A stretch of 64,000 bases of DNA from Lysobacter sp. (GTDB lineage: Bacteria; Pseudomonadota; Gammaproteobacteria; Xanthomonadales; Xanthomonadaceae): NCBI GenBank assembly GCA_013141175.1, contig JABFRN010000001.1, forward strand, positions 1,751,444-1,815,443. Reading direction: 5' to 3'. Made by a program: the position numbers and the translations under genes. Below, one piece after another: positions 1-64,000 of the stretch (positions within the stretch are counted from its first letter, which is position 1; the number at the start of each line of letters is the position of its first letter). The notes below the pieces were generated by a model. It was not told the DNA's origin and did not search any database. It was given only the letters and a program-made list of their open reading frames with translations.

Positions 1-741
1 TCGGCCTACGCCGAAAACGAAACGCCCGGCCAGGACGAAACCGCCGCGCTGGCCACGTTCGAAGGCGATGCGCTGAAGGAAACCAACGCCAGCCTGCGCG
101 CCGACATGACCAAGTACGCCGGGCTGAAAGCGGCGGCCGAAGCGGAAACGCGCAAACACTTCGGCGACCGCACGACCATCGTGCGCCCGGGCCTGATCGT
201 CGGTCCCGGCGACGACACCGACCGCTTCACCTACTGGCTGCTGCGTCTGGCGCGCGGCGGCGAAGTGCTGTGCCCCGGCGACGGCCGCGACCCGGTGACC
301 TTCATCGATGCCCGCGACCTGGGCGAATGGATGATCCGTCTCGCCGAGAACAACACGCGCGGCGTGTTCAATGCCTTCGGCCCGGATTACGACCTCGACA
401 TGGCCGCGCTGCTGTACGGCATTCGCGCATCGACCACGCAGGGTGCGAAGCTCACCTTCGTGCCGGCGGATTTTCTCGAAGCGCAGAACGTTTCGGCATG
501 GGGCGATATGCCGGTGTGGGTACCCAACAGCGGCGACAGCGCCGGCTTCCATACGCGCAGCAATGCGAAAGCGGTTTCTGCCGGGCTGACGTTCCGCAGC
601 ATTGCCGATACGACTGCTGCGACGTTGGCGTGGTTTGCCGCACAGCCGGAGGAGCGGCGCAAGGCGGGGGCCCGGGCGGGGATTACGGCGGTGCGGGAAG
701 CGGAGGTGTTGAAGGCTTGGAAGGTGAAGGCGAAAGGGTGA
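1..741 (+). CDS. NAD(P)-dependent epimerase/dehydratase family protein (5' end outside window)
   Basis: The reading frame is open from the first base, so only the C-terminal 246 residues are visible. The segment YAGLK at visible residues 39-43 fits the catalytic YxxxK of extended short-chain dehydrogenases, and it is followed by the typical TIVRPGLIVGPGD strand and VTFIDARDLGEWM, both hallmarks of NAD-dependent epimerase/dehydratase proteins. The NAD-binding GxxGxxG motif would lie upstream of the window. The substrate cannot be told. An isolated 5' start at base 106 would cut the catalytic Tyr region, so it was not used. Confidence 0.85.
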   Translation, partial: SAYAENETPGQDETAALATFEGDALKETNASLRADMTKYAGLKAAAEAETRKHFGDRTTIVRPGLIVGPGDDTDRFTYWLLRLARGGEVLCPGDGRDPVTFIDARDLGEWMIRLAENNTRGVFNAFGPDYDLDMAALLYGIRASTTQGAKLTFVPADFLEAQNVSAWGDMPVWVPNSGDSAGFHTRSNAKAVSAGLTFRSIADTTAATLAWFAAQPEERRKAGARAGITAVREAEVLKAWKVKAKG

Positions 742-1122
742 TCTGTATCGGACGCGCATTTTTAGAAGTGGTGGCTTTCAACAGCCGCAGGGCTGGTCAA
801 GTCGCAATTGCGTACTGCCGGGCATGACAGGCGCGATGCTTTCTATTATTGCGTTGATATAGCGGGGCCCGGCAGTCGACTTCGACTCATAGCGGACGTT
901 TCGTAGGGTGGTGGTGAGCGTAGCGAACCCCACCGCTGTGTGGTCGCAACTGCGGCTATCCTCAAAGGGTGCAGGCGGCTGAGAATCTGAAGGTGGGGTA
1001 CCCTCACCTACGCGCTGCACGGAGTGCGATCAACCGGTTTTTTGGCGTCGCAACGCCGGCTCGTGACTCGAGTCAGGAAGACGATTGGATTGGATCCTTC
1101 ACAAATTTCAGGAGTAATTGCC
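742..1122. other. 381-bp gap without a recognised gene
   Basis: No convincing gene was found. Around 905-945 there is an imperfect hairpin (GTGGTGAGCG and later GAACCCCAC), which looks like a degenerate member of the dispersed repeats seen elsewhere. Near 991-1008 there is a near-palindrome, GGTGGGGTACCCTCACC. The last bases carry the ribosome-binding site of the next gene. Confidence 0.5.
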
Positions 1123-2634
1123 ATGCTGAATGCAAAGTCTGTCACAGCGGCGCTCGTCGTCGCGTTCGTCTCGATGCCTGTTTTCGCAGGTTCGGTCGTG
1201 GATTTGACGCAAAACAACTATGTGACATGGATCAGCAAAAGTGTCTGCGTGAACGACGCTGGAGAGCTGTTGCCGGTCGATCCGTACCAGGGATGTCCGC
1301 CCAATGCGGGCATCCGCAAAATTCAAATCGGCGACCCGCTGCCTTATGCCAATATCGATCAAGGCGGTTTCCAACGCAGCGATTCATATCCGGTGTACGA
1401 CAAGCTTCGCGCTCCCGTCTTCATGCACACGTTCGATTACTCGCCTTTCGGCGAATTCAATCTGTATGACGGATCCGACGGTTATGACGTCTTTAAGGTG
1501 CTCAACGGATTCGTTTCGGCCGTGAATACTCGGGATGGCGGCGGATATGGGCAAACCTTCTTCGGTGCCGGTTGCTCCCAGGGCGACGGCTGGCGACTCT
1601 TCCCGGCTACGAATTTTCTGTCGGTCAACGAACAGCAAACCGTATCGCAGATTTCAGGGGTGTATTGGGAGCAAACCGGACAGTCGTTTCCGGGTGGCTG
1701 CCCTACCCGCTATGGTTCAACCATAACGACCTATCAATGGGTTCAGGGCAAGTCTTTTGGTGGTGTCGCCGGTCGTCCAACGAAAACGATGGACACTTTG
1801 ATGGTGACTCATATCTCGAGCAACATCGAACGTTTCTACTTTACCCGCGAATACGGTTTGACTCGTTGGGAAGCATGGAATGAAATCGCTCCCACGCCTG
1901 CTCCGACGCCGTATTGCAGTGGGCCTCAATCGATCGTTGTGAAGGATAAACCGTATTACTACGCCGATTGTCGGGACTGGTCGGCCACCATCGCATTACA
2001 GACATCCAAGGTGCAGCCCTGGCCGCTGGTCAATGCCAATCTTTTGCAATACGCACACTTCAATCAGAGTGGTTTTGTCGACCACAACCAGGTGCAAGGA
2101 TACTGGCATCGGTTTTATCCGCCTGCTGGCCCAGTCTTGAATTGGAGCGCTTCGGTTTCCGTTACGGGTGGCGATAACCGCTACGGTTCGGGAACAGCCT
2201 ATCTCGCCATGAATTGTGGCTCGACGCAATGCCCGCCTCCGGGGACGCAAGCTGTCTACCAAGACATTCCGATCGAAAAGTTTTGCAGCCAATGCAGTTA
2301 TCTCTACGGGGTCAATGCGCGCCGCGAGGCCGGCGACGGAGATTTGTATCTCGCACTGCAAGTGGTCCGCAACGGCGTGGTTGTTTGGCAGGATGTGACG
2401 GGCAAGCACTTGGCGCCGGATAATGGTTTCGGCGGATATGCGCAGGCAGACTCGGTCGTCAGGTCTTCTGCATTCGTGTCGAACGTGGTGAATCTGCCAT
2501 CTTTGGCTGGAATGAGAAGCCCAAATGCTTTCGTGAGGTTCCTGATCCTTCCCGGTGCTCCGAACAATTTCAATATCGTCGATGCTTACGTCAATCCTTT
2601 GCCGACGACGCAGACGCGAATCGGAATTCCGTAA
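1123..2634 (+). CDS. Secreted protein of unknown function (503 aa)
   Basis: I do not recognise the family. The ATG at 1123 was chosen because AGGAG lies just before it and a clean signal peptide follows (MLNAKSVTAALVVAF..FAG, cut near residue 23); longer in-frame starts have no such site. The mature protein is rich in aromatic residues, Gly, Ser and Asn, with several Cys residues, as in exported beta-rich proteins. The C-terminal 200 residues look like a beta-sandwich, possibly carbohydrate-binding (inference only). Base composition is visibly more AT-rich than the neighbours, and a repeat pair follows the stop codon, which suggests a transferred gene. Confidence 0.7.
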   Translation: MLNAKSVTAALVVAFVSMPVFAGSVVDLTQNNYVTWISKSVCVNDAGELLPVDPYQGCPPNAGIRKIQIGDPLPYANIDQGGFQRSDSYPVYDKLRAPVFMHTFDYSPFGEFNLYDGSDGYDVFKVLNGFVSAVNTRDGGGYGQTFFGAGCSQGDGWRLFPATNFLSVNEQQTVSQISGVYWEQTGQSFPGGCPTRYGSTITTYQWVQGKSFGGVAGRPTKTMDTLMVTHISSNIERFYFTREYGLTRWEAWNEIAPTPAPTPYCSGPQSIVVKDKPYYYADCRDWSATIALQTSKVQPWPLVNANLLQYAHFNQSGFVDHNQVQGYWHRFYPPAGPVLNWSASVSVTGGDNRYGSGTAYLAMNCGSTQCPPPGTQAVYQDIPIEKFCSQCSYLYGVNARREAGDGDLYLALQVVRNGVVVWQDVTGKHLAPDNGFGGYAQADSVVRSSAFVSNVVNLPSLAGMRSPNAFVRFLILPGAPNNFNIVDAYVNPLPTTQTRIGIP

Positions 2635-2666
2635 ACGAACAAAAGCCGTAAGGTGGATGCGATGTT

Positions 2667-2760
2667 GTAGGGTGCATAAGCGAAGCGTCATGCACCTTCT
2701 TCAACGATACGGCGATTGCGATGTCTGCGGCGCATGACGCCTTCGGCTTATGCGCCCTAC
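2667..2760. repeat. Inverted repeat pair, GTAGGGTGCATAAGC family, copy 1
   Basis: Arm 1 (2667-2695) reads GTAGGGTGCATAAGCGAAGC and onwards. Arm 2 (2730-2760) is its inverted counterpart with TGCAC changed to GCGC and one extra G/C pair in the CGAAG core. Two more copies with the same two-arm design lie at 40609-40680 and 62747-62841. It resembles a BIME/REP-type element. Confidence 0.8.
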
Positions 2761-2836
2761 GTGTCTGCAATCAAAGTTGTTCCCGTGAGATCTATTTCGT
2801 ACTCGATAATCCACGCGGTAACGTACCTTCTACCAA

Positions 2837-4342
2837 TCAACCCGCATCGCCCCCGCTTCGGCAAGCGGGGTTGTCCGCGTCTGGCAGGGTGAGATAGCTG
2901 ATCGAGCGAGGGGCGAGCCGGATCGCACGCCCGTTGGCGACGCGCGCGCCGGCGGCAGGTGCGGCGGTGGGGTCGCCGTTGAAGCGTCGGCCATTCATTC
3001 GCACGTCGCGTGCATCCAGAGACGTTGCCGTGAAGGTGCGCACGATGGCGGGATGATCGAATGTCAGGCGTACCGCTTCGTCTCCGGGCACGATGGCCAC
3101 CACCGCGACGCCGCCTTGCGATCCGCGCAGGCAGTGGGCGTAGAGATGCGATCGAGATGGCGGTGCGAGCACCTGCGGGCCCATCAGCCGCTGCCACCAC
3201 CAGGCCATCCAGTAGTTCGGTCTGGGCGCCAGCGATCGAGGGTCGACCAATGCGTAATCGCCCGCATCCAGCGTGTTGTGGGCGACGACGCGAACATCGC
3301 GTCGCGCCAGCCGGCCGAGCTGGTCGACGAAGCGGAAACTGTCGCGGAAGGTCGCGGCCCAGGCACTGCCGCCGCAGGCGGCCTGCGCGGTTTCGGTCAG
3401 CCAGATCGGCAATCCAGGCGCATGCCGGTCGCGCATGTCCGCATAAAACCGATGGTCGGCGTCGGTGCGCACAAGCCATTCCTCGCTCAACGCTTCCGCT
3501 GCGGAAACCTGGTTGCCGTATTCGGCGCAGCGCGGGGAGAGCGCGCCGTAGAAGTGATAGCTCACCGCATCGACCAGCCCTGCGGAGGCCATGAACAATG
3601 CTTCCGGCGGAAGATCGCCGCCGCGCCCGGACGTGCTGTGGCCGAGGACCGGGACGCCCGGAAGTCGCCGGGCCGCGAAGGCGCGGAAGGTGGCCAGATC
3701 GTGCGCATAGCCGGTCGCCGAGTAGCCTGCGGGGAGTTTTCCGAGTCCCGGCAGATTGGGTTCGTTGATGAACTCGACCGCCGCGATCTTGCCGCCGTAC
3801 TGCAGGGTCAGATCGACCAGGCGATCAGCCTGCTCCGGCTGCCAGTGCCCCAGCGCATCCCGCGTTCCCTGGCTCCCCGGAAAAGACAGCAGCAGGGTCA
3901 GGTCCGCGGCATTGGCGAAGGCGATCAGGTCGCGCCATCGCTCGGGCCGCAGGACCTGCCCGAAGCCCTGCGGCGGCGATTCGCCTGCGGCTTCACCGGG
4001 GAGAGACACATAGGTGCTGTTCGCCCACGTGCCGCTGACGCGGAGGATGGCCGGGGACAGTCCACGCGCGAGTTGGAGCAGTCGCGGATCGGTGAGGTCC
4101 ACGGGCTTGCGCGGCGCATAGCGTCGTTGCTGTGGATCGTCGTAGGGCGCCCAGAACTCGCCGCCGGTGATTGCCGCCATCTCGATGTTGAAGGAGAGAT
4201 AGCGCGGATCGGTTCGGGCGATCGGCGCCCAGTCGCCCGGACGGAGCGTCGGCGCATCGGCCGAACGCCCGCCCGCCTGCGCTGCGGTCGCTGCCGCCAT
4301 CAACAGGATCGCCGCCGACGCGGTGCGGAATCGGAACAACAT
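2837..4342 (-). CDS. Exported glycoside hydrolase, GH79/heparanase-like
   Basis: The 501-residue protein starts at the ATG at 4342, which opens a signal peptide (MLFRFRTASAAILLMAA, ending AQA-G near residue 24). It then shows a TIM-barrel clan-A layout: the acid/base Glu lies in EFINEPN (Glu194) and the likely nucleophile in IWLTETAQ (Glu317), the arrangement seen in GH79 and related families. A C-terminal beta domain follows. GH79 enzymes act on glucuronides such as heparan-type or plant arabinogalactan chains; the substrate here is not shown. It is convergent with the secreted gene to its left and appears to be transcribed alone. Confidence 0.75.
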   Translation of the reverse strand: MLFRFRTASAAILLMAAATAAQAGGRSADAPTLRPGDWAPIARTDPRYLSFNIEMAAITGGEFWAPYDDPQQRRYAPRKPVDLTDPRLLQLARGLSPAILRVSGTWANSTYVSLPGEAAGESPPQGFGQVLRPERWRDLIAFANAADLTLLLSFPGSQGTRDALGHWQPEQADRLVDLTLQYGGKIAAVEFINEPNLPGLGKLPAGYSATGYAHDLATFRAFAARRLPGVPVLGHSTSGRGGDLPPEALFMASAGLVDAVSYHFYGALSPRCAEYGNQVSAAEALSEEWLVRTDADHRFYADMRDRHAPGLPIWLTETAQAACGGSAWAATFRDSFRFVDQLGRLARRDVRVVAHNTLDAGDYALVDPRSLAPRPNYWMAWWWQRLMGPQVLAPPSRSHLYAHCLRGSQGGVAVVAIVPGDEAVRLTFDHPAIVRTFTATSLDARDVRMNGRRFNGDPTAAPAAGARVANGRAIRLAPRSISYLTLPDADNPACRSGGDAG

Positions 4343-4418
4343 CGTGCTCACGCTTGGGATCGATGAAGATTCATTCTCGATCAATGTCGTTTGCGTGAGG
4401 CCGTGCACGTCTCTGCCC

Positions 4419-5120
4419 TCACGCCCCGCAACACTTCTTGAATTTCTTCCCGCTGCCGCACGGGCATGGATCGTTGCGGTCGGGTTTCGCCTCGCGCTTC
4501 AACTGCGTGCGCGGGGTGAGTGCGTCGATGCGATGGTTGTGCAGGTCGGCGAGCATCGCCGGCAGTTCGATGATGATGCCCAGGCGTTCTTCGTAGCCGA
4601 GCGGGGCCGGTTCGGCTTCCGGGTCTTCGCCGAGGATTTCGCCGCTGGCGAGCCGGTCGAGGAAAGTGAAGATCTCGTCGATCCAGTCGTGTTCGTCCAG
4701 CCATGCGTCCCATGCGGTTTCGCGCAGTTCCACGCCACGGAAGAAGCCGTAGGCCCAGTCGCGGCCGATGTCCAGGGCGTCGTCGCTGTGTTCGGACGGA
4801 TCCTCGGGCAGCCACAGCAGCGGCGCGAGATGGTCGGGCACATCCGCGCCGTGGCGCACGCGTTGTTCGATCATCCGCCAGTGCGCCGACAGCAGCGTGT
4901 CGACCTCGGTCGCTTCGTCCGCATCCCAGCGCGGCGGTTTGCCGCCCCATACCACCGGCTGCCATTCTTCGGGCGGCACCGTCTCCGGCGACACCGCCAG
5001 CGCGGACAGGAAGCCGTCCAGCGCCTCCAGGTTGAAGCCCTTGAACGGCACCGCGCGGGTGTCGAGCAGGTCGGACAGGCGGTCGAGCTGGGCGTCGTCG
5101 AGCAGAGTGGAGGCGGACAT
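4419..5120 (-). CDS. YecA/UPF0149 family protein with C-terminal SEC-C zinc motif
   Basis: The 233-residue protein has the YecA-type N-terminal domain ([20 protein letters not shown]) and ends in [18 protein letters not shown], the SEC-C metal-binding motif best known from the end of SecA. The start at 5120 was chosen because the domain begins shortly after it. SEC-C proteins bind zinc and often touch ribosomes or the Sec pathway; no specific role is known for this subgroup. It is a cytoplasmic, acidic protein. Confidence 0.85.
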
Positions 5121-5246
5121 GGCGGGCACGGCGAAGGGAAACGGTCGATAGGGTAATCCACTCCGACAGGCGCAACCGCCAAGCCGGATCAATCGTCCGC
5201 ATCCCGGTGTTGGTTACCCTGCCCGCGTCCTTCACCGGAAACCGCC

Positions 5247-5771
5247 ATGCCCCCTCTTCGCCCGTGGTGCCTTGCGGCGATGTTCTTCTGCGTGCCGGCA
5301 TTCGCCCAGGCCGCGCCGCCGCCCGCATGCGAGGCGCCCGAGTACCGGCAATTCGATTTCTGGCTGGGCGCGTGGGAGGTGGACGATGGGTTGCAGAACG
5401 GGCGGGTCGCCGGCCAAAACACGATCACGCGCGTCGCCTCCGGCTGCGCGCTGCGCGAACACTGGGTGAATGCGGGCGGCAAGGATGGCCACAGCCTCAA
5501 CGCCTACGACCGCGAGGCGCAGCGCTGGACCCAGTTCTGGATCGGCTCCGATGGTGTGGTCCTGCGACTGTCCGGCGGTCTGCGCGACGACGGCGCGATG
5601 GCGATGGAAGGCACCTTGCCGGACGGCAAGGGCGGCGCGCAGCGCCAGCGGATCGTTTGGACGCCGAATGCCGATGGCAGCGTCGTGCAGCGATGGGATA
5701 CGTCCGACGACGATGGCGGCAGCTGGCGGAATGCGTTCGTCGGCGTCTATCGCCGGAAAGCCGCGGACTGA
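5247..5771 (+). CDS. Exported DUF1579-like protein
   Basis: The 174-residue protein has a signal peptide (MPPLRPWCLAAMFFCVPAFA, cut near AQA). The mature part opens with YRQFDFWLGAWEV, the FDFWxGxW signature of a lipocalin-like family often labelled DUF1579. Function is unknown. It is convergent with the lipoprotein gene that follows; the two stops are 64 bp apart with a strong terminator between them. Confidence 0.75.
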   Translation: MPPLRPWCLAAMFFCVPAFAQAAPPPACEAPEYRQFDFWLGAWEVDDGLQNGRVAGQNTITRVASGCALREHWVNAGGKDGHSLNAYDREAQRWTQFWIGSDGVVLRLSGGLRDDGAMAMEGTLPDGKGGAQRQRIVWTPNADGSVVQRWDTSDDDGGSWRNAFVGVYRRKAAD

Positions 5772-5784
5772 GCGCAAAAAACAG

Positions 5785-5810
5785 AAGGGCGCGACCGGAG
5801 TCGCGCCCTT
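5785..5810 (-). terminator. Intrinsic terminator for the leftward lipoprotein gene
   Basis: An 11-bp perfect stem (AAGGGCGCGAC with GTCGCGCCCTT) closes a 4-base loop. On the minus strand it is followed by CTGTTTTTT, a good U-tract, so it should stop transcription of the lipoprotein gene whose stop codon is 25 bp upstream. On the plus strand there is no U-run, so read-through from the left is less well stopped. Confidence 0.85.
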
Positions 5811-5834
5811 GCGTTGGAACGATGCGATGCGGAC

Positions 5835-6335
5835 TTACTTCGTGACTTCGAAGTCCTTGCTCTGCACCACCGCGCCGTCCAGCGACACTTCGACCTTGTA
5901 CTTGCCGACCGGCCAGCCATCGGGCTTGCTGAATTCGAAGTTGGTCGTGCCCGGACCGGCGAAGCTGAAGTCCTTGGTTTCTTCGCCGACCGGCATGGTT
6001 TCGGCGCCGTTGGCGAAGGTCAGTTTGGCGGTGAGCTTGCCGGGGACCGAGGCGGCCGGGTCGCTGGTGCTGGTGCCGACCGAGACGATGAACTTGTCCT
6101 TCGGCTTGAAGCTCATGGTGGTGGCGGTGAGCTTCATGTCCGGACCGGTGGCGGAGCCCAGGTCGACGCTGGCGACCGATGCGGTCGGCGCGGGCGCCGG
6201 AGCCGGAGCGGGTTCGACGGCGGCCGGGGCGGGCGTCGGTGCCGGTGCGGCTTCTTCTTTCTTCTTGCAGCCGACGATGGCGACGCTGCCGATCGCGGCG
6301 ACGAGCAATACCTGATAGAGACGAGTGCGATTCAT
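5835..6335 (-). CDS. Small Ala/Pro-rich lipoprotein
   Basis: The 166-residue protein has a lipoprotein signal ending in the lipobox IVGC (Cys23), followed by KKKEE and a low-complexity Ala-Pro-Thr-Glu linker to about residue 50. The remaining 110 residues form a beta-rich domain (MKLTATTMSFKPKDKFIVSV...) similar in layout to Ig-like or BsuPI-like periplasmic domains. Lys-Lys after the Cys, not Asp, fits outer-membrane sorting. It is unrecognised beyond that. It lies upstream of the terminator at 5785-5810. Confidence 0.75.
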   Translation of the reverse strand: MNRTRLYQVLLVAAIGSVAIVGCKKKEEAAPAPTPAPAAVEPAPAPAPAPTASVASVDLGSATGPDMKLTATTMSFKPKDKFIVSVGTSTSDPAASVPGKLTAKLTFANGAETMPVGEETKDFSFAGPGTTNFEFSKPDGWPVGKYKVEVSLDGAVVQSKDFEVTK

Positions 6336-6398
6336 GCGTAATTCCTCAATGCGGTGTTGTGGAAATGCTGGGGCGAAGGCGGAGCGCGCGTTGCGCGA

Positions 6399-6758
6399 TC
6401 AGCCGGCGGACGGGTCGTCGAGATCGCCGTCGCCGTCGACATCGATCGCCGGCAGCTTGATGGTCTGGCCGGGGAAGATCCGGTCCGGGTCTTCGATCGT
6501 GTCGCGGTTGGCCTCGAAGATCTGGCGCCAGAACTTCGCCTTGCCGTAGAAGCGCTTGGAGACGGCCGACAGCGTGTCGCCCTTCTCGATGGTGTAGGTC
6601 TGAGCGCCGGTACCGCCGCCGCCGCCTTCGCCGCCGATGATTTCTTCGGTCGAAGTGACGGTGGTCTGGACGTTGCTGAAGTCCGGGCGCTCCTGTTCGG
6701 TGCTGGTCACCGAGCTTTGCACGTTGGAAAAATCGGGTTTCTTATCGGGTGTGGTCAT
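6399..6758 (-). CDS. LysM-domain protein with a duplicated N-terminal motif
   Basis: The 119-residue protein has one LysM module at residues 55-102 (YTIEKGDTLSAVSKRFYG ... FPGQTIKLP), of the YgaU type. Before it, KPDFSNVQSSVTSTEQ is repeated as RPDFSNVQTTVTSTEE (residues 7-22 and 24-39), and a Gly-rich spacer follows. The end, DVDGDGDLDD, looks like a calcium-binding loop. No signal peptide is seen, so a cytoplasmic or non-classically exported protein is possible. LysM domains bind N-acetylglucosamine chains such as peptidoglycan. Confidence 0.85.
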   Translation of the reverse strand: MTTPDKKPDFSNVQSSVTSTEQERPDFSNVQTTVTSTEEIIGGEGGGGGTGAQTYTIEKGDTLSAVSKRFYGKAKFWRQIFEANRDTIEDPDRIFPGQTIKLPAIDVDGDGDLDDPSAG

Positions 6759-6847
6759 GGTCGAAAGCTCCTGCCAGATGGCCCGCCCACATTGACATGC
6801 GGAATGTTAAGAATCCATATCGTCGATGTGTTTTTTTCGCGGCGGGG

Positions 6848-7657
6848 TCACTGGCGCACGTCGCGGCCGGGCGTCGGTGGCGGCGTGCCGGGCGTCGCCC
6901 GCCAGGGATTGATGTCGAGCCCGCCGCGACGCGTGTAGCGCGCTTCCACCGACAGCGACCGTGGGCGGCACCGCGACTGCAGGTCGACGAAGATCCGCTC
7001 CACGCACTGTTCGTGGAATTCGGCGTGGTCGCGGAACGACACCAGATAGCGCAATAGTCCCGCACGATCGATCTTCGGGCCGCGATAGCCGATGCGCACG
7101 CTGGCCCAGTCCGGTTGCCCGGTGACCGGGCAGTTCGATTTCAGCAGTTCCGAGCGCAGCGTTTCCTCGATGACGGCATCGCCATCGAGCGCGAGATGCG
7201 CCGCGTTCGGCGGGCCGTAGTCGTCGATAGCGATGTCCAGCGTATCGATGAGCACCGCATTGTCATTCGCAGCGAACGGTGGCAATCCGAACGTCACGCG
7301 CACCGGCGCATCGGCGGCGCGCGACAGATCGGCGATGAGCGTGTCGCGCGCCGCCTCCGCAGTTGCGAAGCGCGCGGCATTGAGCGAATTCAGATACAGC
7401 TTCAGCGATTTGGATTCGATCAGAAATTGGGCAGTCGCCGGAATTTCCAGGGTCGCCGTCGCGACCGCCGGCTTGCCGCGCTCGTCCAGCCAGCTCAACT
7501 CGTAGGCGTGCCAGCGATCGTGGCCGATGAAAGGCAGCGCACGCGCATCGACGCCGATCTCGTCGCGGGCCTGCGCGCGCGGAATCGGAAACAGCAGGCC
7601 CGGGTCGTAGTGCGACGGATAGGCGACTTCGCGGCCAAGGGGAATGTCATGGATCAT
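6848..7657 (-). CDS. queF: NADPH-dependent 7-cyano-7-deazaguanine reductase (preQ1 synthase)
   Basis: QueF reduces preQ0 to preQ1, the last free-base step of queuosine tRNA modification. The 269-residue length and two-domain layout fit the long (type II) form. The QueF signature [11 protein letters not shown] is at residues 81-91, and the catalytic Cys176 is in [13 protein letters not shown] with Asp183 close behind. [10 protein letters not shown] near residue 215 is the substrate-binding Glu region. The Pro/Arg-rich tail is probably disordered. It stands alone; no other queuosine gene is in the window. Confidence 0.95.
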
Positions 7658-7725
7658 GAAAAGGCTTCAACAGATTCGATGGCGTGCGGTTGCGGGCGCG
7701 AGTCGGGCAAGGTTGGCATTACCCA

Positions 7726-8196
7726 TCATTTTTTCCGCGACGCTCTTGGAAATGGATCGGTGTACAGCGACGAATTGCTGCTGCAGAGGTTCCGGCACGC
7801 GGCGGCATCCGCCTGTCCCTGCGCCATGTCCAGACGCAGCGTTTTTTTGTCGACCTTGAAGCGGATCGGGCAGACATCGGCTTCGCCGATCGGAGCGGAG
7901 AGATACAGGTGCTTGCCTTGCGCTTCCAGCGAGACCGTTCCTTCCAGCGCGCAACCGCCCTGGGTGGTCGCGAAGGTGTTGGTGTCCAGCGTGTAGCGGT
8001 AACTGCCTGCGGTATCGCCGGGCTTCAGCACGAGTTGATTCCACGCGACACAGCGCTTGTAATCGCCGCTGTCGGTGCGCTCATGGCATTCGCCGCGAAC
8101 GCGATAGGTGCCGCCGAGGTCGGGAAGCGTCTGGCCCGCCAACGCGGGCAGCGAAACGAGCAGGGCAGCCAATATGCAGAAATACGATTTTCTCAC
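7726..8196 (-). CDS. Small exported protein of unknown function
   Basis: A GTG at 8196 opens a 156-residue protein with a clear signal peptide (residues 1-20, ending LPALAGQ). The start lies 23 bp after the stop of the upstream peptidase gene, and no in-frame ATG is available, so GTG is the best choice. The mature part has six to seven Cys residues (GECHE, RCVAW, GGCALEG, DVCPIRF, ACRNLC), which suggests disulfides. It is probably co-transcribed with the M20 peptidase. I do not recognise the family. Confidence 0.6.
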   Translation of the reverse strand: MRKSYFCILAALLVSLPALAGQTLPDLGGTYRVRGECHERTDSGDYKRCVAWNQLVLKPGDTAGSYRYTLDTNTFATTQGGCALEGTVSLEAQGKHLYLSAPIGEADVCPIRFKVDKKTLRLDMAQGQADAAACRNLCSSNSSLYTDPFPRASRKK

Positions 8197-8219
8197 GGTG
8201 TTTTTCCAGAAATTTCCAA

Positions 8220-9530
8220 TCACTGTGCGCTGTGCAGATAATCCAGCGTCACCTGCAGCATCGCGCGCAGGCCGACATCCAGCGCGGATTCGTCGAGGAA
8301 GAATTCCGGCGAATGGTTCGATGCCGCTTTCAGTGCGTCCTGTCCCTTCGGCGTGGCGCCGACGAAGAAGAAGAAGCCGGGCACTTCGCGCGCGTAGAAC
8401 GAAAAATCCTCGGCGCCCATGTTGAGGTCCATGTCGACCACGTTGTCGGCACCGACCGCGCGCACCAGGCTCGGCCGCATCTTCGCGCTCAGCGCGGGAT
8501 CGTTGACGGTGACCGGGTTGCCCTTGGTGTCGGGGATCTGCGATACGGCGGTCGCGCCGTGCGCGGCGGCCACGTGTTCGGCCACGTTCTGCAGATCCTT
8601 GAACACCGCCGCGCGCATGCCCTCGTCGAAGGTGCGGATGGTGCCGATCATTTCCACCTGGTCGGGAATGATGTTGTAGCGGATGCCGCCCTTGATCGCG
8701 CCGAAGGTGACCACCACCGGCAGCTTCGAGATGTTCTGCCGGCGGCTGACAATCGTCTGCGCGCTGCCGATCACGTCGGCGGCGGCGACGATCGGATCGA
8801 CCCCGCCCCACGGCCGCGAGCCGTGCGTCTGCCGGCCCTTGATGACGATGTTGAAGCGGTCGGACGCGGCCATCGCCGGGCCGGCGCGGTAGCCCAGTTG
8901 CCCGGCGTTGAGCGTGCTGAACACGTGCAGGCCGAATACCGCCTCCGGTTTGAAATCGCGGAACAGGCCCTGCGCCAGCATTTCCTCGGCGCCGCCCTCC
9001 TCGCCGTCCGGCGGGCCTTCCTCGGCCGGCTGGAACACGAACAGGATTTCGCCCGGCAGGTCGGCCTTCATCGCCACCAGCGCTTCGGCGACGCCCATCA
9101 GCGTCGAGGTGTGCGCGTCGTGGCCGCAGGCGTGCATCACGCCGACGGTTTCGCCGCGAAAGGTCGACGTGGCTTTCGAGGCGAACGGCAGTGCGTTGCG
9201 CTCGGTCACCGGCAACGCGTCCATGTCGGCGCGGATCGCGATGCGCGGGCCGGGTTTGCCGCCCTTGAGCACTGCGATCACGCCGGTGGTGGCGATGCCG
9301 GTCTTCACGTCGAGGCCGAGCGAACGCAGATGGTCGGCGACGACTTTGGCGGTGCGCGTTTCGCGGTTGCCCAGCTCCGGGTGTTCGTGGAGGTCGCGGC
9401 GCCAGGCGAGGACTTTCGGCTGCAGTCGCGCGGCCTGCTGGCCGACCTCCGGGCGCTGCCCGTCGGCGGCGGAAGCAAACGGAGCGCCGAACGCACAGGC
9501 GAGGGACAGGGCAAGCAGGGTCGTGCGCAT
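8220..9530 (-). CDS. Exported M20 amidohydrolase (hippurate hydrolase/N-acyl-amino-acid type)
   Basis: This is a 436-residue member of the M20D family, which hydrolyses N-acyl or N-carbamoyl amino acids with two metal ions. A signal peptide (MRTTLLALSLACAFGAPFA, cut near SAA) places it in the periplasm. Family motifs are intact: WRRDLHEHPELG, RADMDALPV, the metal-ligand stretch VMHACGHDAHTS and FQPAEEGPP. The lid domain is present (THGSRPWGGVDPI), and the C-terminal His ligand lies in NHSPEF. The first gene of a likely two-gene unit with the small exported protein. Confidence 0.9.
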   Translation of the reverse strand: MRTTLLALSLACAFGAPFASAADGQRPEVGQQAARLQPKVLAWRRDLHEHPELGNRETRTAKVVADHLRSLGLDVKTGIATTGVIAVLKGGKPGPRIAIRADMDALPVTERNALPFASKATSTFRGETVGVMHACGHDAHTSTLMGVAEALVAMKADLPGEILFVFQPAEEGPPDGEEGGAEEMLAQGLFRDFKPEAVFGLHVFSTLNAGQLGYRAGPAMAASDRFNIVIKGRQTHGSRPWGGVDPIVAAADVIGSAQTIVSRRQNISKLPVVVTFGAIKGGIRYNIIPDQVEMIGTIRTFDEGMRAAVFKDLQNVAEHVAAAHGATAVSQIPDTKGNPVTVNDPALSAKMRPSLVRAVGADNVVDMDLNMGAEDFSFYAREVPGFFFFVGATPKGQDALKAASNHSPEFFLDESALDVGLRAMLQVTLDYLHSAQ

Positions 9531-9582
9531 GGTGGGCCTCCGGAGGGTGCGACGATGCTAACGCATGTGGCGCATCGGCAGC

Positions 9583-9692
9583 CTGTAGGAGCGGCGCAAG
9601 CCGCGATCAATGATCAAGCATGCGTCGAGACGGCATGGTCGTCTTGCGAAGCCGCTTCCGATCGTTGATCGCGGCTTGCGCCGCTCCTACAG
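9583..9692. repeat. Inverted repeat, GTAGGAGCGGCGCAAGCCGC family
   Basis: Two perfect 28-bp arms (9583-9610 and 9665-9692) in opposite orientation flank a 54-bp centre. Each arm itself folds (GCGGCGCAAGCCGC), giving two small hairpins or one long cruciform. Related copies are at 31356-31424, 43291-43425, 45218-45308 and 53691-53765. This is the REP type common in Xanthomonadaceae. Confidence 0.9.
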
Positions 9693-9780
9693 GTGCTGTC
9701 CCATGGATTTCGGTTCGCGCACTCGTCAAACCGCAGCGCGCGTGCGAGGCTTCGCGCTTCGCTTGCCGCAGGCCACGCCC

Positions 9781-11118
9781 ATGTCCGAACCCGCATCCAT
9801 CCGCCCGCTCGAAGGCGATGCCGCGCTGATCCGTGCGGTCGGCACATTCGCGCTGACGGCGGCGGTGATCAACGTGATCATCGGCGGCGGCATCTTCCGC
9901 ATGCCGTCGTCGCTGGCGGCGCAGATGGGCAGCGCGGCGCCGCTGGCGCTGTTGGCCGGCGCATTGGCCATCGTGCCGGTGGCGCTGTGCTTCGCCGCGA
10001 TCGGCAGCCGCACCCAGGCCACCGGCGGGCCGTACACCTATCTGACCGCGGTGTTCGGGCCGTTCGCGGGCTTCCTGGCCGGTGCGCTGATGTGGATCAG
10101 CAATATCGCATCGAGCGCCGGTGTCGCCGCTGCGCTGTCGGTGCAGGTGGCCACGCTGGTGCCGGCGTTCGCGGACACCTATGCGCGCGCCGGACTGCTG
10201 ACGGCGGTCTATCTGCTGCTGTTCGCGTTGAATGCGTTCGGCGTGAAGCTCGGCGCGCGCGCGATCGCGGTGCTGGCGACGCTGAAACTGCTGCCGCTGT
10301 TCCTGCTCGCCGGCATCGGCGTGTTCTTCGTCGATTGGAGCCAGGTCAGTTTCTCGTTCGGCGATGTGCCGTCGGTGTCCGCGCTGGGCGCGTCGATGGT
10401 GCTGGTGATGTTCGCCTACTCCGGCATGGAAACCGCGCTGGTGCCCTCGGGCGAACTGCGCGACCCCGCGCGCAACGTGCCGCGCGCGACCATCGCCGCG
10501 ATCCTGCTGGTGGTGCTGCTGTATCTCGGCCTGCAGATCGTCGGCCAGGGCCTGCTCGGTCCGACACTGGCCGAGAGCGGCGTGCCGATCGCCGATACCG
10601 CCGCTGCGCTGTGGGCGCCGGGACGCACGCTGCTGCTGATCACCGCCTGTATTTCGATGAGCGGTTTTCTGCTGGGCAATCTGCTCGGCACTTCGCGGCT
10701 CGTGTTCGCGCTGGGACGCGACGGCTATCTGCCGCGCGCCTTCGGTCGCGTCACCGCGACGCATCGCGTGCCGCTGCTCGCGCTGGCGGTGCATGCGGGA
10801 TTCGCCTGGGCGCTCGCGCTGGGCGGCACGTTCGATGCGCTGGCGCTGATTTCCGGCGGCGCGATCTGCCTCACCTACGGTTTCGTCAGCCTCGCCGCGT
10901 GGCGCGCGCAGCGCATCGACCTGCGCCAGAACGGCGCCGCGCCGTTCGTGATCCCCGGTGGTCCGCTGATCCCTGCCATCTCGCTGCTGGCGATGCTGGC
11001 CATCACCGCGACCTTGACCGCCAAGGAATGGAGTGCGATCGGCATCGCTCTGGCCGCGCTGATCGCGATCTACGGCCTGCTGCGCGTGCTGCGCCGCACA
11101 CCGGCGACACCCGCCTGA
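9781..11118 (+). CDS. APC-family amino acid permease
   Basis: The 445-residue membrane protein has about 12 hydrophobic segments. The first reads VINVIIGGGIFRMPSSLA, matching the unwound GSGIF substrate site of APC-superfamily TM1. Other conserved parts are the TGGPYTYLTAVFG loop after TM2 and the SGMETALVPSGELRDPARNVPRA segment around TM6. It should carry amino acids or amines across the inner membrane with protons or by exchange; the substrate is not shown. The start MSEPAS was chosen because upstream in-frame codons run into the repeat at 9583-9692. Confidence 0.88.
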   Translation: MSEPASIRPLEGDAALIRAVGTFALTAAVINVIIGGGIFRMPSSLAAQMGSAAPLALLAGALAIVPVALCFAAIGSRTQATGGPYTYLTAVFGPFAGFLAGALMWISNIASSAGVAAALSVQVATLVPAFADTYARAGLLTAVYLLLFALNAFGVKLGARAIAVLATLKLLPLFLLAGIGVFFVDWSQVSFSFGDVPSVSALGASMVLVMFAYSGMETALVPSGELRDPARNVPRATIAAILLVVLLYLGLQIVGQGLLGPTLAESGVPIADTAAALWAPGRTLLLITACISMSGFLLGNLLGTSRLVFALGRDGYLPRAFGRVTATHRVPLLALAVHAGFAWALALGGTFDALALISGGAICLTYGFVSLAAWRAQRIDLRQNGAAPFVIPGGPLIPAISLLAMLAITATLTAKEWSAIGIALAALIAIYGLLRVLRRTPATPA

Positions 11119-11721
11119 TCGATTCCGGGGTCACGACTTTCTGAACGGACGCGACGGGCGTCGCAATGTGCTTTTCGGCACGATGGCCGTCCGTCGTCGC
11201 GTTGCGCATTTCCGGCTGCGAGGAGTAGGCTGACTGCGGACTCCGGCATGAATGCTGGGGCCGTCGACAACGGTCGCAGGCCGGGGTGAACGAACAAGGA
11301 ACGCGACAACGTCGCGAGTTCGAGGAGACGAGCGATGCATGCATACGGATACGCAGGCTGCCGGTCCTGCAATGCGCGGACAGACGCATCGATGCGCGGG
11401 TCATGCCTGCATGGATCGAGCCTGCGTGGATCAAGACCGCGTCGATCAAGCCCGTATGGATCAAGCCGCCGCGCGCGAATCCGCGCAGCACGTCGTGCAC
11501 GCGCCCGGGCGATGCCACCGGGCATGCACGTCCCCTCCGTTTCGATGAACGCCACGACATGGTCGCGGGCCGTGCGCCCGCATTCGCATTCGCACAGATA
11601 CCGTCGTCCCGCGATCACGGCGCAAGGCCGGAATCGCTGACTGTATCGCGGATCCCATCTTGGATCCGCTTCCAGCCGACGGTGCATTGCGCGCCATCGG
11701 CGCAACCCCAGGAGAGCTGTC
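11119..11721. other. 603-bp gap with a 15-bp tandem repeat and no clear gene
   Basis: The gap between the permease and the secreted protein has no gene I can support. It holds four 15-bp tandem units at 11409-11468. A small frame starting at 11335 has a good Shine-Dalgarno match (GAGGAGA) but an Arg/Ser-rich product without family resemblance. Bases 11640-11680 contain two ATCCCATCTTGGATCCG-like imperfect repeats. The promoter of the downstream gene is presumably here. Confidence 0.5.
11409..11468. repeat. 15-bp tandem repeat, four units
   Basis: Four adjacent units follow the pattern GCATGGATCGAGCCT, GCGTGGATCAAGACC, GCGTCGATCAAGCCC and GTATGGATCAAGCCG. The period is exactly 15 bp, so every frame reads as pentapeptides (for example AWIEP, AWIKT, ASIKP, VWIKP). 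A second 15-bp array is at about 54581-54630. Confidence 0.85.
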
Positions 11722-13206
11722 ATGAAAACAAGGATTCGCACTCGCCATTCGTTGTCTGTCGGTGTACTCGTCGCGCTCGCGGCGTTGCCGGGATCGGCAT
11801 TCGCGCAGAGCTGGGAAGTGTATTCAGGCCTCAACCCGCATCGGGAACAATTGCACGGCGTCGCCGATGTGCAGTTCTGCGCGGGCGGCGGCCAGGTGGC
11901 GACCGGCACGCAGACCGTTCCGCCGACCGTGGGCGGGTTCAACAACATCGTCGTTGAGCGCAAGAACGCCGCGAACCCCATCGCCGGGCCGTGGCGTTTC
12001 AGCTACGACAGCGGTCGCTCCGAAGAGGGGCGCGGCATCGTCGAATACACCGACGGCACCGGCTTCGCGGTGGTCGGCACGTTCGATGCGCTGACCACGC
12101 CGGTTCAAACCCATCTGACCATCAGCAAGGTCGATTGCAACGGCAACATGGTCTGGCACCGCAGCTACGGCACCACCGCCGGCAAGCACACCGCCTGGGA
12201 CATCATCCGCGCGACCACCGGCGACGGCGCGTTCGGCACGGCGGCGGGCGATCTGATCGCATTGGCCGAATACAACACCGGCACCGTGAACTACGTGCGC
12301 GTGGTCCGCATCAGGAGCAACGGCACGCTGATCTGGACGCGCGATTACGCCGTGCCCACCGCCACCGCGCAATTGACCGGTCGCGGCATCGCCGAAGTGG
12401 AAACGCCCTCGCTTGCCGACAACCTGGTGGTCGCGGGCGGCTACGGCAACAATGCGGCGGTCTTCCAGATCGACGGCAACAATGGCGCCTACATCTGCGG
12501 CTCGCAGTTGCCGGGTTTGGGCCTGTCGCGCTTCAACGACATCACCCGTCACGGCGGCACCCCCACCATCGCCTCGGGCTTCACGGCCGTCGGCGAAACC
12601 CGCACCACCAGCGCGGCGCTGCCGCAGGCCTACGTCGCCAGTTATCGCAGCACCGGCTGCGCGCTGCAGCGGCAAGTCCACTGGGGCACGCCCAATGAAA
12701 GCGAGACCGCGCAGGCGGTGACCACCACCCGCGCCACCACCTTCAGCACAGTGCCGAGCGGGCAACTGCTGATCGCCGGCAACATCACCGGCGCGTATCT
12801 GGGCGTCAGCAGCCGCGACGTGTGGACGCACCTGATGGTGCCGATCAATCTCACTCCCTACATCGCGGGCGGATACACCGGGCAACGCTACGGCACCCAG
12901 GGTGCCGGGCTCGCCGGTGCCGAAACGGTGGCGGACGTGGCCGAAAGCAGCAACGGCGCGCATTTCGTCGGCATGACGACCAGCAACTGGGATGGCTTGG
13001 CCGATCCTGCCGACGGCTACTCGGTGCGGATGGGCTTCAGCGGCATGAAGACGCTGTGCAGCGTGCCGTGGAGCGGCGCCGTCACCGCGCTGACGCCGTA
13101 CACGGCACTGGTGGTGACGCCGACGCCGATCTCGCCGTCCACGCAGTTCAACCCGCTGCCGCCCGTCGCGCTGCCGGCTGCGCTGTGCTGCGGTATCGGG
13201 CCGTGA
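11722..13206 (+). CDS. Large exported protein with repetitive beta structure, unknown function
   Basis: The 494-residue protein starts at an ATG 6 bases after AGGAGA and has a signal peptide (MKTRIRTRHSLSVGVLVALA, cut after AFA). The mature chain has recurring strands such as GNMVWHRSYGTTAG, GTLIWTRDYAVP and GYGNNAAVFQIDGNNG, spaced roughly 50 residues apart, like beta-propeller proteins of the delta-60 or PQQ-like type (inference). Cys residues near the C terminus (LCSVPW, ALCCGIGP) could form disulfides. It is followed by a terminator and looks monocistronic. Confidence 0.7.
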   Translation: MKTRIRTRHSLSVGVLVALAALPGSAFAQSWEVYSGLNPHREQLHGVADVQFCAGGGQVATGTQTVPPTVGGFNNIVVERKNAANPIAGPWRFSYDSGRSEEGRGIVEYTDGTGFAVVGTFDALTTPVQTHLTISKVDCNGNMVWHRSYGTTAGKHTAWDIIRATTGDGAFGTAAGDLIALAEYNTGTVNYVRVVRIRSNGTLIWTRDYAVPTATAQLTGRGIAEVETPSLADNLVVAGGYGNNAAVFQIDGNNGAYICGSQLPGLGLSRFNDITRHGGTPTIASGFTAVGETRTTSAALPQAYVASYRSTGCALQRQVHWGTPNESETAQAVTTTRATTFSTVPSGQLLIAGNITGAYLGVSSRDVWTHLMVPINLTPYIAGGYTGQRYGTQGAGLAGAETVADVAESSNGAHFVGMTTSNWDGLADPADGYSVRMGFSGMKTLCSVPWSGAVTALTPYTALVVTPTPISPSTQFNPLPPVALPAALCCGIGP

Positions 13207-13271
13207 ATCGGCGTTGATGGTCGTTGATCGCCTGCGCAACGGGCGATGATGACGATGCAACTGCTATCCAT

Positions 13272-13300
13272 GCGAATCCGGCTTCGGCCGGATTCGCTTT
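13272..13300 (+). terminator. Intrinsic terminator of the secreted-protein gene
   Basis: An 11-bp perfect stem (GCGAATCCGGC with GCCGGATTCGC) closes a TTCG tetraloop and is followed by TTT. It sits 65 bp after the stop of the secreted-protein gene. The T-run is short, so termination may be partial. On the minus strand it lies just past the end of the leftward gene at 13306 but has no U-run. Confidence 0.7.
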
Positions 13301-13305
13301 CCGGG

Positions 13306-14034
13306 CTACAGCAGCATCTGCGGCGAGAACATCGACGCTTCCGGCAAACGTTCCGCATCGCTCGCGGCCTGCGCCAGCAGGCGATCGGCCTGCATCGGGC
13401 CGAGCAGGTCGGCGGCGAGCAGATACAGCAGATGGGCGAGCGGACGAAGATCGTCCTGTGACTGGAGTTTCGGCAACGCAGCGGAGGCGAAGCGCGCTTC
13501 CGCCCAGCGTTCCAGGATCCGATGCAGTTCCTGTTCGCGACCGGCGGATGCGACGGCAAGAGCGCCGACCGCCTGCATCAGCACGCCCGGATGACGATCG
13601 GCCTTGGCCAGGATCGCGGTGGCGATCGCCTGCGCGAAGGTCTTGAACACGATCAGTTCCGGCGGCTCCATGCGCGCCGTTGCCGCCACTTCGACTGGCG
13701 GCGATGCGGCAATGGCCTGCACCGCCGACGGCTCGATGGTGGTCGCCGGCATCCAGGCATCCGGCACCCGAGGCAGGTTTTCGTAGGTCTGGGTCAGGCC
13801 GTGGAACAGGCGTCGCTGGAAGGTCGATCGCTGCTGCGCATCGAAGCCTGCATTCTTCGCCACGACCGCCGCGAAACGGGTGACCACGAAATGCGCCTCG
13901 TGGCTGTGATCGCGCTGCCACAGATCGAAAAAACGGCGGACGTCCTGCGGATCGGGGAACGTGTCGTGCAGCGCGTGATAGATCACCCGCCGCCGATAGT
14001 TCAGGCCCATGCTGGTGTTGTCGTTGGCCACCAT
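13306..14034 (-). CDS. Conserved cytoplasmic protein of unknown function downstream of amt
   Basis: The 242-residue mostly helical, soluble protein has no signal peptide or membrane segment. Its start is 3 bp after the ammonium transporter stop, so the two are translated as one unit. I see no catalytic motif. Segments such as RRRVIYHALHDTFPDPQDV and ETYENLPRVPDAW-like loops do not point to a known enzyme. The position suggests a role linked to nitrogen supply, but nothing in the sequence shows this. Confidence 0.7.
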   Translation of the reverse strand: MVANDNTSMGLNYRRRVIYHALHDTFPDPQDVRRFFDLWQRDHSHEAHFVVTRFAAVVAKNAGFDAQQRSTFQRRLFHGLTQTYENLPRVPDAWMPATTIEPSAVQAIAASPPVEVAATARMEPPELIVFKTFAQAIATAILAKADRHPGVLMQAVGALAVASAGREQELHRILERWAEARFASAALPKLQSQDDLRPLAHLLYLLAADLLGPMQADRLLAQAASDAERLPEASMFSPQMLL

Positions 14035-14037
14035 CGA

Positions 14038-15339
14038 TCAGGCCTCGCCGCCCAGATCGCGATGCGTGCGCGACGCCATGAATTCGCCGTAGCCGATTTC
14101 GTAGTGCTCGGTGTAGTCGAGGCCGCGCTGTTCGTGCTCGGTGCTGGCGCGCACGCCGATCGTCATCGCGAGCAACTTGTAGAGGCCCCAGCCGATGGTG
14201 AAGGCCCATCCGGCGGCGACGAAGGCGCCGAGCGCCTGCACCCCGATCTGGTGGAGGTCGAACAGATGGTCGCGCATGAACATGCCGGTGGCGATGGTGC
14301 CCCACAGGCCACAAAAACCATGCACGGACACCGCGTCGACCACGTCGTCGATCTTCATCCGCTGCAGCATCGCCGGGCCGACCACCGCGATCATGCCGCC
14401 GACCAGGCTGGTGACGATGGCGAAGCCGGGATCCATGTATTTCGCGCCCGCCGTGACCGCGACCAGGCCGCCGAGCGCACCGTTGAGCACGGCCGACATC
14501 AGCAGCGGACGGCGATGGATGGACAGCGTCAACATCGCGCCGACGATGCCCGCAGCCGCGCCGAGATGGGTGTTGAGCACGATCACGCCGAGATCCTTGA
14601 AATCCGGATCTGCGGCGCCGCCGTTGAAGCCCAGCCAGCCCACCCAGAGCAGGAACGCGCCCAGCGCCGCCAACGGCAGGTTGTGGCCGGGGATCTCGCG
14701 GACCTCGCCGGTGCGCGAGAAACGTCCGAGGCGCGGCCCCAGCACCACCAGCGCGCCGAGCGCGGTGAAGCCGCCGATCACGTGCACGGCGGAACCGCCG
14801 GCGGTATCGAGGAAGCCCATCCCGCGCAGCCAGCCCGGATTGTCGGCGGTGCCGCCCCAGACCCATGCGCCGTAGATCGGGTAGATCACGCAGACCATGA
14901 TCGCGGTGCCGACCAGATACGGCATGAAGCGGATGCGCTCGGCCACCGCGCCGCTGATGATGGTCGCGGCGGTGGCGGCGAAGAAGGTCTGGTAGAGCAC
15001 ATTCACCAGCGAGGTATCGCCGCCGCCGCTGGGAAAGAAGTCGCTGGTGCCGACCATGCCGTTCCAGTTCAGGCCGAACATCAACCCGAAGCCCACCGCC
15101 CAGTACGCCAGCGAGGCGATGGCGCAGTCGGTGAAATTCTTCATGATCACGTTGACCGCGTTCTTCGCGCGGCAGAACCCGCTTTCCAGCAGCGCGAAGC
15201 CCGGTTGCATCATCAGCACCAGTCCGGCGCAGGTCGCGATCCAGACCGAGTGCACGATTTCTTCGGTCGACGTCTGCGCGCAGGCCATGCCCGGCGTCAA
15301 TGCCGCAACCACCAAACCCCACCGATGCCAGCGAGCCAT
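14038..15339 (-). CDS. amtB: Ammonium transporter (Amt/AmtB family)
   Basis: The 433-residue inner-membrane channel moves ammonium inward as NH3/H+. It has a signal-like first helix (ending MACAQ) and about 11 further helices. The pore twin histidines are His186 (AVHVIGG) and His340 (SVHGFCG), and the family signature DTAGGSAVHVIGG is intact. The C-terminal tail (GLDYTEHYEIGYGEF) is the conserved regulatory region that contacts PII proteins. No glnK lies beside it, which differs from the common glnK-amtB pair. The downstream partner starts 3 bp after the stop. Confidence 0.95.
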   Translation of the reverse strand: MARWHRWGLVVAALTPGMACAQTSTEEIVHSVWIATCAGLVLMMQPGFALLESGFCRAKNAVNVIMKNFTDCAIASLAYWAVGFGLMFGLNWNGMVGTSDFFPSGGGDTSLVNVLYQTFFAATAATIISGAVAERIRFMPYLVGTAIMVCVIYPIYGAWVWGGTADNPGWLRGMGFLDTAGGSAVHVIGGFTALGALVVLGPRLGRFSRTGEVREIPGHNLPLAALGAFLLWVGWLGFNGGAADPDFKDLGVIVLNTHLGAAAGIVGAMLTLSIHRRPLLMSAVLNGALGGLVAVTAGAKYMDPGFAIVTSLVGGMIAVVGPAMLQRMKIDDVVDAVSVHGFCGLWGTIATGMFMRDHLFDLHQIGVQALGAFVAAGWAFTIGWGLYKLLAMTIGVRASTEHEQRGLDYTEHYEIGYGEFMASRTHRDLGGEA

Positions 15340-15470
15340 GATTTCCCCAGGTTGTCAGGCCTCTCCCCAGAGGCCGGATCGAGACTACACCAATCGCCGT
15401 CGACATTGAGGCCATCGAAGGGGGCCCGCGCGCGGGCCGCGCTCGAATCGACCCCGATCGATCGGCCTGC

Positions 15471-16556
15471 TCAGAACCAGTCCTGCCCGCCTCCGTCGCG
15501 CGTCGCCAACAGTAGAGAGCCTTTGCCGTCTTCCGCCATGTCCACCCGGCGGATCGAGCGGCATCCGCCATCGCGCAGCCAGGCCTGCAGAAGCTCGGGG
15601 CGCTGCAGCGTGGTGCCGACCTCGACCAGCAGGGTCAGCAGGAACGATGCCGCGTAGCGTCCCGGATTGATCGGGTCGGCCGGGTCGTGGAAATACTCGT
15701 GGACCACGATCAGCCCGCCGGGCTTCAGCGCGTCCAGCGCACGGCGGACGATGTCCTGTGCATCGGCTTCGGTCTGGTTGTGCAGCACCGACAGCAGCAG
15801 GACGACATCGAATTTGCCGCCATCGCTTCCGGTGCCGAAATCGTCGGCGACCGCATCGCCGGCACGCAGGGTCATCCGCGCCTGCAGGCCATGCTGTTCG
15901 ATCACGCGCGGAGTCTGGGTGAGGCTCTCGGCCAGATCGAACACGGTCGCGTGCAGCCGTGGATGACGCAGGCACAGGGAGGCCGCGTGCAGGCCGTGCG
16001 AGCCGCCGATGTCAAGCAGTTGGCGCGCGTCGGCCGGGATGTCGATGTGCTGCAGGAGATCGTCGGAAAAATAACCGGCGAAGGCTTCCATGTAGCGCGA
16101 GAACAGCGCGCCCATGCCGGGCCTGCGCGTCATCGTGGCCCACATCGATTCGGCCGGTTGTCCCTGGCGGATCGCATCCGTCAATCCGGTCATCAGCTTC
16201 ATCGCCTCCGCATTCCACAGCAGACCCGGGGTGAGATCCGCCGCCGCCGCCGGCGTGAAATACCGTTCGATGAACGGCGCGTTGCGGTAGGTGCCATCGC
16301 TGTTGCGGATGAGCAGGTCGAACGATGCCAGGGCATGGAACAGGCTTTGCATGCCTTGCGCACTCGTATCCAGCCCCAGCGCCGCATCCAGCGAGGAAGC
16401 CGGCTGTCGATGCAGGAAATGGAACACGCCGAGTTCGGCCGCCGAAGTCATCGCCGCGCTCTTCACCATCGGCAGGTAGGCCGACATCATCGGGAAGGCG
16501 GTGGGCGGCTGCTCGATGGACGGCTCAGCCAGCGTCGGTGATGCGTCGTTCGACAT
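15471..16556 (-). CDS. SAM-dependent O-methyltransferase (class I, acetylserotonin-type)
   Basis: The 361-residue protein has an N-terminal helical dimerisation domain (residues 25-105) and a C-terminal Rossmann methyltransferase domain. The SAM-binding motif LLDIGGSHG is at 180-188, followed by HATVFDLAE and the LLLSVLHNQ ... ALKPGGLIVVHEYF motifs. A catalytic-like His lies in LHN. Families of this build methylate phenolic or polyketide hydroxyls. It could decorate an aryl product such as the pigment made at 46-60 kb, but it stands alone 30 kb away, so this is only a possibility. Confidence 0.85.
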   Translation of the reverse strand: MSNDASPTLAEPSIEQPPTAFPMMSAYLPMVKSAAMTSAAELGVFHFLHRQPASSLDAALGLDTSAQGMQSLFHALASFDLLIRNSDGTYRNAPFIERYFTPAAAADLTPGLLWNAEAMKLMTGLTDAIRQGQPAESMWATMTRRPGMGALFSRYMEAFAGYFSDDLLQHIDIPADARQLLDIGGSHGLHAASLCLRHPRLHATVFDLAESLTQTPRVIEQHGLQARMTLRAGDAVADDFGTGSDGGKFDVVLLLSVLHNQTEADAQDIVRRALDALKPGGLIVVHEYFHDPADPINPGRYAASFLLTLLVEVGTTLQRPELLQAWLRDGGCRSIRRVDMAEDGKGSLLLATRDGGGQDWF

Positions 16557-16718
16557 GTGCGCTCACGAAGGTTGAATACGAAGACGCATTCCAGGCATGG
16601 CCTGGAACGCGGCGCGGTGATCCGGCGGCGGCCGTTCGGTGCGGAGAAACCCCGGTGTTTCGATTGCAGCGGCATCCATGTCGTCCGTCCTTGGCCTCAA
16701 CCACCGTCCGTGTTGCGG

Positions 16719-17069
16719 TCAGTGCGTGTTCCTGTCGCGATGCCAGCCGCGATGCTTGATGTCCAGATACAGGCTGTAGCAGGCGGTGAAGGCCGGGAAC
16801 AGATTCTGGATGATGCCGACCGAGTCCTGCTTCGAAGAAAAGATGAAGTAGCTGAGCGTCATCAGGCTGCCGACGATGCTCATGTACCAGAACAGCCGCG
16901 GGATCACCGGCTTGCCCTGGCGTTTGCTGGCGATGAACTGCACCAGCCAGCGACCGCCGAACATCAGCGCGCCGGTGAGGCCGATCAGCTTCCACGGGCT
17001 CATGTGCAGCCCGGTCCACGCCAGCCACGGGATCGGCGAGTTCATGATGTCCACGGCGACGGGATCCAT
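16719..17069 (-). CDS. Lipid-A-disaccharide synthase N-terminal domain (LABN) membrane protein
   Basis: The 116-residue protein has three hydrophobic helices and the LABN signature (GRWLVQFIASKRQGKPVIPRLFWYMSIVGS). This domain is found alone or fused to LpxB and occurs beside GT2 enzymes, presumably as a membrane partner for lipid-linked sugar transfer. Its start codon is 2 bp from the stop of the GT2 gene, so the two are one unit. No LpxB is nearby. Confidence 0.85.
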   Translation of the reverse strand: MDPVAVDIMNSPIPWLAWTGLHMSPWKLIGLTGALMFGGRWLVQFIASKRQGKPVIPRLFWYMSIVGSLMTLSYFIFSSKQDSVGIIQNLFPAFTACYSLYLDIKHRGWHRDRNTH

Positions 17070-17071
17070 GC

Positions 17072-17794
17072 CTACAGCTCTTCGACGGCGGTGCGCTTGC
17101 TGCGCACTATCAGCCAGGCCACGCCGCGCAGATCGCGCAGGCCGACGAGGGCGCGGTTGAGATTGTTGTACTTCGATACGCCGCTGGCGCGGTGGCGGTG
17201 GTTCACCGGCACGCTGACCGTCTTCCAGCCCGCGCGCTGCATCAGCGCCGGCAGATAGCGATGCATGTGGTCGAAGTACGGCAGGTCGAGGAAGGCATCG
17301 CGCTCGAACAGTTTGATGCCGCAGCCGGTGTCGGGCGTGGCATCGCGCAGCATGCGGCTGCGGATCGCATTCGCGAACTTCGAGGCCCAGCGCTTGCTGC
17401 CGGTGTCCTTGCGGTTCACGCGCCAGCCGGCGAACAGTTTCACGTCGGCGGCGGATTCGTCGCGCTTGGCGAGCAGCTTCGGGATATCGGCCGGATCGTT
17501 CTGGCCGTCGCCGTCGAGGGTCGCGATCCACGCGCCGCGCGCCTGCTTCACCCCGTTGCGCACGGCGGTGCTCTGCCCGCTCTGGCTGATGTTCTTGATC
17601 ACGCGCAGCTCGGGCACGTCGGCCTTGAGCGCCTTCAGCACGTCGAGCGTGTCGTCGCGCGAGCAGTCGTCGACATAGACGATCTCGAACGTGATCAGGC
17701 CGCGCAGCGCAGTCACGATTTCTTTGATCAGCGGCGTGACGTTGTCGCGCTCGTTGAACACGGGGACGACGACGGAGAGGTGGGGCTGGGTCAT
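17072..17794 (-). CDS. GT2 glycosyltransferase, polyprenyl-phosphate sugar transferase type
   Basis: The 240-residue enzyme carries the GT-A fold: LSVVVPVFNERDNV at the N terminus, VYVDDCSRDDT for the nucleotide, and ATLDGDGQNDP with the metal-binding Asp residues. DTGCGIKLFERDAF and HRHRASGVSKY fit the dolichol-phosphate mannose/ArnC/GtrB branch, but no C-terminal membrane helices are present. The neighbouring LABN protein may supply the membrane anchor. The start at 17794 shares an ATGA overlap with the end of the toxin gene upstream, so translation is coupled to it. Confidence 0.85.
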   Translation of the reverse strand: MTQPHLSVVVPVFNERDNVTPLIKEIVTALRGLITFEIVYVDDCSRDDTLDVLKALKADVPELRVIKNISQSGQSTAVRNGVKQARGAWIATLDGDGQNDPADIPKLLAKRDESAADVKLFAGWRVNRKDTGSKRWASKFANAIRSRMLRDATPDTGCGIKLFERDAFLDLPYFDHMHRYLPALMQRAGWKTVSVPVNHRHRASGVSKYNNLNRALVGLRDLRGVAWLIVRSKRTAVEEL

Positions 17795-18087
17795 GGGCGG
17801 TGGTATCCGGATTCTTTCTGCGAACGGACGGCGAGGATTCTCACCAGATCCTTCGGTTCGTCGTAACTGTAAAGGGCGATATAGCCGCGCATGCCGCGTC
17901 CGATCACCAGCTCGCGGCATCCATCCGCAGTGGGGCGGCCGATCAGCGGATTGGCGGCCAGCACATCAATCGCAGCGATCAGGCCCGCCAAGCGCACGGC
18001 GTCGTCTGTCGCAGCATGCTCGCGAAGATGGGCGAGGATACGTAGAAAGTCCGTACCGACCTCGTTCGCGAAGTAGATCGCCGCCAA
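17791..18087 (-). CDS. ParE/RelE-family toxin
   Basis: The 98-residue protein shows the ParE/RelE pattern: an N-terminal helix pair (FLRILAHLREHA), then LIGRPTADGCRELVIGRGMRGYIALYSYD and the last strand DLVRILAVRSQKES. ParE toxins poison gyrase and RelE toxins cut mRNA; the sequence does not decide which. The antitoxin gene ends 3 bp upstream. The stop codon overlaps the start of the GT2 gene (ATGA), an unusual position for a toxin gene. Confidence 0.85.
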   Translation of the reverse strand: MAAIYFANEVGTDFLRILAHLREHAATDDAVRLAGLIAAIDVLAANPLIGRPTADGCRELVIGRGMRGYIALYSYDEPKDLVRILAVRSQKESGYHRP

Positions 18088-18090
18088 AAG

Positions 18091-18375
18091 TCACGCCCCG
18101 ATCCGTTTCGGCTCGGGCAACGGCAAGTCTTCGCCCGCCATCCGTGCGTTGAGATACTGCTTCATGTCTTCCCACGGAATTCCCATGCCGGTGTCGAGCA
18201 TGCGTGCGAGTCGTTCCTGCGCCTCGGCGTGGAACGCCTGCCGCCGTTCCAGCGCGTCGGCTTTTTCGGTGATGGCATCGAGGATCAAGCCATGCGTCGA
18301 CAGGCCCTCGTATTCCGCGAGCTTGGCCAACCGCGACTTCAGATCATCGGGGATGCGAATCGTGGTGGTGGACAT
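18091..18375 (-). CDS. Ribbon-helix-helix antitoxin
   Basis: The 94-residue protein begins STTTIRIPDDLKSRLAKLAEYEG, a ribbon-helix-helix DNA-binding N terminus, and has a longer acidic, helical C terminus that would wrap the toxin. It lies directly before the ParE-like toxin gene, in the usual antitoxin-first order. Family members repress their own operon. A 20-bp palindrome 30-50 bp upstream is a candidate operator. Confidence 0.88.
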   Translation of the reverse strand: MSTTTIRIPDDLKSRLAKLAEYEGLSTHGLILDAITEKADALERRQAFHAEAQERLARMLDTGMGIPWEDMKQYLNARMAGEDLPLPEPKRIGA

Positions 18376-18405
18376 GGCGACGTCTCGGCGCGTGGATGAG
18401 GCGAA

Positions 18406-18425
18406 TGTAGCACAAGCGTGCTACA
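18406..18425 (-). promoter_or_regulatory. Palindrome upstream of the antitoxin gene, candidate operator
   Basis: TGTAGCAC (18406-18413) and GTGCTACA (18418-18425) form a perfect inverted repeat around AAGC. It sits 31-50 bp before the antitoxin start and just after the end of parB. The symmetry, spacing and position fit an operator for the ribbon-helix-helix protein; a weak hairpin terminator for parB is the other reading, but no U-run follows on the minus strand. Confidence 0.5.
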
Positions 18426-18429
18426 GCGC

Positions 18430-19347
18430 TTATCCGCGCGCCTTCAACCGCTCCAGCACGCCGTCCAGCGTGTCCAGATCGGTGTAGTGGATCACCAGCC
18501 GGCCCTTGCCGCCGCGACCGTGCAGCACGTTGACCTTGGTGCCCAGGGATTCGGAGAGGTCGCGCTCCAGGGCGACGATGTCGGCCTGCGGTTTGGCTTT
18601 GGCGCCGTTGGTTTTCGCCTTGGTGCCCGAAGGGATCTGGCCGGCGCTGTACTGCTGCACGCGGTGTTCGACTTCGCGCACCGACCAGCCGAGTTCGGCG
18701 GCCTGGCGTGCCAGCGCGATCGCGGCCTGCGGCGCCAGCGACAGCAGCGCGCGGGCGTGGCCCATTTCCAGTGCGCGGGTTTCCACCAGCGTGCGGATGT
18801 CGGCCGGCAGTTCCAGCAGGCGCAGCAGGTTGGAGACCGCCGCGCGCGAGCGGCCGACCGCTTCGGCGGCCTGCGCGTGGGTGAGGTCGAATTCGTCGAT
18901 CAGCCGCTGCAGCGCCTGCGCTTCTTCCAGTGGATTGAGATCTTCGCGCTGGATGTTCTCGATCAGCGCCATCGCGACCACGGTACGGTCGTCGACCACG
19001 CGGATGACGACCGGCAGTTCGGTCAGGCCGGCCTGCTGCGAAGCGCGCCAGCGGCGTTCGCCGGCGATGATCTCGTAGACCTTGCCGCCCTTGTCCTTGT
19101 CGATTTCGCGCACGACGACGGGCTGGATCACGCCCTGCGCCTTGATCGATTCGGCCAGCTCGGTGAGCTTGCCCGGGTCCATCGCGCGTCGCGGCTGGTA
19201 TTTGCCCGGCGTCAGCGCATCGATCGGCAGCATCCGCAGCGTGTCGGCGGGCGTGGCTTCCAGCGCGGGTGCCGCAGCGGCGGCCTTGGGGCCGAGCAGG
19301 GCTTCCAGGCCGCGGCCGAGGCCACGCGGCTTCTTCGCAGCAGTCAT
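18430..19347 (-). CDS. parB: Chromosome-partitioning protein ParB
   Basis: The 305-residue protein starts KKPRGLGRGLEALLG, the conserved ParB N terminus. The CTP-binding and catalytic region is visible as PGKYQPRRAMD and the C motif GERRWRASQQAG, followed by ALIENIQREDLNPLEEAQALQ and a helix-turn-helix (LTHAQAAEAVGRSRAAVSNLLRL). A C-terminal dimerisation segment ends the protein. ParB loads on parS sites near the origin and slides as a CTP clamp. It overlaps parA by 4 bp. Confidence 0.97.
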   Translation of the reverse strand: MTAAKKPRGLGRGLEALLGPKAAAAAPALEATPADTLRMLPIDALTPGKYQPRRAMDPGKLTELAESIKAQGVIQPVVVREIDKDKGGKVYEIIAGERRWRASQQAGLTELPVVIRVVDDRTVVAMALIENIQREDLNPLEEAQALQRLIDEFDLTHAQAAEAVGRSRAAVSNLLRLLELPADIRTLVETRALEMGHARALLSLAPQAAIALARQAAELGWSVREVEHRVQQYSAGQIPSGTKAKTNGAKAKPQADIVALERDLSESLGTKVNVLHGRGGKGRLVIHYTDLDTLDGVLERLKARG

Positions 19348-20165
19348 GCACGAGTCTCCGAGGTGATGGTGCGCGGATTGCCGGGGCCGGCTTTTTGCGC
19401 GCGCTCGCGCTGGTGGCGGATGATTTCGCCGGCCAGCCCGAGGTATGCGATGGCCCCGCGCGATCCCTTGTCGTAACCGACGATGCTCTGGCCGTGGCTG
19501 GGCGCCTCGGCCAGGCGCACGTTGCGCGGAATGATGGTGCGGAACACCTTGTCGCCGAAGTGCGAGGTGAGGTCCGCCGAGACCGCGTTGGCGAGGTTGT
19601 TGCGCACGTCGAACATGGTGCGCAGCACGCCTTCGATCTCCAACGCCGGATTGAGCTTGGCCTTGAGCGCGTCGATCGTCTGCAGCAAAGCGCTGAGGCC
19701 TTCGAGCGCGTAGTACTCGCACTGCATCGGCACCAGGATCGAATCGGCGGCGGTCAATGCGTTGAGCGTGAGCAGCGACAGCGCCGGCGGGCAGTCGACC
19801 AGGATGAAGTCGTAGCGTTCGCGCAGCGGTTCCAGCGCGCGCCGCAGCCGCTGTTCGCGACCGGGCTCGTCCATCAGCTCGATCTCCGCGGCGGTCAGGT
19901 CGCTGTTGCCGGGCATCAGGTCGAAGCCTTCGGGCGTACGCACGATCACGTCGGCGGCGTGCCTCTCCTCCAGCATCACGTCGCAGGTGGAGCCGGCCAG
20001 CTCGCGCTTGTCGATGCCGCTGCCCATGGTGGCGTTGCCCTGGGCGTCGAGATCGACCAGCAGCACGCGCTTGGGCGCCTGCGCCAGTGCGGCGGCGAGA
20101 TTGACCGAGGTGGTGGTCTTGCCGACTCCGCCTTTCTGGTTGGCGATGGCGATGATGCGGGCCAT
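19344..20165 (-). CDS. parA: Chromosome-partitioning ATPase ParA
   Basis: The 273-residue protein has the deviant Walker A motif NQKGGVGKTTTSVNLAA at residues 9-25, the switch region LLVDLDAQGNAT and Walker B-like FILVDCPPALS. It is a Soj-type ParA lacking an N-terminal HTH. It forms DNA-bound ATP dimers that ParB stimulates, moving origins apart. The order rsmG-parA-parB is the classical origin-proximal block; no dnaA, mnmG or parS is seen in this window. Confidence 0.97.
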   Translation of the reverse strand: MARIIAIANQKGGVGKTTTSVNLAAALAQAPKRVLLVDLDAQGNATMGSGIDKRELAGSTCDVMLEERHAADVIVRTPEGFDLMPGNSDLTAAEIELMDEPGREQRLRRALEPLRERYDFILVDCPPALSLLTLNALTAADSILVPMQCEYYALEGLSALLQTIDALKAKLNPALEIEGVLRTMFDVRNNLANAVSADLTSHFGDKVFRTIIPRNVRLAEAPSHGQSIVGYDKGSRGAIAYLGLAGEIIRHQRERAQKAGPGNPRTITSETRA

Positions 20166-20271
20166 GGTGGGGTCCGGAAGTCTCGGGTTGTCTGGGTGGA
20201 GCCGGGATGCCAGCGTCGATGGCGACGCGGGCCGAACCGCAGATTATGCCCGTTGCCGGCCGCGGCTGCCG

Positions 20272-20928
20272 TCAGCCGATGGTCGATTTCGTCCTGCCGA
20301 CCGCCACCAGATGCCGATCTGCGTCCAGGCCGGGCACGATCAGGGGATGGATCTCCCGCAGCGCCCAGCCTGCGGGCAGGGCCGCGATCTCGTCGTCGGG
20401 GCGGGCGCCCTTCATCGCCAGCAGCACGCCTTCCGGTGCCAGCAGATGCCCGCCCAGCGCCAGGATCTGCGGCAGGGTGGCCAGGGCGCGGGCGGTGATC
20501 GCCATGAATGCCCCAGGACGGTTCAGGGCCTCGATCCGCGATTCGGCCACTTCGGCATTACCCAGGCCCAGGGTCCGGAGCGCCTCGCGCATGAACCGGG
20601 CTTTCTTGCCGTTCGATTCCACCAGGGTCACGTGCAGCCCCGGCACCGCGATCGCCAGCGGAATGCCCGGCAGTCCCGGCCCGGTGCCGAGATCGGCCAG
20701 GGTCGGCGCCGAAGCGACGAACGGCGCCATCGCCAGCGAGTCCAGCAGATGCTTGGTCACCATCTCGCGCGGGTCGCGGATGGCGGTGAGGTTGTAGGTG
20801 GCGTTCCAGCGCAGCAGCAGCGCCAGGTACCGCGCCAGCGGTTCGGCCAGCGCCGGCTCGAGGTGCAGCGCCTGCAGGCCGGCATCCAGATCGTTGCGGG
20901 CGGCGGCGGGGAGATCGTGGGTCGTCAT
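20272..20928 (-). CDS. rsmG: 16S rRNA (guanine527-N7)-methyltransferase RsmG
   Basis: The 218-residue methyltransferase modifies G527 of 16S rRNA. Family motifs are HLLDSLAM, the SAM loop [29 protein letters not shown] and [16 protein letters not shown]. It lies 106 bp upstream of parA on the same strand and 7 bp downstream of the phosphopantetheinyl transferase stop. Loss of this enzyme typically gives low-level streptomycin resistance (family knowledge). Confidence 0.96.
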
Positions 20929-20935
20929 GCGTGAA

Positions 20936-21601
20936 TTATGCGCGACGCGATTTTGTGGAAGGGGTTTCGGCCCCGATCGCATCCGGGGCTGAAGCCCCTC
21001 CCGCAACAGCCCGCCAGGCCAGCGTCGCCAGATACCCCGGTACCGGCGACCACGCATCGAGTCGCCAATCGTTCGTGGCGCCCAGCGCCGGGTCGCAGCC
21101 GGCCAGTTGCGGCGCAGCCTCGTTGTCGTCGAGAACGAAGCGCAGTTTCTCCAGCCCGAACGACAGGCCGCGACCGTGCGCCTTCAGCAGCGCCTCCTTC
21201 GCGCACCACAATCGGGTGAAGGCGTGCTGCAGGTGCGCGGGGTCGTCGGCCAGCGTCGTCAGCCACGCGGTTTCCTCCGGCGCGAAGAACCGCCTCGCCA
21301 GCGCCAGCGCTTTCGGGCGAGGCCGCAGCAGTTCGATGTCGATACCGACCCGGCCGTCGTCGACGCAGGCGGCGATCAGCCAGTCGCCGCTGTGGCTCCA
21401 GTTGAGGTCCACGTGATGGCCGCCGCCGTCCAGATGCGGTCGGCCGTAGCCATCGCGGGTCAGCGCCAACGCGTGCGCTGGTAGATTCCACAGCGCGCCG
21501 AGCCATGCGCGTACCGGTGGTTCGGCGCGGTCGCCGCGACGATACGGCCACCATGCGCATTGCACGGGGCCGAAAGTTGCGGTGTTCGCCGATCGATTCA
21601 A
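20936..21601 (-). CDS. 4'-phosphopantetheinyl transferase, Sfp type
   Basis: The 221-residue enzyme would transfer phosphopantetheine from CoA to the serine of carrier proteins. Motifs are [12 protein letters not shown] (residues 67-78), the Mg-binding VGIDIE (Asp88, Glu90) and [12 protein letters not shown] (132-143). It is the expected activator of the aryl-polyene acyl carrier protein at 47.9 kb and is divergent from an acyl-AMP ligase 62 bp away. The last 20 or so residues are encoded by a dispersed inverted repeat, so the original protein was probably shorter. Confidence 0.92.
20957..21002. repeat. Inverted repeat inside the 3' end of the phosphopantetheinyl transferase gene
   Basis: Arms GGAAGGGGTTTCGGCCCCG (20957-20975) and CGGGGCTGAAGCCCCTCCC (20984-21002) pair with few mismatches around an 8-bp centre. 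The core AGGGGCTTCAGCCCC belongs to the same style of self-folding repeat as the GTAGGAGCGGC elements. On the minus strand it codes for the tail [15 protein letters not shown]. Confidence 0.8.
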
Positions 21602-21663
21602 GGGTCGTACGGTTTGAGGGCGGTTGGGCCGCCAGCGTAAGCTAAGCCCGAAGCCGGGACACG

Positions 21664-23079
21664 ATGGCCGGACATGGCGGGAGCAGCGAACGAATGTCGG
21701 CAGCGATCGAAACCCACGGAACCCGCGCGAACGCAGGGGCGTCGTCCCCGCGCCGGGTCGCCCTCGCCGAAGGTCCCGCCGACCGCAGCTTCGCCTTCGA
21801 TGCCCACGGCCGCATCGCCCTCGGCGGCTTTCTCGCCGATGTGCGCGGTGTCGCCGCCGGGCTGCCCGAAGCGGGCTGTGCGATCAATCTCTGCGAAGAC
21901 CGTTACCGCTTTCTGGTCGCGTTCTGCGCGGTCGCGCTGCGCGGCCAGATCAATCTGCTTCCGCCCTCGCGCGCGCCGAACGCGATCGAAGATGTCCGCC
22001 GGCAGTATCCGGACAGTTACTGCATCAGCGACGTCGCGCTGTCGCCCGCACCGCCGCAGCTGCATGTGTTGCCCGAACCGCTTCCTGCACTGGACGGGCC
22101 AGCACCCGAAGTCGACGCCGACGCGCTGGCGATGATCGGCTTCACTTCCGGCAGCACCGGCACGCCGAAAGCCAATCCGAAAACCTGGGCCAGCCTGCGC
22201 ATCAGCACCGCGCAGAATGTCGCCGCGCTGCGCCATCTGTGGCCCGATGATCATGCGGCCGGGGAAGGCATCCTGCCGGTCGTCGCCACCGTGCCGCCGC
22301 AGCACATGTACGGCATGGAGCTGTCGGTGCTGTTGCCGCTGCTGGCGCCGGTCGCGGTGCACGGCGGTCGCCCGTTTTTCCCCGAGGACGTCGCCAGCGC
22401 ATTGCGCCACGCCGATGCGCGCGCGCTGCTGGTGACCACGCCGGTGCATCTGCGCGCATTGGTGGAATCCGGCATCGCATGGCCGCCGCTGGCGGGGATC
22501 GTCACCGCGACCGCGCCGTTGCCGCAGGCCCTGGCCGCCGCTGCCGAGCAGCGCTTCGGCTGCGAAGTGCGCGAGATGTTCGGCGCCACCGAGATCTGCA
22601 TCGTCGCCCATCGCCGCACCGCGCACGAAGACGCATGGCACGCCTATCCCGGCGTGCGACTGCATCCGCAGCCCGACGGTACCCTGGTGGAAGCGCCGCA
22701 TCTGCCCGCGCCGGTGGCCCTGGCCGACCTGGTCGAACTGCACACCGGCAACACTTTCGTGCTGTGCGGCCGTCAATCCGATCTGCTGGAAATCGCCGGC
22801 AAGCGCGCGTCGCTGGGCGACCTCACCCGCCGCCTGCAGTCGGTGCCCGGCGTGATCGACGCCGTGGTGCTGCAGCTCGATCCCTGCGACAACACCGGCG
22901 TGCGCCGCATCGCCGCGCTTGCGGTCGCGCCGGGCTTGGACGAAGCCACGATCCTGCAGGCGTTGCGACAGAGCGTCGACCCGGTGTTCCTGCCGCGCCG
23001 CCTGCGCATCGTCGAAGCGCTGCCGCGCAACGACACCGGCAAGCTGCCGCGCGAGGCCCTGCTGCGGCTGCTGGCGTGA
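21664..23079 (+). CDS. Acyl/aryl-AMP ligase of the aryl-polyene type (ANL superfamily)
   Basis: The 471-residue adenylating enzyme would activate an aromatic or acyl carboxylate and load it on CoA or a carrier protein. The P-loop is GFTSGSTGTPKANPKTW (about 157-173), followed by VPPQHMYGMELS, the A5 motif EMFGATEIC and a shortened C-terminal domain ending RNDTGKLPREAL with the catalytic Lys. Short ligases of this kind (ApeH-like) occur in aryl-polyene and xanthomonadin loci. It is divergent from the phosphopantetheinyl transferase. An alternative start at 21694 would drop ten residues. Confidence 0.85.
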   Translation: MAGHGGSSERMSAAIETHGTRANAGASSPRRVALAEGPADRSFAFDAHGRIALGGFLADVRGVAAGLPEAGCAINLCEDRYRFLVAFCAVALRGQINLLPPSRAPNAIEDVRRQYPDSYCISDVALSPAPPQLHVLPEPLPALDGPAPEVDADALAMIGFTSGSTGTPKANPKTWASLRISTAQNVAALRHLWPDDHAAGEGILPVVATVPPQHMYGMELSVLLPLLAPVAVHGGRPFFPEDVASALRHADARALLVTTPVHLRALVESGIAWPPLAGIVTATAPLPQALAAAAEQRFGCEVREMFGATEICIVAHRRTAHEDAWHAYPGVRLHPQPDGTLVEAPHLPAPVALADLVELHTGNTFVLCGRQSDLLEIAGKRASLGDLTRRLQSVPGVIDAVVLQLDPCDNTGVRRIAALAVAPGLDEATILQALRQSVDPVFLPRRLRIVEALPRNDTGKLPREALLRLLA

Positions 23080-23140
23080 ATGGCGGACCGGGATCGCTGC
23101 GCTATGATCGCGGCCGATCAATCCCGAACGAGGACGACAC

Positions 23141-23542
23141 ATGACAGGCGCAGGCGGCACTCCCGGCGGTGTGGGGCAGTTCTTCATCGGTCTGATGTGC
23201 GCGGTGGCCGGCGGCTGGTTGCTGACCAACCAGGTCCAGGTCACCTCCGGCGGCTTCTGGAGTTTTTACGGCGTCAGCAGCTTCGGCCTGTCGCTGATTC
23301 CGTTCCTCGTCGGCACCGGCATGATCTTCTTCAACGGCAAGTCGATACTCGGCTGGCTGCTGCTGGCGGCGGGCATCACCATCATCATCGTCGGCGTACT
23401 CGCCAACCTGCGCATCTATTTCCAGCCCACCAGCCTGTTCAATACGCTGATGATGCTCGGGCTGCTGGCCGGCGGTATCGGCGCGATGGCGGCGGCGCTG
23501 CGGGTCAAGCCGACGCCGGAGAAATCGAAGAGTGAGACATAG
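23141..23542 (+). CDS. Small inner-membrane protein of unknown function
   Basis: The 133-residue protein has four hydrophobic stretches (VGQFFIGLMCAVAGGWLL, LSLIPFLVGTGMIFF, ILGWLLLAAGITIIIVGVLA and TLMMLGLLAGGIGAMAAAL) and a short charged tail with RVKPTPEKSK. A GAGG Shine-Dalgarno match precedes the ATG. It follows the AMP-ligase gene by 61 bp on the same strand. I do not recognise a family beyond small membrane proteins. Confidence 0.75.
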   Translation: MTGAGGTPGGVGQFFIGLMCAVAGGWLLTNQVQVTSGGFWSFYGVSSFGLSLIPFLVGTGMIFFNGKSILGWLLLAAGITIIIVGVLANLRIYFQPTSLFNTLMMLGLLAGGIGAMAAALRVKPTPEKSKSET

Positions 23543-23892
23543 GGTGCGCCTGGGCGCACCGGCTTTTGCACGATCGGGTAGCGGGTGGTGCGCCTCGGTA
23601 TGAGGTATCCCCGTTTTTTCCCATGAAAACAAAACGGATCGATTGATCGGCAGTCACCGTTCCTTTACCCGTCGTTCCCGCGAACGCGGGTACCCGGTGT
23701 ATTTGCGCTGCGCAGAAGCTGAAAGTCGCTGGATCCCCGCGTTCGTGGGGATGACGACGGTTTTCGAAATGCTCGAAAACATGGGGATACCTCAGGTCTT
23801 GGGGCACCGGCTTTTGCATGATCGGGTAATGGGTGGTGCGCCAAGGCGCACCCTATGAAGCGTGTGCTTGAAGTCGCTTGATTCGCATGCGC
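23543..23892. repeat. 350-bp gap filled with nested repeats
   Basis: No gene is visible. Two direct copies of a segment beginning GCACCGGCTTTTGCA lie at about 23558-23596 and 23807-23842. Outside them GGTGCGCC..GGCGCACC hairpins occur, and inside is an inverted pair of the TCGTTCCCGCGAACGCGGG type (23671-23695 with 23728-23758). TGAGGTATCCCC (about 23600) is mirrored by GGGGATACCTCA (about 23784), so the whole block is one large nested inverted structure. Confidence 0.75.
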
Positions 23893-24666
23893 TCAGCCCG
23901 CGAGCTGCACCCACACCGGCGCATGATCGCTGGGCCGCTCCCACGTCCGCGGCACGCGGTCGATATCCGCAGCATTCGCCTTGTCGCGCAGCGCGTCCGA
24001 AATCAGGGTCAGATCGATACGCAACCCCAGGTTGCGGCGGAAACCGGCCTGGCGGTAATCCCACCAGCTGAAGAAACCGCCTTCGCCGTGATGCAGTCGG
24101 TAGGCGTCGTGCAGACCCAGATCGAGCAGCCGCTTCAGCGCCGCGCGCTCGGCGGTGGAGGTGAGGATGCTGTCGTCGTTCCACACCGCAGGATCGTGCA
24201 CGTCGCGATCGTCCGGCGCGATATTGAAATCGCCCATCACCACCAGCTGCGGGTGCTTGCGCATTTCATCCGCCAGCCAACCATGCACGGCATCGAGCCA
24301 GCGCAGCTTGTAGTCGTATTTCTCGGTGCCGATGTCCTGGCCGTTGACCACGTACAGATTGACGATGCGCACGCCGTTGACGGTCGCGGCGATCGCGCGG
24401 CGCTGGGCGTCGTCGAAATCGGGGATACCGATGGTCACATCCTCCAGCGCATGCCCGCGCGCGAGCAGCGCCACGCCGTTGTAGGTCTTCTGCCCGGCGA
24501 ACACGCTGCGGTAGCCCAGCCCTGCGAGCACCGCGTCTGGAAAGCGGTTGTCCTCGAGCTTGGTCTCCTGCAGCCCGACCACATCCGGCTGCGCATCCTG
24601 CAGCCACTGTTCCAGATGCGGCAGGCGCACGTTGAGCGAATTGACGTTCCAGCTGGCGATTTTCAT
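23893..24666 (-). CDS. xthA: Exodeoxyribonuclease III
   Basis: The 257-residue enzyme of the endonuclease/exonuclease/phosphatase fold repairs abasic sites and 3'-blocked ends. Motifs are MKIASWNVNSLNVR, the metal-binding VGLQETKL, NGVALLAR, VVMGDFNIAP, FSWWDYRQAGFRRNLGLRID and the catalytic ERPSDHAPV. The start MKIASWN is the family start; longer in-frame codons upstream are not supported. It is probably monocistronic. Confidence 0.95.
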   Translation of the reverse strand: MKIASWNVNSLNVRLPHLEQWLQDAQPDVVGLQETKLEDNRFPDAVLAGLGYRSVFAGQKTYNGVALLARGHALEDVTIGIPDFDDAQRRAIAATVNGVRIVNLYVVNGQDIGTEKYDYKLRWLDAVHGWLADEMRKHPQLVVMGDFNIAPDDRDVHDPAVWNDDSILTSTAERAALKRLLDLGLHDAYRLHHGEGGFFSWWDYRQAGFRRNLGLRIDLTLISDALRDKANAADIDRVPRTWERPSDHAPVWVQLAG

Positions 24667-24854
24667 GCGTGTGATGTCTTGTCGGGCGCCGATGCGTCGG
24701 CGGGTCGTGCGGACGATCTTGCCACGCGGCAACGGATCGATGGGAGTGCCTTCGCCAGCTCGCATCGGTTCTTCCAACGGATCATGCGTTGAAGCATGAC
24801 GCCGGCATCAACTACGGAATGAAACGATAGTCCAATTTGAAAGTTGATTCCGGC

Positions 24855-25757
24855 TCAAGCTTCCTTCCGCAGAAGATCAGCGAAGAAGTCGAGGAACTTC
24901 GATACCCGCGCAAGCCGCGATGTCCCCTTGGGCATCAGTGCGTACACGTCCATACTGGCGAAACGGTGCTGCGGCAACACGCGCACCAGCGTTCCTGCTT
25001 CGACAGCGGCAATCAGTTCCTTTTCCGGCCGCAGACCGATACCGAGACCGGCATACATGGCATCCGCAAGCACACGACTATCGTCGGCTTCAAAGTTGCC
25101 CGTGACATGCACGGATTCGACATTGCCGTGCTTGTCGATCAGGCGCCATTCGTTCTGAGGGGGATTGGAAGTGATCCGCAGGCACACGTGCTCCGACAGA
25201 TCGGATGGTGTTTTCGGTTTTCTTCTCGACACGAAGTAATACGGTGCCGCTGCCAGAGCCCATGACACCGAGTGCAAACGACGCGCATTCAACCGGCTGT
25301 CTCTTGGCGGCCCCACATGGACCACGACATCGAATCCACCGCCGATGGGATCAACGGGCGTGTTTACGACCAGCATTTCAAGTCGAAGTTCAGGGTTGGC
25401 TTCGAGAAAAGTCGCAATCCCGCCCAGAATTCCGGGGCTGCATGCGCCGCCGGGCATGGCCACGCGGAGCGTGCCCTGCACTCCGTTCAGACCTGACCGG
25501 ATCGTATCTTCCGCAGCCTTCAGTTCTTCAAGCGCGCGCCGTGCATGCGCATAGAGCACGCGTCCTTCGGCGGTCACGGACACGGCGCGCGTCGAACGGC
25601 GCAGCACCTTGATGCCCAGATTCTGTTCCAGACGGATCATGCGACGGCTGACGGCGTTCGTCGTCAGCTGCATCAATCGTGCCGCAGATGACAGGCTGCC
25701 GGTTTCCACCACCAACGCGAATGTCTTCAGTTCGTCCAGATTGTCGAGGGCCTGCAT
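24855..25757 (-). CDS. LysR-family transcriptional regulator
   Basis: The 300-residue regulator has the LysR winged helix at residues 5-65 (ELKTFALVVETGSLSSAARLM ... VSRRMIRLEQNLGIKVLRR) and a two-lobed ligand domain. The start at 25757 was chosen because GAGGTG lies at the right distance. It is divergent from an SRPBCC gene, the usual target arrangement for LysR proteins. A short hairpin covers its Shine-Dalgarno sequence. The region is more AT-rich than its surroundings, which suggests later arrival. Confidence 0.9.
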   Translation of the reverse strand: MQALDNLDELKTFALVVETGSLSSAARLMQLTTNAVSRRMIRLEQNLGIKVLRRSTRAVSVTAEGRVLYAHARRALEELKAAEDTIRSGLNGVQGTLRVAMPGGACSPGILGGIATFLEANPELRLEMLVVNTPVDPIGGGFDVVVHVGPPRDSRLNARRLHSVSWALAAAPYYFVSRRKPKTPSDLSEHVCLRITSNPPQNEWRLIDKHGNVESVHVTGNFEADDSRVLADAMYAGLGIGLRPEKELIAAVEAGTLVRVLPQHRFASMDVYALMPKGTSRLARVSKFLDFFADLLRKEA

Positions 25758-25759
25758 TG

Positions 25760-25774
25760 TCACCTCACAGGTGA
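25760..25774 (-). promoter_or_regulatory. Hairpin covering the Shine-Dalgarno sequence of the LysR gene
   Basis: TCACCT and AGGTGA form a perfect 6-bp inverted repeat with a 3-base loop, ending 2 bp before the ATG at 25757. On the mRNA the GAGGTG Shine-Dalgarno sequence would lie in one arm. This could lower translation or be a dyad bound by the regulator itself; the sequence alone does not separate these. Confidence 0.45.
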
Positions 25775-25919
25775 ATAAATATCTCTCAATTATCAACTAC
25801 CGGGACACGAGTGTACCGCGAATAATGTTGCTGTGTTCAACGGCGAGCGGATGATGGAAATGTCGATCCGTCGATGTGGGCGCAATACGTTTTCGTCGAT
25901 TTTTAAGGAATTTCACAGC

Positions 25920-26432
25920 ATGAAAATCATCACAGAGATCGTCGTCGACAAGCCCGTACGCATGGTTTGGGACGTACTGGGAAATCAATTCGGCAATGCC
26001 CATGTTTGGGGAAGCGCGCTGATCCATACCGAAGGCAGCGGCAGACAGTTGAGCGGACAGGTTTGCGAGAGCAGAACCTGCGACATCAAGGGGATGGGTC
26101 GTATCCGCGAGAATTTGCTGGAGTTCGACCCGGAGAATTTCGCGTTGAAGTACGAAGTAGTGCAAGGCTTTCCGTTTTTCGTCGAACGCGGCGTCAATCT
26201 GTGGACGTTGACGGAAGAAGGCGCCGCGACCCGGGTCAGATCCGTCGCCGAGATCACGACCAAAGGCATCGTCGGCGCGATGATGGCGCCGATGATGAAG
26301 ATGCAGATGACCGGGCTCATGCAGAAGCTGGTCGAAGACCTGAAGCACTATGTGGAAACCGGCATGCCACACCCGCGAAAACTGAAAGCGTTCGCCTCCA
26401 GAAAGCCAGCCAAAGGCCTGGAAGCGAGGTGA
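25920..26432 (+). CDS. SRPBCC (START/polyketide-cyclase-like) protein
   Basis: The 170-residue protein fits the SRPBCC helix-grip fold: an N-terminal strand MKIITEIVVDKPVRMVWDVL, a central sheet (RIRENLLEFDPENFALKYEVVQG, NLWTLTEEGAATRVRSVAEI) and a long C-terminal helix. These proteins bind hydrophobic ligands in a cavity. AAGGAA precedes the ATG. It is divergent from the LysR gene and likely under its control. No partner enzyme is present. Confidence 0.8.
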   Translation: MKIITEIVVDKPVRMVWDVLGNQFGNAHVWGSALIHTEGSGRQLSGQVCESRTCDIKGMGRIRENLLEFDPENFALKYEVVQGFPFFVERGVNLWTLTEEGAATRVRSVAEITTKGIVGAMMAPMMKMQMTGLMQKLVEDLKHYVETGMPHPRKLKAFASRKPAKGLEAR

Positions 26433-26487
26433 TTCGTACTGCAGTCAACGGCGGGTGATCGGGTCAGCGCTGAACAGCTGCGGCAGT

Positions 26488-28032
26488 CTATCCTGCCAGC
26501 ATGCGGATCATCCGATCGATTTTCCCGCGATACGGCGGCTTGATGAAATCGGTCGCGGTGAATCGCGCCTGCCACAGCACCGGCATCGCCTTGGTGAAGG
26601 CGTCGAAGCCGGCGCGGCCGTGGTACTGGCCCATGCCGCTGGGACCGATGCCGCCGAACGGCAGATTGCTCGCGGCGAAATGCAGCAGGGTGTCGTTGAC
26701 GGTGACGCCGCCGGCGATCAGTCGCGACAGAATGGTTTCGACGACGCTGCGGTCGTAGCTGAAGGGATACAGCGCCAGCGGCCGGTCGTGGCGTTCGACG
26801 TAAGCGAGCGCATCGTCGAGCGTCGCATAGCCGTGGATCGGCAAAATCGGCCCGAAGATTTCGTCCTGCATCACTTTCGCATCGTCGCCGGGTTCGATGA
26901 TCAGCGTCGGCGGAATCAGGTGTTCGGCGTCGGCGCGCGACGCATCGATGCCGGCGAGTTCGATCACCGTCAATCCGCGCGTGCGCGCATCGTCGATGTA
27001 ACCGCGCAGGCGCCGGTACTGGCCTGCGTTGATCACGCGGGTGTAATCGTCGGCCGCGCCCATGTCCGCACCGTAGCGTGCCTGCACCTGCGTGCGCAGT
27101 GCGTCGACCAGCGCATCGCGGCGCGCGGCGTCGATCAGGATGTAATCCGGCGCGATGCAGGTCTGGCCACCGTTGAACCACTTGCCGCTGGCGAGTCGCG
27201 CGGCGGCCTGTTCGATCGGGAAATCGGCGGCGATGATCGCGGGCGATTTGCCGCCGAGTTCGAGCGTGAGCGGGGTGAGATTCGGCGCGGCGGCGGCCAT
27301 CACCTTGCGCCCGACCGCAGTGGAACCGGTGAAGACCAGATGATCGAACGGCAGCGCCGAGAACGCCGCGCCCAGTTCGGCACCGCCCAGCGCGACTGCG
27401 ACGCGATCGGCCGGAAACACATCGGCCAGCAGCCGCTGCAGCCAGGCGCTGGTCTGCGGCGTGTGTTCGGACGGTTTCACGAACACGTGATTGCCGGCGG
27501 CGATGGCGGTCGCCAGCGGCACCAGCGCCAGATTCACCGGGTAATTCCACGGCGACATCACTCCGATCACGCCCACGGCTTCGTGCCGGATCCGCGCGCT
27601 GGCCGGCCACAGCCGCCAGCCCACGCTCGCGCGCTTCGGCCGCATCCAGCCGCGCAGATGGCGGCGCAGGTGATCGATCTCGCCGAGCACCGTCATGCCA
27701 TCGGCCAACAATGTTTCGTGCGCGGAGCGGTGGCCGAAATCGGCGCGCACCGCCGCCTCCATCTCGCCCATCCGCGCCTTGAACGCCGCCTTCAGCCGCG
27801 CCAGATCGTCCATCCGCTGCGCGTAGCCGGGCTTCTTCGCTCGCCACGCCTTGCGCAGACGGTCGAGGGTGGGCGCGAGTTCGGCGATCTCGTCCGCAGG
27901 CGGCGCGCGCCCACCCGCCGGGATTGGCGCGTCGTGGTCGCTGCCGGCGGCGTTGATCGCGACATTGGCGGCGGTGATGGCTGCATTCGCGGCGATGGTG
28001 GCGGTCGTGGCCGCAGTGACGGTCGTGTTCAT
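26488..28032 (-). CDS. Aldehyde dehydrogenase, coniferyl-aldehyde-dehydrogenase-like
   Basis: The 514-residue NAD(P)-dependent enzyme oxidises aldehydes to acids. Conserved parts are MSPWNYPVNLAL (159-170), FTGSTAVGRKVM, the general base Glu258 in LELGGKSP and the catalytic Cys292 in GGQTCIAPDY. The PLALYPFSYD and FGGIGPSGMGQYHG segments are characteristic of the CalB group. Residues 1-33 are a low-complexity Ala/Thr/Asn run with no homology expectation, so the real start may be further in. It is divergent from the carbonic-anhydrase-like gene 45 bp away. Confidence 0.9.
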   Translation of the reverse strand: MNTTVTAATTATIAANAAITAANVAINAAGSDHDAPIPAGGRAPPADEIAELAPTLDRLRKAWRAKKPGYAQRMDDLARLKAAFKARMGEMEAAVRADFGHRSAHETLLADGMTVLGEIDHLRRHLRGWMRPKRASVGWRLWPASARIRHEAVGVIGVMSPWNYPVNLALVPLATAIAAGNHVFVKPSEHTPQTSAWLQRLLADVFPADRVAVALGGAELGAAFSALPFDHLVFTGSTAVGRKVMAAAAPNLTPLTLELGGKSPAIIAADFPIEQAAARLASGKWFNGGQTCIAPDYILIDAARRDALVDALRTQVQARYGADMGAADDYTRVINAGQYRRLRGYIDDARTRGLTVIELAGIDASRADAEHLIPPTLIIEPGDDAKVMQDEIFGPILPIHGYATLDDALAYVERHDRPLALYPFSYDRSVVETILSRLIAGGVTVNDTLLHFAASNLPFGGIGPSGMGQYHGRAGFDAFTKAMPVLWQARFTATDFIKPPYRGKIDRMIRMLAG

Positions 28033-28077
28033 GGGGCGAGTTTAGAACGTGCCGCAGGGTCGTGCTTAAATGCGGCC

Positions 28078-28638
28078 ATGACCGACGCCCACCCCCTCAT
28101 CCGCCCCTACCTCCACCACCTGCCCGCGCTGGGCGAACGGGTCTACATCGATCCCGCCGCTGTCGTCATCGGCGACGTCGAACTGGGTGACGATGTCTCC
28201 GTGTGGCCCATGACGGCGATCCGCGGCGACGTGAATTTCATCCGCATCGGCGCACGTACGAACATCCAGGACGGCAGCATCGTCCACGTCAGCCACGACG
28301 GTCCGCACGCCAAGCTCGGCGGTTTCGCGACCCGGATCGGCAGCGATGTGACCATCGGCCACAAGGCGATCATCCATGCCTGCACCATCGAGGACGCGGC
28401 GCTGATCGGCATGGGCGCGATCATCCTCGACGGCGCGGTCGTGAAGACACACGCGTTCGTCGGCGCCGGTGCGCTGGTGCCGCCGGGCAAGGTCGTCGGC
28501 GAAGGCGAAATGTGGCTGGGCAGTCCGGCCAAGTTCGCGCGCAAGCTCAGCGAGGCCGAGATCGAAGCGCTGTACTACTCGGCGCAGCATTACGTGCGCT
28601 TGAAGGACGAATATCTGACGGGTCGGCCGAAGGCCTGA
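28078..28638 (+). CDS. Gamma carbonic anhydrase family protein (hexapeptide repeat)
   Basis: The 186-residue protein is a left-handed beta-helix made of hexapeptide repeats (VIGDVELGDDVSVWPMTAIRG, IGARTNIQDGSIVHVSHDGP). The three metal-binding His of the YrdA/CaiE-type gamma class are present in HVSHDG and GHKAIIHAC. Members may hydrate CO2 or act as inactive scaffolds. The downstream DUF2157 gene starts 2 bp after its stop, so it heads a four-gene unit. Confidence 0.92.
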   Translation: MTDAHPLIRPYLHHLPALGERVYIDPAAVVIGDVELGDDVSVWPMTAIRGDVNFIRIGARTNIQDGSIVHVSHDGPHAKLGGFATRIGSDVTIGHKAIIHACTIEDAALIGMGAIILDGAVVKTHAFVGAGALVPPGKVVGEGEMWLGSPAKFARKLSEAEIEALYYSAQHYVRLKDEYLTGRPKA

Positions 28639-28639
28639 C

Positions 28640-29662
28640 ATGGGCGATTGGCAGCGCTGGCGGGAGACGGTCGCGGACCAGGCGCGGCTGCGCGAGTGGC
28701 GCCGCGACGGTGTGCTGGACGCGGCTGCGACCGCCGCCGCGCGCAAAACGCTGGGCCCCGCGCCGGATGCCGCGCTGTGGCGCTGGTTTCTGGATCGTCT
28801 GGCGCTGTGGCTGGGCGTGGCGCTGTGCGCGGCCGGGGTGATCTGTTTCATCGCCGCCAATTGGGAACACATCGGCAAATTCACCCGCCTGTACGGGATG
28901 CAGGCGCTGGTGATCGCTGCCGTCGCGGTGGCGGCGCGCTTGGGTCTCGCGCGGCTCGGCGGACAGGCGGCGCTGTGGCTGGCGATGGTGCTGCTGGGCG
29001 GACTGCTGGCGCTGATCGGCCAGACCTACCAGACCGGCGCCGACACCTGGGAATTGTTCACGCTGTGGGCGGCGTTGGCGCTGCCCTGGGCGTTCGCCGG
29101 ACGGCATGCGGCACTCTGGCTGCTGTGGGTTGCGGTGGCGAACATCGCGCTGGGGCTGTGGGCCGACACGGCCGGCAGCGACTGGATGAACGACGAACGC
29201 AGCATGACCCTGGTGGGTCTGTTCGATCTCGCGCTGTATTGCCTCTGGAGTATCGCTGCGGCGCGCTGGGCCGAGTTCGCCGGCCATGCCGGGCCACGAT
29301 TGCTGGCCGCCGCCGCCCTGTTCTGCCTGAGTCCGCCGGCCATCCTCGCCGCGATCGACCACGTGGCGCCGGAATTCGGATACGAACTCTGCGCATGGCT
29401 GGCCGCCATCGCGGTGCTGACCGCGTTCGAGTTGCGCCGTCGCCGCGATCGCGCGGTGTTCGCGATGCTGCTGGTGGCGGCGATCGGCGTGAGTACGGTC
29501 TGGCTGTACCGGCTGGCGACGTATTTCCTGTTCACCCGTCATGACGAACCGGCCGCACTGTGGCTGGTGTTGGCCATGGTGGTGGTGGGCGAAGCGACCG
29601 CGGGCGCGCTGTGGCTGCGACGGATGGACCAACAGATGGAACATCGCGAGGCGCGCGCATGA
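28640..29662 (+). CDS. DUF2157 membrane protein
   Basis: The 340-residue protein has a soluble N-terminal 50 residues (WRETVADQARLREWRRDGVLD) and then about nine hydrophobic helices. The first segment, ICFIAANWEHIGKFTRL, is the DUF2157 signature (FxAANWxxI). Function is unknown. It overlaps the next gene (ATGA) and is part of a conserved trio with DUF4401 and GDYxxLxY proteins. Confidence 0.88.
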   Translation: MGDWQRWRETVADQARLREWRRDGVLDAAATAAARKTLGPAPDAALWRWFLDRLALWLGVALCAAGVICFIAANWEHIGKFTRLYGMQALVIAAVAVAARLGLARLGGQAALWLAMVLLGGLLALIGQTYQTGADTWELFTLWAALALPWAFAGRHAALWLLWVAVANIALGLWADTAGSDWMNDERSMTLVGLFDLALYCLWSIAAARWAEFAGHAGPRLLAAAALFCLSPPAILAAIDHVAPEFGYELCAWLAAIAVLTAFELRRRRDRAVFAMLLVAAIGVSTVWLYRLATYFLFTRHDEPAALWLVLAMVVVGEATAGALWLRRMDQQMEHREARA

Positions 29663-30744
29663 GCCTGCCGCACGAGACGCAAACGCTCTGGACACGTCTG
29701 CGCGCAGCCGGTGCGGTGGCCGGCGAAGCGCCCGCGCGCAACGACGGACTGCCGTGGTATCTGGCCGGTCTGATCGGCGTTTCCGCGTGGATCGCCGCGG
29801 GTCTGCTGTTCGGATTTTTCGCCACGCTGTTCGACCAGATCTGGAGGAGTCCTGACGTCGCCGTTGCAGCGGGTGCGCTGTGCATCGCCGCAGCGCTGGC
29901 CCTGCTGCGGATCGCGCGTGGCCGCGAATTTTTCGAACAGAGCGCCATCGCGCTGAGTCTGGTCGGCCAACTGCTGGTCGGCATCGGTTTCAGCGAATGG
30001 TTCGGCGATACCGCCGGTTGGGCCGGCAGCGCCGCCGTTGCGCTGGTGCTGTATGTATCGGGTGCGCAGACGATGCAGCGCTTCCTGTGCGGTGCGGTGT
30101 TCGCCGCAGCGGTGGTCGCGATCTGCAACGAACTCGATACCAGCGGTTACGGCCCATCGCGGATCACATTGCCGGTATTGGCATGGTTGGCATTCGCCGC
30201 GTGGTGGCGTGCGGAATACGAGGATCTGCGCACGTTGCCGGTGTCCCCGTTGGCGTGGGCGCTGAGTCTTGCGGCGCTGTCAATGGCCATCGTCGGCGAC
30301 ATGCTGTGGGCCGACAGCGCCGAAATTTGCGACTCGATGTTCCATGCTTGGGACGAGGACATCTACTCCGATTCCGACCCGTGCCTCCCGGCCTTCGGCT
30401 GGATCGAGCCTCTCGCCATGGCCATGCTGCTGCCGATGACAGCGCTGCGTCTGGCGGGGCCGTTTCGTCCGCTACCGCTGCTGTGCGCCATCGTGTTCGC
30501 ACTGGTCTGGCGGCATGTGCCGGGAGTGAACCTCGGCGTGATGTTGATGCTGGTCGCATTCGCGTCCAACCGACCAGCGCTGCTTGCAATCAGCGCGATC
30601 GGCACGGCGTTCTATCTGGTCCGTTACTACTACCAGCTCGATGTGCCATTGCTGGAAAAATCGCAGTGGCTGCTGGCCGGCGGCGTCGTGCTGCTGACGA
30701 TCCGCTTCGTGTTGATGCGCGCCGTACAGGGAGGCCGCACATGA
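29659..30744 (+). CDS. DUF4401-like membrane protein
   Basis: The 361-residue protein has a short soluble start and about ten hydrophobic helices (WYLAGLIGVSAWIAAGLLFGFF first). ISAIGTAFYLVRYYYQLDVPLLEKS near the end is the typical DUF4401 C-terminal motif (FYYxLxxTLLxKS type). Its ATG overlaps the DUF2157 stop, and its own stop overlaps the next start. Function unknown; probably a complex with both neighbours in the inner membrane. Confidence 0.85.
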   Translation: MSLPHETQTLWTRLRAAGAVAGEAPARNDGLPWYLAGLIGVSAWIAAGLLFGFFATLFDQIWRSPDVAVAAGALCIAAALALLRIARGREFFEQSAIALSLVGQLLVGIGFSEWFGDTAGWAGSAAVALVLYVSGAQTMQRFLCGAVFAAAVVAICNELDTSGYGPSRITLPVLAWLAFAAWWRAEYEDLRTLPVSPLAWALSLAALSMAIVGDMLWADSAEICDSMFHAWDEDIYSDSDPCLPAFGWIEPLAMAMLLPMTALRLAGPFRPLPLLCAIVFALVWRHVPGVNLGVMLMLVAFASNRPALLAISAIGTAFYLVRYYYQLDVPLLEKSQWLLAGGVVLLTIRFVLMRAVQGGRT

Positions 30745-31331
30745 AGCATTGGCGTTCGGTCCTGCTGTGGGGCGGTCTGCTGCTGGCACTGGTGGTGACC
30801 AATCACGGCATCGCCCAGCGCGAGCGGATTCTGTCCGATGGTCGCGTACTGCTGCTGGAACTGCAGCCGGTCGATCCGCGCTCGCTGATGCAGGGCGATT
30901 ACATGGCGCTGCGGTTTGCGGTGGCGGAAGACATCAGAAAAATACTGGAAGAGGACTGCGCCGGGACGCGCGAGCAAAGCGCGCCAGGTGCGGGCAACAC
31001 TGTCGCAGCGCTGAAGTGTTTTGGTGTTCATCATGATGGTGGCGGACCCCGGGTGCGCAAAGACGGTTACGCCGTGTTCGCACTCGATGCCGACGGCGCC
31101 GGCCGCTTCGTCCGCGTGCAGGCGACGCCGCGACCGGTCGCGCGCGGTGAAGTCGCGGTGCGTTATCGCCAGCGCAACTGGTGGGACATCCGCATCGCCA
31201 GCAATGCCTGGTTCTTTCCGGAAGGTCAGGCCGAGCGCTATGCGCCCGCGCACTACGGCGAATTGCGGGTGAACGACGACGGCGAGGCGTTGCTCACCGG
31301 CCTGCGCGACGACAAGCGCAAGCCGCTCTGA
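30741..31331 (+). CDS. GDYxxLxY-type membrane-anchored protein
   Basis: The 196-residue protein has one N-terminal helix (SVLLWGGLLLALVVTN) and a periplasmic domain holding the signature DPRSLMQGDYMALRF, which names the family. A second conserved patch is WFFPEGQAERYAPAHYGELRV. No enzymatic motif is known. It closes the four-gene unit, and a dispersed repeat follows its stop. Confidence 0.88.
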   Translation: MKHWRSVLLWGGLLLALVVTNHGIAQRERILSDGRVLLLELQPVDPRSLMQGDYMALRFAVAEDIRKILEEDCAGTREQSAPGAGNTVAALKCFGVHHDGGGPRVRKDGYAVFALDADGAGRFVRVQATPRPVARGEVAVRYRQRNWWDIRIASNAWFFPEGQAERYAPAHYGELRVNDDGEALLTGLRDDKRKPL

Positions 31332-31355
31332 ATCCGCAAAGCAGGGCAATCCATC

Positions 31356-31424
31356 CTGTGGGAGCGGCGGAAGCCGCGATCAATCGAATTCGGCGCTCTA
31401 TCGCGGCTTCCGCCGCTGCCACAG
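31356..31424. repeat. Inverted repeat, GTGGGAGCGGCGGAAGCCGC family
   Basis: Arms of 25 bp (31356-31380 and 31400-31424) pair with one mismatch around 19 bp. It is the GTGGG variant, matching the copy inside the ABC ATPase gene at 45218-45308. Located between convergent genes, where it may also act as a terminator. Confidence 0.88.
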
Positions 31425-31462
31425 AGAGATGGGTCATCGTGATCGCAGAGATCATTCGAGGA

Positions 31463-31744
31463 TCACGGACGCGTCGCAATCTCCAACAGCGCCAACGCCG
31501 CCATCGCCTCGTCGCGCGAATGACCGCACATCTCCAGCTCCGGCCGCAGCGAGGCGCAGAACCCCGGACGCTCGGGCCGGCCGAACAACCGGCAGCGCAG
31601 ATCGTCGTCCAGCTGTACGCATGGCATGCCGGCGGGTTTGCCGTGCGGCATGCCGGGAATCGGCGAGGCGATCGAGGGCGCGATGCAGCAGGCGCCGCAA
31701 CCCGGGCGGCAGTCCATCGGCGGTGGCGGGTGTGCGGCGGCCAT
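31463..31744 (-). CDS. YkgJ-family cysteine-cluster protein
   Basis: The 93-residue protein has the YkgJ Cys pattern: [15 protein letters not shown] at residues 11-25, [14 protein letters not shown] at 41-54 and [14 protein letters not shown] at 61-74. The eight Cys are likely to bind a metal or an iron-sulfur cluster. Function is unknown. It stands alone between the GDYxxLxY gene and the RDD gene. Confidence 0.9.
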
Positions 31745-31937
31745 GGCGAAGATTCGTTTCGGAACGGTGGGAAATCAGCGGGTCGTCAAGGTAGAGTAAC
31801 CGCCGAATACGACGACAGACGACGGGATCCGGGGCACACAGGATGCGGGACAGAAGCGGGGCGACATCAAGGCGGCCGAACAGCGGCTGCGCATACACGC
31901 CGAAGGCAACTCGCCGCACCGTCGGGACCGTGGTTCG

Positions 31938-32636
31938 ATGACCGTTCGCGCGACCGCGCTCGACACCGTCCGCAATGTCTACACGCCCGAAGGCGTGGCC
32001 CTGCGCCTGCCGGCGGCGGGGCCGGTGCCGCGTTCGATCGCCTGGCTGATCGACACCGCGATCCGCTGGGGCATCCTGCTGGTGACCTCGCTGGTGGTCA
32101 GTCTGATCGGCAAGGCCGGCTACGGCATCTATCTGCTCGTGTATTTCATAGTGTTCTGGGGATATCCGATTCTCTGCGAAGTGCTGTTCGACGGACAGAC
32201 GCCGGGCAAGCGCGCGCTGGAGCTGCGGGTGGTTGCCGATGACGGCGCGCCGGTGGGTTGGCTGGCGTCGATCACCCGCAATCTGCTGCGCACCGTCGAC
32301 TTTCTGCCGGTGGGCTACGGCGTGGGCCTGGTCGCGGGGTTCGTCGATCCGTGGGGTCGGCGGCTCGGCGATATGGTCGCCAAGACCATGGTGATCCATG
32401 CGCCGCGCGACCGGCAGAGCCTGCGACCGCCGGTGGAGGGCGCGCAGGCGCCGCTGAAGCCGCTGCAGCAGCAGGAACAGGCGGCGGTGATCGCGTTCTC
32501 CGAGCGTGCGCCGCAACTCACCCAGGAGCGCCGCGCGGAGCTGGCCGACATCGCCGCGCCGGTGGTCGGCGTGGGCGGCGCGCTGGGCGTGCTGCGGCTG
32601 CAGGCGGTCGCCAATTGGCTGCTGGGGCGGCAATGA
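31938..32636 (+). CDS. RDD-family membrane protein
   Basis: The 232-residue protein has an RDD domain: SIAWLIDTAIRWGILL carries the Arg-x-x-Asp-like start (R..LIDT), then GYPILCEVLFDGQTPGKRALELRV and FVDPWGRRLGDMVAKTMVI. Three or four membrane helices are followed by a soluble tail of about 80 residues. It heads the six-gene chain that runs to 39123; each gene overlaps the next by 4 bp, or by GTGA at the last junction. Confidence 0.88.
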   Translation: MTVRATALDTVRNVYTPEGVALRLPAAGPVPRSIAWLIDTAIRWGILLVTSLVVSLIGKAGYGIYLLVYFIVFWGYPILCEVLFDGQTPGKRALELRVVADDGAPVGWLASITRNLLRTVDFLPVGYGVGLVAGFVDPWGRRLGDMVAKTMVIHAPRDRQSLRPPVEGAQAPLKPLQQQEQAAVIAFSERAPQLTQERRAELADIAAPVVGVGGALGVLRLQAVANWLLGRQ

Positions 32637-33775
32637 ATCGCACGTCCGCATCCAGCATGAAGCAGGCGGTGATGAAGCAGGAGGCGTTCGTCGCCCGGCA
32701 CGCCGCCGAATGGACCGAATTCGAGGCCTGGCTGGTCGCGCGCGGCGACAGCCCGCGCGAGGCGCGCCTGAAGCAGGCCCAGTGGCATGGACTGCGCGAC
32801 GAGGACGTGCCGGCACGGTATCGCCGGCTTTGCCAGCAATTGGCGCTGGCGCGCAGCCGCGGCTACAGCCCGCAGGTGGTGGAACGCCTGCAGGCGCTGA
32901 CCCAGCGCGGCCACGCGGTGTTCTATCGCGCGCCGCCGCCGCAGTGGCGCCGCGCGCTGGAATTCTTCCTCGCCGATTTTCCGCGCCTGGTGCGCGCGCA
33001 GCGCGGCTGCCTGCTGGCCGCGCTGCTGCTGTTCGTGGTGCCGCTGGTCGGTTCCTTCGTGGCGGTGCAGATCTCGCCCGAGCTGATCTACAGCGTGTAC
33101 GAACCCGGCGCGGTCGCCGGCATGGAAGAGATGTACGACCCCGCCGATCCGCAGCGCAAGCTCGGGCGCGAGAGCGGCGACGATCTGGCGATGTTCGGCT
33201 TCTATGTCATGAACAACGTCAGCATCGCCCTGCGCACCTTCGCCAGCGGGCTGATCGCGGGTGTCGGCACCATTTTCGTGCTGGTCATGAACGGGCTGAT
33301 GATCGGCGGTGTCGCCGGGCATCTGCAGGGCGTGGGTCACGGCGATCCGTTCTGGCGTTTCGTCGCCGGCCATTCGGCGCCGGAGCTCACCGCGATCGTG
33401 CTCGCGGGCGCCGCAGGCCTGAGGATCGGACTGGATCTGGTCGCGCCCGGGCGGCGACGGCGCGTCGATGCGCTGATCGAAGGCGGCAAGGTCGGCGCCA
33501 AGCTGTGCCTCGGCATCTTCGCGATGCTGGTGTTCGCCGCGTTCGTGGAAGCGTTCTGGTCGTCGATCGGCTGGATCCCGGCGATGGTGAAATTCACCGT
33601 CGGCGGCGTGCTGTGGACGCTGACCTTGCTCTGGCTGGCATTAGGCGGGCGAAGCGGATCCGCTAACGCGGCACCGCCGCGTGATCCGCTGAGCGCCCGG
33701 CCAAGGATGGCCGGGCCGGGCGATCCGAAGCTCGCAGCGTCGCGCCAGGGACGGCAACGAGACGCGTCGCCATGA
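32633..33775 (+). CDS. SpoIIM-family membrane protein
   Basis: The 380-residue protein has a helical cytoplasmic N terminus (about 115 residues) and five or six membrane helices. MNNVSIALRTFASGLIAGVGTIFVLVMNGLMIG and GHSAPELTAIVLAGAAGLRIG are the SpoIIM/DUF95 signatures. In this setting it is not a sporulation protein; the family accompanies MoxR-DUF58 loci in many Gram-negatives. The last 40 residues lack hydrophobic or conserved character and run through a hairpin repeat, so the tail is probably acquired. Confidence 0.88.
   Translation: MNRTSASSMKQAVMKQEAFVARHAAEWTEFEAWLVARGDSPREARLKQAQWHGLRDEDVPARYRRLCQQLALARSRGYSPQVVERLQALTQRGHAVFYRAPPPQWRRALEFFLADFPRLVRAQRGCLLAALLLFVVPLVGSFVAVQISPELIYSVYEPGAVAGMEEMYDPADPQRKLGRESGDDLAMFGFYVMNNVSIALRTFASGLIAGVGTIFVLVMNGLMIGGVAGHLQGVGHGDPFWRFVAGHSAPELTAIVLAGAAGLRIGLDLVAPGRRRRVDALIEGGKVGAKLCLGIFAMLVFAAFVEAFWSSIGWIPAMVKFTVGGVLWTLTLLWLALGGRSGSANAAPPRDPLSARPRMAGPGDPKLAASRQGRQRDASP
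33695..33716. repeat. Short hairpin repeat inside the 3' end of the SpoIIM gene
   Basis: GCCCGGCC (33695-33702) and GGCCGGGC (33709-33716) pair around AAGGAT. The GGCCaaggatGGCC core is reminiscent of Stenotrophomonas/Xanthomonas REP hairpins. It codes for part of the tail ARPRMAGPGDP of the SpoIIM protein. Confidence 0.65.
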
Positions 33776-35463
33776 AGCTTGAAACCCTGACCGTCGAACT
33801 GCGCCCGCGCTCGCCCTGGGAGGCGATGGAGCTGGGCAGCGCGCTGGTGCGCAAACACGCCCGTGCGATCTGGATTCCGTGGCTGCTGGTCACCGGCGCG
33901 GTGTTCGTGCTTCTGAATCTCGCGGCCTGGGCGATCGGCCACATCTGGCTGGCCGGACTGCTGTTCTGGTGGCTGCGGCCGGCGTTCGATCGCATCCCGC
34001 TGTACGTGCTGTCGCGCGCGGTGTTCGGCAGCGTGCCCAGCATTGCCGAGACCCTGCGCGCGCAGTTGACCTGGGGTTGGCGGCCGATGCGCGGCTATCT
34101 CACCTGGCGCCGATTGAGCCCGCTGCGCGCGGTGATGCTGCCGATCGATCTGCTGGAAGGCGCCGACCCCGCACGACTCGGCGAGCGTCGCCGGGTGATC
34201 GGCGTCGGTCTGGGTGGCCATGCGGTGCAGCTGTTCGTGATGTGCGCGAACTTCATCCTCGCCATCGAGCTGTCGCTGTTGCTGCTGACGGCGATCGCGG
34301 TGCCCAACGAATTGCTGCCCGAAGCGGCGCGCGCGGCGTGGGCGATGATCACCGAAGCGCCGCCGGCATGGGCGCTGATCGCGCTGAATCTGGTGGACTG
34401 GCTGGCGGCGGGCTTCATCGAACCGTTCTATATCGGCGCCGGCTTCGGTCTGTACCTCAATCGTCGCACGCAATTGGAAGCGTGGGATCTGGAAATCGCA
34501 TTCCGGCGCATGCGCAAGCGGCTGGAAGCGGCCGGTGGCGCTATCGTGTCGATCATCCTGCCGATCGCCCTGCTGGCGTTCGTGCTGCTGTTGCCGATGG
34601 CGATGCCGGCGCAGGCCAGCGAACGCGAGGACGGGACCTGTCCTTTTCCGGATAAGACGACGCAAGCGAAGCAGTCCACGGCGCAGACCAGCGCTGGCGC
34701 ACCGCCGATCGTCGTGCCGGATGCCGCGAAAGACGCTCAGGACGACAACGCGCCCGCCGAAGCCGCCGCCGAACCGGAAGCGCAGATCGAAACGTCGACG
34801 CTGGAGGAGATCTTCGGCGAAGACACCGCCGATCACGGCGCGTTCGGCAAAGCGGTCGGCAAGGCGTATCAGGATCCGCTGCTGCGCCCGAAACAGAAAA
34901 CCACCACGTGGGAACGTCGCGACAAGAAGAAGGACAAGGAGCCGGAAGCGGCCGATGTTCCGCAGTTGAAATGGCTGGCGGCGCTGGTCGGCTTCGTCGC
35001 CGAATACGGCCTGTGGTTCCTGCTTGGCGTGCTGGTGCTGATGCTGGCGATCACCGCGAAACGCTGGTGGCCGTGGCTGCTTGGTGCTGCGGCAAAGCCT
35101 GAAGACGAACCGATGCCGGTCGAAATGACCGCGATTTCCCACACCGAACCGCTGCCGCCGGATATCGCGACGGTCGCGCGCCGGCTGTGGGCCGAAGGCC
35201 AGCCGCGCCGCGCGCTGGCGTTGCTGTATCGCGCCAGCGTCGAAGCGATGAGCGCGCGCGTCGATGCGCACCTGCCGCCGGGGGCGACCGAAGCCGAATG
35301 CCTGCGCCTGTCGCGACGCATGCCGGTGGTGGAAGACCGCGACGCCTTCCAGCGCATGGTCCGCATCTGGCAGTACGCCGCCTACGGCCAACGCCTGCCG
35401 ACGGCCGATGAATTCGATGCGCTGCTGCAGACGCTGGCGCAACGCTTCGGGTGGCAGTCATGA
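33772..35463 (+). CDS. Membrane protein with C-terminal DUF4129 domain
   Basis: The 563-residue protein has four to five membrane helices in the first 290 residues, then a polar linker with many Ala, Glu, Lys and Asp (about 290-395), one more helix (YGLWFLLGVLVLMLAIT) and the DUF4129 domain (ALALLYRASVEAMSAR ... ECLRLSRRM ... FQRMVRIWQYAAYGQRLP). DUF4129 sits beside transglutaminase or MoxR-DUF58 genes. The ATG overlaps the SpoIIM stop. Confidence 0.85.
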   Translation: MKLETLTVELRPRSPWEAMELGSALVRKHARAIWIPWLLVTGAVFVLLNLAAWAIGHIWLAGLLFWWLRPAFDRIPLYVLSRAVFGSVPSIAETLRAQLTWGWRPMRGYLTWRRLSPLRAVMLPIDLLEGADPARLGERRRVIGVGLGGHAVQLFVMCANFILAIELSLLLLTAIAVPNELLPEAARAAWAMITEAPPAWALIALNLVDWLAAGFIEPFYIGAGFGLYLNRRTQLEAWDLEIAFRRMRKRLEAAGGAIVSIILPIALLAFVLLLPMAMPAQASEREDGTCPFPDKTTQAKQSTAQTSAGAPPIVVPDAAKDAQDDNAPAEAAAEPEAQIETSTLEEIFGEDTADHGAFGKAVGKAYQDPLLRPKQKTTTWERRDKKKDKEPEAADVPQLKWLAALVGFVAEYGLWFLLGVLVLMLAITAKRWWPWLLGAAAKPEDEPMPVEMTAISHTEPLPPDIATVARRLWAEGQPRRALALLYRASVEAMSARVDAHLPPGATEAECLRLSRRMPVVEDRDAFQRMVRIWQYAAYGQRLPTADEFDALLQTLAQRFGWQS

Positions 35464-36725
35464 GCCGGCGTGCGGATGCCATCCGCGTCGTCCTGATCGC
35501 GCTGGTGGTCGCGGGCCTGGTCGGCGGTTTCGTCGCGTGGTGGATGCACACCTACAAGCGCGTGGTCAACACCATCGATCTGCCGCCGAAGGGCGAAGCC
35601 TCGTACAACCCGCTGTACGCGCTGAAGATCGCGCTGGGCAAGGACGGCCAACGCGTCGACTCGCGCCAGCGCCTGGCCCTCGACGACCATCCGCTGAAAC
35701 CGGCCGACACCCTGCTGCTGCTCGGCGACACGCGCACGCTGCCGGCCGCCGACAGCGCGCGCCTGCTCGACTGGGTCGAAGCCGGCGGCCATCTGATCGT
35801 GCGCACGCCGCCACCCGGCGTGGTGATCGGCGAAGACAAAGTACCGCTGCTCAGCGAGATCGGCATCGCGCTGGTGGATGCGCCGCTTGCAGAAGAGACG
35901 TTCGTGGACGAAGAGTCGTCCGACGGCAAGCCTGCCAACGGCGAAACGGCTGGTGGTGAAGCGGCAGTCGACGAAACAGTCGACGACACCTCCACCGACA
36001 GCGGATCGACCTGTCTCGGTCTGCAGGTGGCGAAGATGGACGAGCACACCGAGTTCTGCGACGGGCGCTGGTTCCAGTTCACCGAAGACGATGCCGAAGT
36101 CATGGCGCTCTGGGGCGATGACGACATCGCGCAATACGGCTACGCCCGCGTGCCGTGGGGCGAAGGCAGCATCGATGTGCTCGCCGATCTGGATTTCCTC
36201 GTCAACGCGAAGCTCGAAGACAGGCCGCATCGCGCCTTCACCCGGCAACTGCTGCAGCCGAACTACGCGCGCGCCGGCACCTTCCATCTGATCTACAGCG
36301 CCAACATGCCGCCGCTGTGGCGGCTGTTGCTGGATCACGCCTGGCGCGTGCTGCTGCCGCTGCTGCTGGCGCTGTTCGTGTGGCTGTGGATGCGCGCCGA
36401 ACGCCTCGGCCCGGCGCGGCCGTCGCCGCTGCCGGATCGCCGTTCGCTGCTGGAACACGTGCAGGCCAGCGGCGATCACCTGTATCGCTACGGCCGCCGC
36501 GCCACGCTCTACACCGCCGTGCACGACGCCTTCCTGCGCCGCCTGCGCCAGCGCGACCCGTATGCCGCCGCGCTCGAAGGCCCGGCGCAGATCGACGCCA
36601 TCGCCAAGCGCACCGGCATGACTGTCGCCGACATCGAGGCCGCCCTGCGCTATCCGCGCCCCGGCGACGCCAAGGATTTCGTCATCCGCATCACCAAACT
36701 TCTGCAGCTGAGAAAACGACTATGA
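35460..36725 (+). CDS. DUF4350-type membrane protein
   Basis: The 421-residue protein has an N-terminal anchor (VVLIALVVAGLVGGFVAWWM), a periplasmic segment with the DUF4350 core (DTLLLLGDTRTLPAADSARLLDWVEAGGHLIV), a Glu/Asp/Thr-rich insert at about 145-180, and a second helix near 295-320 (LLPLLLALFVWLWMRA). The cytoplasmic tail has an Arg-rich segment and a small helical domain. The core resembles a GATase1-like fold. The start at 35460 uses the ATGA overlap rather than the ATG three codons upstream. Confidence 0.85.
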   Translation: MSRRADAIRVVLIALVVAGLVGGFVAWWMHTYKRVVNTIDLPPKGEASYNPLYALKIALGKDGQRVDSRQRLALDDHPLKPADTLLLLGDTRTLPAADSARLLDWVEAGGHLIVRTPPPGVVIGEDKVPLLSEIGIALVDAPLAEETFVDEESSDGKPANGETAGGEAAVDETVDDTSTDSGSTCLGLQVAKMDEHTEFCDGRWFQFTEDDAEVMALWGDDDIAQYGYARVPWGEGSIDVLADLDFLVNAKLEDRPHRAFTRQLLQPNYARAGTFHLIYSANMPPLWRLLLDHAWRVLLPLLLALFVWLWMRAERLGPARPSPLPDRRSLLEHVQASGDHLYRYGRRATLYTAVHDAFLRRLRQRDPYAAALEGPAQIDAIAKRTGMTVADIEAALRYPRPGDAKDFVIRITKLLQLRKRL

Positions 36726-37729
36726 CCACGCTCTCGACCCACGAGTCCACCGCCGCCGCGCCCGCACCGATCGTCGGCGAAGCACTGGTCGCGCGCGCCG
36801 CCGCCGTGCGCGACGAAGTCGCCAAGGCCTTCATCGGCCAGGACGAGGTGCTCGACCAGATCCTGATCGTGCTGCTCGCCGGCGGCCATGTGCTGATCGA
36901 AGGCGTGCCCGGCCTCGGCAAGACCCTGCTGGTGCGCGCGCTGGGCCAGGCGCTGGGCTGCGGCTACGGCCGCGTGCAGTTCACGCCCGACCTGATGCCC
37001 AGCGACGTCAGCGGCCACGCGGTCTACGACCCGAAGACCGAACGCTTCGCCATTCGCCGCGGCCCGATCTTCACCAACCTGCTGCTGGCCGACGAAATCA
37101 ATCGCGCACCGGCGAAGACCCAATCCGCACTGCTCGAAGCGATGCAGGAACAGCAGGTCACCATCGAAGGCAGCAGCCATCCGCTGCCGGCGCCGTTCAT
37201 GACACTGGCCACGCAGAACCCGGTCGAACAGGAGGGTACGTATCCGCTGCCCGAAGCGCAGCTCGACCGCTTCCTGCTGAAAGTGCTGATCGACTACCCC
37301 TCGCACGCCGACGAAGTCAGCATGGTCACTGCGGTGAGCCACGGCCGCGCCGCCGCGCATTTCGATCTGTCGCAGGTCGTCAGCGTGCTCAGCGCCGAGG
37401 AGATCGTCGCGATGCAGCAGGGCACCGCGCAGGTGACCGTCGATGCGGCGGTGATCGATTACGCGGTGCGCATCGTCACCACCACGCGCAAGTGGCCGGG
37501 CATCGCGCTCGGCGCCGGCCCGCGCGGCAGTCTCGCGCTGGTGCGTGCGGCGCGCGCGCAGGCGGTGTTGGCAGGCCGCGATTTCGTCACCCCCGACGAT
37601 ATCCGCAGCATCGCCAAGCCGGCATTGCGCCATCGCATCGCGCTGTCGCCGGAAATGCAGATCGAAGGCCAGACGCCGGATCAGGTGCTGGAAGCGCTGC
37701 TCGCCAAGGTCGAAGCGCCCCGGCAGTGA
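36722..37729 (+). CDS. MoxR-family AAA+ ATPase
   Basis: The 335-residue ATPase has Walker A GVPGLGKTLL at 61-70, Walker B LLADEINRAPAKTQSALLEAMQE at 120-142, sensor 1 ATQNPVEQEGTYPLPEAQLDRF and a lid domain with sensor 2 (GAGPRGSLALVRAARAQA). MoxR proteins act as chaperone-like ATPases that mature protein complexes, usually with VWA- or DUF58-containing partners. The adjacent DUF58 gene is the expected partner. Confidence 0.94.
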   Translation: MTTLSTHESTAAAPAPIVGEALVARAAAVRDEVAKAFIGQDEVLDQILIVLLAGGHVLIEGVPGLGKTLLVRALGQALGCGYGRVQFTPDLMPSDVSGHAVYDPKTERFAIRRGPIFTNLLLADEINRAPAKTQSALLEAMQEQQVTIEGSSHPLPAPFMTLATQNPVEQEGTYPLPEAQLDRFLLKVLIDYPSHADEVSMVTAVSHGRAAAHFDLSQVVSVLSAEEIVAMQQGTAQVTVDAAVIDYAVRIVTTTRKWPGIALGAGPRGSLALVRAARAQAVLAGRDFVTPDDIRSIAKPALRHRIALSPEMQIEGQTPDQVLEALLAKVEAPRQ

Positions 37730-39123
37730 GTGCGACGACCGCCCGCACGACACCGAAGCCCGCGCTTCCGCTGCCGGCCGCCGCGCGCGGCGTGGTGCGC
37801 GCGTGGCCGCGTCCCGCGCCAGCGATGGTGTGGGCGCTGGTCGCGTGGGCCGCGCTCGGTCTCGCCGTGAGTATGGGCGTCGTGCCTGCGCGCCATTGGT
37901 TGATCGCGTTCGCGGTGCTGATGGTGCTGGGCGCGATCGATCTGTGGCGGCTGACGCGCGCGCCCACGCCGGAAGTCGCGCGCGCCCTGCCCGAGGCCTG
38001 GCCGATCGGCGTGACCCGCGATGTCGAACTGCGGATCGAACACTACGGCCGCCGCCAGCGCGTCACCGTGCACGATCTGCATCCCGGCGACTGGGACATC
38101 TCCGAAGGCGTCGCGCGCGATATGCCGCGCACGCTGACCCTCGCCGCCGACAGCGTGTCCACGCTGAGCTATCGCCTGCGTCCGCAGGTGCGCGGCAATT
38201 TCCGCTTCGAAGGCACGCAATTGCGGCTGCATTCCGGCCTGCGCCTGTGGCGACAATCACGGATCGTCGGCGTACCGCAGTCGGTGCGCGTGTTCCCCAA
38301 TTTCGCGCCGCTCGCGGGCTTCGCGCTGTTCAGCGCCGAACAGGCGTCGCGGCTGGTCGGCGCGCATATCAAGCGCCGTCGCGGCGAAGGCACCGACTTC
38401 CACCAGATGCGCGAATACCGGGTCGGCGACAGCATGCGCCAGATCGACTGGAAGGCCACGGCGCGCGCGCGCAAGTTGATCTCGCGCGAATACCAGGACG
38501 AAAAGAACCAGCAGCTGCTGATGGTGGTCGACACCGGCCGGCGCATGCTTGCGCACGAAGGCGGGCTGTCGCATTTCGATCGCGCGCTGGACGCGACCCT
38601 GGTGGTGTCGTACATCGCGCTGAAGCGCGGCGACGCGGTCGGGCTGTTCACCGTCGGCGGCGAACAGCGCTGGGTCGCCCCGCAGCGCGGCATGGCCGCC
38701 ATCGACACCCTGCTGCGCGCCAGCTACGACCTGCAGCCCACGCCGGTCGCCACCGATTATCTGGCAGCCTCCACTGAACTCGCATTGCGCCAGCGCCGCC
38801 GTGCGCTGGTGATGCTGGTGACCAACCTGCGCGACGAAGACATCGAAGACGTGCTCGGCTCGGTGCGCCTGCTGCAGCGCCGGCATCTCGTCGTCGTCGC
38901 CAGCCTGCGCGAACGCGATCTCGACGAAGCGCTGGATCAACCCATCGACGACGTGCGCAGCGCCGTCCGCGCCGCCGCCGCCAGCCGCTACATCGCCCAG
39001 CGCGCCGCCGCGCACGAAATCCTGCGCAACCACCGCGTCACCGTGCTCGACGTCACCTGCGAACAATTGCCTGCGGCGCTGGTGGAGCAGTATCTGTCGA
39101 TCAAGCGGAGTGGGTTGTTGTAG
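37726..39123 (+). CDS. DUF58 (VWA-like) membrane-anchored protein
   Basis: The 465-residue protein starts at GTG 37726, overlapping the MoxR stop as GTGA. Two membrane helices lie near residues 25-65, then a beta domain, then the DUF58 core GEGTDFHQMREYRVGDSMRQ followed by IDWKATAR and a VWA-like domain (LLMVVDTGRRM). The MIDAS-like DxSxS is altered to DTGRR. It is the likely MoxR client or adaptor. It ends the six-gene chain. Confidence 0.9.
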   Translation: MSATTARTTPKPALPLPAAARGVVRAWPRPAPAMVWALVAWAALGLAVSMGVVPARHWLIAFAVLMVLGAIDLWRLTRAPTPEVARALPEAWPIGVTRDVELRIEHYGRRQRVTVHDLHPGDWDISEGVARDMPRTLTLAADSVSTLSYRLRPQVRGNFRFEGTQLRLHSGLRLWRQSRIVGVPQSVRVFPNFAPLAGFALFSAEQASRLVGAHIKRRRGEGTDFHQMREYRVGDSMRQIDWKATARARKLISREYQDEKNQQLLMVVDTGRRMLAHEGGLSHFDRALDATLVVSYIALKRGDAVGLFTVGGEQRWVAPQRGMAAIDTLLRASYDLQPTPVATDYLAASTELALRQRRRALVMLVTNLRDEDIEDVLGSVRLLQRRHLVVVASLRERDLDEALDQPIDDVRSAVRAAAASRYIAQRAAAHEILRNHRVTVLDVTCEQLPAALVEQYLSIKRSGLL

Positions 39124-39425
39124 AGCCTGCCCCGGACTTGATCCGGGGTCGGGCCCTGGCCCGACATTGCAGTGCCTCAGGTCGCCTCGCGCAATGATCG
39201 AAATAATTCGTTGAGCGAATCAGTGTCGCCGCGCGTGAATGAAGGAATTCGCTTTCAACACAGAAACACCTTCACCACAAACCCGTAGCCCGGGTGCGCG
39301 CGCAGCGCGTAGCCGGGAGGGACTTGCCGAACAATTTCATCGATTTGGCATCCCGGGTGGGGCCGTTGTCCCCACCCGGGCTACTTCACTGCGGTCTTCG
39401 GTCCAACAAAGGCGATTGCACTGCT
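39124..39425. repeat. 302-bp gap with stacked hairpin repeats
   Basis: No gene is seen. Just after the DUF58 stop there are two small hairpins, CCCCGGACTTGATCCGGGG (39131-39149) and GTCGGGCCCTGGCCCGAC, which may end the six-gene transcript although no U-run follows. At 39285-39382 GTAGCCCGGGTGCGCG is mirrored by CCCACCCGGGCTAC with smaller hairpins nested between. Confidence 0.7.
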
Positions 39426-40392
39426 TCATTCGGCCATACGCCAGCGATGGATGGAGATGTTCTTGGTGAAGTCGCAGATGTCGTTGGCCTGCGTCTGGTT
39501 GAGGCCAAAATACAAGTCGTATGTGTTTCCGCCTGCTGGCGTGATGCTGGGGCCGATCGTGGCGCAGTAGGGAGAGCCGGAATTGGCAATGATGGTCTGT
39601 GCGCTATGGAAATTGGTGTTCGTTGCGCCGATGGCTTTCTTGATGTCGCCCCTGAGCTGGTAGCCGTTAGGCGAGCCGGTATAGACGTTGAAGAACAGAT
39701 GCCATTGACCGTTGAAGAACCGCACTTCGGGATTCGTCATTGTTTCGTTGCTGGCGTAGACGACGGATGCCGAAATCGCATTGCGATTGCCATCGACTTT
39801 CGCCATTTTAATGACACCCAAATTCAATCTATCTGCGTAGTAAACCTTCCAGAAAGAACCATCCGCTTGTTGGTCGATGATTGCGGAAGGCTCGGCGGAC
39901 CCCAGCCCTGAAGACAACAGCATTTTGTGTGCGCCCCATTCGATGCCATTGGAGGACACCGACGACCAGATCTGGTTTCCGGCTTGCGGGTCGCAGGTTT
40001 GCTGCGGTGGGAATTTCATGCAAACCGTGTAGAACATCGTGTACTGATATCGGCCAGACAGATTGTTCCAATGCTTCGTGACGGAAGGATCGGCCACGTG
40101 AGTGACGTCCGGGCCCAACATTGCAGGCGAGAGAACTATCTGATACGAGCTCCAAGTGTTTCGGTTGGTCGTTGTACGGTAGTAGATATGATCGTTGAAG
40201 ACGCCAGCAACCTGCCAAGCGCTATACCACATTTTGTGCGTGGCGCCATCTGTCAGCACAGTCGGTGCATAGACGTTGGCTCCAGAAAATAGCGCGCGGC
40301 CTTCAATCAGCGAAGGCCGCCGCGGCGGGAACGGAGGCGATGGCACTCGAAAAACAAAGCATGAGTGCGGAAATCTGTTTCAAAATTCTCAT
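39426..40392 (-). pseudogene. Secreted beta-propeller-like protein, frameshifted just after the signal peptide
   Basis: An AAGGA site and the ATG at 40392 open a signal peptide (MRILKQISALMLCFSSAIAS VPAAAAFAD) that hits a stop at 40303. The following frame, open from about 40346 to 39426, carries a coherent mature protein of about 300 residues (SLIEGRALFSGANVYAPTV ... DPQAGNQIWSSVSSNGIEWG ... SIHRWRMAE) with repeated sheet motifs like GH43/GH32-type propellers (inference). Removing one base in the CCGCCGCGGCGG run would join them as AAAAPSLIEG. It is either a real one-base insertion, a slippage site or a sequencing error. AT-richer than its neighbours. Confidence 0.75.
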
Positions 40393-40608
40393 GGTGGAAT
40401 GTCCTTATTCATTCAGCAGGAGGAGAATGTCATTGAAGCCCAATTAATTTGAGCTTTTTCTAAACTATACAAATTCCACACGCGTATCAAGGATGGAGCG
40501 AACAAGCGCCCTATTCGCATCTGTATACGTCGACTTGTCGCCCACGAATTCTTCCGCAAGCCGAAGCTTCAGTAAGCAGGTTGGGCTGAAATGACAAGCA
40601 AGCTGAAC

Positions 40609-40680
40609 GCATGAGCCGAAAGCGTCATGCGCCGGTTTTCACACCAAGCAAGGTGCATGACGCTTCGCTTATGCACCCTG
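40609..40680. repeat. Inverted repeat pair, GGTGCATGACGC family, copy 2
   Basis: Arm 1 (40609-40633, GCATGAGCCGAAAGCGTCAT..) and arm 2 (40651-40680, AGGTGCATGACGCTTCGCTT..) match the two-arm element at 2667-2760. Arm 2 abuts the truncated GNAT remnant exactly, so the element marks the break point. Confidence 0.8.
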
Positions 40681-40769
40681 CGTTCTACGCGCGACGCGGC
40701 TGGCAGCGCGTCGGCACCACCGAAACCGGCGAAGTGCGCTTCGAGCGCGACAACCGCAGCGAACCATAA
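40680..40769 (+). pseudogene. C-terminal remnant of a GNAT acetyltransferase
   Basis: Thirty codons ending in TAA read AFYARRGWQRVGTTETGEVR and then FERDNRSEP. The FYxRxGWxxVG pattern is the C-terminal helix and strand of GNAT N-acetyltransferases. Everything upstream is missing and replaced by repeat copy 2. No start codon is possible for a useful protein. Confidence 0.7.
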
Positions 40770-40836
40770 GTAGGCTGGGCTGAAAAGCCCAGCATGCCGT
40801 TGGACGAAGATGCTGGGCTTTCAGCCCAGCCTACTT
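40768..40836. repeat. Inverted repeat AAGTAGGCTGGGCT ... AGCCCAGCCTACTT
   Basis: Two arms (40768-40795 and 40810-40836) pair almost perfectly around a 14-bp centre, and each folds on itself (GCTGGGCT..AGCCCAGC). It lies between the GNAT and GrpB remnants and joins the 3' edge of the GNAT stop codon. Confidence 0.88.
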
Positions 40837-40885
40837 TTCCAAGCAGGCGCAAGCACCGACCGGATGAACGGATCCTTCGCATCCG

Positions 40886-41041
40886 TACCGGTTTCGCCGC
40901 AAGTCCAGGGACGGACGTGCTGCCGATATGTTCGACGGCCACGACAAGCGGCGAGAACACGCCGAGCAGTTCTTCGCGGATGCCGCGAAAGATATCAGGC
41001 CACTGCGCAGAATAAGGGCTGACGACGAACGCCGGTGTCAT
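40886..41041 (-). pseudogene. N-terminal remnant of a GrpB/UPF0157 protein
   Basis: From the ATG at 41041 about 52 codons read as a GrpB start: VVSPYSAQWPDIFRGIREEL, then VAVEHIGSTSVPGLAAKPV, which matches the nucleotidyltransferase-like motif EHIGSTAVPGLAAKPxID. Directly after AKPV the similarity stops and the frame runs into repeats. The ATG overlaps the stop of the next gene upstream (ATGA), so it once belonged to that operon. Confidence 0.78.
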
Positions 41042-41406
41042 GGCGCCTTGAGGCGGTCGTCCTCGTTCGCGACCGTCCGCGTCGCAGTGCACAATCCCCA
41101 TACCACCGCCAGCAGGCCGCCCATCGACACCAGATTCAGCGCGATGCGGACCGCGCTGAGGATCGAGAACATCCGCTGTATGAAGACGTGATCGCCGGCC
41201 GCGTTCGCGATCAGGATCTGCTGATAGATGCCGAGCCCGAGCGCGAGCAGCGACATGCACAGCATCACGCCGATGCCGATCAGGCCGAGCCTGCGCGCGG
41301 GTCCGGGCCGTGCGGTGGTTCCCAGCAGCGCGAGCGCGATGCCCAGGCCGAAGAGTTCCGGCAGGGAATACGCGAGCAGGGTGAGCCACTGCACCATCGA
41401 TTCCAT
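41038..41406 (-). CDS. Small inner-membrane protein of unknown function
   Basis: The 122-residue protein has three hydrophobic helices (LLAYSLPELFGLGIALALLG, LGLIGIGVMLCMSLLALGLGIY and ALNLVSMGGLLAVVWGLC). It follows aroE with 3 bp between stop and start, and its own stop overlaps the start of the GrpB remnant. I do not recognise a family. Confidence 0.75.
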   Translation of the reverse strand: MESMVQWLTLLAYSLPELFGLGIALALLGTTARPGPARRLGLIGIGVMLCMSLLALGLGIYQQILIANAAGDHVFIQRMFSILSAVRIALNLVSMGGLLAVVWGLCTATRTVANEDDRLKAP

Positions 41407-41409
41407 CGC

Positions 41410-42249
41410 TCAGTCTCCGGTAACCAGCGCGGCATGCCGGGTCTGCAGTTCGGCGTAGACCGGGTCGGTGTCGGGGCGCACGCCGTGCCAGAGGAAGAAA
41501 CTTTCCGCCGCCTGTTCGACCAGCATGCCGAGGCCGTCGATGGCCTCGCGAGCGCCAGCGGCGCGTGCCCAGGCGAGGAACGGAATCGCCGCTTCGCCAT
41601 AGCTCAGATCGACGGCGGCGGTGCGCGGGCCGACCAGCGACATCGGCAGCGCCGGCAGGCTGCCGTGACGGGTGGCCGACGTCGCGTTGATGATCAGTTC
41701 GAATTCGCCGAGCGTCTGGATGTCGTCGAAATAGCGCGAATGCACGCGACCGGGTTCGCCGAGCAGATCGGTCAATGCATCGGCTTTCTGCGGGTCGCGA
41801 TTGACCACGAACAGATCGCCGATGCCCGCATCCAGCAGCGCCGGTGCGACCCCGCGCGCGGCGCCGCCGGCACCGATCATCAGCGTGCGTCGTCCGCGCA
41901 GATCCAGGCCATGACGGCCGGTGAGGTCGCGCACCAGACCGGCGCCGTCGGTGTTGTCGCCCAGCCAGCCGATGCCGTGCTTGATCAGCGTATTGACCGC
42001 ACCGGCGCGCTTGGCGCGCGCGCTGAGCAGATTGCACAGTTCGGCCGCGCGCTGCTTGTGCGGCAGGGTGACATTGCCGCCCTCGCCGCCGCTGCGCGCG
42101 AACGACGACAGCGTGCCGGGGAGATCGCCGGGCGCGCATTCGATCGCGAGGTAGTCCATTGCGATGCCGGATTGCTTCGCGAAGGCCTGATGGATTTTCG
42201 GCGAGAGCGAATGCAGGACGGGGTGACCGAAGACGGCGTAACGTTTCAT
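41410..42249 (-). CDS. aroE: Shikimate dehydrogenase
   Basis: The 279-residue enzyme reduces 3-dehydroshikimate to shikimate with [25 protein letters not shown] is the family start, and the catalytic Lys65 lies in NVTLPHK. The Asp partner is in GDNTDGAGL (about 101), the Rossmann loop in [14 protein letters not shown] and NRDPQKA, and NATSATRHG follows. Shikimate feeds chorismate, the substrate of the chorismatase at 46.5 kb. It lies 10 bp downstream of hemB. Confidence 0.96.
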
Positions 42250-42259
42250 CGAGGGCTCC

Positions 42260-44432
<2,173 letters not shown>

Positions 44433-44450
44433 GTGTGCTGGGGTGCCGCA

Positions 44451-46067
44451 ATGACGATTACGTTGCGCACGCTGGAAGTCTCTGTCGGCAGCCGCAGGCT
44501 GCTCGGCCCGCTCGATCTGGATCTGCTGCCGGGGCAGTGTCTCGGCGTGGTCGGCGAAAGCGGCAGCGGCAAGAGTCTCACCGCGCTGTCGCTGTTGGGT
44601 TTGCTGCCGTCGGGGCTGCGCGCCAGCGGCGGACTGGCGCACGACGGCATCGAGATCGCGTCGAATACGCGCGCGCATGCGGCGCTGCGCGGTCGCGTGA
44701 TCGGTTGGGTGCCGCAGGATCCGCTGGCGGCGCTGCATCCGCTGCGCACGGTCGGCGCGCAGCTGGTCGAAACCCTGCGCGCGCACGGCCAGCCGGACAG
44801 CGAAGCGCGGGCGCTGCTCGAACGCGTGCAACTGCCGGAACCCGCAGCGTCGCTGCGACGCTTTCCGCACCAGTTTTCCGGCGGGCAACGGCAGCGCATC
44901 GCGATCGCTTTGGCACTGTGCAGCCGGCCGAAGTATCTGATCGCCGACGAACCGACATCGGCGCTCGATGCGCGGATCGCGCGCGACGTGCTGGATCTGC
45001 TCGATGCGCTGCGCCGCGAGGACGGCCTCGGCCTGATGCTGATCAGCCACGATCTGCCGCTGGTCGGCGCGTATGCCGAACACGTGCTGGTGCTGCAGCG
45101 CGGCGATGTGGTCGAACGCGGCGCGACCGCCGAGGTGTTCGCGCATCCGCAGCATGCGTACACGCGCGAGTTGATCGAGGCGGACACGCTGCCGCATGCC
45201 TCTGTGGGAGCAGCATCTGTGGGAGCGGCGGAAGCCGCGATGGATGTTGCGGAAAATCCTTTCGGAGTGCTAGCTGGCGCTTCCATCGCGGCTTCCGCCG
45301 CTCCCACAAAAGCAAAGCCCCTGCTCCGTGCAGAGTCCATGCGCATGCACTACCCGCGCGCGCCCAAGCCCGCGCTGGACGATGTCTCGCTCACGCTGCA
45401 TCGCGGCGAAGGCCTGGCGCTGCTGGGCGAAAGCGGCAGCGGCAAGAGCACGCTCGGCCGCGCGGTGCTGCGGCTGCTGCGCGGCGCGCAGGGCCGGGTG
45501 TGGTTGGACGATGTCGAATTGACGGCGCTGAAAGGCGCTGCATTGCGCGACATGCGCAAACGCATCGGCGTGGTGTTCCAGGATCCCTACGCATCGCTCG
45601 ATCCGCGCATGCGCGTAGCCGACATCGTCGGCGAACCGCTGCGCATCCACGGTATCGGCGATGCGGCGTCGCGGCTTGCGAAAGCGGGGGAACTGCTGAC
45701 GGCGGTCGGGCTCGATCCCGACATGGGCGCGCGCTGGCCGCACCAGTTCTCCGGCGGGCAGCGTCAGCGCATCGCGATCGCGCGAGCGCTGGCCTGCGAT
45801 CCGGATCTATTGGTTTGCGACGAAGCGGTGTCCGCGCTCGATGCGCATCACCGTCGCGAAATCCTCGCGCTGCTGGCGACGTTGAAACGCGAACGGGGGC
45901 TGGCGCTGTTGTTCGTCACCCACGATCTGTCTGCCGCCGCAGCGGTGGCGGAGCGCATCGCGGTGCTGGATGCGGGCAGGATCGTGGAGATCGGCGATGC
46001 CGCCGAAGTGTTGCGCGCGCCACAGCATGCGCATACGAAGGCGCTCGTCGAAGCAAGGCGGTGGTAG
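44451..46067 (+). CDS. Peptide-type ABC transporter ATP-binding protein, two fused ATPase domains (DppD-DppF-like)
   Basis: The 538-residue protein has two nucleotide-binding domains. The first (1-245) shows GESGSGKSLT, FSGGQRQRIAIAL and LIADEPTSALD; the second (about 290-538) shows GESGSGKSTL, VVFQDPYASLDPRM, FSGGQRQRIAIARAL and LLVCDEAVSALD, where Pro-Thr of the usual DEPT is changed to Ala-Val. The linker (about 250-288) is encoded by a dispersed inverted repeat. It would power the DppC-type permease upstream. The start at 44451 follows repeat DNA, and no strong Shine-Dalgarno match is seen. Confidence 0.92.
   Translation: MTITLRTLEVSVGSRRLLGPLDLDLLPGQCLGVVGESGSGKSLTALSLLGLLPSGLRASGGLAHDGIEIASNTRAHAALRGRVIGWVPQDPLAALHPLRTVGAQLVETLRAHGQPDSEARALLERVQLPEPAASLRRFPHQFSGGQRQRIAIALALCSRPKYLIADEPTSALDARIARDVLDLLDALRREDGLGLMLISHDLPLVGAYAEHVLVLQRGDVVERGATAEVFAHPQHAYTRELIEADTLPHASVGAASVGAAEAAMDVAENPFGVLAGASIAASAAPTKAKPLLRAESMRMHYPRAPKPALDDVSLTLHRGEGLALLGESGSGKSTLGRAVLRLLRGAQGRVWLDDVELTALKGAALRDMRKRIGVVFQDPYASLDPRMRVADIVGEPLRIHGIGDAASRLAKAGELLTAVGLDPDMGARWPHQFSGGQRQRIAIARALACDPDLLVCDEAVSALDAHHRREILALLATLKRERGLALLFVTHDLSAAAAVAERIAVLDAGRIVEIGDAAEVLRAPQHAHTKALVEARRW
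45218..45308. repeat. Dispersed inverted repeat inside the ABC ATPase gene
   Basis: Two perfect 26-bp arms (45218-45243 and 45283-45308) face each other around 39 bp. A truncated extra start, TCTGTGGGAGCA, lies at 45201-45212. The sequence is the GTGGGAGCGGCGGAAGCC variant seen at 31356. The reading frame passes through without a stop, giving ASVGAAEAAMD and ASIAASAAPTKAK. Confidence 0.93.
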
Positions 46068-46085
46068 GGCGGGCCCTGGCCCGCC
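46068..46085 (+). terminator. Hairpin after the ABC ATPase gene
   Basis: GGCGGGCC and GGCCCGCC pair around 2 bases and are followed by GTTTTG, starting one base after the stop codon region. A second hairpin, GGCGGGC-TTGA-GCCCGCC, is at 46136-46153 near the end of the opposing gene. Both could stop convergent transcription; the pair may also be one more dispersed repeat. Confidence 0.55.
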
Positions 46086-46180
46086 GTTTTGATGTTTACT
46101 TTACTGTCCCGAATTTCTTGAACAACGACGACAGCGGCGGGCTTGAGCCCGCCCTGCGACATCGTTTTTGTCGAGTGGGA

Positions 46181-46429
46181 TCAGATGATCCCGCCGCCCA
46201 TGCTCAAGCGGATCGCGGCGACGACGATGACGATGGCGTTGAGGATCAGGCCGGCCTTCGCTCGGCCGCGTTTTTCCTGCGAGGTCAGCAGGATGCCGAT
46301 CGCGGCGATGATCGCGCCGACGCCGGCGAACGGGATGATCAGCCAGTTGCTCCAGCCGAGCAGCGGCACCAGCCCGATGAACATCAGCAGCATCGCAACG
46401 ATGCCCCAGAGCAGACTGATCAGACCCAT
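46181..46429 (-). CDS. Small inner-membrane protein of unknown function
   Basis: The 82-residue protein has three hydrophobic segments (MGLISLLWGIVAMLLMFIGL, WLIIPFAGVGAIIAAIGILL and AGLILNAIVIVVAAIRL) with a basic loop, TSQEKRGRAK. It resembles short DUF4190-like membrane proteins in layout. It lies 72 bp downstream of the chorismatase gene on the same strand and may be co-transcribed with it. Confidence 0.7.
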   Translation of the reverse strand: MGLISLLWGIVAMLLMFIGLVPLLGWSNWLIIPFAGVGAIIAAIGILLTSQEKRGRAKAGLILNAIVIVVAAIRLSMGGGII

Positions 46430-46501
46430 GTGCTTCCCCTTCGAGGATGGCCGCGAAAGCGCGGACCGGCAGTGCGGAAGATGGATGCGCGACCGGCGAA
46501 T

Positions 46502-47524
46502 TCAAGCATGGACGCCGTCGATCTCCACCGCCAGCTCGCGGCGGCAGATCGCGGCGTGCAGCAGGATGCGCGGGACCGAGTTGCCGAAGCGGGCGTCCAG
46601 GGCCTGCGCCACCACCGGCAGGTCCTCGGCGTCGCGCACGTAGACCTTCAGCCGGGTGCCGGTGCCGAACCCCGCCGGCAGCAGCGGCTGGTGGCGGCGC
46701 GCTTCGGCCAGCAGCGCATCGAAGTTGGCGAAGGTCTCGCCGATCTGGCCGAGCAGTTCGCCCACGTGCAGCGACGCGTGGCCGACCACGCTGGCGGTGC
46801 CGGAGAGCAGCAGCGGCATCCGGCTGTCCGGCGGCGGCAGCATCGCGCGGGCGAAGCTCGGCGACTGCGGGCCGTACTGGCGCGGGTAGCGGTAGGCACT
46901 GACCTGGCGCGGATTCTCCACCGGCGTGCCGCCACGGTCCGCCGACAGCCAGTAGACCTGCAGGGTGCGCTGGCCGTCGCAGCGGCCGATCGCGGTCGCT
47001 GCCGGCAGTTCGATGGTGTCGAACCGGCCGAGCCCGCGGGCGCGGCCGACGCAGAACTGGCGGTAGCGCTCGGCGTCGCCAACGCCCTGGGTGATCGCGT
47101 CGAGGTAGTTCCACACCCGCAGCAGATGCGGCGTACGGCTGCCGGAGACGAAGCCGACCAGCTGCGCGTAGGCGCGCTCGGCGGCCTCGCAGATATCGCT
47201 GTGGTCGGGGTGTTCGCCCGGAGGTTCGTCGATCTCGATCACGCCGAAGGTCAGCTGGCCGTCGCTGGACCAGCGGATCTGGCCGGTCTGCGCGTCGCCT
47301 TGGGTGCCGTAGTCGACCGGGCCGGCGCTGCGCCAATGCTCGAACGGGGCGGTGCCGTAGGGCTGCAGCGGAATGCGCAGATAGCGCGGGTCGTCGCAGT
47401 GCGGGGCATCGTTGCCGAAGCCGAAGACCGCCAGGGTGTCGGCGGAGAGCAGGGCTTCGGGGGTGCCCGCCTGCACGTAATCGACGGAAAGCGCCGCGCC
47501 GGGCCGGGTCATCGGCCGGCTCAT
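46502..47524 (-). CDS. xanB2: Chorismatase/hydroxybenzoate synthase, XanB2 type
   Basis: The 340-residue protein fits the FkbO/Hyg5/XanB2 family, built from two RidA-like halves. Visible traits are TFGVIEIDEPPGEHP, YPRQYGPQSPSFARAMLP, SGTASVVGHASLHVG and the RidA-like end LKVYVRDAEDLPVV ... LHAAICRRELAVEIDGVHA. XanB2 converts chorismate to 3- and 4-hydroxybenzoate, which feed xanthomonadin and ubiquinone (established for Xanthomonas). It is divergent from the acyl carrier protein gene, at the left edge of the pigment locus. ATG 47524 is chosen; 47512 is an in-frame alternative. Confidence 0.88.
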   Translation of the reverse strand: MSRPMTRPGAALSVDYVQAGTPEALLSADTLAVFGFGNDAPHCDDPRYLRIPLQPYGTAPFEHWRSAGPVDYGTQGDAQTGQIRWSSDGQLTFGVIEIDEPPGEHPDHSDICEAAERAYAQLVGFVSGSRTPHLLRVWNYLDAITQGVGDAERYRQFCVGRARGLGRFDTIELPAATAIGRCDGQRTLQVYWLSADRGGTPVENPRQVSAYRYPRQYGPQSPSFARAMLPPPDSRMPLLLSGTASVVGHASLHVGELLGQIGETFANFDALLAEARRHQPLLPAGFGTGTRLKVYVRDAEDLPVVAQALDARFGNSVPRILLHAAICRRELAVEIDGVHA

Positions 47525-47873
47525 CGCGAACGCATCCGCGAAGCGGTGGAAGACAGCGCCGCACGGGCGGTTCCGACCTGAACCATGGAAGTGTCGCGCG
47601 CCGTCCTGGGCCGGGTCGATCCGGGAGGTTCCATTCCCGTGCGTGTCGCGTCGATTCGGACCGTCATGCTCTTCTTGTTGCAGTCTGAGACTGGCATCAT
47701 ACCGCGCGGCGCGATGCCGCCGCCCGGCCTTGCCGGTCGGCGACCCGGGCCCGGTATGCCCTCCCCTCGGACCGACCGGCGCCAGCGTGGTCGGCGGGCG
47801 CCTGATGACGTCGTGCAGCCGCCGCTTGCGGTCGCTTCGCGCGGCGTGTCCCTTTCTCTCTGGATGGTTTGCC
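47525..47873. promoter_or_regulatory. 349-bp divergent control region of the pigment locus
   Basis: This gap lies between the leftward chorismatase and the rightward acyl carrier protein gene, so it must hold promoters for both arms. No gene is supported. TTGTTG (about 47677) followed 17 bp later by CATACC is a weak sigma-70-like match in the rightward direction. GCGACCCGGGCCCGG and GGTCGGCGGGCGCC stretches form GC-rich dyads without a clear factor assignment. Confidence 0.45.
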
Positions 47874-48143
47874 ATGTCTGCACTGACTCCCGCCGAACTC
47901 GCATTGGCGGAATTGCTGGTCGAGAGCCTGAATCTGGACGGCGTTGTCGCCGCCGATATCGACCCCGATGCGCCGCTGTTCGGCGCCGGCCTCGGCCTGG
48001 ACTCGATCGACGCGCTCGAACTGTCGCTGGCGATCAGCAAGCGCTACGGCTTCCAGCTGCGTTCGGACAACGACGAGAACCGCCGCATCTTCGGTTCCCT
48101 GCGCGCGCTGTCGGCGCATGTCGAACAGCACAAGACGGTGTGA
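47874..48143 (+). CDS. Acyl carrier protein of the aryl-polyene locus
   Basis: The 89-residue protein has the carrier-protein fold with the phosphopantetheine Ser44 in GLGLDSIDALEL. The preceding acidic helix (ESLNLDGVVAADIDPDAPLF) fits ACPs of aryl-polyene loci. It would carry the growing chain and is the expected target of the phosphopantetheinyl transferase at 20.9 kb. Many aryl-polyene loci have two ACPs; only one is seen here. Its stop overlaps the next start (GTGA). Confidence 0.92.
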   Translation: MSALTPAELALAELLVESLNLDGVVAADIDPDAPLFGAGLGLDSIDALELSLAISKRYGFQLRSDNDENRRIFGSLRALSAHVEQHKTV

Positions 48144-48826
48144 CCGCCGCACTGCGGCTGTTGCTGCTGATGGCGTACCTGCCGTTGGCCCATTTCGCGG
48201 GCACCCGCCACTCGCCGACGCTGGCGGTGCTCGCGCTGGGCGATCTCGCGCTGCTGGTCCTGATCGAAGCCCTGCTGCGTCGGCGTCTGTCCGCATGGCT
48301 GGCGTTGGCCGCGAGCGTCGTGGCGCTGGTCCTGCTTGCGCGCACGCCTTACGCGCTGACGCCGTTGCTGCTGGTGCCATCGGTGTTCACGGCGATGATC
48401 GGCGGGTGGTTCGCGCGCAGCCTGCGCGCCGGCCGCGAGCCGCTGATCGCGAAAGTCGTAGGCGCGCTGTATGCGCAGGCCGGCATGCCGCTGACGCCGC
48501 GACACCGCAGCTACACCCGCCAGCTGACCCTGGCCTGGGCGCTGCTGCTGGCCGCGATGACACTGCTGAATCTCGCGCTCGCGTTGATCGCGGTGCCGGA
48601 CGGCGTACTGGCGCAGTTCGGGATCGTCGCGCCGGTCACCGTCACCGGTGCGCAATGGTCGTGGATCGCGAACATCGCCAACTACGGGGTGATGGGCGGC
48701 TTCATGCTGGTCGAATTCCAGTTGCGCAAGCGTGTGTTCCCGGTGCGACCGTATCGCAACGCCTTCGATTTCGGGCGCCGCATGGCCGCGCTCGGCCCGG
48801 CGTTCTGGCGCGACTTTTTCCACTGA
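48140..48826 (+). CDS. Aryl-polyene locus membrane protein (COG4648/ApeG-like)
   Basis: A GTG at 48140, overlapping the ACP stop, opens a 228-residue protein with about five hydrophobic helices in the first half, and TLLNLALALIAVP and YGVMGGFMLVEF later. It ends in FRMAALGPAFWRDFFH-like residues. The membrane family with FPVRPYRNAFDF occurs in aryl-polyene and xanthomonadin loci between the ACP and dehydratase genes. Its role is unknown; assembly of the synthase at the membrane is a guess. Confidence 0.8.
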   Translation: MTAALRLLLLMAYLPLAHFAGTRHSPTLAVLALGDLALLVLIEALLRRRLSAWLALAASVVALVLLARTPYALTPLLLVPSVFTAMIGGWFARSLRAGREPLIAKVVGALYAQAGMPLTPRHRSYTRQLTLAWALLLAAMTLLNLALALIAVPDGVLAQFGIVAPVTVTGAQWSWIANIANYGVMGGFMLVEFQLRKRVFPVRPYRNAFDFGRRMAALGPAFWRDFFH

Positions 48827-48833
48827 CCGTGCC

Positions 48834-49163
48834 ATGACCGACTTCACCATCCCCGCCGATCATCCCTGCCTGCCCGGCCATTTCCCCGGCCAGCCGATCG
48901 TGCCCGGCGTGGTGGTGCTGGATCGCGTGCTGGCGGCGATCGAAGCCCGGTACGGCGCGCTCGGTGCGCTGCGGATGCCGCAGGTCAAATTCCTGCAGCC
49001 GCTGTTGCCGGAACAGACGGCACGGATCGAACTGCAGCCCGCGGCCGATGCGCCCGATGCACCGCCGCGCTGGCGTTTCCGGGTGCTGCGCGACGACATC
49101 CTGATCGCCAGCGGCGAGGTGCATCCAGAATGCCGCGCCAGCGCCGAGGCGCCAGCCGGATGA
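48834..49163 (+). CDS. Hot-dog 3-hydroxyacyl-ACP dehydratase (ApeI-like)
   Basis: The 109-residue hot-dog protein has DHPCLPGHFPGQPIVPGVVV, the FabA/FabZ-type catalytic stretch with His17, and an Asp shortly after in LDRVLAAIEARYG, at the place where FabA has its catalytic Asp. ApeI and ApeP act together as a dehydratase complex in aryl-polyene synthesis (established for Xenorhabdus). Its ATG is 5 bp after the stop of the membrane gene. Confidence 0.88.
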   Translation: MTDFTIPADHPCLPGHFPGQPIVPGVVVLDRVLAAIEARYGALGALRMPQVKFLQPLLPEQTARIELQPAADAPDAPPRWRFRVLRDDILIASGEVHPECRASAEAPAG

Positions 49164-49173
49164 GCGACGCACG

Positions 49174-50148
49174 ATGAGTACCGAGTGGAAACAACGACCG
49201 GAAGGCGGCGGTCGCTTCGCGCTGTGGCTGATCCGTACCATCGGCCGTTACGGCGGGCGCGGGATCGCGCGCCTGCTGTTGTTTCCGATCACCCTGTATT
49301 TCCTGATCCGCCGTGGGCCGGAACGCGCGGCGTCGTGCGCATGGCTGTCGTGCGCGCTGGGTCGCCGCGCGACGCTGTGGGATGCGGCGAAACATGTGCA
49401 TACCTTCGCGGCGACCATCCTCGACCGGGTGTTCCTGCTCGGCGGGAATACGCGCCGTTTCGATGTGACCGTGCGTGGCCTGGAGGATCTGCACGCGCAT
49501 CTGGACCAGGGTCGCGGCATGCTGCTGTTCGGTTCGCACCTGGGCAGCTTCGAAGTGCTGCGGGTGCTGTCGCGGCAGCGGCCGGACTACACCATCCGCG
49601 TGGTCCTGGACAAAGCCCACAACCGGGCCCTGACCGAACTGCTGGACGCGCTGAATCCCGAGATCGCGGCGACCGTGATCGACGCTGGGCAGGACGGTCC
49701 GGGGCTGATGCTGGAGATCCAGCAAGCGGTGCAGGGCGGCGCGATGGTCGCACTGCTGATCGACCGCGCGCATCCCGGCGGGCAGACCGCGATGGCGCCG
49801 TTCTTCGGCCGGGAGGCGCCGTTCCCGATGGCGCCCTGGCAGATCGCCGCCGCGCTGAAGGCGCCGGTCACGCTGGCCTTCGGCCTGTATCGTGGCGGCA
49901 AGCGTTACGACCTGATCTTCGAGAACTTCAGCGACGGCATCGACATCCCGCGAGCACAGCGCAAGGAGGCGGTCGCGGCCTTGATCCGCCGTTACGCCGC
50001 GCGGCTGGAGGCCGTGGCGCGTCAGGCGCCGTACAACTGGTTCAATTTCTACGATTTCTGGGGCGTCGAGGCGCCGCGTACCGATGACGAACGTGCTGCC
50101 CGAGACCATGCTGCCGACAAGCCTGCTGCGCCGAATCGTTCCGTCTAG
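49174..50148 (+). CDS. LpxL/HtrB-family acyltransferase
   Basis: The 324-residue inner-membrane protein has an N-terminal helix (GIARLLLFPITLYFLI) and the acyltransferase motif HLGSFE (His122, Glu127: HX4E). LIDRAHPGGQTAMAPFFGREAPFP is the matching substrate-pocket region. Such enzymes move acyl chains from ACP to a lipid or sugar. In aryl-polyene loci they are thought to attach the polyene to a lipid anchor. The start is 10 bp after the dehydratase stop. Confidence 0.88.
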   Translation: MSTEWKQRPEGGGRFALWLIRTIGRYGGRGIARLLLFPITLYFLIRRGPERAASCAWLSCALGRRATLWDAAKHVHTFAATILDRVFLLGGNTRRFDVTVRGLEDLHAHLDQGRGMLLFGSHLGSFEVLRVLSRQRPDYTIRVVLDKAHNRALTELLDALNPEIAATVIDAGQDGPGLMLEIQQAVQGGAMVALLIDRAHPGGQTAMAPFFGREAPFPMAPWQIAAALKAPVTLAFGLYRGGKRYDLIFENFSDGIDIPRAQRKEAVAALIRRYAARLEAVARQAPYNWFNFYDFWGVEAPRTDDERAARDHAADKPAAPNRSV

Positions 50149-50779
50149 CCTGGCAGCGTCGCTCATCCTGTGCGCCGCGCCGGTCCGCGCGCAAAGCGTG
50201 GACAGCGGCTGGATCCTGCAGGCATTGGCGCGACCCGCGCCGATGCGCACCGCATTCGTCGAAGTGCGCGATTCGCCGCTGCTCAAACAGCCGCTGCGCC
50301 TGTCGGGCGAATACCGTCGCCCGAACAACGACACCCTGGTGCGCGAAGTGCGCGCGCCCTATCGCGAAACCACCACGCTCGTCTCCTCGAAATCCGGCCC
50401 AGGCGAAGCCCGCATCGCCCGCGACGGCAAACCGACACGCATGTTCCCGCTCTCGCGGGTGCCGGAACTCGCCGGCCTGCAGAACAGTTTCGGCGCGCTG
50501 CTCGCCGGCGACCGCGCGCTGGTCGAACGCGTCTACCGCATCGGCGCGCAGGGCGACCGCACGCGCTGGACATTGACCCTCGTACCCAAAGACAAAGCGC
50601 TGGCCGCGCGCGTCCGCGACATCGTGCTGTACGGCCAGGGCGCGGAACTGCGCTGCATCGAAACCCGCCCGGTCAAGGGCGAACTGCAGCGCACGCTGCT
50701 GGCCAGCGCGGCGCTGGCGGTGAAGGCCAAGACCGATGCGGCAGCGATACAGACCTTGTGCCGGCATGGTGTGAAGTGA
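50084..50779 (+). CDS. LolA-like periplasmic lipid-carrier protein
   Basis: The 231-residue protein has a signal sequence (about residues 9-36, ending PVRAQS) and a LolA/LolB-like beta-fold (LRLSGEYRRPNNDTLVREVRAPY, GDRTRWTLTLVPKD). It overlaps the end of the acyltransferase gene by 65 bp; a second ATG at 50108 reduces this to 41 bp and puts the signal peptide at the very start. COG2834-type proteins beside MMPL exporters are thought to pass the lipid across the periplasm. Confidence 0.82.
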   Translation: MTNVLPETMLPTSLLRRIVPSSLAASLILCAAPVRAQSVDSGWILQALARPAPMRTAFVEVRDSPLLKQPLRLSGEYRRPNNDTLVREVRAPYRETTTLVSSKSGPGEARIARDGKPTRMFPLSRVPELAGLQNSFGALLAGDRALVERVYRIGAQGDRTRWTLTLVPKDKALAARVRDIVLYGQGAELRCIETRPVKGELQRTLLASAALAVKAKTDAAAIQTLCRHGVK

Positions 50780-50800
50780 TCGGCATCGCGCCCAAGCGTT

Positions 50801-50888
50801 GTCATCCCGAGCATGGCGAGGGACCTGTTGTTGCTTTTTCGCGACGACAAGAGCAACAACAGGTCCCTCGCCTTCGGCTCGGGATGAC
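50801..50888. repeat. Long inverted repeat between the LolA-like and exporter genes
   Basis: Arms at 50801-50835 and 50852-50888 (GTCATCCCGAGC.. with ..GCTCGGGATGAC) pair nearly perfectly over about 35 bp around a short centre. AGCAACAACAGGTCCCTCGC lies in the stem. The element ends 18 bp before the exporter ATG, inside what should be one operon. Confidence 0.9.
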
Positions 50889-50906
50889 AGCAAAAGAAAC
50901 GCTCGC

Positions 50907-53258
50907 ATGACCGCCACCCGCCGCACCGCGCTCGCGCTCGCCTGGCTGATCGTATTGATCGTTGCCGGATTCGTCATCGGCGAGCGCCTGCAGGTCAGCG
51001 GCGACCTGCGCAAATTCATGCCCTCCGCCGAAACCCCGGCGCAGAGACTGCTGCTGGACGAACTGGGCGAAGGCCCGGGCTCGCGGCTGCTGCTGATGTC
51101 GCTGTCCGGCGCCGGGGCCGAAGCGCTCGCCGCGCAGTCGCAACGCATCGCGCAGACCCTGGCCGCCGACGATCGCTTCGGCCTTGTCGCCAACGGCGGC
51201 GAACAGGCCCTGGATGCGATTCCCGAACGCCTCCGCCCGTATCGCTATCTGTTGTCGAACACGCTCGATGCGCAGCCGCTCGATGAAGCCTATCTGCGCG
51301 ACGAACTCGACGCCCGCGTGCAGGATCTGGGCTCGCCGGCGGCGGCGCTGATCGAACCGCTGCTGCCGTCCGATCCCACGCTGGAAACGCTGCGCATCGC
51401 CGAGGCGCTGCAGCCGGCGAACGCGCCGCAGCGCCTGCATGGCGTGTGGTTCGACGAGTCGGGGCGGGAAGCGCTGCTCGCGATCGAAACCAGGGCGGCG
51501 GGCTTCGATCCGAGCGGCCAACAGCTGGCGGTGGACGCGATCCGGAACGCCTTCGACGATGCGCGCGGCGACAGCGGGACCACGATGATCCTGACCGGCC
51601 CCGGCGCGTTTTCGGTGGAGATCGGCGGTCGCACCCAGCGCGAATCGGCATGGATCGGCATGATCGACACCATCGGCCTGATCCTGCTGCTGCTGATCGC
51701 GTACCGAAGCTGGCGCACGCCCTTGTTCGGCGTGCTGCCGCTCGCCAGCGCGGGCCTTGCCGGCCTGGGCGCGGTTGCATGGCTGTTCGACGGTGTGCAC
51801 GGCATTACCGTCGCGTTCGGCTTCACCCTGATCGGCGTGGTCCAGGACTATCCGATCCATCTCTTCAGCCACCAGCGCGCCGGCCTCTCGCCGTGGGCGA
51901 ACGCGCGCGCGATCTGGCCCACGCTCGCCACCGGCGTCGCATCGACGTGCATCGCCTATGTGACCTTCCTGTTCTCCGGCGTCGATGGCCTGCAGCAACT
52001 CGCGGTGTTCACCATCGCCGGGCTCGGTGTCGCCGCCTTGACCACGCGCCTGCTGCTGCCGGCGTTGATCGATCCCGCGCCGCGGGGCTTCAAGAATGGC
52101 GATATCGCCGCATCGCCGCGCCTCGCGACGCTCTGGAAAGCGGTCGCGCGGGTGCCGCGACCGCGCGCCCGGCAGCTCGCGTCGCTGGCCGCGCTGTCCA
52201 TCGCCATCGTCGCGTTCGCACCCGGCGCGTTCTGGCAGAACGATCTGTCGAAACTCACGCCGGTGCCGGCGGACGCGCTCGCGCAGGACGCGCATCTGCG
52301 CGACGCGCTGGGCGCGCCGGATGTGCGCTATCTGCTGGCGGTGCGCGGTGCGGACACCGAGCAGGCGCTGCAGCGCGTCGAAGCCCTGCATCCGAAGCTC
52401 GATGCATTGATCGTACGCAAGGCCATCGCCGGCTACGACAGCGCGGCGCGCGTGCTGCCCAGCGCCGCCACCCAGCGCGCGCGCCAGGCGAAACTGCCGG
52501 TGCCCGGAACGCTGCGCGCATCGCTCGATGCCGCCGTGGCGGCCACGCCGTTCCGCAGCGATGCATTCGAGGATTTCGTCGCCGATATCGAACGCGCGCG
52601 CATCGCCGCGCCGCTCGCCGCACGCGATCTCGCGGGCACGCCGCTGGCGACGCGCATCGGCGGCCTGCTGCTGGAAAACAGCGGCCACGCGACGGCGCTG
52701 GTTTCGATGACGGGCCTGTCCGACCCGGCGACGGTCGCGCGTGCGACCGCTGCGCCAGGCGTCGAGCTGCTCGATCTGAAGACCGCCTCCGAATCGCTGG
52801 TCGAAGCCTATCGCGAGCGTGTATTGCTGGCGCTCGCGGTCGCCGCACTGCTGCTGTCGATCACGGTCTGGCTCGCGCTGCGCTCGCCGCATCGCGCCTT
52901 GCGCGTGCTGCTGCCGATGGCGCTGACCACGCTGATCGTCCTAGCCGTGCTGCGCGCGTGCGGCGTCGAACTGACCCTGTTCCATCTGGTCGCGCTGATC
53001 CTCGCCGCAGGGCTCGGTCTGGACTACGCATTGTTCTTCGAGCATGCCGGCGACGACTACGCAGACCAGCTGCGCACGCTGCACGCGCTGATCGTCTGCA
53101 GCCTGATGACGCTGCTGGTGTTCTTCCTGCTGGCGCTGTCGTCGATCCCGGTGCTGCGCGCGATCGGAGTCACCGTCACCCTGGGCGTGATCGGCAACTT
53201 CGTGCTGGCGCTGTTGATCGCGCGGCATGCCGCCGCTCCCACCGGTGGGGTTTCGTGA
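50907..53258 (+). CDS. MMPL/RND-superfamily exporter of the aryl-polyene locus
   Basis: The 783-residue protein has two repeats, each with one helix, a large periplasmic loop and five helices, the MMPL layout. Visible helix blocks are TALALAWLIVLIVAGFVIGE at the N terminus, GMIDTIGLILLLLIAYRSW, FGFTLIGVVQDYPIHLFSH (with the family Asp-Tyr) and, in the second half, LILAAGLGLDYALFFEH. COG4258 exporters move lipids or polyene lipids toward the outer membrane. The start MTATRR at 50907 is used; a longer frame would run into the repeat. Confidence 0.9.
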   Translation: MTATRRTALALAWLIVLIVAGFVIGERLQVSGDLRKFMPSAETPAQRLLLDELGEGPGSRLLLMSLSGAGAEALAAQSQRIAQTLAADDRFGLVANGGEQALDAIPERLRPYRYLLSNTLDAQPLDEAYLRDELDARVQDLGSPAAALIEPLLPSDPTLETLRIAEALQPANAPQRLHGVWFDESGREALLAIETRAAGFDPSGQQLAVDAIRNAFDDARGDSGTTMILTGPGAFSVEIGGRTQRESAWIGMIDTIGLILLLLIAYRSWRTPLFGVLPLASAGLAGLGAVAWLFDGVHGITVAFGFTLIGVVQDYPIHLFSHQRAGLSPWANARAIWPTLATGVASTCIAYVTFLFSGVDGLQQLAVFTIAGLGVAALTTRLLLPALIDPAPRGFKNGDIAASPRLATLWKAVARVPRPRARQLASLAALSIAIVAFAPGAFWQNDLSKLTPVPADALAQDAHLRDALGAPDVRYLLAVRGADTEQALQRVEALHPKLDALIVRKAIAGYDSAARVLPSAATQRARQAKLPVPGTLRASLDAAVAATPFRSDAFEDFVADIERARIAAPLAARDLAGTPLATRIGGLLLENSGHATALVSMTGLSDPATVARATAAPGVELLDLKTASESLVEAYRERVLLALAVAALLLSITVWLALRSPHRALRVLLPMALTTLIVLAVLRACGVELTLFHLVALILAAGLGLDYALFFEHAGDDYADQLRTLHALIVCSLMTLLVFFLLALSSIPVLRAIGVTVTLGVIGNFVLALLIARHAAAPTGGVS

Positions 53259-53683
53259 TCGCACGCCACGCCATCGAAGCGATGATCCCGCACAAAGGCG
53301 GCATGTGCCTGTGGGACGAAGTGATCGACTGGGACGCGCAGCGCATCCGCCTGCGCACCCGCAGCCATCGCGACGCGGCGAACCCGCTGCGCCACGACGA
53401 ACGCTTGCGCGCGGTGCATCTGTGCGAATACGGCGCGCAGGCGATGGCGGTGCACGGTGGCCTGCGCGGCGCGGCGGCCGGCGGCGAGCCCAAGGTCGGT
53501 TTTCTGGTCGCGCTGCGCAATGTCGAACTGCGCGTCGCGCGCATCGACGATCTGACCGATGCGCTGGAATGCGAGGCGGAGCTGCTGGCGGAAAGCGAAG
53601 CGAGTCAGCAATATGCGTTCTGCATCGTGCATGCGGGGCAGACCGTCGCGGTAGGCCGTGCGGCGGTGATGTTGCAGGTCTGA
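53255..53683 (+). CDS. Hot-dog dehydratase partner (ApeP-like)
   Basis: A GTG at 53255 overlaps the exporter stop and opens a 142-residue hot-dog protein. IPHKGGMCLWDEVIDWD is the ApeP-type opening and VHLCEYGAQAMAVHGGL the central helix with a candidate catalytic Glu. It lacks the HFPG motif of the ApeI-like protein, which fits a two-subunit dehydratase. REP elements follow the stop. Confidence 0.85.
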   Translation: MIARHAIEAMIPHKGGMCLWDEVIDWDAQRIRLRTRSHRDAANPLRHDERLRAVHLCEYGAQAMAVHGGLRGAAAGGEPKVGFLVALRNVELRVARIDDLTDALECEAELLAESEASQQYAFCIVHAGQTVAVGRAAVMLQV

Positions 53684-53690
53684 ACCCCCG

Positions 53691-53765
53691 TGTAGGAGCG
53701 GCGCAAGCCGCGATTGGACGTGGCAAGTCTTGCTGCAATCAATCGCGGCTTGCGCCGCTCCTACA
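53691..53765. repeat. Inverted repeat, GTAGGAGCGGCGCAAGCC family
   Basis: Perfect 25-bp arms (53691-53715 and 53741-53765) around 25 bp. It is nearly identical to the element at 9583-9692. It sits between the ApeP-like and FabG-like genes in the same transcription direction. Confidence 0.92.
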
Positions 53766-53792
53766 GAAACTCGAAGAAGAGGAGAGTAACGA

Positions 53793-54527
53793 ATGTCGAA
53801 CACACCACCGCGTCGGGCACTCGTCACCGGCGGCAGCGGCGATCTCGGCGGCGCGATCTGCCGGCGGCTCGCGGCCGACGGCGCGCACGTCATCGTGCAT
53901 GCGAACGGCAATCCCGCGCGCGCCGAAGCGGTGCGTGACGTCATCCTCGCGAGCGGCGGTTCCGCGCAGGCGGTGGTGTTCGATGTCGCCGACGGCGACG
54001 CCACGCGCGCGGCGCTGAACGCGCTGCTCGAAGCCGGTCCGATCCAGATCGTGGTCAACAACGCCGGCATCCACGACGACGCGCCGATGGCGGGCATGCG
54101 CGAAGAGCAGTGGAAGCGCGTGATCGACGTGTCGCTGCACGGCTTCTTCCATGTCACCCAGCCGCTGCTGCTGCCGATGGCGCGCATGCGCTGGGGCCGC
54201 ATCGTCAGCATCTCGTCGGTGGCCGGCGTGCTCGGCAATCGCGGCCAGACCAATTACGCGGCAGCGAAAGCCGCGCTGCACGGGGCGACCAAATCGCTGG
54301 CCCGCGAAATGGCCAGTCGCGGCATCACCGCGAATGTGGTGGCGCCCGGCGTGATCGCCGGCGAGATGGCGCAACACGCGTTTCCGCCCGAACAGATCAA
54401 GCAGATGGTGCCCGCCGGCCGCGCCGGCACGCCGGAGGAAATCGCCGCGCTCGTGGGATTCCTGTGCGGCGGCGATGCCGGCTACATCAACGGCCAGGTG
54501 ATCGGGATCGATGGTGGGATGAGCTGA
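53793..54527 (+). CDS. 3-oxoacyl-ACP reductase, FabG-like (ApeQ-like)
   Basis: The 244-residue short-chain dehydrogenase has the NADP motif TGGSGDLGGA (12-21), NNAGI and the catalytic Ser..Tyr..Lys in SISSVAGVLGNRGQTNYAAAKAA. GAGGAGA precedes the ATG. It would reduce the keto group in each polyene cycle, between the ketosynthase and dehydratase steps. It is the last clear biosynthetic gene of the rightward arm. Confidence 0.92.
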   Translation: MSNTPPRRALVTGGSGDLGGAICRRLAADGAHVIVHANGNPARAEAVRDVILASGGSAQAVVFDVADGDATRAALNALLEAGPIQIVVNNAGIHDDAPMAGMREEQWKRVIDVSLHGFFHVTQPLLLPMARMRWGRIVSISSVAGVLGNRGQTNYAAAKAALHGATKSLAREMASRGITANVVAPGVIAGEMAQHAFPPEQIKQMVPAGRAGTPEEIAALVGFLCGGDAGYINGQVIGIDGGMS

Positions 54528-54580
54528 GGCGCGGTGCGCTGGATCCAGTGCGGTGAAATCCCCGGGCTGGCCGAACCGGG

Positions 54581-54630
54581 CGACTCGAATCCAGACTGCT
54601 CGAATCCAGACGACTCGAATCCAGACGGCA
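54581..54630. repeat. Second 15-bp tandem repeat
   Basis: Three to four units of 15 bp with the core TCGAATCCAGAC (for example GACTGCTCGAATCCA, GACGACTCGAATCCA) follow the FabG gene. Read on the minus strand the unit is TGGATTCGAGxxGTC, close to the TGGATCAAG core of the array at 11409-11468. Confidence 0.82.
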
Positions 54631-54712
54631 CGAAATTCAACGGTTCAAGACATAAACAACGATGTTTCCATTCCGGCCGCGCATGCGGTCGCCACTCAAG
54701 AGGTGAAAAGCA

Positions 54713-55309
54713 ATGCGCATTCAAACAGTGTTCGCCGCCGTCCTTCTGCTGGTCGCGGTACCGTTCGTCGATGCCGCGGAATTCAAGAAACCCGCAGAAG
54801 ACGCGAAGAACCCCGCGCCGACCGTCGCACTGGACACCTATCAGCGCTTCGAGATGGCGCCGGTCGCGATGGATGCGCCGTATGCCGGCCAGAAAGGCAA
54901 CGAAGTCGCGCGCGAATACCTGCAGGGCAATCTCGATGAACGCGTCGGTGCCGTGCTCAAGGCATGGAACGACAAACCGGCAGGCGATACGCCACGGACG
55001 TTGAAGATCGAACCGAAGATGACGCATGTCCGCTTCATTTCCGGCGGCAAGCGTTTCTTCGCGGGCGGCTTCGCCGGAAAGTCATGGGTCTATGTCACCA
55101 CGAAACTGACCGATACCCAGACCGGCGCCGTCGTGGGCGAGCCCGGCTTCTATCAGCAGGCCAACGCGATCGGCGCCGCCTGGACCTTCGGCACCACCGA
55201 CAAGACCATGCTGATCCGCATTTCCAGCATGCTCCGTGCGTATCTGCAAGAGAACTACGACAAGACGGTCGAAGTTCCGGTGATGGTCGCGCCTGAAGTC
55301 GAAGACTGA
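54713..55309 (+). CDS. Exported protein of unknown function in the pigment locus (DUF4410-like?)
   Basis: The 198-residue protein starts after GAGGTG and has a signal peptide (MRIQTVFAAVLLLVAVPFVD, cut after DAA). The mature domain (TLKIEPKMTHVRFISGGKRFF, AWTFGTTDKTMLIRISSMLRAYLQENYD) resembles periplasmic DUF4410-type proteins, but this is not certain. It lies between the two converging arms of the pigment locus, 185 bp after the FabG gene, and may simply be a neighbour. Confidence 0.65.
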   Translation: MRIQTVFAAVLLLVAVPFVDAAEFKKPAEDAKNPAPTVALDTYQRFEMAPVAMDAPYAGQKGNEVAREYLQGNLDERVGAVLKAWNDKPAGDTPRTLKIEPKMTHVRFISGGKRFFAGGFAGKSWVYVTTKLTDTQTGAVVGEPGFYQQANAIGAAWTFGTTDKTMLIRISSMLRAYLQENYDKTVEVPVMVAPEVED

Positions 55310-55380
55310 CATCGTTTCCGCAGGCAGTCGCCACGAGGGCCGCAGACGCGGCCCTCGTCGTGTTCGTCGTCGAGACCGCG

Positions 55381-57072
55381 TTACGCCGCAGTGGCGTACC
55401 AGTTCGACGCCAGCAACGGCTCGACCGTGACGCCTTGCATCAGAGCGGCCATGCCGCAGTCGTCGATATCGGGATGCGATGCGCGCGCGCGCATCCATAT
55501 CTCGGATGCCAGCCATTCCATGCGAGAAACGTTGTCGCGGATCCGCTGCTCGAAGGCGGCATTGTCGAGCGCATCGTGCAGTGCGCGGTTCATCTCGTGG
55601 AACCAGTCGATGCTGAACTGGTCGAGCAGGCGTCCGTCGAGGGTCGCGGGATCCGGCGGATCCGCGGCGCGGTTGCGCTCGCCCCAGGTCCGCAGCAGCG
55701 ACTGCATCGCCAGGTTCAGATCGCGCCCGCGCTCGAACTCCGGACGCAGCCGTCCAAGCAGCGCGATCTCGGTCAGCTTGTCGCCGCAGAACAGCGGCGC
55801 CAGCAGCGACCAGTAGTAGGTGTAGTCCCAGATCACCTTCACCGGCATCACCTGCGCGTCGCCGAACAGCGGGTACTGGCCGCGATACAGCGTCATCGTG
55901 TTCTCGAAAAACCCGAAGTGCAGCTGCTGGTAGATGTCGACGTACGCGCCGAAGGACCTGCCGCCGCGGTCCTTGTCGATCAGATCGCAGATCAGGGTGT
56001 TGGAGATGGCGATGAAATCGCTGCCCGGCGAATAGAACGGGTCGGGAAACAGGCCGGCCTCACCGGTCAGCGCCCAGCGATCGTTGCTGAACAGCTGTTT
56101 GCAGCCGTGCGAGAAATGGCGCAGGAACAGGAAATCCTGCAGCCGATGCTCCGGCGCGTCGAGCGCTTCGGCGATCCTCGGCTGGTGCTCGCGCAGCCAG
56201 GCCATGGCTTTTTCGTGGGTGTTCATCGTCTCCAGCGGATGCATCGCCGCGTCGCAGACGATGCCCAGCGAGTGCGCGCCGGACGACAGCGGAATCAGCC
56301 AGAACCAGTAACCGGGGCCGCACATGTGGTTGGTCGAGCGCCAGCGGTCCGGTGGCGTGCAGCGCGCCAGCCAGTCGGCATCGTCCGACCACAGTTTCGG
56401 ATCGACGATGCCGTCGACGCGCCACCACACCGCATTGGCATCGTGGATTTCCGGCGCGGCCAGGTCGAATTTGCGTTTGAGCAGGCCGGCGCGACCGCTG
56501 GCATCGACGACCCAGCGCGCCGCTGCGGTGCGGGTGTCGCCATCGCGCTCGAAGGTGATCGCATGCGGCTCGCCGCTGTCGCTCATGGCCAGACCGCGCA
56601 CGGCCGTGCCGTCGTGGAAGCGCACGCCGAGCCGTTGCGCCTCCTCGCCGAGGAAATTCTCGAAACGGCCGCGATCGATCTGCCAAGAGGGCGTCGGCAG
56701 GAGCCGGCTGACCCCGAGTTCGGTGCAGCGGTCGATGTCGCGACGTCCTTCGCTGAAGAAGAAGCGGAAACCGAATTTGCGGATGTGTTCCTTGTCGAGG
56801 TGTTCGCGCAGGCCGAGCACGTTGGCGAAGTAGTGCGCGCCGATCTCGACCGTGGATTCGCCGACCTTGAACGCCGCTTCCGGCACCGGATGCGCGCGGC
56901 GTTCGAGCACGACGACGTCGATGTCCGGATCGCGACGCTTGAGCTGGATCGCGAGCGTGAGTCCGGCCAGACCGCCGCCGAGGACGACAACATCGTGGAT
57001 AACGGCACCGTGGATAACGACATCGTGCGTGACGACATCGGGCGAGGCGTTCGCGCTGCGGCTGGAAGGCAT
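55381..57072 (-). CDS. Flavin-dependent halogenase-like FAD oxidoreductase
   Basis: The 563-residue protein has an FAD-binding GGGLAG at 32-37, then AAFKVGEST with Lys69 (the position of the halogenase catalytic Lys), WFWLIP at 256-261 (the WxWxIP halogenase motif) and FPDPFYSPGSDF (FAD/halide region). All hallmarks of tryptophan-halogenase-type enzymes are therefore visible. Xanthomonadins are brominated, so halogenation of the aryl head is likely but not shown. The N-terminal 30 residues (HDVVIHGAVIHDVVV) are repetitive in DNA, so the true start may be further in. Confidence 0.85.
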   Translation of the reverse strand: MPSSRSANASPDVVTHDVVIHGAVIHDVVVLGGGLAGLTLAIQLKRRDPDIDVVVLERRAHPVPEAAFKVGESTVEIGAHYFANVLGLREHLDKEHIRKFGFRFFFSEGRRDIDRCTELGVSRLLPTPSWQIDRGRFENFLGEEAQRLGVRFHDGTAVRGLAMSDSGEPHAITFERDGDTRTAAARWVVDASGRAGLLKRKFDLAAPEIHDANAVWWRVDGIVDPKLWSDDADWLARCTPPDRWRSTNHMCGPGYWFWLIPLSSGAHSLGIVCDAAMHPLETMNTHEKAMAWLREHQPRIAEALDAPEHRLQDFLFLRHFSHGCKQLFSNDRWALTGEAGLFPDPFYSPGSDFIAISNTLICDLIDKDRGGRSFGAYVDIYQQLHFGFFENTMTLYRGQYPLFGDAQVMPVKVIWDYTYYWSLLAPLFCGDKLTEIALLGRLRPEFERGRDLNLAMQSLLRTWGERNRAADPPDPATLDGRLLDQFSIDWFHEMNRALHDALDNAAFEQRIRDNVSRMEWLASEIWMRARASHPDIDDCGMAALMQGVTVEPLLASNWYATAA

Positions 57073-57077
57073 GTCGG

Positions 57078-57902
57078 TCACTCGCGGTGGGCGGTGGTGA
57101 ATTCGCCGCTGGGGTCGTCGATCATCGGCGGATTGGCGCGCGCGCGCCGGTATTCGCGGATCACGTGGCCATGGCGCCAGACCTGCGCCACGACATGCGA
57201 CGTGATCGCGTACAGGTCGCGGAACAGGCGGAAATGACTCTTGCGGAAGGCCTGCGGTGCGTCCGCAGTCTGGTAACGGGTTTCGATCGGAACGCCGACC
57301 ACGCGCGCGCCTGCGCGGCGTGCGGCCGAGATCAGCAGTTGCGCTTCGAAGACGAAACCTTCGCCGGGAACATCGTGCAGGGTGAAGACGGATGCCGGAT
57401 ACAGGCGCTGGCCGCTCTGCGTGTCGCGGACCCGGAAGCCGCAGCCCCAGGCGATGCCCCAGTCGCCGAAATCGTTGCCGATCCGGCGGTACAGCGGCTG
57501 CGAAGCGCGCTTGCGCAGGCGCGCGCCGATGATCACGCAGCCGGGATGACGGTTGGCGGCGGCGATCAGTCGCGGGATGTCGCTGGCCGCATGCTGGCCA
57601 TCGCCGTCGATGGTGGTGACCGCGGCCATTCCCAGCCGTTCCGCTTCGCGGAAGCCGTCGCGCAGGCTCGCGCCCTTGCCCATGCGTTGCGGGTGGCGCA
57701 GCAGGGTGATCGGCAGGTCGGCGATCTTCGCGGCGGTGTCGTCGTCGGAGCCATCGTCGATCACGATCACGCGGTCGCATTCGCCCAGCGCGCCCTCCAC
57801 CACTTCGCGGATGCGCAGCGCTTCGTTGAGCGCGGGAATCACCACCGCCACATTGGTTCGATCGAAGACGACAGTCTTGTCCAGCATCGCGGCCTCATCC
57901 AT
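57078..57902 (-). CDS. GT2 glycosyltransferase of the pigment locus
   Basis: The 274-residue enzyme has NVAVVIPALNEALRI, VIVIDDGSDDDT and the metal-binding TIDGDGQHAASD, the DPM/ALG5-like GT2 core, with IGARLRKRASQPLYRRIGND and DTQSGQRLYP further on. No membrane helices are seen. Its ATG overlaps the end of the ketosynthase-like gene by 8 bp. It could add a sugar to the polyene or its lipid anchor, as GT2 genes in related loci are thought to do. Confidence 0.87.
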   Translation of the reverse strand: MDEAAMLDKTVVFDRTNVAVVIPALNEALRIREVVEGALGECDRVIVIDDGSDDDTAAKIADLPITLLRHPQRMGKGASLRDGFREAERLGMAAVTTIDGDGQHAASDIPRLIAAANRHPGCVIIGARLRKRASQPLYRRIGNDFGDWGIAWGCGFRVRDTQSGQRLYPASVFTLHDVPGEGFVFEAQLLISAARRAGARVVGVPIETRYQTADAPQAFRKSHFRLFRDLYAITSHVVAQVWRHGHVIREYRRARANPPMIDDPSGEFTTAHRE

Positions 57903-58686
57903 AAGCGATCTCCACCGACATCACGCGCCCGGGGCCGGCATGCAGCGTCGCCTGTGCGGTGCCTGCGGCCAGCGCATCGAACAGCGGCAGCATCGGCGCC
58001 ATCGGATTGGTGCCGGCATGGCGGCCGAGCGTGCCCGGCGTATCGGCCTCGCCATCGCCCAGTCGCACCGAGATGCACGGGCCGTTGCCGCTGCGCGACA
58101 ACAGCAGCGCGCCGCCGAGCAGTCCGCTGCAGTCGTGCACCGATCGCAGCGGGCCGGTCGCACCGGTGTCGTAACCGACCAGCAGCACCGCTTCGGCGCC
58201 GGCCTCGAGTTGCATCAGCGCTTCGAGCAGGCCTTCGGCGAAACTGGCGTCGTAGGCGCTGATCGCGGTCGCGGCCTGCATGCAGTGCGCGCCGATCGTC
58301 CAGTAGCCGGCGGCGGCGTTGTGCACCGAGTTGTGGAACCTGGTCGGCGAGATCGCGGAGGGATCGCTGGCGAGCATGGCGCACATGTAATCGGTGATCG
58401 ACAGATCGCCGTGGGTCGAGGTGAACACCGACGGCAGCGTCGCCGGGTCGCGACCTGCGTCCGTGCATGCGGCCAGCGCAACGTCGAGCGCGACCGCCAC
58501 CGATTCCGGCGCGCGTCGGCGTTCGTTCGGCGGCAGCAGCTGCGGCGCGGGTTTGGTGGCGACGCCTTCGGGCATCGTACCGGTAGCGACGAAATCGCGC
58601 GCGTGCTGCCACGACGGCAGGCCGTTGTTCCAGTAGCCGACGCTTTCGATGGTGGCGGTGAGCGGGTTCACGTCAGCGCTCTCCAT
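57895..58686 (-). CDS. Ketosynthase-like chain-length-factor homologue (ApeC-like)
   Basis: The 263-residue protein is a short ketosynthase-like protein (beta-ketoacyl synthase-like N-terminal domain). FTSTHGDLSITDYMCAML and HNSVHNAAAGYWTIG are the family hallmarks. It has no active-site Cys-Ser-Ser and no second His, so it is unlikely to condense by itself; ApeC acts as a chain-length factor for the ApeO ketosynthase. The start at 58686 overlaps the upstream gene by 14 bp; a GTG at 58671 just after its stop is an alternative. Confidence 0.85.
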   Translation of the reverse strand: MESADVNPLTATIESVGYWNNGLPSWQHARDFVATGTMPEGVATKPAPQLLPPNERRRAPESVAVALDVALAACTDAGRDPATLPSVFTSTHGDLSITDYMCAMLASDPSAISPTRFHNSVHNAAAGYWTIGAHCMQAATAISAYDASFAEGLLEALMQLEAGAEAVLLVGYDTGATGPLRSVHDCSGLLGGALLLSRSGNGPCISVRLGDGEADTPGTLGRHAGTNPMAPMLPLFDALAAGTAQATLHAGPGRVMSVEIAYG

Positions 58687-59902
58687 GCGATCCGTGCCCG
58701 AACACCAGCGACGCATTGTTGCCGCCGAAGCCGAAGGAATTGTTCATCGCGTAGCGGATGTCGCGTTCGACGTCGTCGAAGCGGATCTGCGGACCGCAGG
58801 CGGGATCGCGCTGCGGTTCGCCGGCGTGGAGCATGCCGGGCAGCAGCCCGCTTTCCAATGCGATCAGCGCGAACACCGATTCGACGATGCCGGCCGCGCC
58901 GAGCGTGTGCCCGACCCAGCCTTTGGTGGAACTGGCATGCAGCGCGTCGCCGAACAGGCTGCGCACCGCGAGCGCTTCGGCGCTGTCGTTCGCGGGCGTG
59001 GCGGTGCCGTGCAGATTCAGATAACCGACATCGTCGGCCAGGATGCCCGCGCGCGCGATCGCATCGACCATCGCCAGCCGTGCGCCGAGGCCTTCCGGAT
59101 GCGGCGACGACATGTGGTGCGCATCGCTGCTTTCGCCGTAACCGCACAGTCGCGGCGCAGGGTCGTGCGCATCGTCGATGCGTTCGAGCAGCGCATAGCC
59201 GCCGGCTTCGCCCAGCGACAGACCGTCGCGACGCGCATCGAACGGCAGACAGGGATGCCTGGACACCAGTCCAAGCGCGTTGAAACCGAACAGCACGCTG
59301 CCGCAGAGCGTATCGACGCCGCCGACCAGCGCGGCGTCGACCACGCCGGCATGGATCAGCCGCGCCGCCTGCGCGAAGACTTTCGCGCTCGACGAGCATG
59401 CCGTGGCCACGGTCACACACGGTCCACGCAGCCCGGTCGCGCGCTGCAGGAAATGACCCAGCGAATGCGGCGTATGCAGCAGCGGTTCGCGCAGATCGAT
59501 CGGAAAGGCGTCGCCATCGAGACGCGTATAGGCTTCCTCGCTGGCGCCGATGCTCGACGTCGATGTGCCGATGACGATCGCGACGCGTTCGGCGCCGTGG
59601 CGCGTGCGCAACGCGGCGATGCCGTCGAGGATGCCGTCCTGCCGCAATGCCAGCCAGGCGAGGCGATGGTTGCGGCAGTCGAAGGGTGCAAGCTCCGACG
59701 GCAGGACCACGTCTTCCACGCCATCGACGCGACCGATCCAGGTGTCGAGCCGCGCGTCGGCGCTGGCGCCATCGCCGAAATCGTTGCGGCGCAGGCCGCT
59801 GCGCCGCGCATGCAGCGCTTCGGCCTGGGCCTCGCGGCCGTGGCCCAGCGCAGTGGTGGCGGTGTAGGCGCGGATCGCGACCGGCGGCATCCGGGGCGGC
59901 AT
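58673..59902 (-). CDS. 3-oxoacyl-ACP synthase (FabF/ApeO-like)
   Basis: The 409-residue ketosynthase has the full catalytic triad: Cys169 in VTVATACSSSAK, His298 in LNLHGTATPAND and His332 in STKGWVGHTLGAAG. NNSFGFGGNNASLVFG closes the fold. With the ApeC-like protein it would extend the chain. The first gene of the leftward arm. ATG 59902 was chosen because the fold starts within 20 residues; GTG 59950 and ATG 59890 are alternatives. Confidence 0.9.
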   Translation of the reverse strand: MPPRMPPVAIRAYTATTALGHGREAQAEALHARRSGLRRNDFGDGASADARLDTWIGRVDGVEDVVLPSELAPFDCRNHRLAWLALRQDGILDGIAALRTRHGAERVAIVIGTSTSSIGASEEAYTRLDGDAFPIDLREPLLHTPHSLGHFLQRATGLRGPCVTVATACSSSAKVFAQAARLIHAGVVDAALVGGVDTLCGSVLFGFNALGLVSRHPCLPFDARRDGLSLGEAGGYALLERIDDAHDPAPRLCGYGESSDAHHMSSPHPEGLGARLAMVDAIARAGILADDVGYLNLHGTATPANDSAEALAVRSLFGDALHASSTKGWVGHTLGAAGIVESVFALIALESGLLPGMLHAGEPQRDPACGPQIRFDDVERDIRYAMNNSFGFGGNNASLVFGHGSHGER

Positions 59903-60148
59903 GGTTCGAGCCGGCGTCGTTGGAGAAGGAGATATCGTTGCGGAGGACACCGCGTCGCTCGGAATCGGAACAGCCCCGGATTATAGCGATCCACCCGTAA
60001 TCCCGGCGCCGGGCCGTTCAGGCAACAGCATCCCCGATGGTCCGGGCGTGCGGAATCCACCTCCGCAGCCCCCCGGCGCGGTCGACGTCAGGGGCGATCC
60101 GGTTCCCGGCATTAGAATGCAGGCTCCGCCGATCACCGGATCTCCGCC

Positions 60149-61573
60149 ATGAAGACGCCTGCGGTATTCATTCTGCTTGGCATCGTCCTTCCAGCGGCCA
60201 TGTCGCCCGCGCACGCGCAGCGCGTCTCCGTCGCCGCGCAGCAACAGGCACAGCGCGATGGCGAGGTCCGCGCGTTCGTGATGCTGCGCGACCAGACCGT
60301 GGGCACACGACCCGGGGCGAACGGGGCGGCGATGAAGCGCGAGTCCATGCCGAAGCTGCATCCACGGGTGCGCGGCGATGTCGACGCGGTGCTTTCCACC
60401 TTGCCCCTGCGCGCGCGTGGCCGCGTCGTGCGTCGTTTCGAGCGCGTGCCGGCGTTCGTGCTGCAGGCGGACGCGGCGACGCTGGCGGCCTTGAACCGCA
60501 ACCCGCGCGTGCTGCGGGTCGATCTGGATGTCGGCGGTTCCGGCCATGCGGTCGTGCCGGACGAATCGTCGGTGTTGAATCAGGTGCACCAGCTCGCGGC
60601 GCTCGGTGTCGGCGGCGCGGGGATGAAGGTCGGCATCGTCGATACCGGCATCGATACCGACCACATCGATCTGCGCGCGCGGATCGTCGGCCAGCAGTGC
60701 TTCTGCACCGTCGGCGCAGGCTGTTGTCCGGACGGCGGCAGCAGCCAGTCCGGCGCAGGCGCCGCAGAGGACGACCAGGGCCACGGGACCAATGTGGCCG
60801 GCATCATCGGCGGCGACGGCACGGTCGCGCCGCGCGGCGCATTGCCCATGGCGAGTCTGGTCGCGGTGAAAGTGATCGACCGCAACAACCGCTTCAATTC
60901 GACATCGGATGTGGTCGCTGCACTGGATTGGTTGGCCACGCAGCATCCGGACATCGACGCGGTCAATCTCAGCCTGGGCACGGATACGCTGTTCGCAGGC
61001 GACTGCGACAACAGCGCCGCATGGACCCAGGCGCTTGCGGTCGCGGTGGCGAATCTCAACGCCCTCGGCGCGGTGGTCACGGCGTCGTCGGGCAACCAGG
61101 GCAATCCCACCGGCATGAGCGCACCGGCCTGCATCCGCAACGTGGTGTCGAACGCGGCCACGTGGGATTTTTCCGGCGGCGCGACCACCTTCCTCGGCTG
61201 CACCGAAAGCGCCACCGCGCCCCGGCAACCCACATGCTTCTCGAACCGCAGCATCACCACCGACTTGTACGCCGCTGGCGCCTTCGTGCGTGCGCCCGGC
61301 TTCAATGGCGGCACCTCGAATTTCGGCGGCACATCGCAGGGAGCGCCGATGGTCGCGGCCTGCGCCGCTGCCTTGAAACAGGCCGCACCCGCCAGCACGG
61401 TCACGCAGCGGATGACCGCGATGACGCTCTCGCCCACGCATATCCAGGACACCGCGACCGGGCGCAGCTATCCGTTCCTGGATTGTCGCGATGCCATGAA
61501 GCTGCTCAATCCCGCGATGTTCGAGCCGATACCGGCCAGCGGTGCACGGCCCCGGATCCGTCCACGCACTTGA
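60149..61573 (+). CDS. Exported subtilisin-like serine protease (S8 family)
   Basis: The 474-residue protease has a signal peptide (MKTPAVFILLGIVLPAAMS, cut after AHA), a propeptide-like segment to about residue 135 and an S8 domain with the triad Asp165 (VGIVDTGIDTDH), His212 (DDQGHGTNVAG) and Ser396 (GGTSQGAPM), plus the oxyanion Asn in SSGNQGNP. Cys-rich loops (QCFCTVGAGCC) could form disulfides. The DUF1176 gene starts 6 bp after its stop. Confidence 0.93.
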   Translation: MKTPAVFILLGIVLPAAMSPAHAQRVSVAAQQQAQRDGEVRAFVMLRDQTVGTRPGANGAAMKRESMPKLHPRVRGDVDAVLSTLPLRARGRVVRRFERVPAFVLQADAATLAALNRNPRVLRVDLDVGGSGHAVVPDESSVLNQVHQLAALGVGGAGMKVGIVDTGIDTDHIDLRARIVGQQCFCTVGAGCCPDGGSSQSGAGAAEDDQGHGTNVAGIIGGDGTVAPRGALPMASLVAVKVIDRNNRFNSTSDVVAALDWLATQHPDIDAVNLSLGTDTLFAGDCDNSAAWTQALAVAVANLNALGAVVTASSGNQGNPTGMSAPACIRNVVSNAATWDFSGGATTFLGCTESATAPRQPTCFSNRSITTDLYAAGAFVRAPGFNGGTSNFGGTSQGAPMVAACAAALKQAAPASTVTQRMTAMTLSPTHIQDTATGRSYPFLDCRDAMKLLNPAMFEPIPASGARPRIRPRT

Positions 61574-61579
61574 TACGAC

Positions 61580-62656
61580 ATGGAACCATCACGCATGCAC
61601 CACATTCCATACGGCACACGCTTCGTCCCCGCGCTGTTGCTCGCATTGATCGCGTCGGCAACATTTCCGGCGCAGGCCGTACAGAATTCATTCGATCACG
61701 AAGACTGGCAACTGGTCTGCGACAACACCCGCACCTGTCGTGTCGCCGGCTATCAGAGCGACGAAGCCGAGATGCCGGTGAGCGTGCTGTTCACGCGCAA
61801 CGCCGGTGCGGGAACGGCGGTCGCGGGCCGCGTGGCGCTGGGCGATGGCTGGGAGGACAGCGTGCTCGACGCATTGCCGGCGCAGTTCCGCGTCGCGCTG
61901 TGGATCGACGGCAAACATCATGGCGAACGCACGGTGGCCAAGGACGCGCTGGAAGCCGACCTCACCGCCGCCCAGACCGCAGCCCTGTTGAAAGCATTGG
62001 CGCGCGACACGCGCATCGAATTCCGCGCGGGCAAGATCGTGTGGGTGCTCTCCGATCGCGGCGCCGCCGCCGTGCTGCTGAAGATGGATGACTTCCAGGG
62101 CCGCATCGGCACCGTCGGCGCCGCGCTTCGCAAAGGCAAACAGAACGAAGCGAAGGTCCTGCCGCCGCTGCCCGCGCCGGTCGTCAAGGCCGCTGCGCTG
62201 GTGCCCGCCAGACCCGCCGATGCGCGATTCATCGCGGACCACGGCGACGCCGTGCGCAAGGCGCTGCGCAGCGCCACCGATGAGGACGCATGCGAGGACT
62301 TGCACAAGACCGGCGACGAAGAACAGTCGCTGGATGTCGTCCGCTTGACCAAGACGAAACTGCTGGTCTCCACCCGCTGCTGGCTGGCCGCCTACAACGC
62401 CGGCAGCGGTTACTGGATCGTCAACGACACCCCGCCGTATCGCCCCGAACTCGTCACCAGCGACGCCAGCGACTTCGACGACGGCACCCTGATCTCCACC
62501 CAGAAAGCGCGCGGCCTCGGCGACTGCTGGGGCAGCGATCAATGGACCTGGAACGGCACCGGCTTCGAGCAGACCGCCTCGTCCTCCACCGGCCTGTGCA
62601 AAGGCTTCGCAGGCGGCGCGTGGGAATTGCCTACGCTGGTCACCGAGATCCGGTGA
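61580..62656 (+). CDS. Exported DUF1176 protein
   Basis: The 358-residue protein has a signal peptide (about residues 6-33, ending AQA) and the DUF1176 features: an N-terminal WQLVCDNTRTCRVAGYQ and a C-terminal CWGSDQWTWNGTGFEQT with ELPTLVTEIR. Its function is unknown; it is a periplasmic protein of about 36 kDa. It is probably co-transcribed with the subtilase. The ATG at 61595 is an alternative start nearer the signal peptide. Confidence 0.88.
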   Translation: MEPSRMHHIPYGTRFVPALLLALIASATFPAQAVQNSFDHEDWQLVCDNTRTCRVAGYQSDEAEMPVSVLFTRNAGAGTAVAGRVALGDGWEDSVLDALPAQFRVALWIDGKHHGERTVAKDALEADLTAAQTAALLKALARDTRIEFRAGKIVWVLSDRGAAAVLLKMDDFQGRIGTVGAALRKGKQNEAKVLPPLPAPVVKAAALVPARPADARFIADHGDAVRKALRSATDEDACEDLHKTGDEEQSLDVVRLTKTKLLVSTRCWLAAYNAGSGYWIVNDTPPYRPELVTSDASDFDDGTLISTQKARGLGDCWGSDQWTWNGTGFEQTASSSTGLCKGFAGGAWELPTLVTEIR

Positions 62657-62680
62657 TCGGTTCGTCACGAAGTTTGTAGG

Positions 62681-62697
62681 GTGGGCTTTATGCCCAC
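62681..62697. repeat. Hairpin GTGGGC-TTTAT-GCCCAC after the DUF1176 gene
   Basis: A 6-bp stem with a 5-base loop 24 bp after the stop, embedded in GTAGGGTGGGCTTTATGCCC, a motif of dispersed repeats. It may also act as a weak terminator, although no U-run follows. Confidence 0.55.
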
Positions 62698-62746
62698 CAT
62701 CGCGACAAACTCGTTGTCGAAGACAATAATCGAAGCAGGCAACTGC

Positions 62747-62841
62747 GTAGGGCGCATAAGCCGAAGGCGTCATCCGCCATGATCGTTTCAATGGCCGACT
62801 GCCTCAAAGAAGGTGCATGACGCTTCGCTTATGCATCCTAC
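62747..62841. repeat. Inverted repeat pair, GTAGGGCGCATAAGCC family, copy 3
   Basis: Arm 1 (62747-62778) carries the GGCGCATAAGCCGAAGGCGT variant, and arm 2 (62811-62841) the AGGTGCATGACGCTTCGCTT variant, as at 2667 and 40609. It lies in the promoter region of the deaminase gene, 89 bp before its ATG. Confidence 0.8.
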
Positions 62842-62929
62842 TCGCTGGAATGGATTCGAATTCCAAACGCCCGCTAGGCGTCCGCCCCCGCTTCGGGCAG
62901 ACTCCCGACACCAGAAAAAGGAACGCCGT

Positions 62930-63964
62930 ATGGCCGTGTCTACCCAGAAACTCCCCGATTTCCTGCGTGGCCTGCCGAAGGCGGAGTTGCATATCCATAT
63001 CGAGGGTTCGCTGGAGCCGGAGCTGATCTTCGCCATGGCCGAACGCAACAACGTCGCCCTGGCCTATCCGGATGTCGCGTCGCTGCGTGCGGCGTATGCG
63101 TTCACCGATCTGCAGAGCTTTCTCGATATCTATTACGCCGGCGCCAGTGTGCTGCTGACCGAGGCGGATTTCTTCGACATGGCCTGGGCCTATTTCCTGC
63201 GCGCGAAGGCGGACAACATCCTGCATACCGAGCTGTTCTTCGACCCGCAGACGCACACTGCGCGCGGGGTGTCGATGGGCACGGTGATCAACGGGCTGCG
63301 CCGGGCCTGCGATCGGGCGCAGTCGGAATTGGGCGTGCGTGCGGAACTGATCCTGTGCTTCCTGCGTCATCTGTCCGAAGACGACGCCCTGGCGACCTTC
63401 GAGGAGGCGCGCCCCTACCGGGGCAAGTTCATCGGCGTGGGTCTGGATTCCAGCGAACTGGGTCATCCGCCGGAGAAGTTCGCGCGGGTATTCGCGCAGG
63501 CGCGCAAGGATGGCCTGCGGTTGGTCGCGCACGCCGGCGAAGAAGGACCGCCGGCCTACATCTGGGGTGCGCTGGACGTGTTGAAGGCCGAGCGCATCGA
63601 TCACGGGGTGCAGGCCTTGAAGGATCCCGCGCTGGTCAAGCGGCTGGCCGAACAGCGCGTGCCGCTGACGGTCTGTCCTTTCTCCAACATCAAGCTGTGC
63701 GTGTTCAAGACGCTGGCTGAGCATAATTTGCGGCAGTTGCTCGATGCAGGGCTGATGGCGACGGTGAATTCGGACGATCCGGCCTATTTCGGCGGCTACT
63801 TGAACCAGAACTTCGTCGACACGTTCGACGCGTTGGGGCTCGATGCCGGCCACGCGGTGACGCTGGCGCGCAACAGCTTCATCGCAAGTTTCGCCAGCGC
63901 GGCGCAGAAGCGTGACGATCTGGATCGACTCGACGCCTATCTCGATCACGCCGGCGTGCGTTGA
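62930..63964 (+). CDS. add: Adenine/adenosine deaminase
   Basis: The 344-residue amidohydrolase deaminates adenine or adenosine in purine salvage. The zinc site is visible as ELHIHIEGSLEPEL (His20, His22), the second His in LVAHAGEEGPPAYIWGALD, HGVQ and the catalytic Asp pair in NSDDPAYFGGY. HAGEEGPPAYIWGALD and DDPAYFGGYLN point to the adenine-deaminase branch more than to classical Add. AAAAAGGA precedes the ATG. The gene is complete and ends 36 bp before the window edge. Confidence 0.92.
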   Translation: MAVSTQKLPDFLRGLPKAELHIHIEGSLEPELIFAMAERNNVALAYPDVASLRAAYAFTDLQSFLDIYYAGASVLLTEADFFDMAWAYFLRAKADNILHTELFFDPQTHTARGVSMGTVINGLRRACDRAQSELGVRAELILCFLRHLSEDDALATFEEARPYRGKFIGVGLDSSELGHPPEKFARVFAQARKDGLRLVAHAGEEGPPAYIWGALDVLKAERIDHGVQALKDPALVKRLAEQRVPLTVCPFSNIKLCVFKTLAEHNLRQLLDAGLMATVNSDDPAYFGGYLNQNFVDTFDALGLDAGHAVTLARNSFIASFASAAQKRDDLDRLDAYLDHAGVR

Positions 63965-64000
63965 TCCGATGGGCAAGCGGACCCCATGCGTGACCGACAT

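Follow-up and report, generated by a model that had tools for sequence, protein, structure and literature searches.

A xanthomonadin-type pigment locus in Lysobacter sp. with a candidate starter ligase beside a distant phosphopantetheinyl transferase gene

Gene content of the pigment locus

The window, which is the whole stretch of 64 000 nucleotides of Lysobacter sp. DNA that was analysed, carries a predicted xanthomonadin-type aryl-polyene locus at 46502–59950, as delimited by gene calls and family profiles. Gene models were based on codon usage; the starts of the genes for the LolA-like protein and the phosphopantetheinyl transferase (PPTase) were taken from open reading frame (ORF) lists. 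Identities were assigned by Pfam and NCBIfam profile searches, and PHROGs was added for two proteins without a match. Gene calls and profiles agreed with an earlier sequence-only reading that had described an aryl-polyene/xanthomonadin-type locus in two converging arms, which meet at ∼55.3 kb.

The block begins with a chorismatase of the XanB2/FkbO/Hyg5 type on the minus strand (46502–47512; PF21168, 3e-36; FkbO structure 4bps, 1.3e-35), presumed to be the source of 3-HBA/4-HBA; its score against the FkbO/Hyg5 model TIGR04444 (180.9) lies under the cut-off of 325. The plus strand then encodes a XanC-like acyl carrier protein (ACP) with the serine motif DSIDALEL (47874–48143; PF00550, 1.3e-8; NF006617, 132 bits vs. 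a cut-off of 70), and a membrane protein (48140–48826) whose place is kept in relatives, which gave no match in Pfam, NCBIfam or PHROGs and for which "COG4648-like" is a label of the sequence-only reading only. They are followed by an ApeI/FabA-like hot-dog dehydratase (48834–49163; PF21089, 1.6e-6; PF07977, 5.5e-5; ApeI-like model, 5.5e-4, under its cut-off), an LpxL-like acyltransferase (49174–50148; PF03279, 2.2e-11), a LolA-like carrier protein (LolA_3, 50084–50779; PF19574, 5.8e-84) and an MMPL-family exporter (50907–53258; PF03176, 7.1e-12). The next protein (53255–53683) had no Pfam match; it occupies the position of a second hot-dog dehydratase, is termed ApeP-like by place, and both its place and its similarity are kept in relatives. 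The plus-strand genes end with a FabG-type ketoreductase (KR, 53793–54527; NF004200, 333.9 bits vs. a cut-off of 273) and a secreted-looking protein (54713–55309) without a Pfam or PHROGs match, which has a counterpart (66 %) in one of the 12 cluster-bearing relatives compared (G012).

The converging minus-strand genes encode an FAD-dependent halogenase, a candidate for bromination (55381–57081; PF04820, 1.1e-13 for a longer ORF; CmlS structure 3i3l, 9.5e-20, with the WFWLIP block aligned), a GT2 glycosyltransferase (57078–57902; PF00535, 2.9e-20), a short chain-length-factor (CLF)-like partner of the ketosynthase (57895–58686; PF13723, 4e-28 and over the cut-off for the ORF to 58716; solved chain 6qsp_B, 3.8e-12) and the ketosynthase itself (KS, 58673–59950; NF006618, 487.8 bits vs. 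a cut-off of 407).

The features by which a xanthomonadin-type locus is recognised were thus found: a XanB2-type chorismatase, a KS with a short CLF-like partner, a single ACP, a KR, two dehydratases (the second by place), an LpxL-like acyltransferase, LolA-like and MMPL proteins, and an FAD halogenase with a GT2 enzyme. One match to a XanA2-type ligase at E≤1e-30 is present in the genome, 23 kb off. The Xanthomonas layout, with the ligase in the cluster, was not found, as no AMP-binding domain was detected in 46.5–60 kb; this lowers the case for a Xanthomonas layout and not that for a xanthomonadin-type pathway.

The divergent ligase and PPTase genes

The ligase and the PPTase, absent from the block as had been noted from the sequence, lie as a divergent pair at 20936–23079, with 23.4 kb between the end of the ligase gene and the chorismatase. 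The ORFs of the window are open. The ligase gene (21694–23079, plus strand) encodes a putative AMP-dependent aryl:ACP ligase of 461 aa, a XanA2/Xcc4015/ArcT-type starter ligase (PF00501, 1.5e-19 for the ORF from 21664). The start at 21694 is backed by an ATG that is invariant in an alignment of the window with six relatives, and the translation carries the blocks TSGSTGTPK, MFGATE, GRQSDLLEIAGKR and NDTGK. Family models cover the protein only in part, and the closest solved structures are weak matches; no paper was retrieved for XanA2 from the literature.

The minus-strand gene (20936–21601) encodes an Sfp/HetI-type 4′-phosphopantetheinyl transferase of 211–221 aa, depending on the start chosen (PF01648, 5.4e-20). 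It matched the HetI model NF042922 at 2.2e-18, far under the model's cut-off, and Sfp (1qr0) at 1.2e-12 with the GIDIE and WCAKEALLK blocks aligned. In the spacer, a 12 bp element, CAGCGTAAGCTA (21633–21644, plus strand), is identical in all seven aligned sequences (window and six relatives). It is possibly a −10 region; a scan of the spacer for the sigma-70 consensus gave no match.

Across the whole genome, 23 AMP-binding and three ACPS-domain places were found, the only ones within the window being those of this pair. No second copy of the ligase was detected at E≤1e-30, the other 22 AMP-binding genes being taken collectively and not singly. Two further PPTase-domain genes are present, and one of them has NRPS adenylation domains within a few kb. 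The search for a ligase and PPTase elsewhere that would pair better with the locus, which the sequence-only reading had named as a counter-test, thus yielded candidates for the transferase and no second ligase match at that threshold.

Distribution of the ligase in the family

Among 297 family genomes, which are related by descent, so that a p-value for co-occurrence overstates their independence, 187 had both ligase and CLF, three the CLF only, seven the ligase only and 100 neither; 22 CLF matches above 1e-50 and one ligase match (G195, 4.3e-33) were left out of this count as weak. The ligase therefore accompanies 187 of 190 strong CLF matches and occurs in seven of the 107 remaining genomes. 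All three CLF genomes without it are <90 % complete. Four of the seven genomes with a ligase and no strong CLF are ≥91 % complete (G141, G160, G198 and G205), and G160 holds two weak CLF pieces; in such genomes the ligase might have a role outside the pathway, or the cluster might recently have been lost.

A ligase place was listed for 189 family genomes, with distances measured linearly along the contig, also for circular chromosomes. In at least 111 the ligase lies within 600 bp of the PPTase and in at least 40 within 20 kb of the CLF; for 25 of the latter 40, no PPTase place was found among the matches listed. The remaining 38 comprise 22 with neither a PPTase nor a CLF place listed and 16 that are neither paired nor shown to be near the CLF. 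Among the best 80 of 258 named loci, which were ranked by similarity to the window ligase and are thus biased towards the window's own layout, the ligase adjoins the PPTase in 68 and the chorismatase in 12 (two Xanthomonas, three Stenotrophomonas, six Pseudoxanthomonas and one MAG). In the supported clade to which the window belongs, all ten ligase rows show the PPTase pairing. The arrangement is not due to chance, because it recurs in relatives. The ligase adjoins the chorismatase in the Xanthomonas–Stenotrophomonas–Pseudoxanthomonas group, and in the ligase tree the window ligase shares a clade with the ligases that this group has in its clusters.

Of 57 genomes from outside the family with a CLF match, 20 were followed up. 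The cluster includes the ligase in the four genomes examined of families f7 and f9, and in the 14 examined of families f12 and f2 the ligase lies outside it. Its address in another family is topA–tsaC.

The PPTase gene keeps its place. The order rsmG–PPTase–xth was found in all 23 family stretches examined (17/17 and 6/6; hand-picked, not random), including five whose genomes lack a strong CLF match. Thus, the ligase changes its address among relatives while the PPTase stays at rsmG–xth. A PPTase match was also obtained in 74 of the 107 family genomes without a strong CLF, 51 of these at E<1e-30, of which 45 also lack the ligase; the gene is not confined to pathway genomes or loci, as would be expected of a dedicated enzyme. 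In a set of 60 family genomes, no match to the AcpS model reached its cut-off; a single ACPS-domain place was present in 40, and in 23 of these it is demonstrably this PPTase. Since the gene holds its rsmG–xth place with or without the cluster, AcpS reached its cut-off in none of the 60 genomes and a single PPTase-domain gene is often present, it is probably a general housekeeping enzyme that did not leave the cluster.

Direction of change

In a carefully computed tree of concatenated cluster genes (20 rows), the four in-cluster genomes were nested within the PPTase-paired rows, with supports of 84/83 and 93/96, and a clade of the nine PPTase-paired rows was not rejected by the same data (AU 0.095). 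An unrooted tree of backbone genes separated the in-cluster and PPTase-paired sets (100/100) and gives no direction; in a quick tree built from the ligase alone for these 20 rows, the in-cluster rows were scattered. Nesting was again seen in a quick tree of 37 rows, from which three long-branch outgroups had been omitted and in which G001 fell inside the Xanthomonas-type group; the cluster stretch of G001 ends at a contig end, so that an in-cluster ligase is not established there. Constraint searches scored higher than this quick tree, both for the PPTase-paired rows as a clade (AU 0.65, and 0.86 when the poorly filled rows G054, G065 and G001 were omitted) and for the in-cluster rows as a clade (AU 0.875); the quick tree is therefore not the best one. 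As the constraint tests allow either set as a clade, nesting of the in-cluster rows was dropped as proof of direction. Trees were rooted by hand, on f7/f9 or f12, and the root was not inferred.

A tentative reading, which we regard as rather doubtful, is that the ligase was part of the cluster in the most distant families examined, at topA–tsaC in neighbouring ones and PPTase-paired in the family ancestor, and returned to the cluster only in Xanthomonas, Stenotrophomonas and Pseudoxanthomonas. The textbook Xanthomonas locus would then be derived and re-assembled, and the divergent pairing might couple starter loading to the supply of holo-ACP. This reading is weakened because the trees do not settle which neighbouring family is closest.

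Comparison with known systems

The APE clusters of E. coli and Xenorhabdus are not known to have a halogenase or a chorismatase. According to the available part of PMC8253772, these clusters (ApeA–R) share related chemistry with the window, 4-HBA being activated by ApeH, and that of E. coli is likewise without a dedicated PPTase; they differ in having the ApeH ligase in the cluster and two ACPs.

The sequence-only reading had recommended a comparison of gene order with the Xanthomonas pig (xan) locus. In G058, a genome with a ligase that falls together with that of Xanthomonas sp. F10, the chorismatase, one ACP, acyltransferase, LolA, MMPL, two dehydratases, KR, halogenase, GT2, CLF-like protein and KS follow in the same order, and the PPTase lies outside the cluster, as in the window and as reported for X. 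campestris (PMC9813960, in part, citing Chen et al. 2022). There, however, the ligase adjoins the chorismatase instead of the PPTase, and an extra FAD-dependent protein is encoded between chorismatase and ACP. The single ACP, which had been put forward for comparison with Xanthomonas, is not peculiar to the window: the parts of the literature at hand name one xanthomonadin ACP in X. campestris, XanC (PMC9542644), and describe the second ACP as missing from xanthomonadin clusters (PMC8253772).

The yellow-pigment locus of Lysobacter enzymogenes OH11 (ORF1–17), as far as it is described in the available part of PMC3691225, likewise has a chorismatase, an ACP, an acyltransferase, two dehydratases, a KR, a LolA-type carrier, a dolichyl-phosphate-mannose-synthase-like glycosyltransferase, a CLF-like protein and a KS. 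Unlike the window it is, by that account, without a halogenase, which is therefore not universal in xanthomonadin-type loci. The word "ligase" occurs nowhere in the main text of that paper; in L. enzymogenes ATCC 29487 the ligase adjoins the PPTase. In Azoarcus sp. BH72, the arcuflavin (arc) pathway is also divided: pigment formation requires two loci that are not linked, one of which carries the ArcT ligase. These are, however, multi-gene loci with dialkylresorcinol genes, and the part of PMC3949708 available does not report a ligase standing alone next to a PPTase. The titles and abstracts from the literature search, with supplements outside its scope, held no description of the ligase-beside-PPTase layout.

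Proposed pathway and alternatives

From the directly observed gene identities, co-occurrence and conserved addresses, we consider it highly probable that a xanthomonadin-type locus is served by the distant ligase as starter loader and by a probably general PPTase. The chorismatase would supply 3- or 4-hydroxybenzoate, the predicted substrate, which the ligase (21694–23079) would adenylate and load onto the holo-ACP (47874–48143). The ACP would be converted to its holo form by the PPTase (20936–21601), probably of broad specificity and also serving the fatty-acid ACP; we infer that this enzyme, rather than either of the two other PPTase-domain genes, acts here. KS/CLF, KR and the two dehydratases would build the polyene, and the expected yellow pigment may be tailored and delivered to the envelope by the halogenase, the GT2 enzyme, the acyltransferase and the LolA-like and MMPL proteins. 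The pathway is split because the ligase adjoins the PPTase instead of the chorismatase. That the two regions serve one pathway, as had been proposed, is very probably right for the ligase, given its co-occurrence with the CLF, its chorismatase-adjacent orthologues and the lack of a second copy at E≤1e-30. It does not stand for the PPTase as a displaced loading enzyme, in view of its backbone place by rsmG and its wider distribution than that of the cluster.

The divergent genes share a short spacer with the invariant element and are neighbours in many genomes (at least 111 of the 189 listed), as they would be if they formed a dedicated pair that was displaced together, with a PPTase working for the pigment ACP alone, which the sequence-only reading had implied. 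We regard this as unlikely: the PPTase holds its rsmG–xth place without ligase or cluster, AcpS reaches its cut-off in none of the 60 genomes, and 40 of these have a single ACPS-domain place. The title of a Xanthomonas study, moreover, reads fatty acid and xanthomonadin biosynthesis in one citing reference list and modifying acyl carrier proteins in two others (PMC9542644, PMC9813960; sources available in part). It is quite improbable that the two genes form an independent loading module serving another carrier-protein pathway (e.g., another polyketide or NRPS), the pigment using a different ligase. The distance of the pair from the block, the 22 other AMP-binding places and the seven genomes with a ligase and no strong CLF are in keeping with such a module; the near-constant presence of the ligase with a strong CLF, missing only from three incomplete genomes, its cluster-embedded orthologues in both the Xanthomonas group and the four f7/f9 genomes examined, and the lack of a further match in this genome at E≤1e-30 argue against it. 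Decay or recombination of a Xanthomonas-type cluster in the window's lineage only, suggested by the in-cluster ligase of the Xanthomonas group, is scarcely credible. It is contradicted by the genome comparison, in which the window's whole clade and much of the family are PPTase-paired and the f12/f2 genomes also keep the ligase outside, and by the open ORFs of the window.

Implications

A search confined to the block would misjudge the pathway as incomplete, the missing starter enzyme being found at a predictable address, rsmG–PPTase–ligase, in many members of the family. Because the PPTase is probably a housekeeping enzyme, deletion of the pair, as proposed in the sequence-only reading, would not be a clean test for pigment: along with the pigment gene it would remove one that may be essential. 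The variation concerns the address of a gene; nothing suggests new chemistry, and with many relatives sharing the layout the departure from the known pathway is real but modest. With one pathway gene relocated and the rest clustered, it offers a tractable case for studying what selects for gene clustering.

Gene content of the locus

Gene calling and domain searches bore out the gene list that the sequence-only reading had given for the xanthomonadin-type aryl-polyene locus (46502-59950), except that the membrane protein described as COG4648-like gave no family match; the second dehydratase was named by its place. Three transcription blocks were distinguished: the chorismatase gene (- strand), a + arm running from the acyl carrier protein (ACP) gene to 55309, and a - arm encoding the ketosynthase (KS), chain-length-factor-like protein (CLF), GT2 and halogenase candidate, which converges with the + arm near 55.3 kb. 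The sole AMP-binding and ACPS-domain genes found within the window form, as had been stated, a divergent pair, a PPTase (20936-21601, -) and an AMP ligase (21694-23079, +). The window occupies positions 1,751,444-1,815,443 of a single-contig genome of 4,155,120 bases. Among the best 80 of 258 confirmed ligase loci, the closest named relatives (L016, 90 %; next, 75-77 %) are MAGs and isolates whose labels read Lysobacterales, Lysobacteraceae or Lysobacter sp.

The + arm ends with a gene for a secreted-looking protein (54713-55309), similar to one in one of 12 cluster-bearing relatives (G012, 66 %). A small membrane-protein-like gene (23171-23542) lies between the ligase and xth genes, with similarity seen in a few closest relatives only. 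Four relatives (G058, G012, G072, G105) carry an additional FAD-dependent protein, 24-25 % identical to the halogenase candidate, between chorismatase and ACP, where the window has a bare 361-base spacer (47513-47873).

Proposed pathway

Judged by protein families and the published pathway, chorismate would be converted to hydroxybenzoate, which the ligase would place on holo-ACP; elongation by KS/CLF, with ketoreductase and dehydratases, would be followed by halogenation and then by acyl transfer and a glycosyl step, and export would be helped by the LolA-like and MMPL proteins. The halogenase candidate aligns with CmlS across the WFWLIP block, which makes it plausible that the product is halogenated and perhaps brominated. 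For L. enzymogenes OH11, in contrast, no halogenase is reported (PMC3691225). The word "ligase" is likewise absent from the main text of that paper, and ORF10 (555 bp) is called an acyl-CoA synthetase once in the methods and a LolA-type carrier in a figure legend; given this length and the second name, the synthetase label looks like a slip.

Co-occurrence of ligase and pigment cluster

Both genes of the pair had been proposed as loading enzymes of one pathway with the locus. This is very probably right for the ligase, which is present in 187 of 190 family genomes with a strong CLF match; the PPTase, which has a backbone place, does not look dedicated to the locus. Across the family (297 genomes), strong CLF and ligase occurred together in 187 and were both missing in 100; a strong CLF match was defined as E below 1e-50, a cut set by the analyst, and 22 weaker CLF matches and one weak ligase match were set aside. 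As the genomes are akin, the Fisher value for this co-occurrence is not an independent probability. CLF without ligase was found in three genomes (G030, G176 and G193; 87, 85 and 81 % complete), and ligase without strong CLF in seven (G007, G014, G141, G160, G198, G200, G205). Three of the latter (G141, G198, G205) are 99-100 % complete and have possibly lost the cluster recently.

With the window's ligase as query, its own genome, which has 23 AMP-binding places, gave one match at E<=1e-30; PPTase-domain genes numbered three in total. The ligase translation contains the adenylation blocks expected of such enzymes. According to published work on Xanthomonas, pigment formation requires the counterpart Xcc4015. 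The distant ligase thus very probably belongs to the pathway of the locus.

Ligase location across genomes

In the 80 of the 258 confirmed loci whose ligases most resemble the window's, a choice that favours the window's own layout, the ligase lies beside the PPTase in 68, including L. enzymogenes ATCC 29487 (L072) and L. antibioticus (L089), and beside the chorismatase in 12. The comparison with Xanthomonas, suggested by the sequence-only reading, placed the latter in Xanthomonas (2), Stenotrophomonas (3), Pseudoxanthomonas (6) and one MAG. Two Pseudoxanthomonas loci (sp. GM95, L069; P. spadix, L085) show two tandem ligase-like matches adjoining the chorismatase.

Among the matches listed for 189 genomes, the ligase was within 600 bp of the PPTase in 111, within 20 kb of CLF with pairing unseen in 40 (15 with and 25 without a listed PPTase place), and in neither class in 38. 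Apart from the Xanthomonas group, the family commonly shows the PPTase-paired layout. CLF was on the same contig in 62 paired genomes, within 62 kb of the ligase in 52 (median 38.9 kb) and 126 kb to 2.4 Mb away along the contig in the other 10; the two are thus usually, though not necessarily, closely linked. Eight paired genomes carry between them backbone genes that the window also has (xth, an operon, aroE, hemB), in a stretch shorter than the window's in some (G012, G082, G072) and longer in others. In one genome, PPTase domain, ligase and CLF all lie within about 5 kb (G011:C16:95280-100170).

Outside the family, 57 genomes had a CLF match, and a ligase was found in all 20 that were followed. 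It adjoins tsaC and topA in 11/11 genomes of family f12, lies near topA in three of f2 (tsaC recognised in one), and is in-cluster in f7 (2), f9 (2) and one f3 genome, with a location elsewhere in another f3 genome. PPTase-paired, topA/tsaC and in-cluster placements thus give at least three ligase addresses.

Order of events

The ligase tree (104 rows, quick method) required four address changes, against a shuffled mean of 32.4. Its 84 family ligases formed one supported group (100), within which the 15 cluster-located ligases grouped with weak support (81). Xanthomonas-type rows were nested inside PPTase-paired rows in two cluster trees; a constraint test did not reject the alternative (AU 0.095), and with a larger set the constraint search even turned up trees of higher score in which the paired rows form a single clade (AU 0.65, 0.86). 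Forks among the neighbouring families stayed open in the trees. The Xanthomonas layout as the unaltered original is at least open to doubt, because the 14 examined f12 and f2 genomes have the ligase outside the cluster.

Place and role of the PPTase

The PPTase is a backbone gene. Among stretches picked by the analyst, rsmG and xth flanked it in 17/17 from the family (five from genomes without strong CLF) and in a further 6/6; the rsmG neighbourhood was recognised in none of 14 PPTase stretches outside the family. Of the 68 PPTase-paired named loci, 64 showed rsmG and 57 showed xth in the stretch examined, which ends early in some. Neighbours identified were rsmG, xth, a ParA/ParB pair, hemB and aroE. 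A PPTase match was present in 186/190 strong-CLF genomes and in 74 of the 107 others; 51 of those 74 matches were at E<1e-30, and 45 of these 51 genomes lack the ligase as well. The enzyme probably modifies the pigment ACP and does not look dedicated to the pigment locus.

Of the other two PPTase-domain genes in the window's genome, one encodes a further Sfp-type PPTase of 280 aa (G000:C1:3908626-3908949; 3.3-kb stretch examined), and one, at 3182484, lies about 6-14 kb from NRPS adenylation domains (3168727-3176586). In X. campestris, the xanthomonadin ACP is reported to be activated by an Sfp-type PPTase encoded outside the cluster (cited in PMC9813960); the title of the cited study names fatty acid and xanthomonadin biosynthesis in one reference list and acyl carrier protein modification in two others.

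The wider ACPS-domain model found at least one place in each of 60 family genomes (one in 40, two in 17, three in 3). The single place could be assigned to the pair's PPTase in 23 of the 40, of which 15 coincide with a listed PPTase match, seven adjoin the ligase and one (G001) was assigned by its rsmG-xth flanks. Where it is the sole PPTase-domain gene, this PPTase should serve the fatty-acid ACP too. The family as a whole may lack canonical AcpS: the AcpS model exceeded the cut-off in 0/60 family genomes, with two sub-threshold matches, and matched 8/14 control genomes, five above cut-off. Activation of the fatty-acid ACP may have passed to Sfp/HetI-type enzymes in the family.

Meaning of the layout

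The observation of a split locus is sound, and its core inference, a far ligase acting in the same pathway, is very probably right. Azoarcus offers a precedent for a split xanthomonadin-type pathway (PMC3949708). The window shows a known pathway in a variant layout, which is useful to know when annotating such loci or designing the knock-out.
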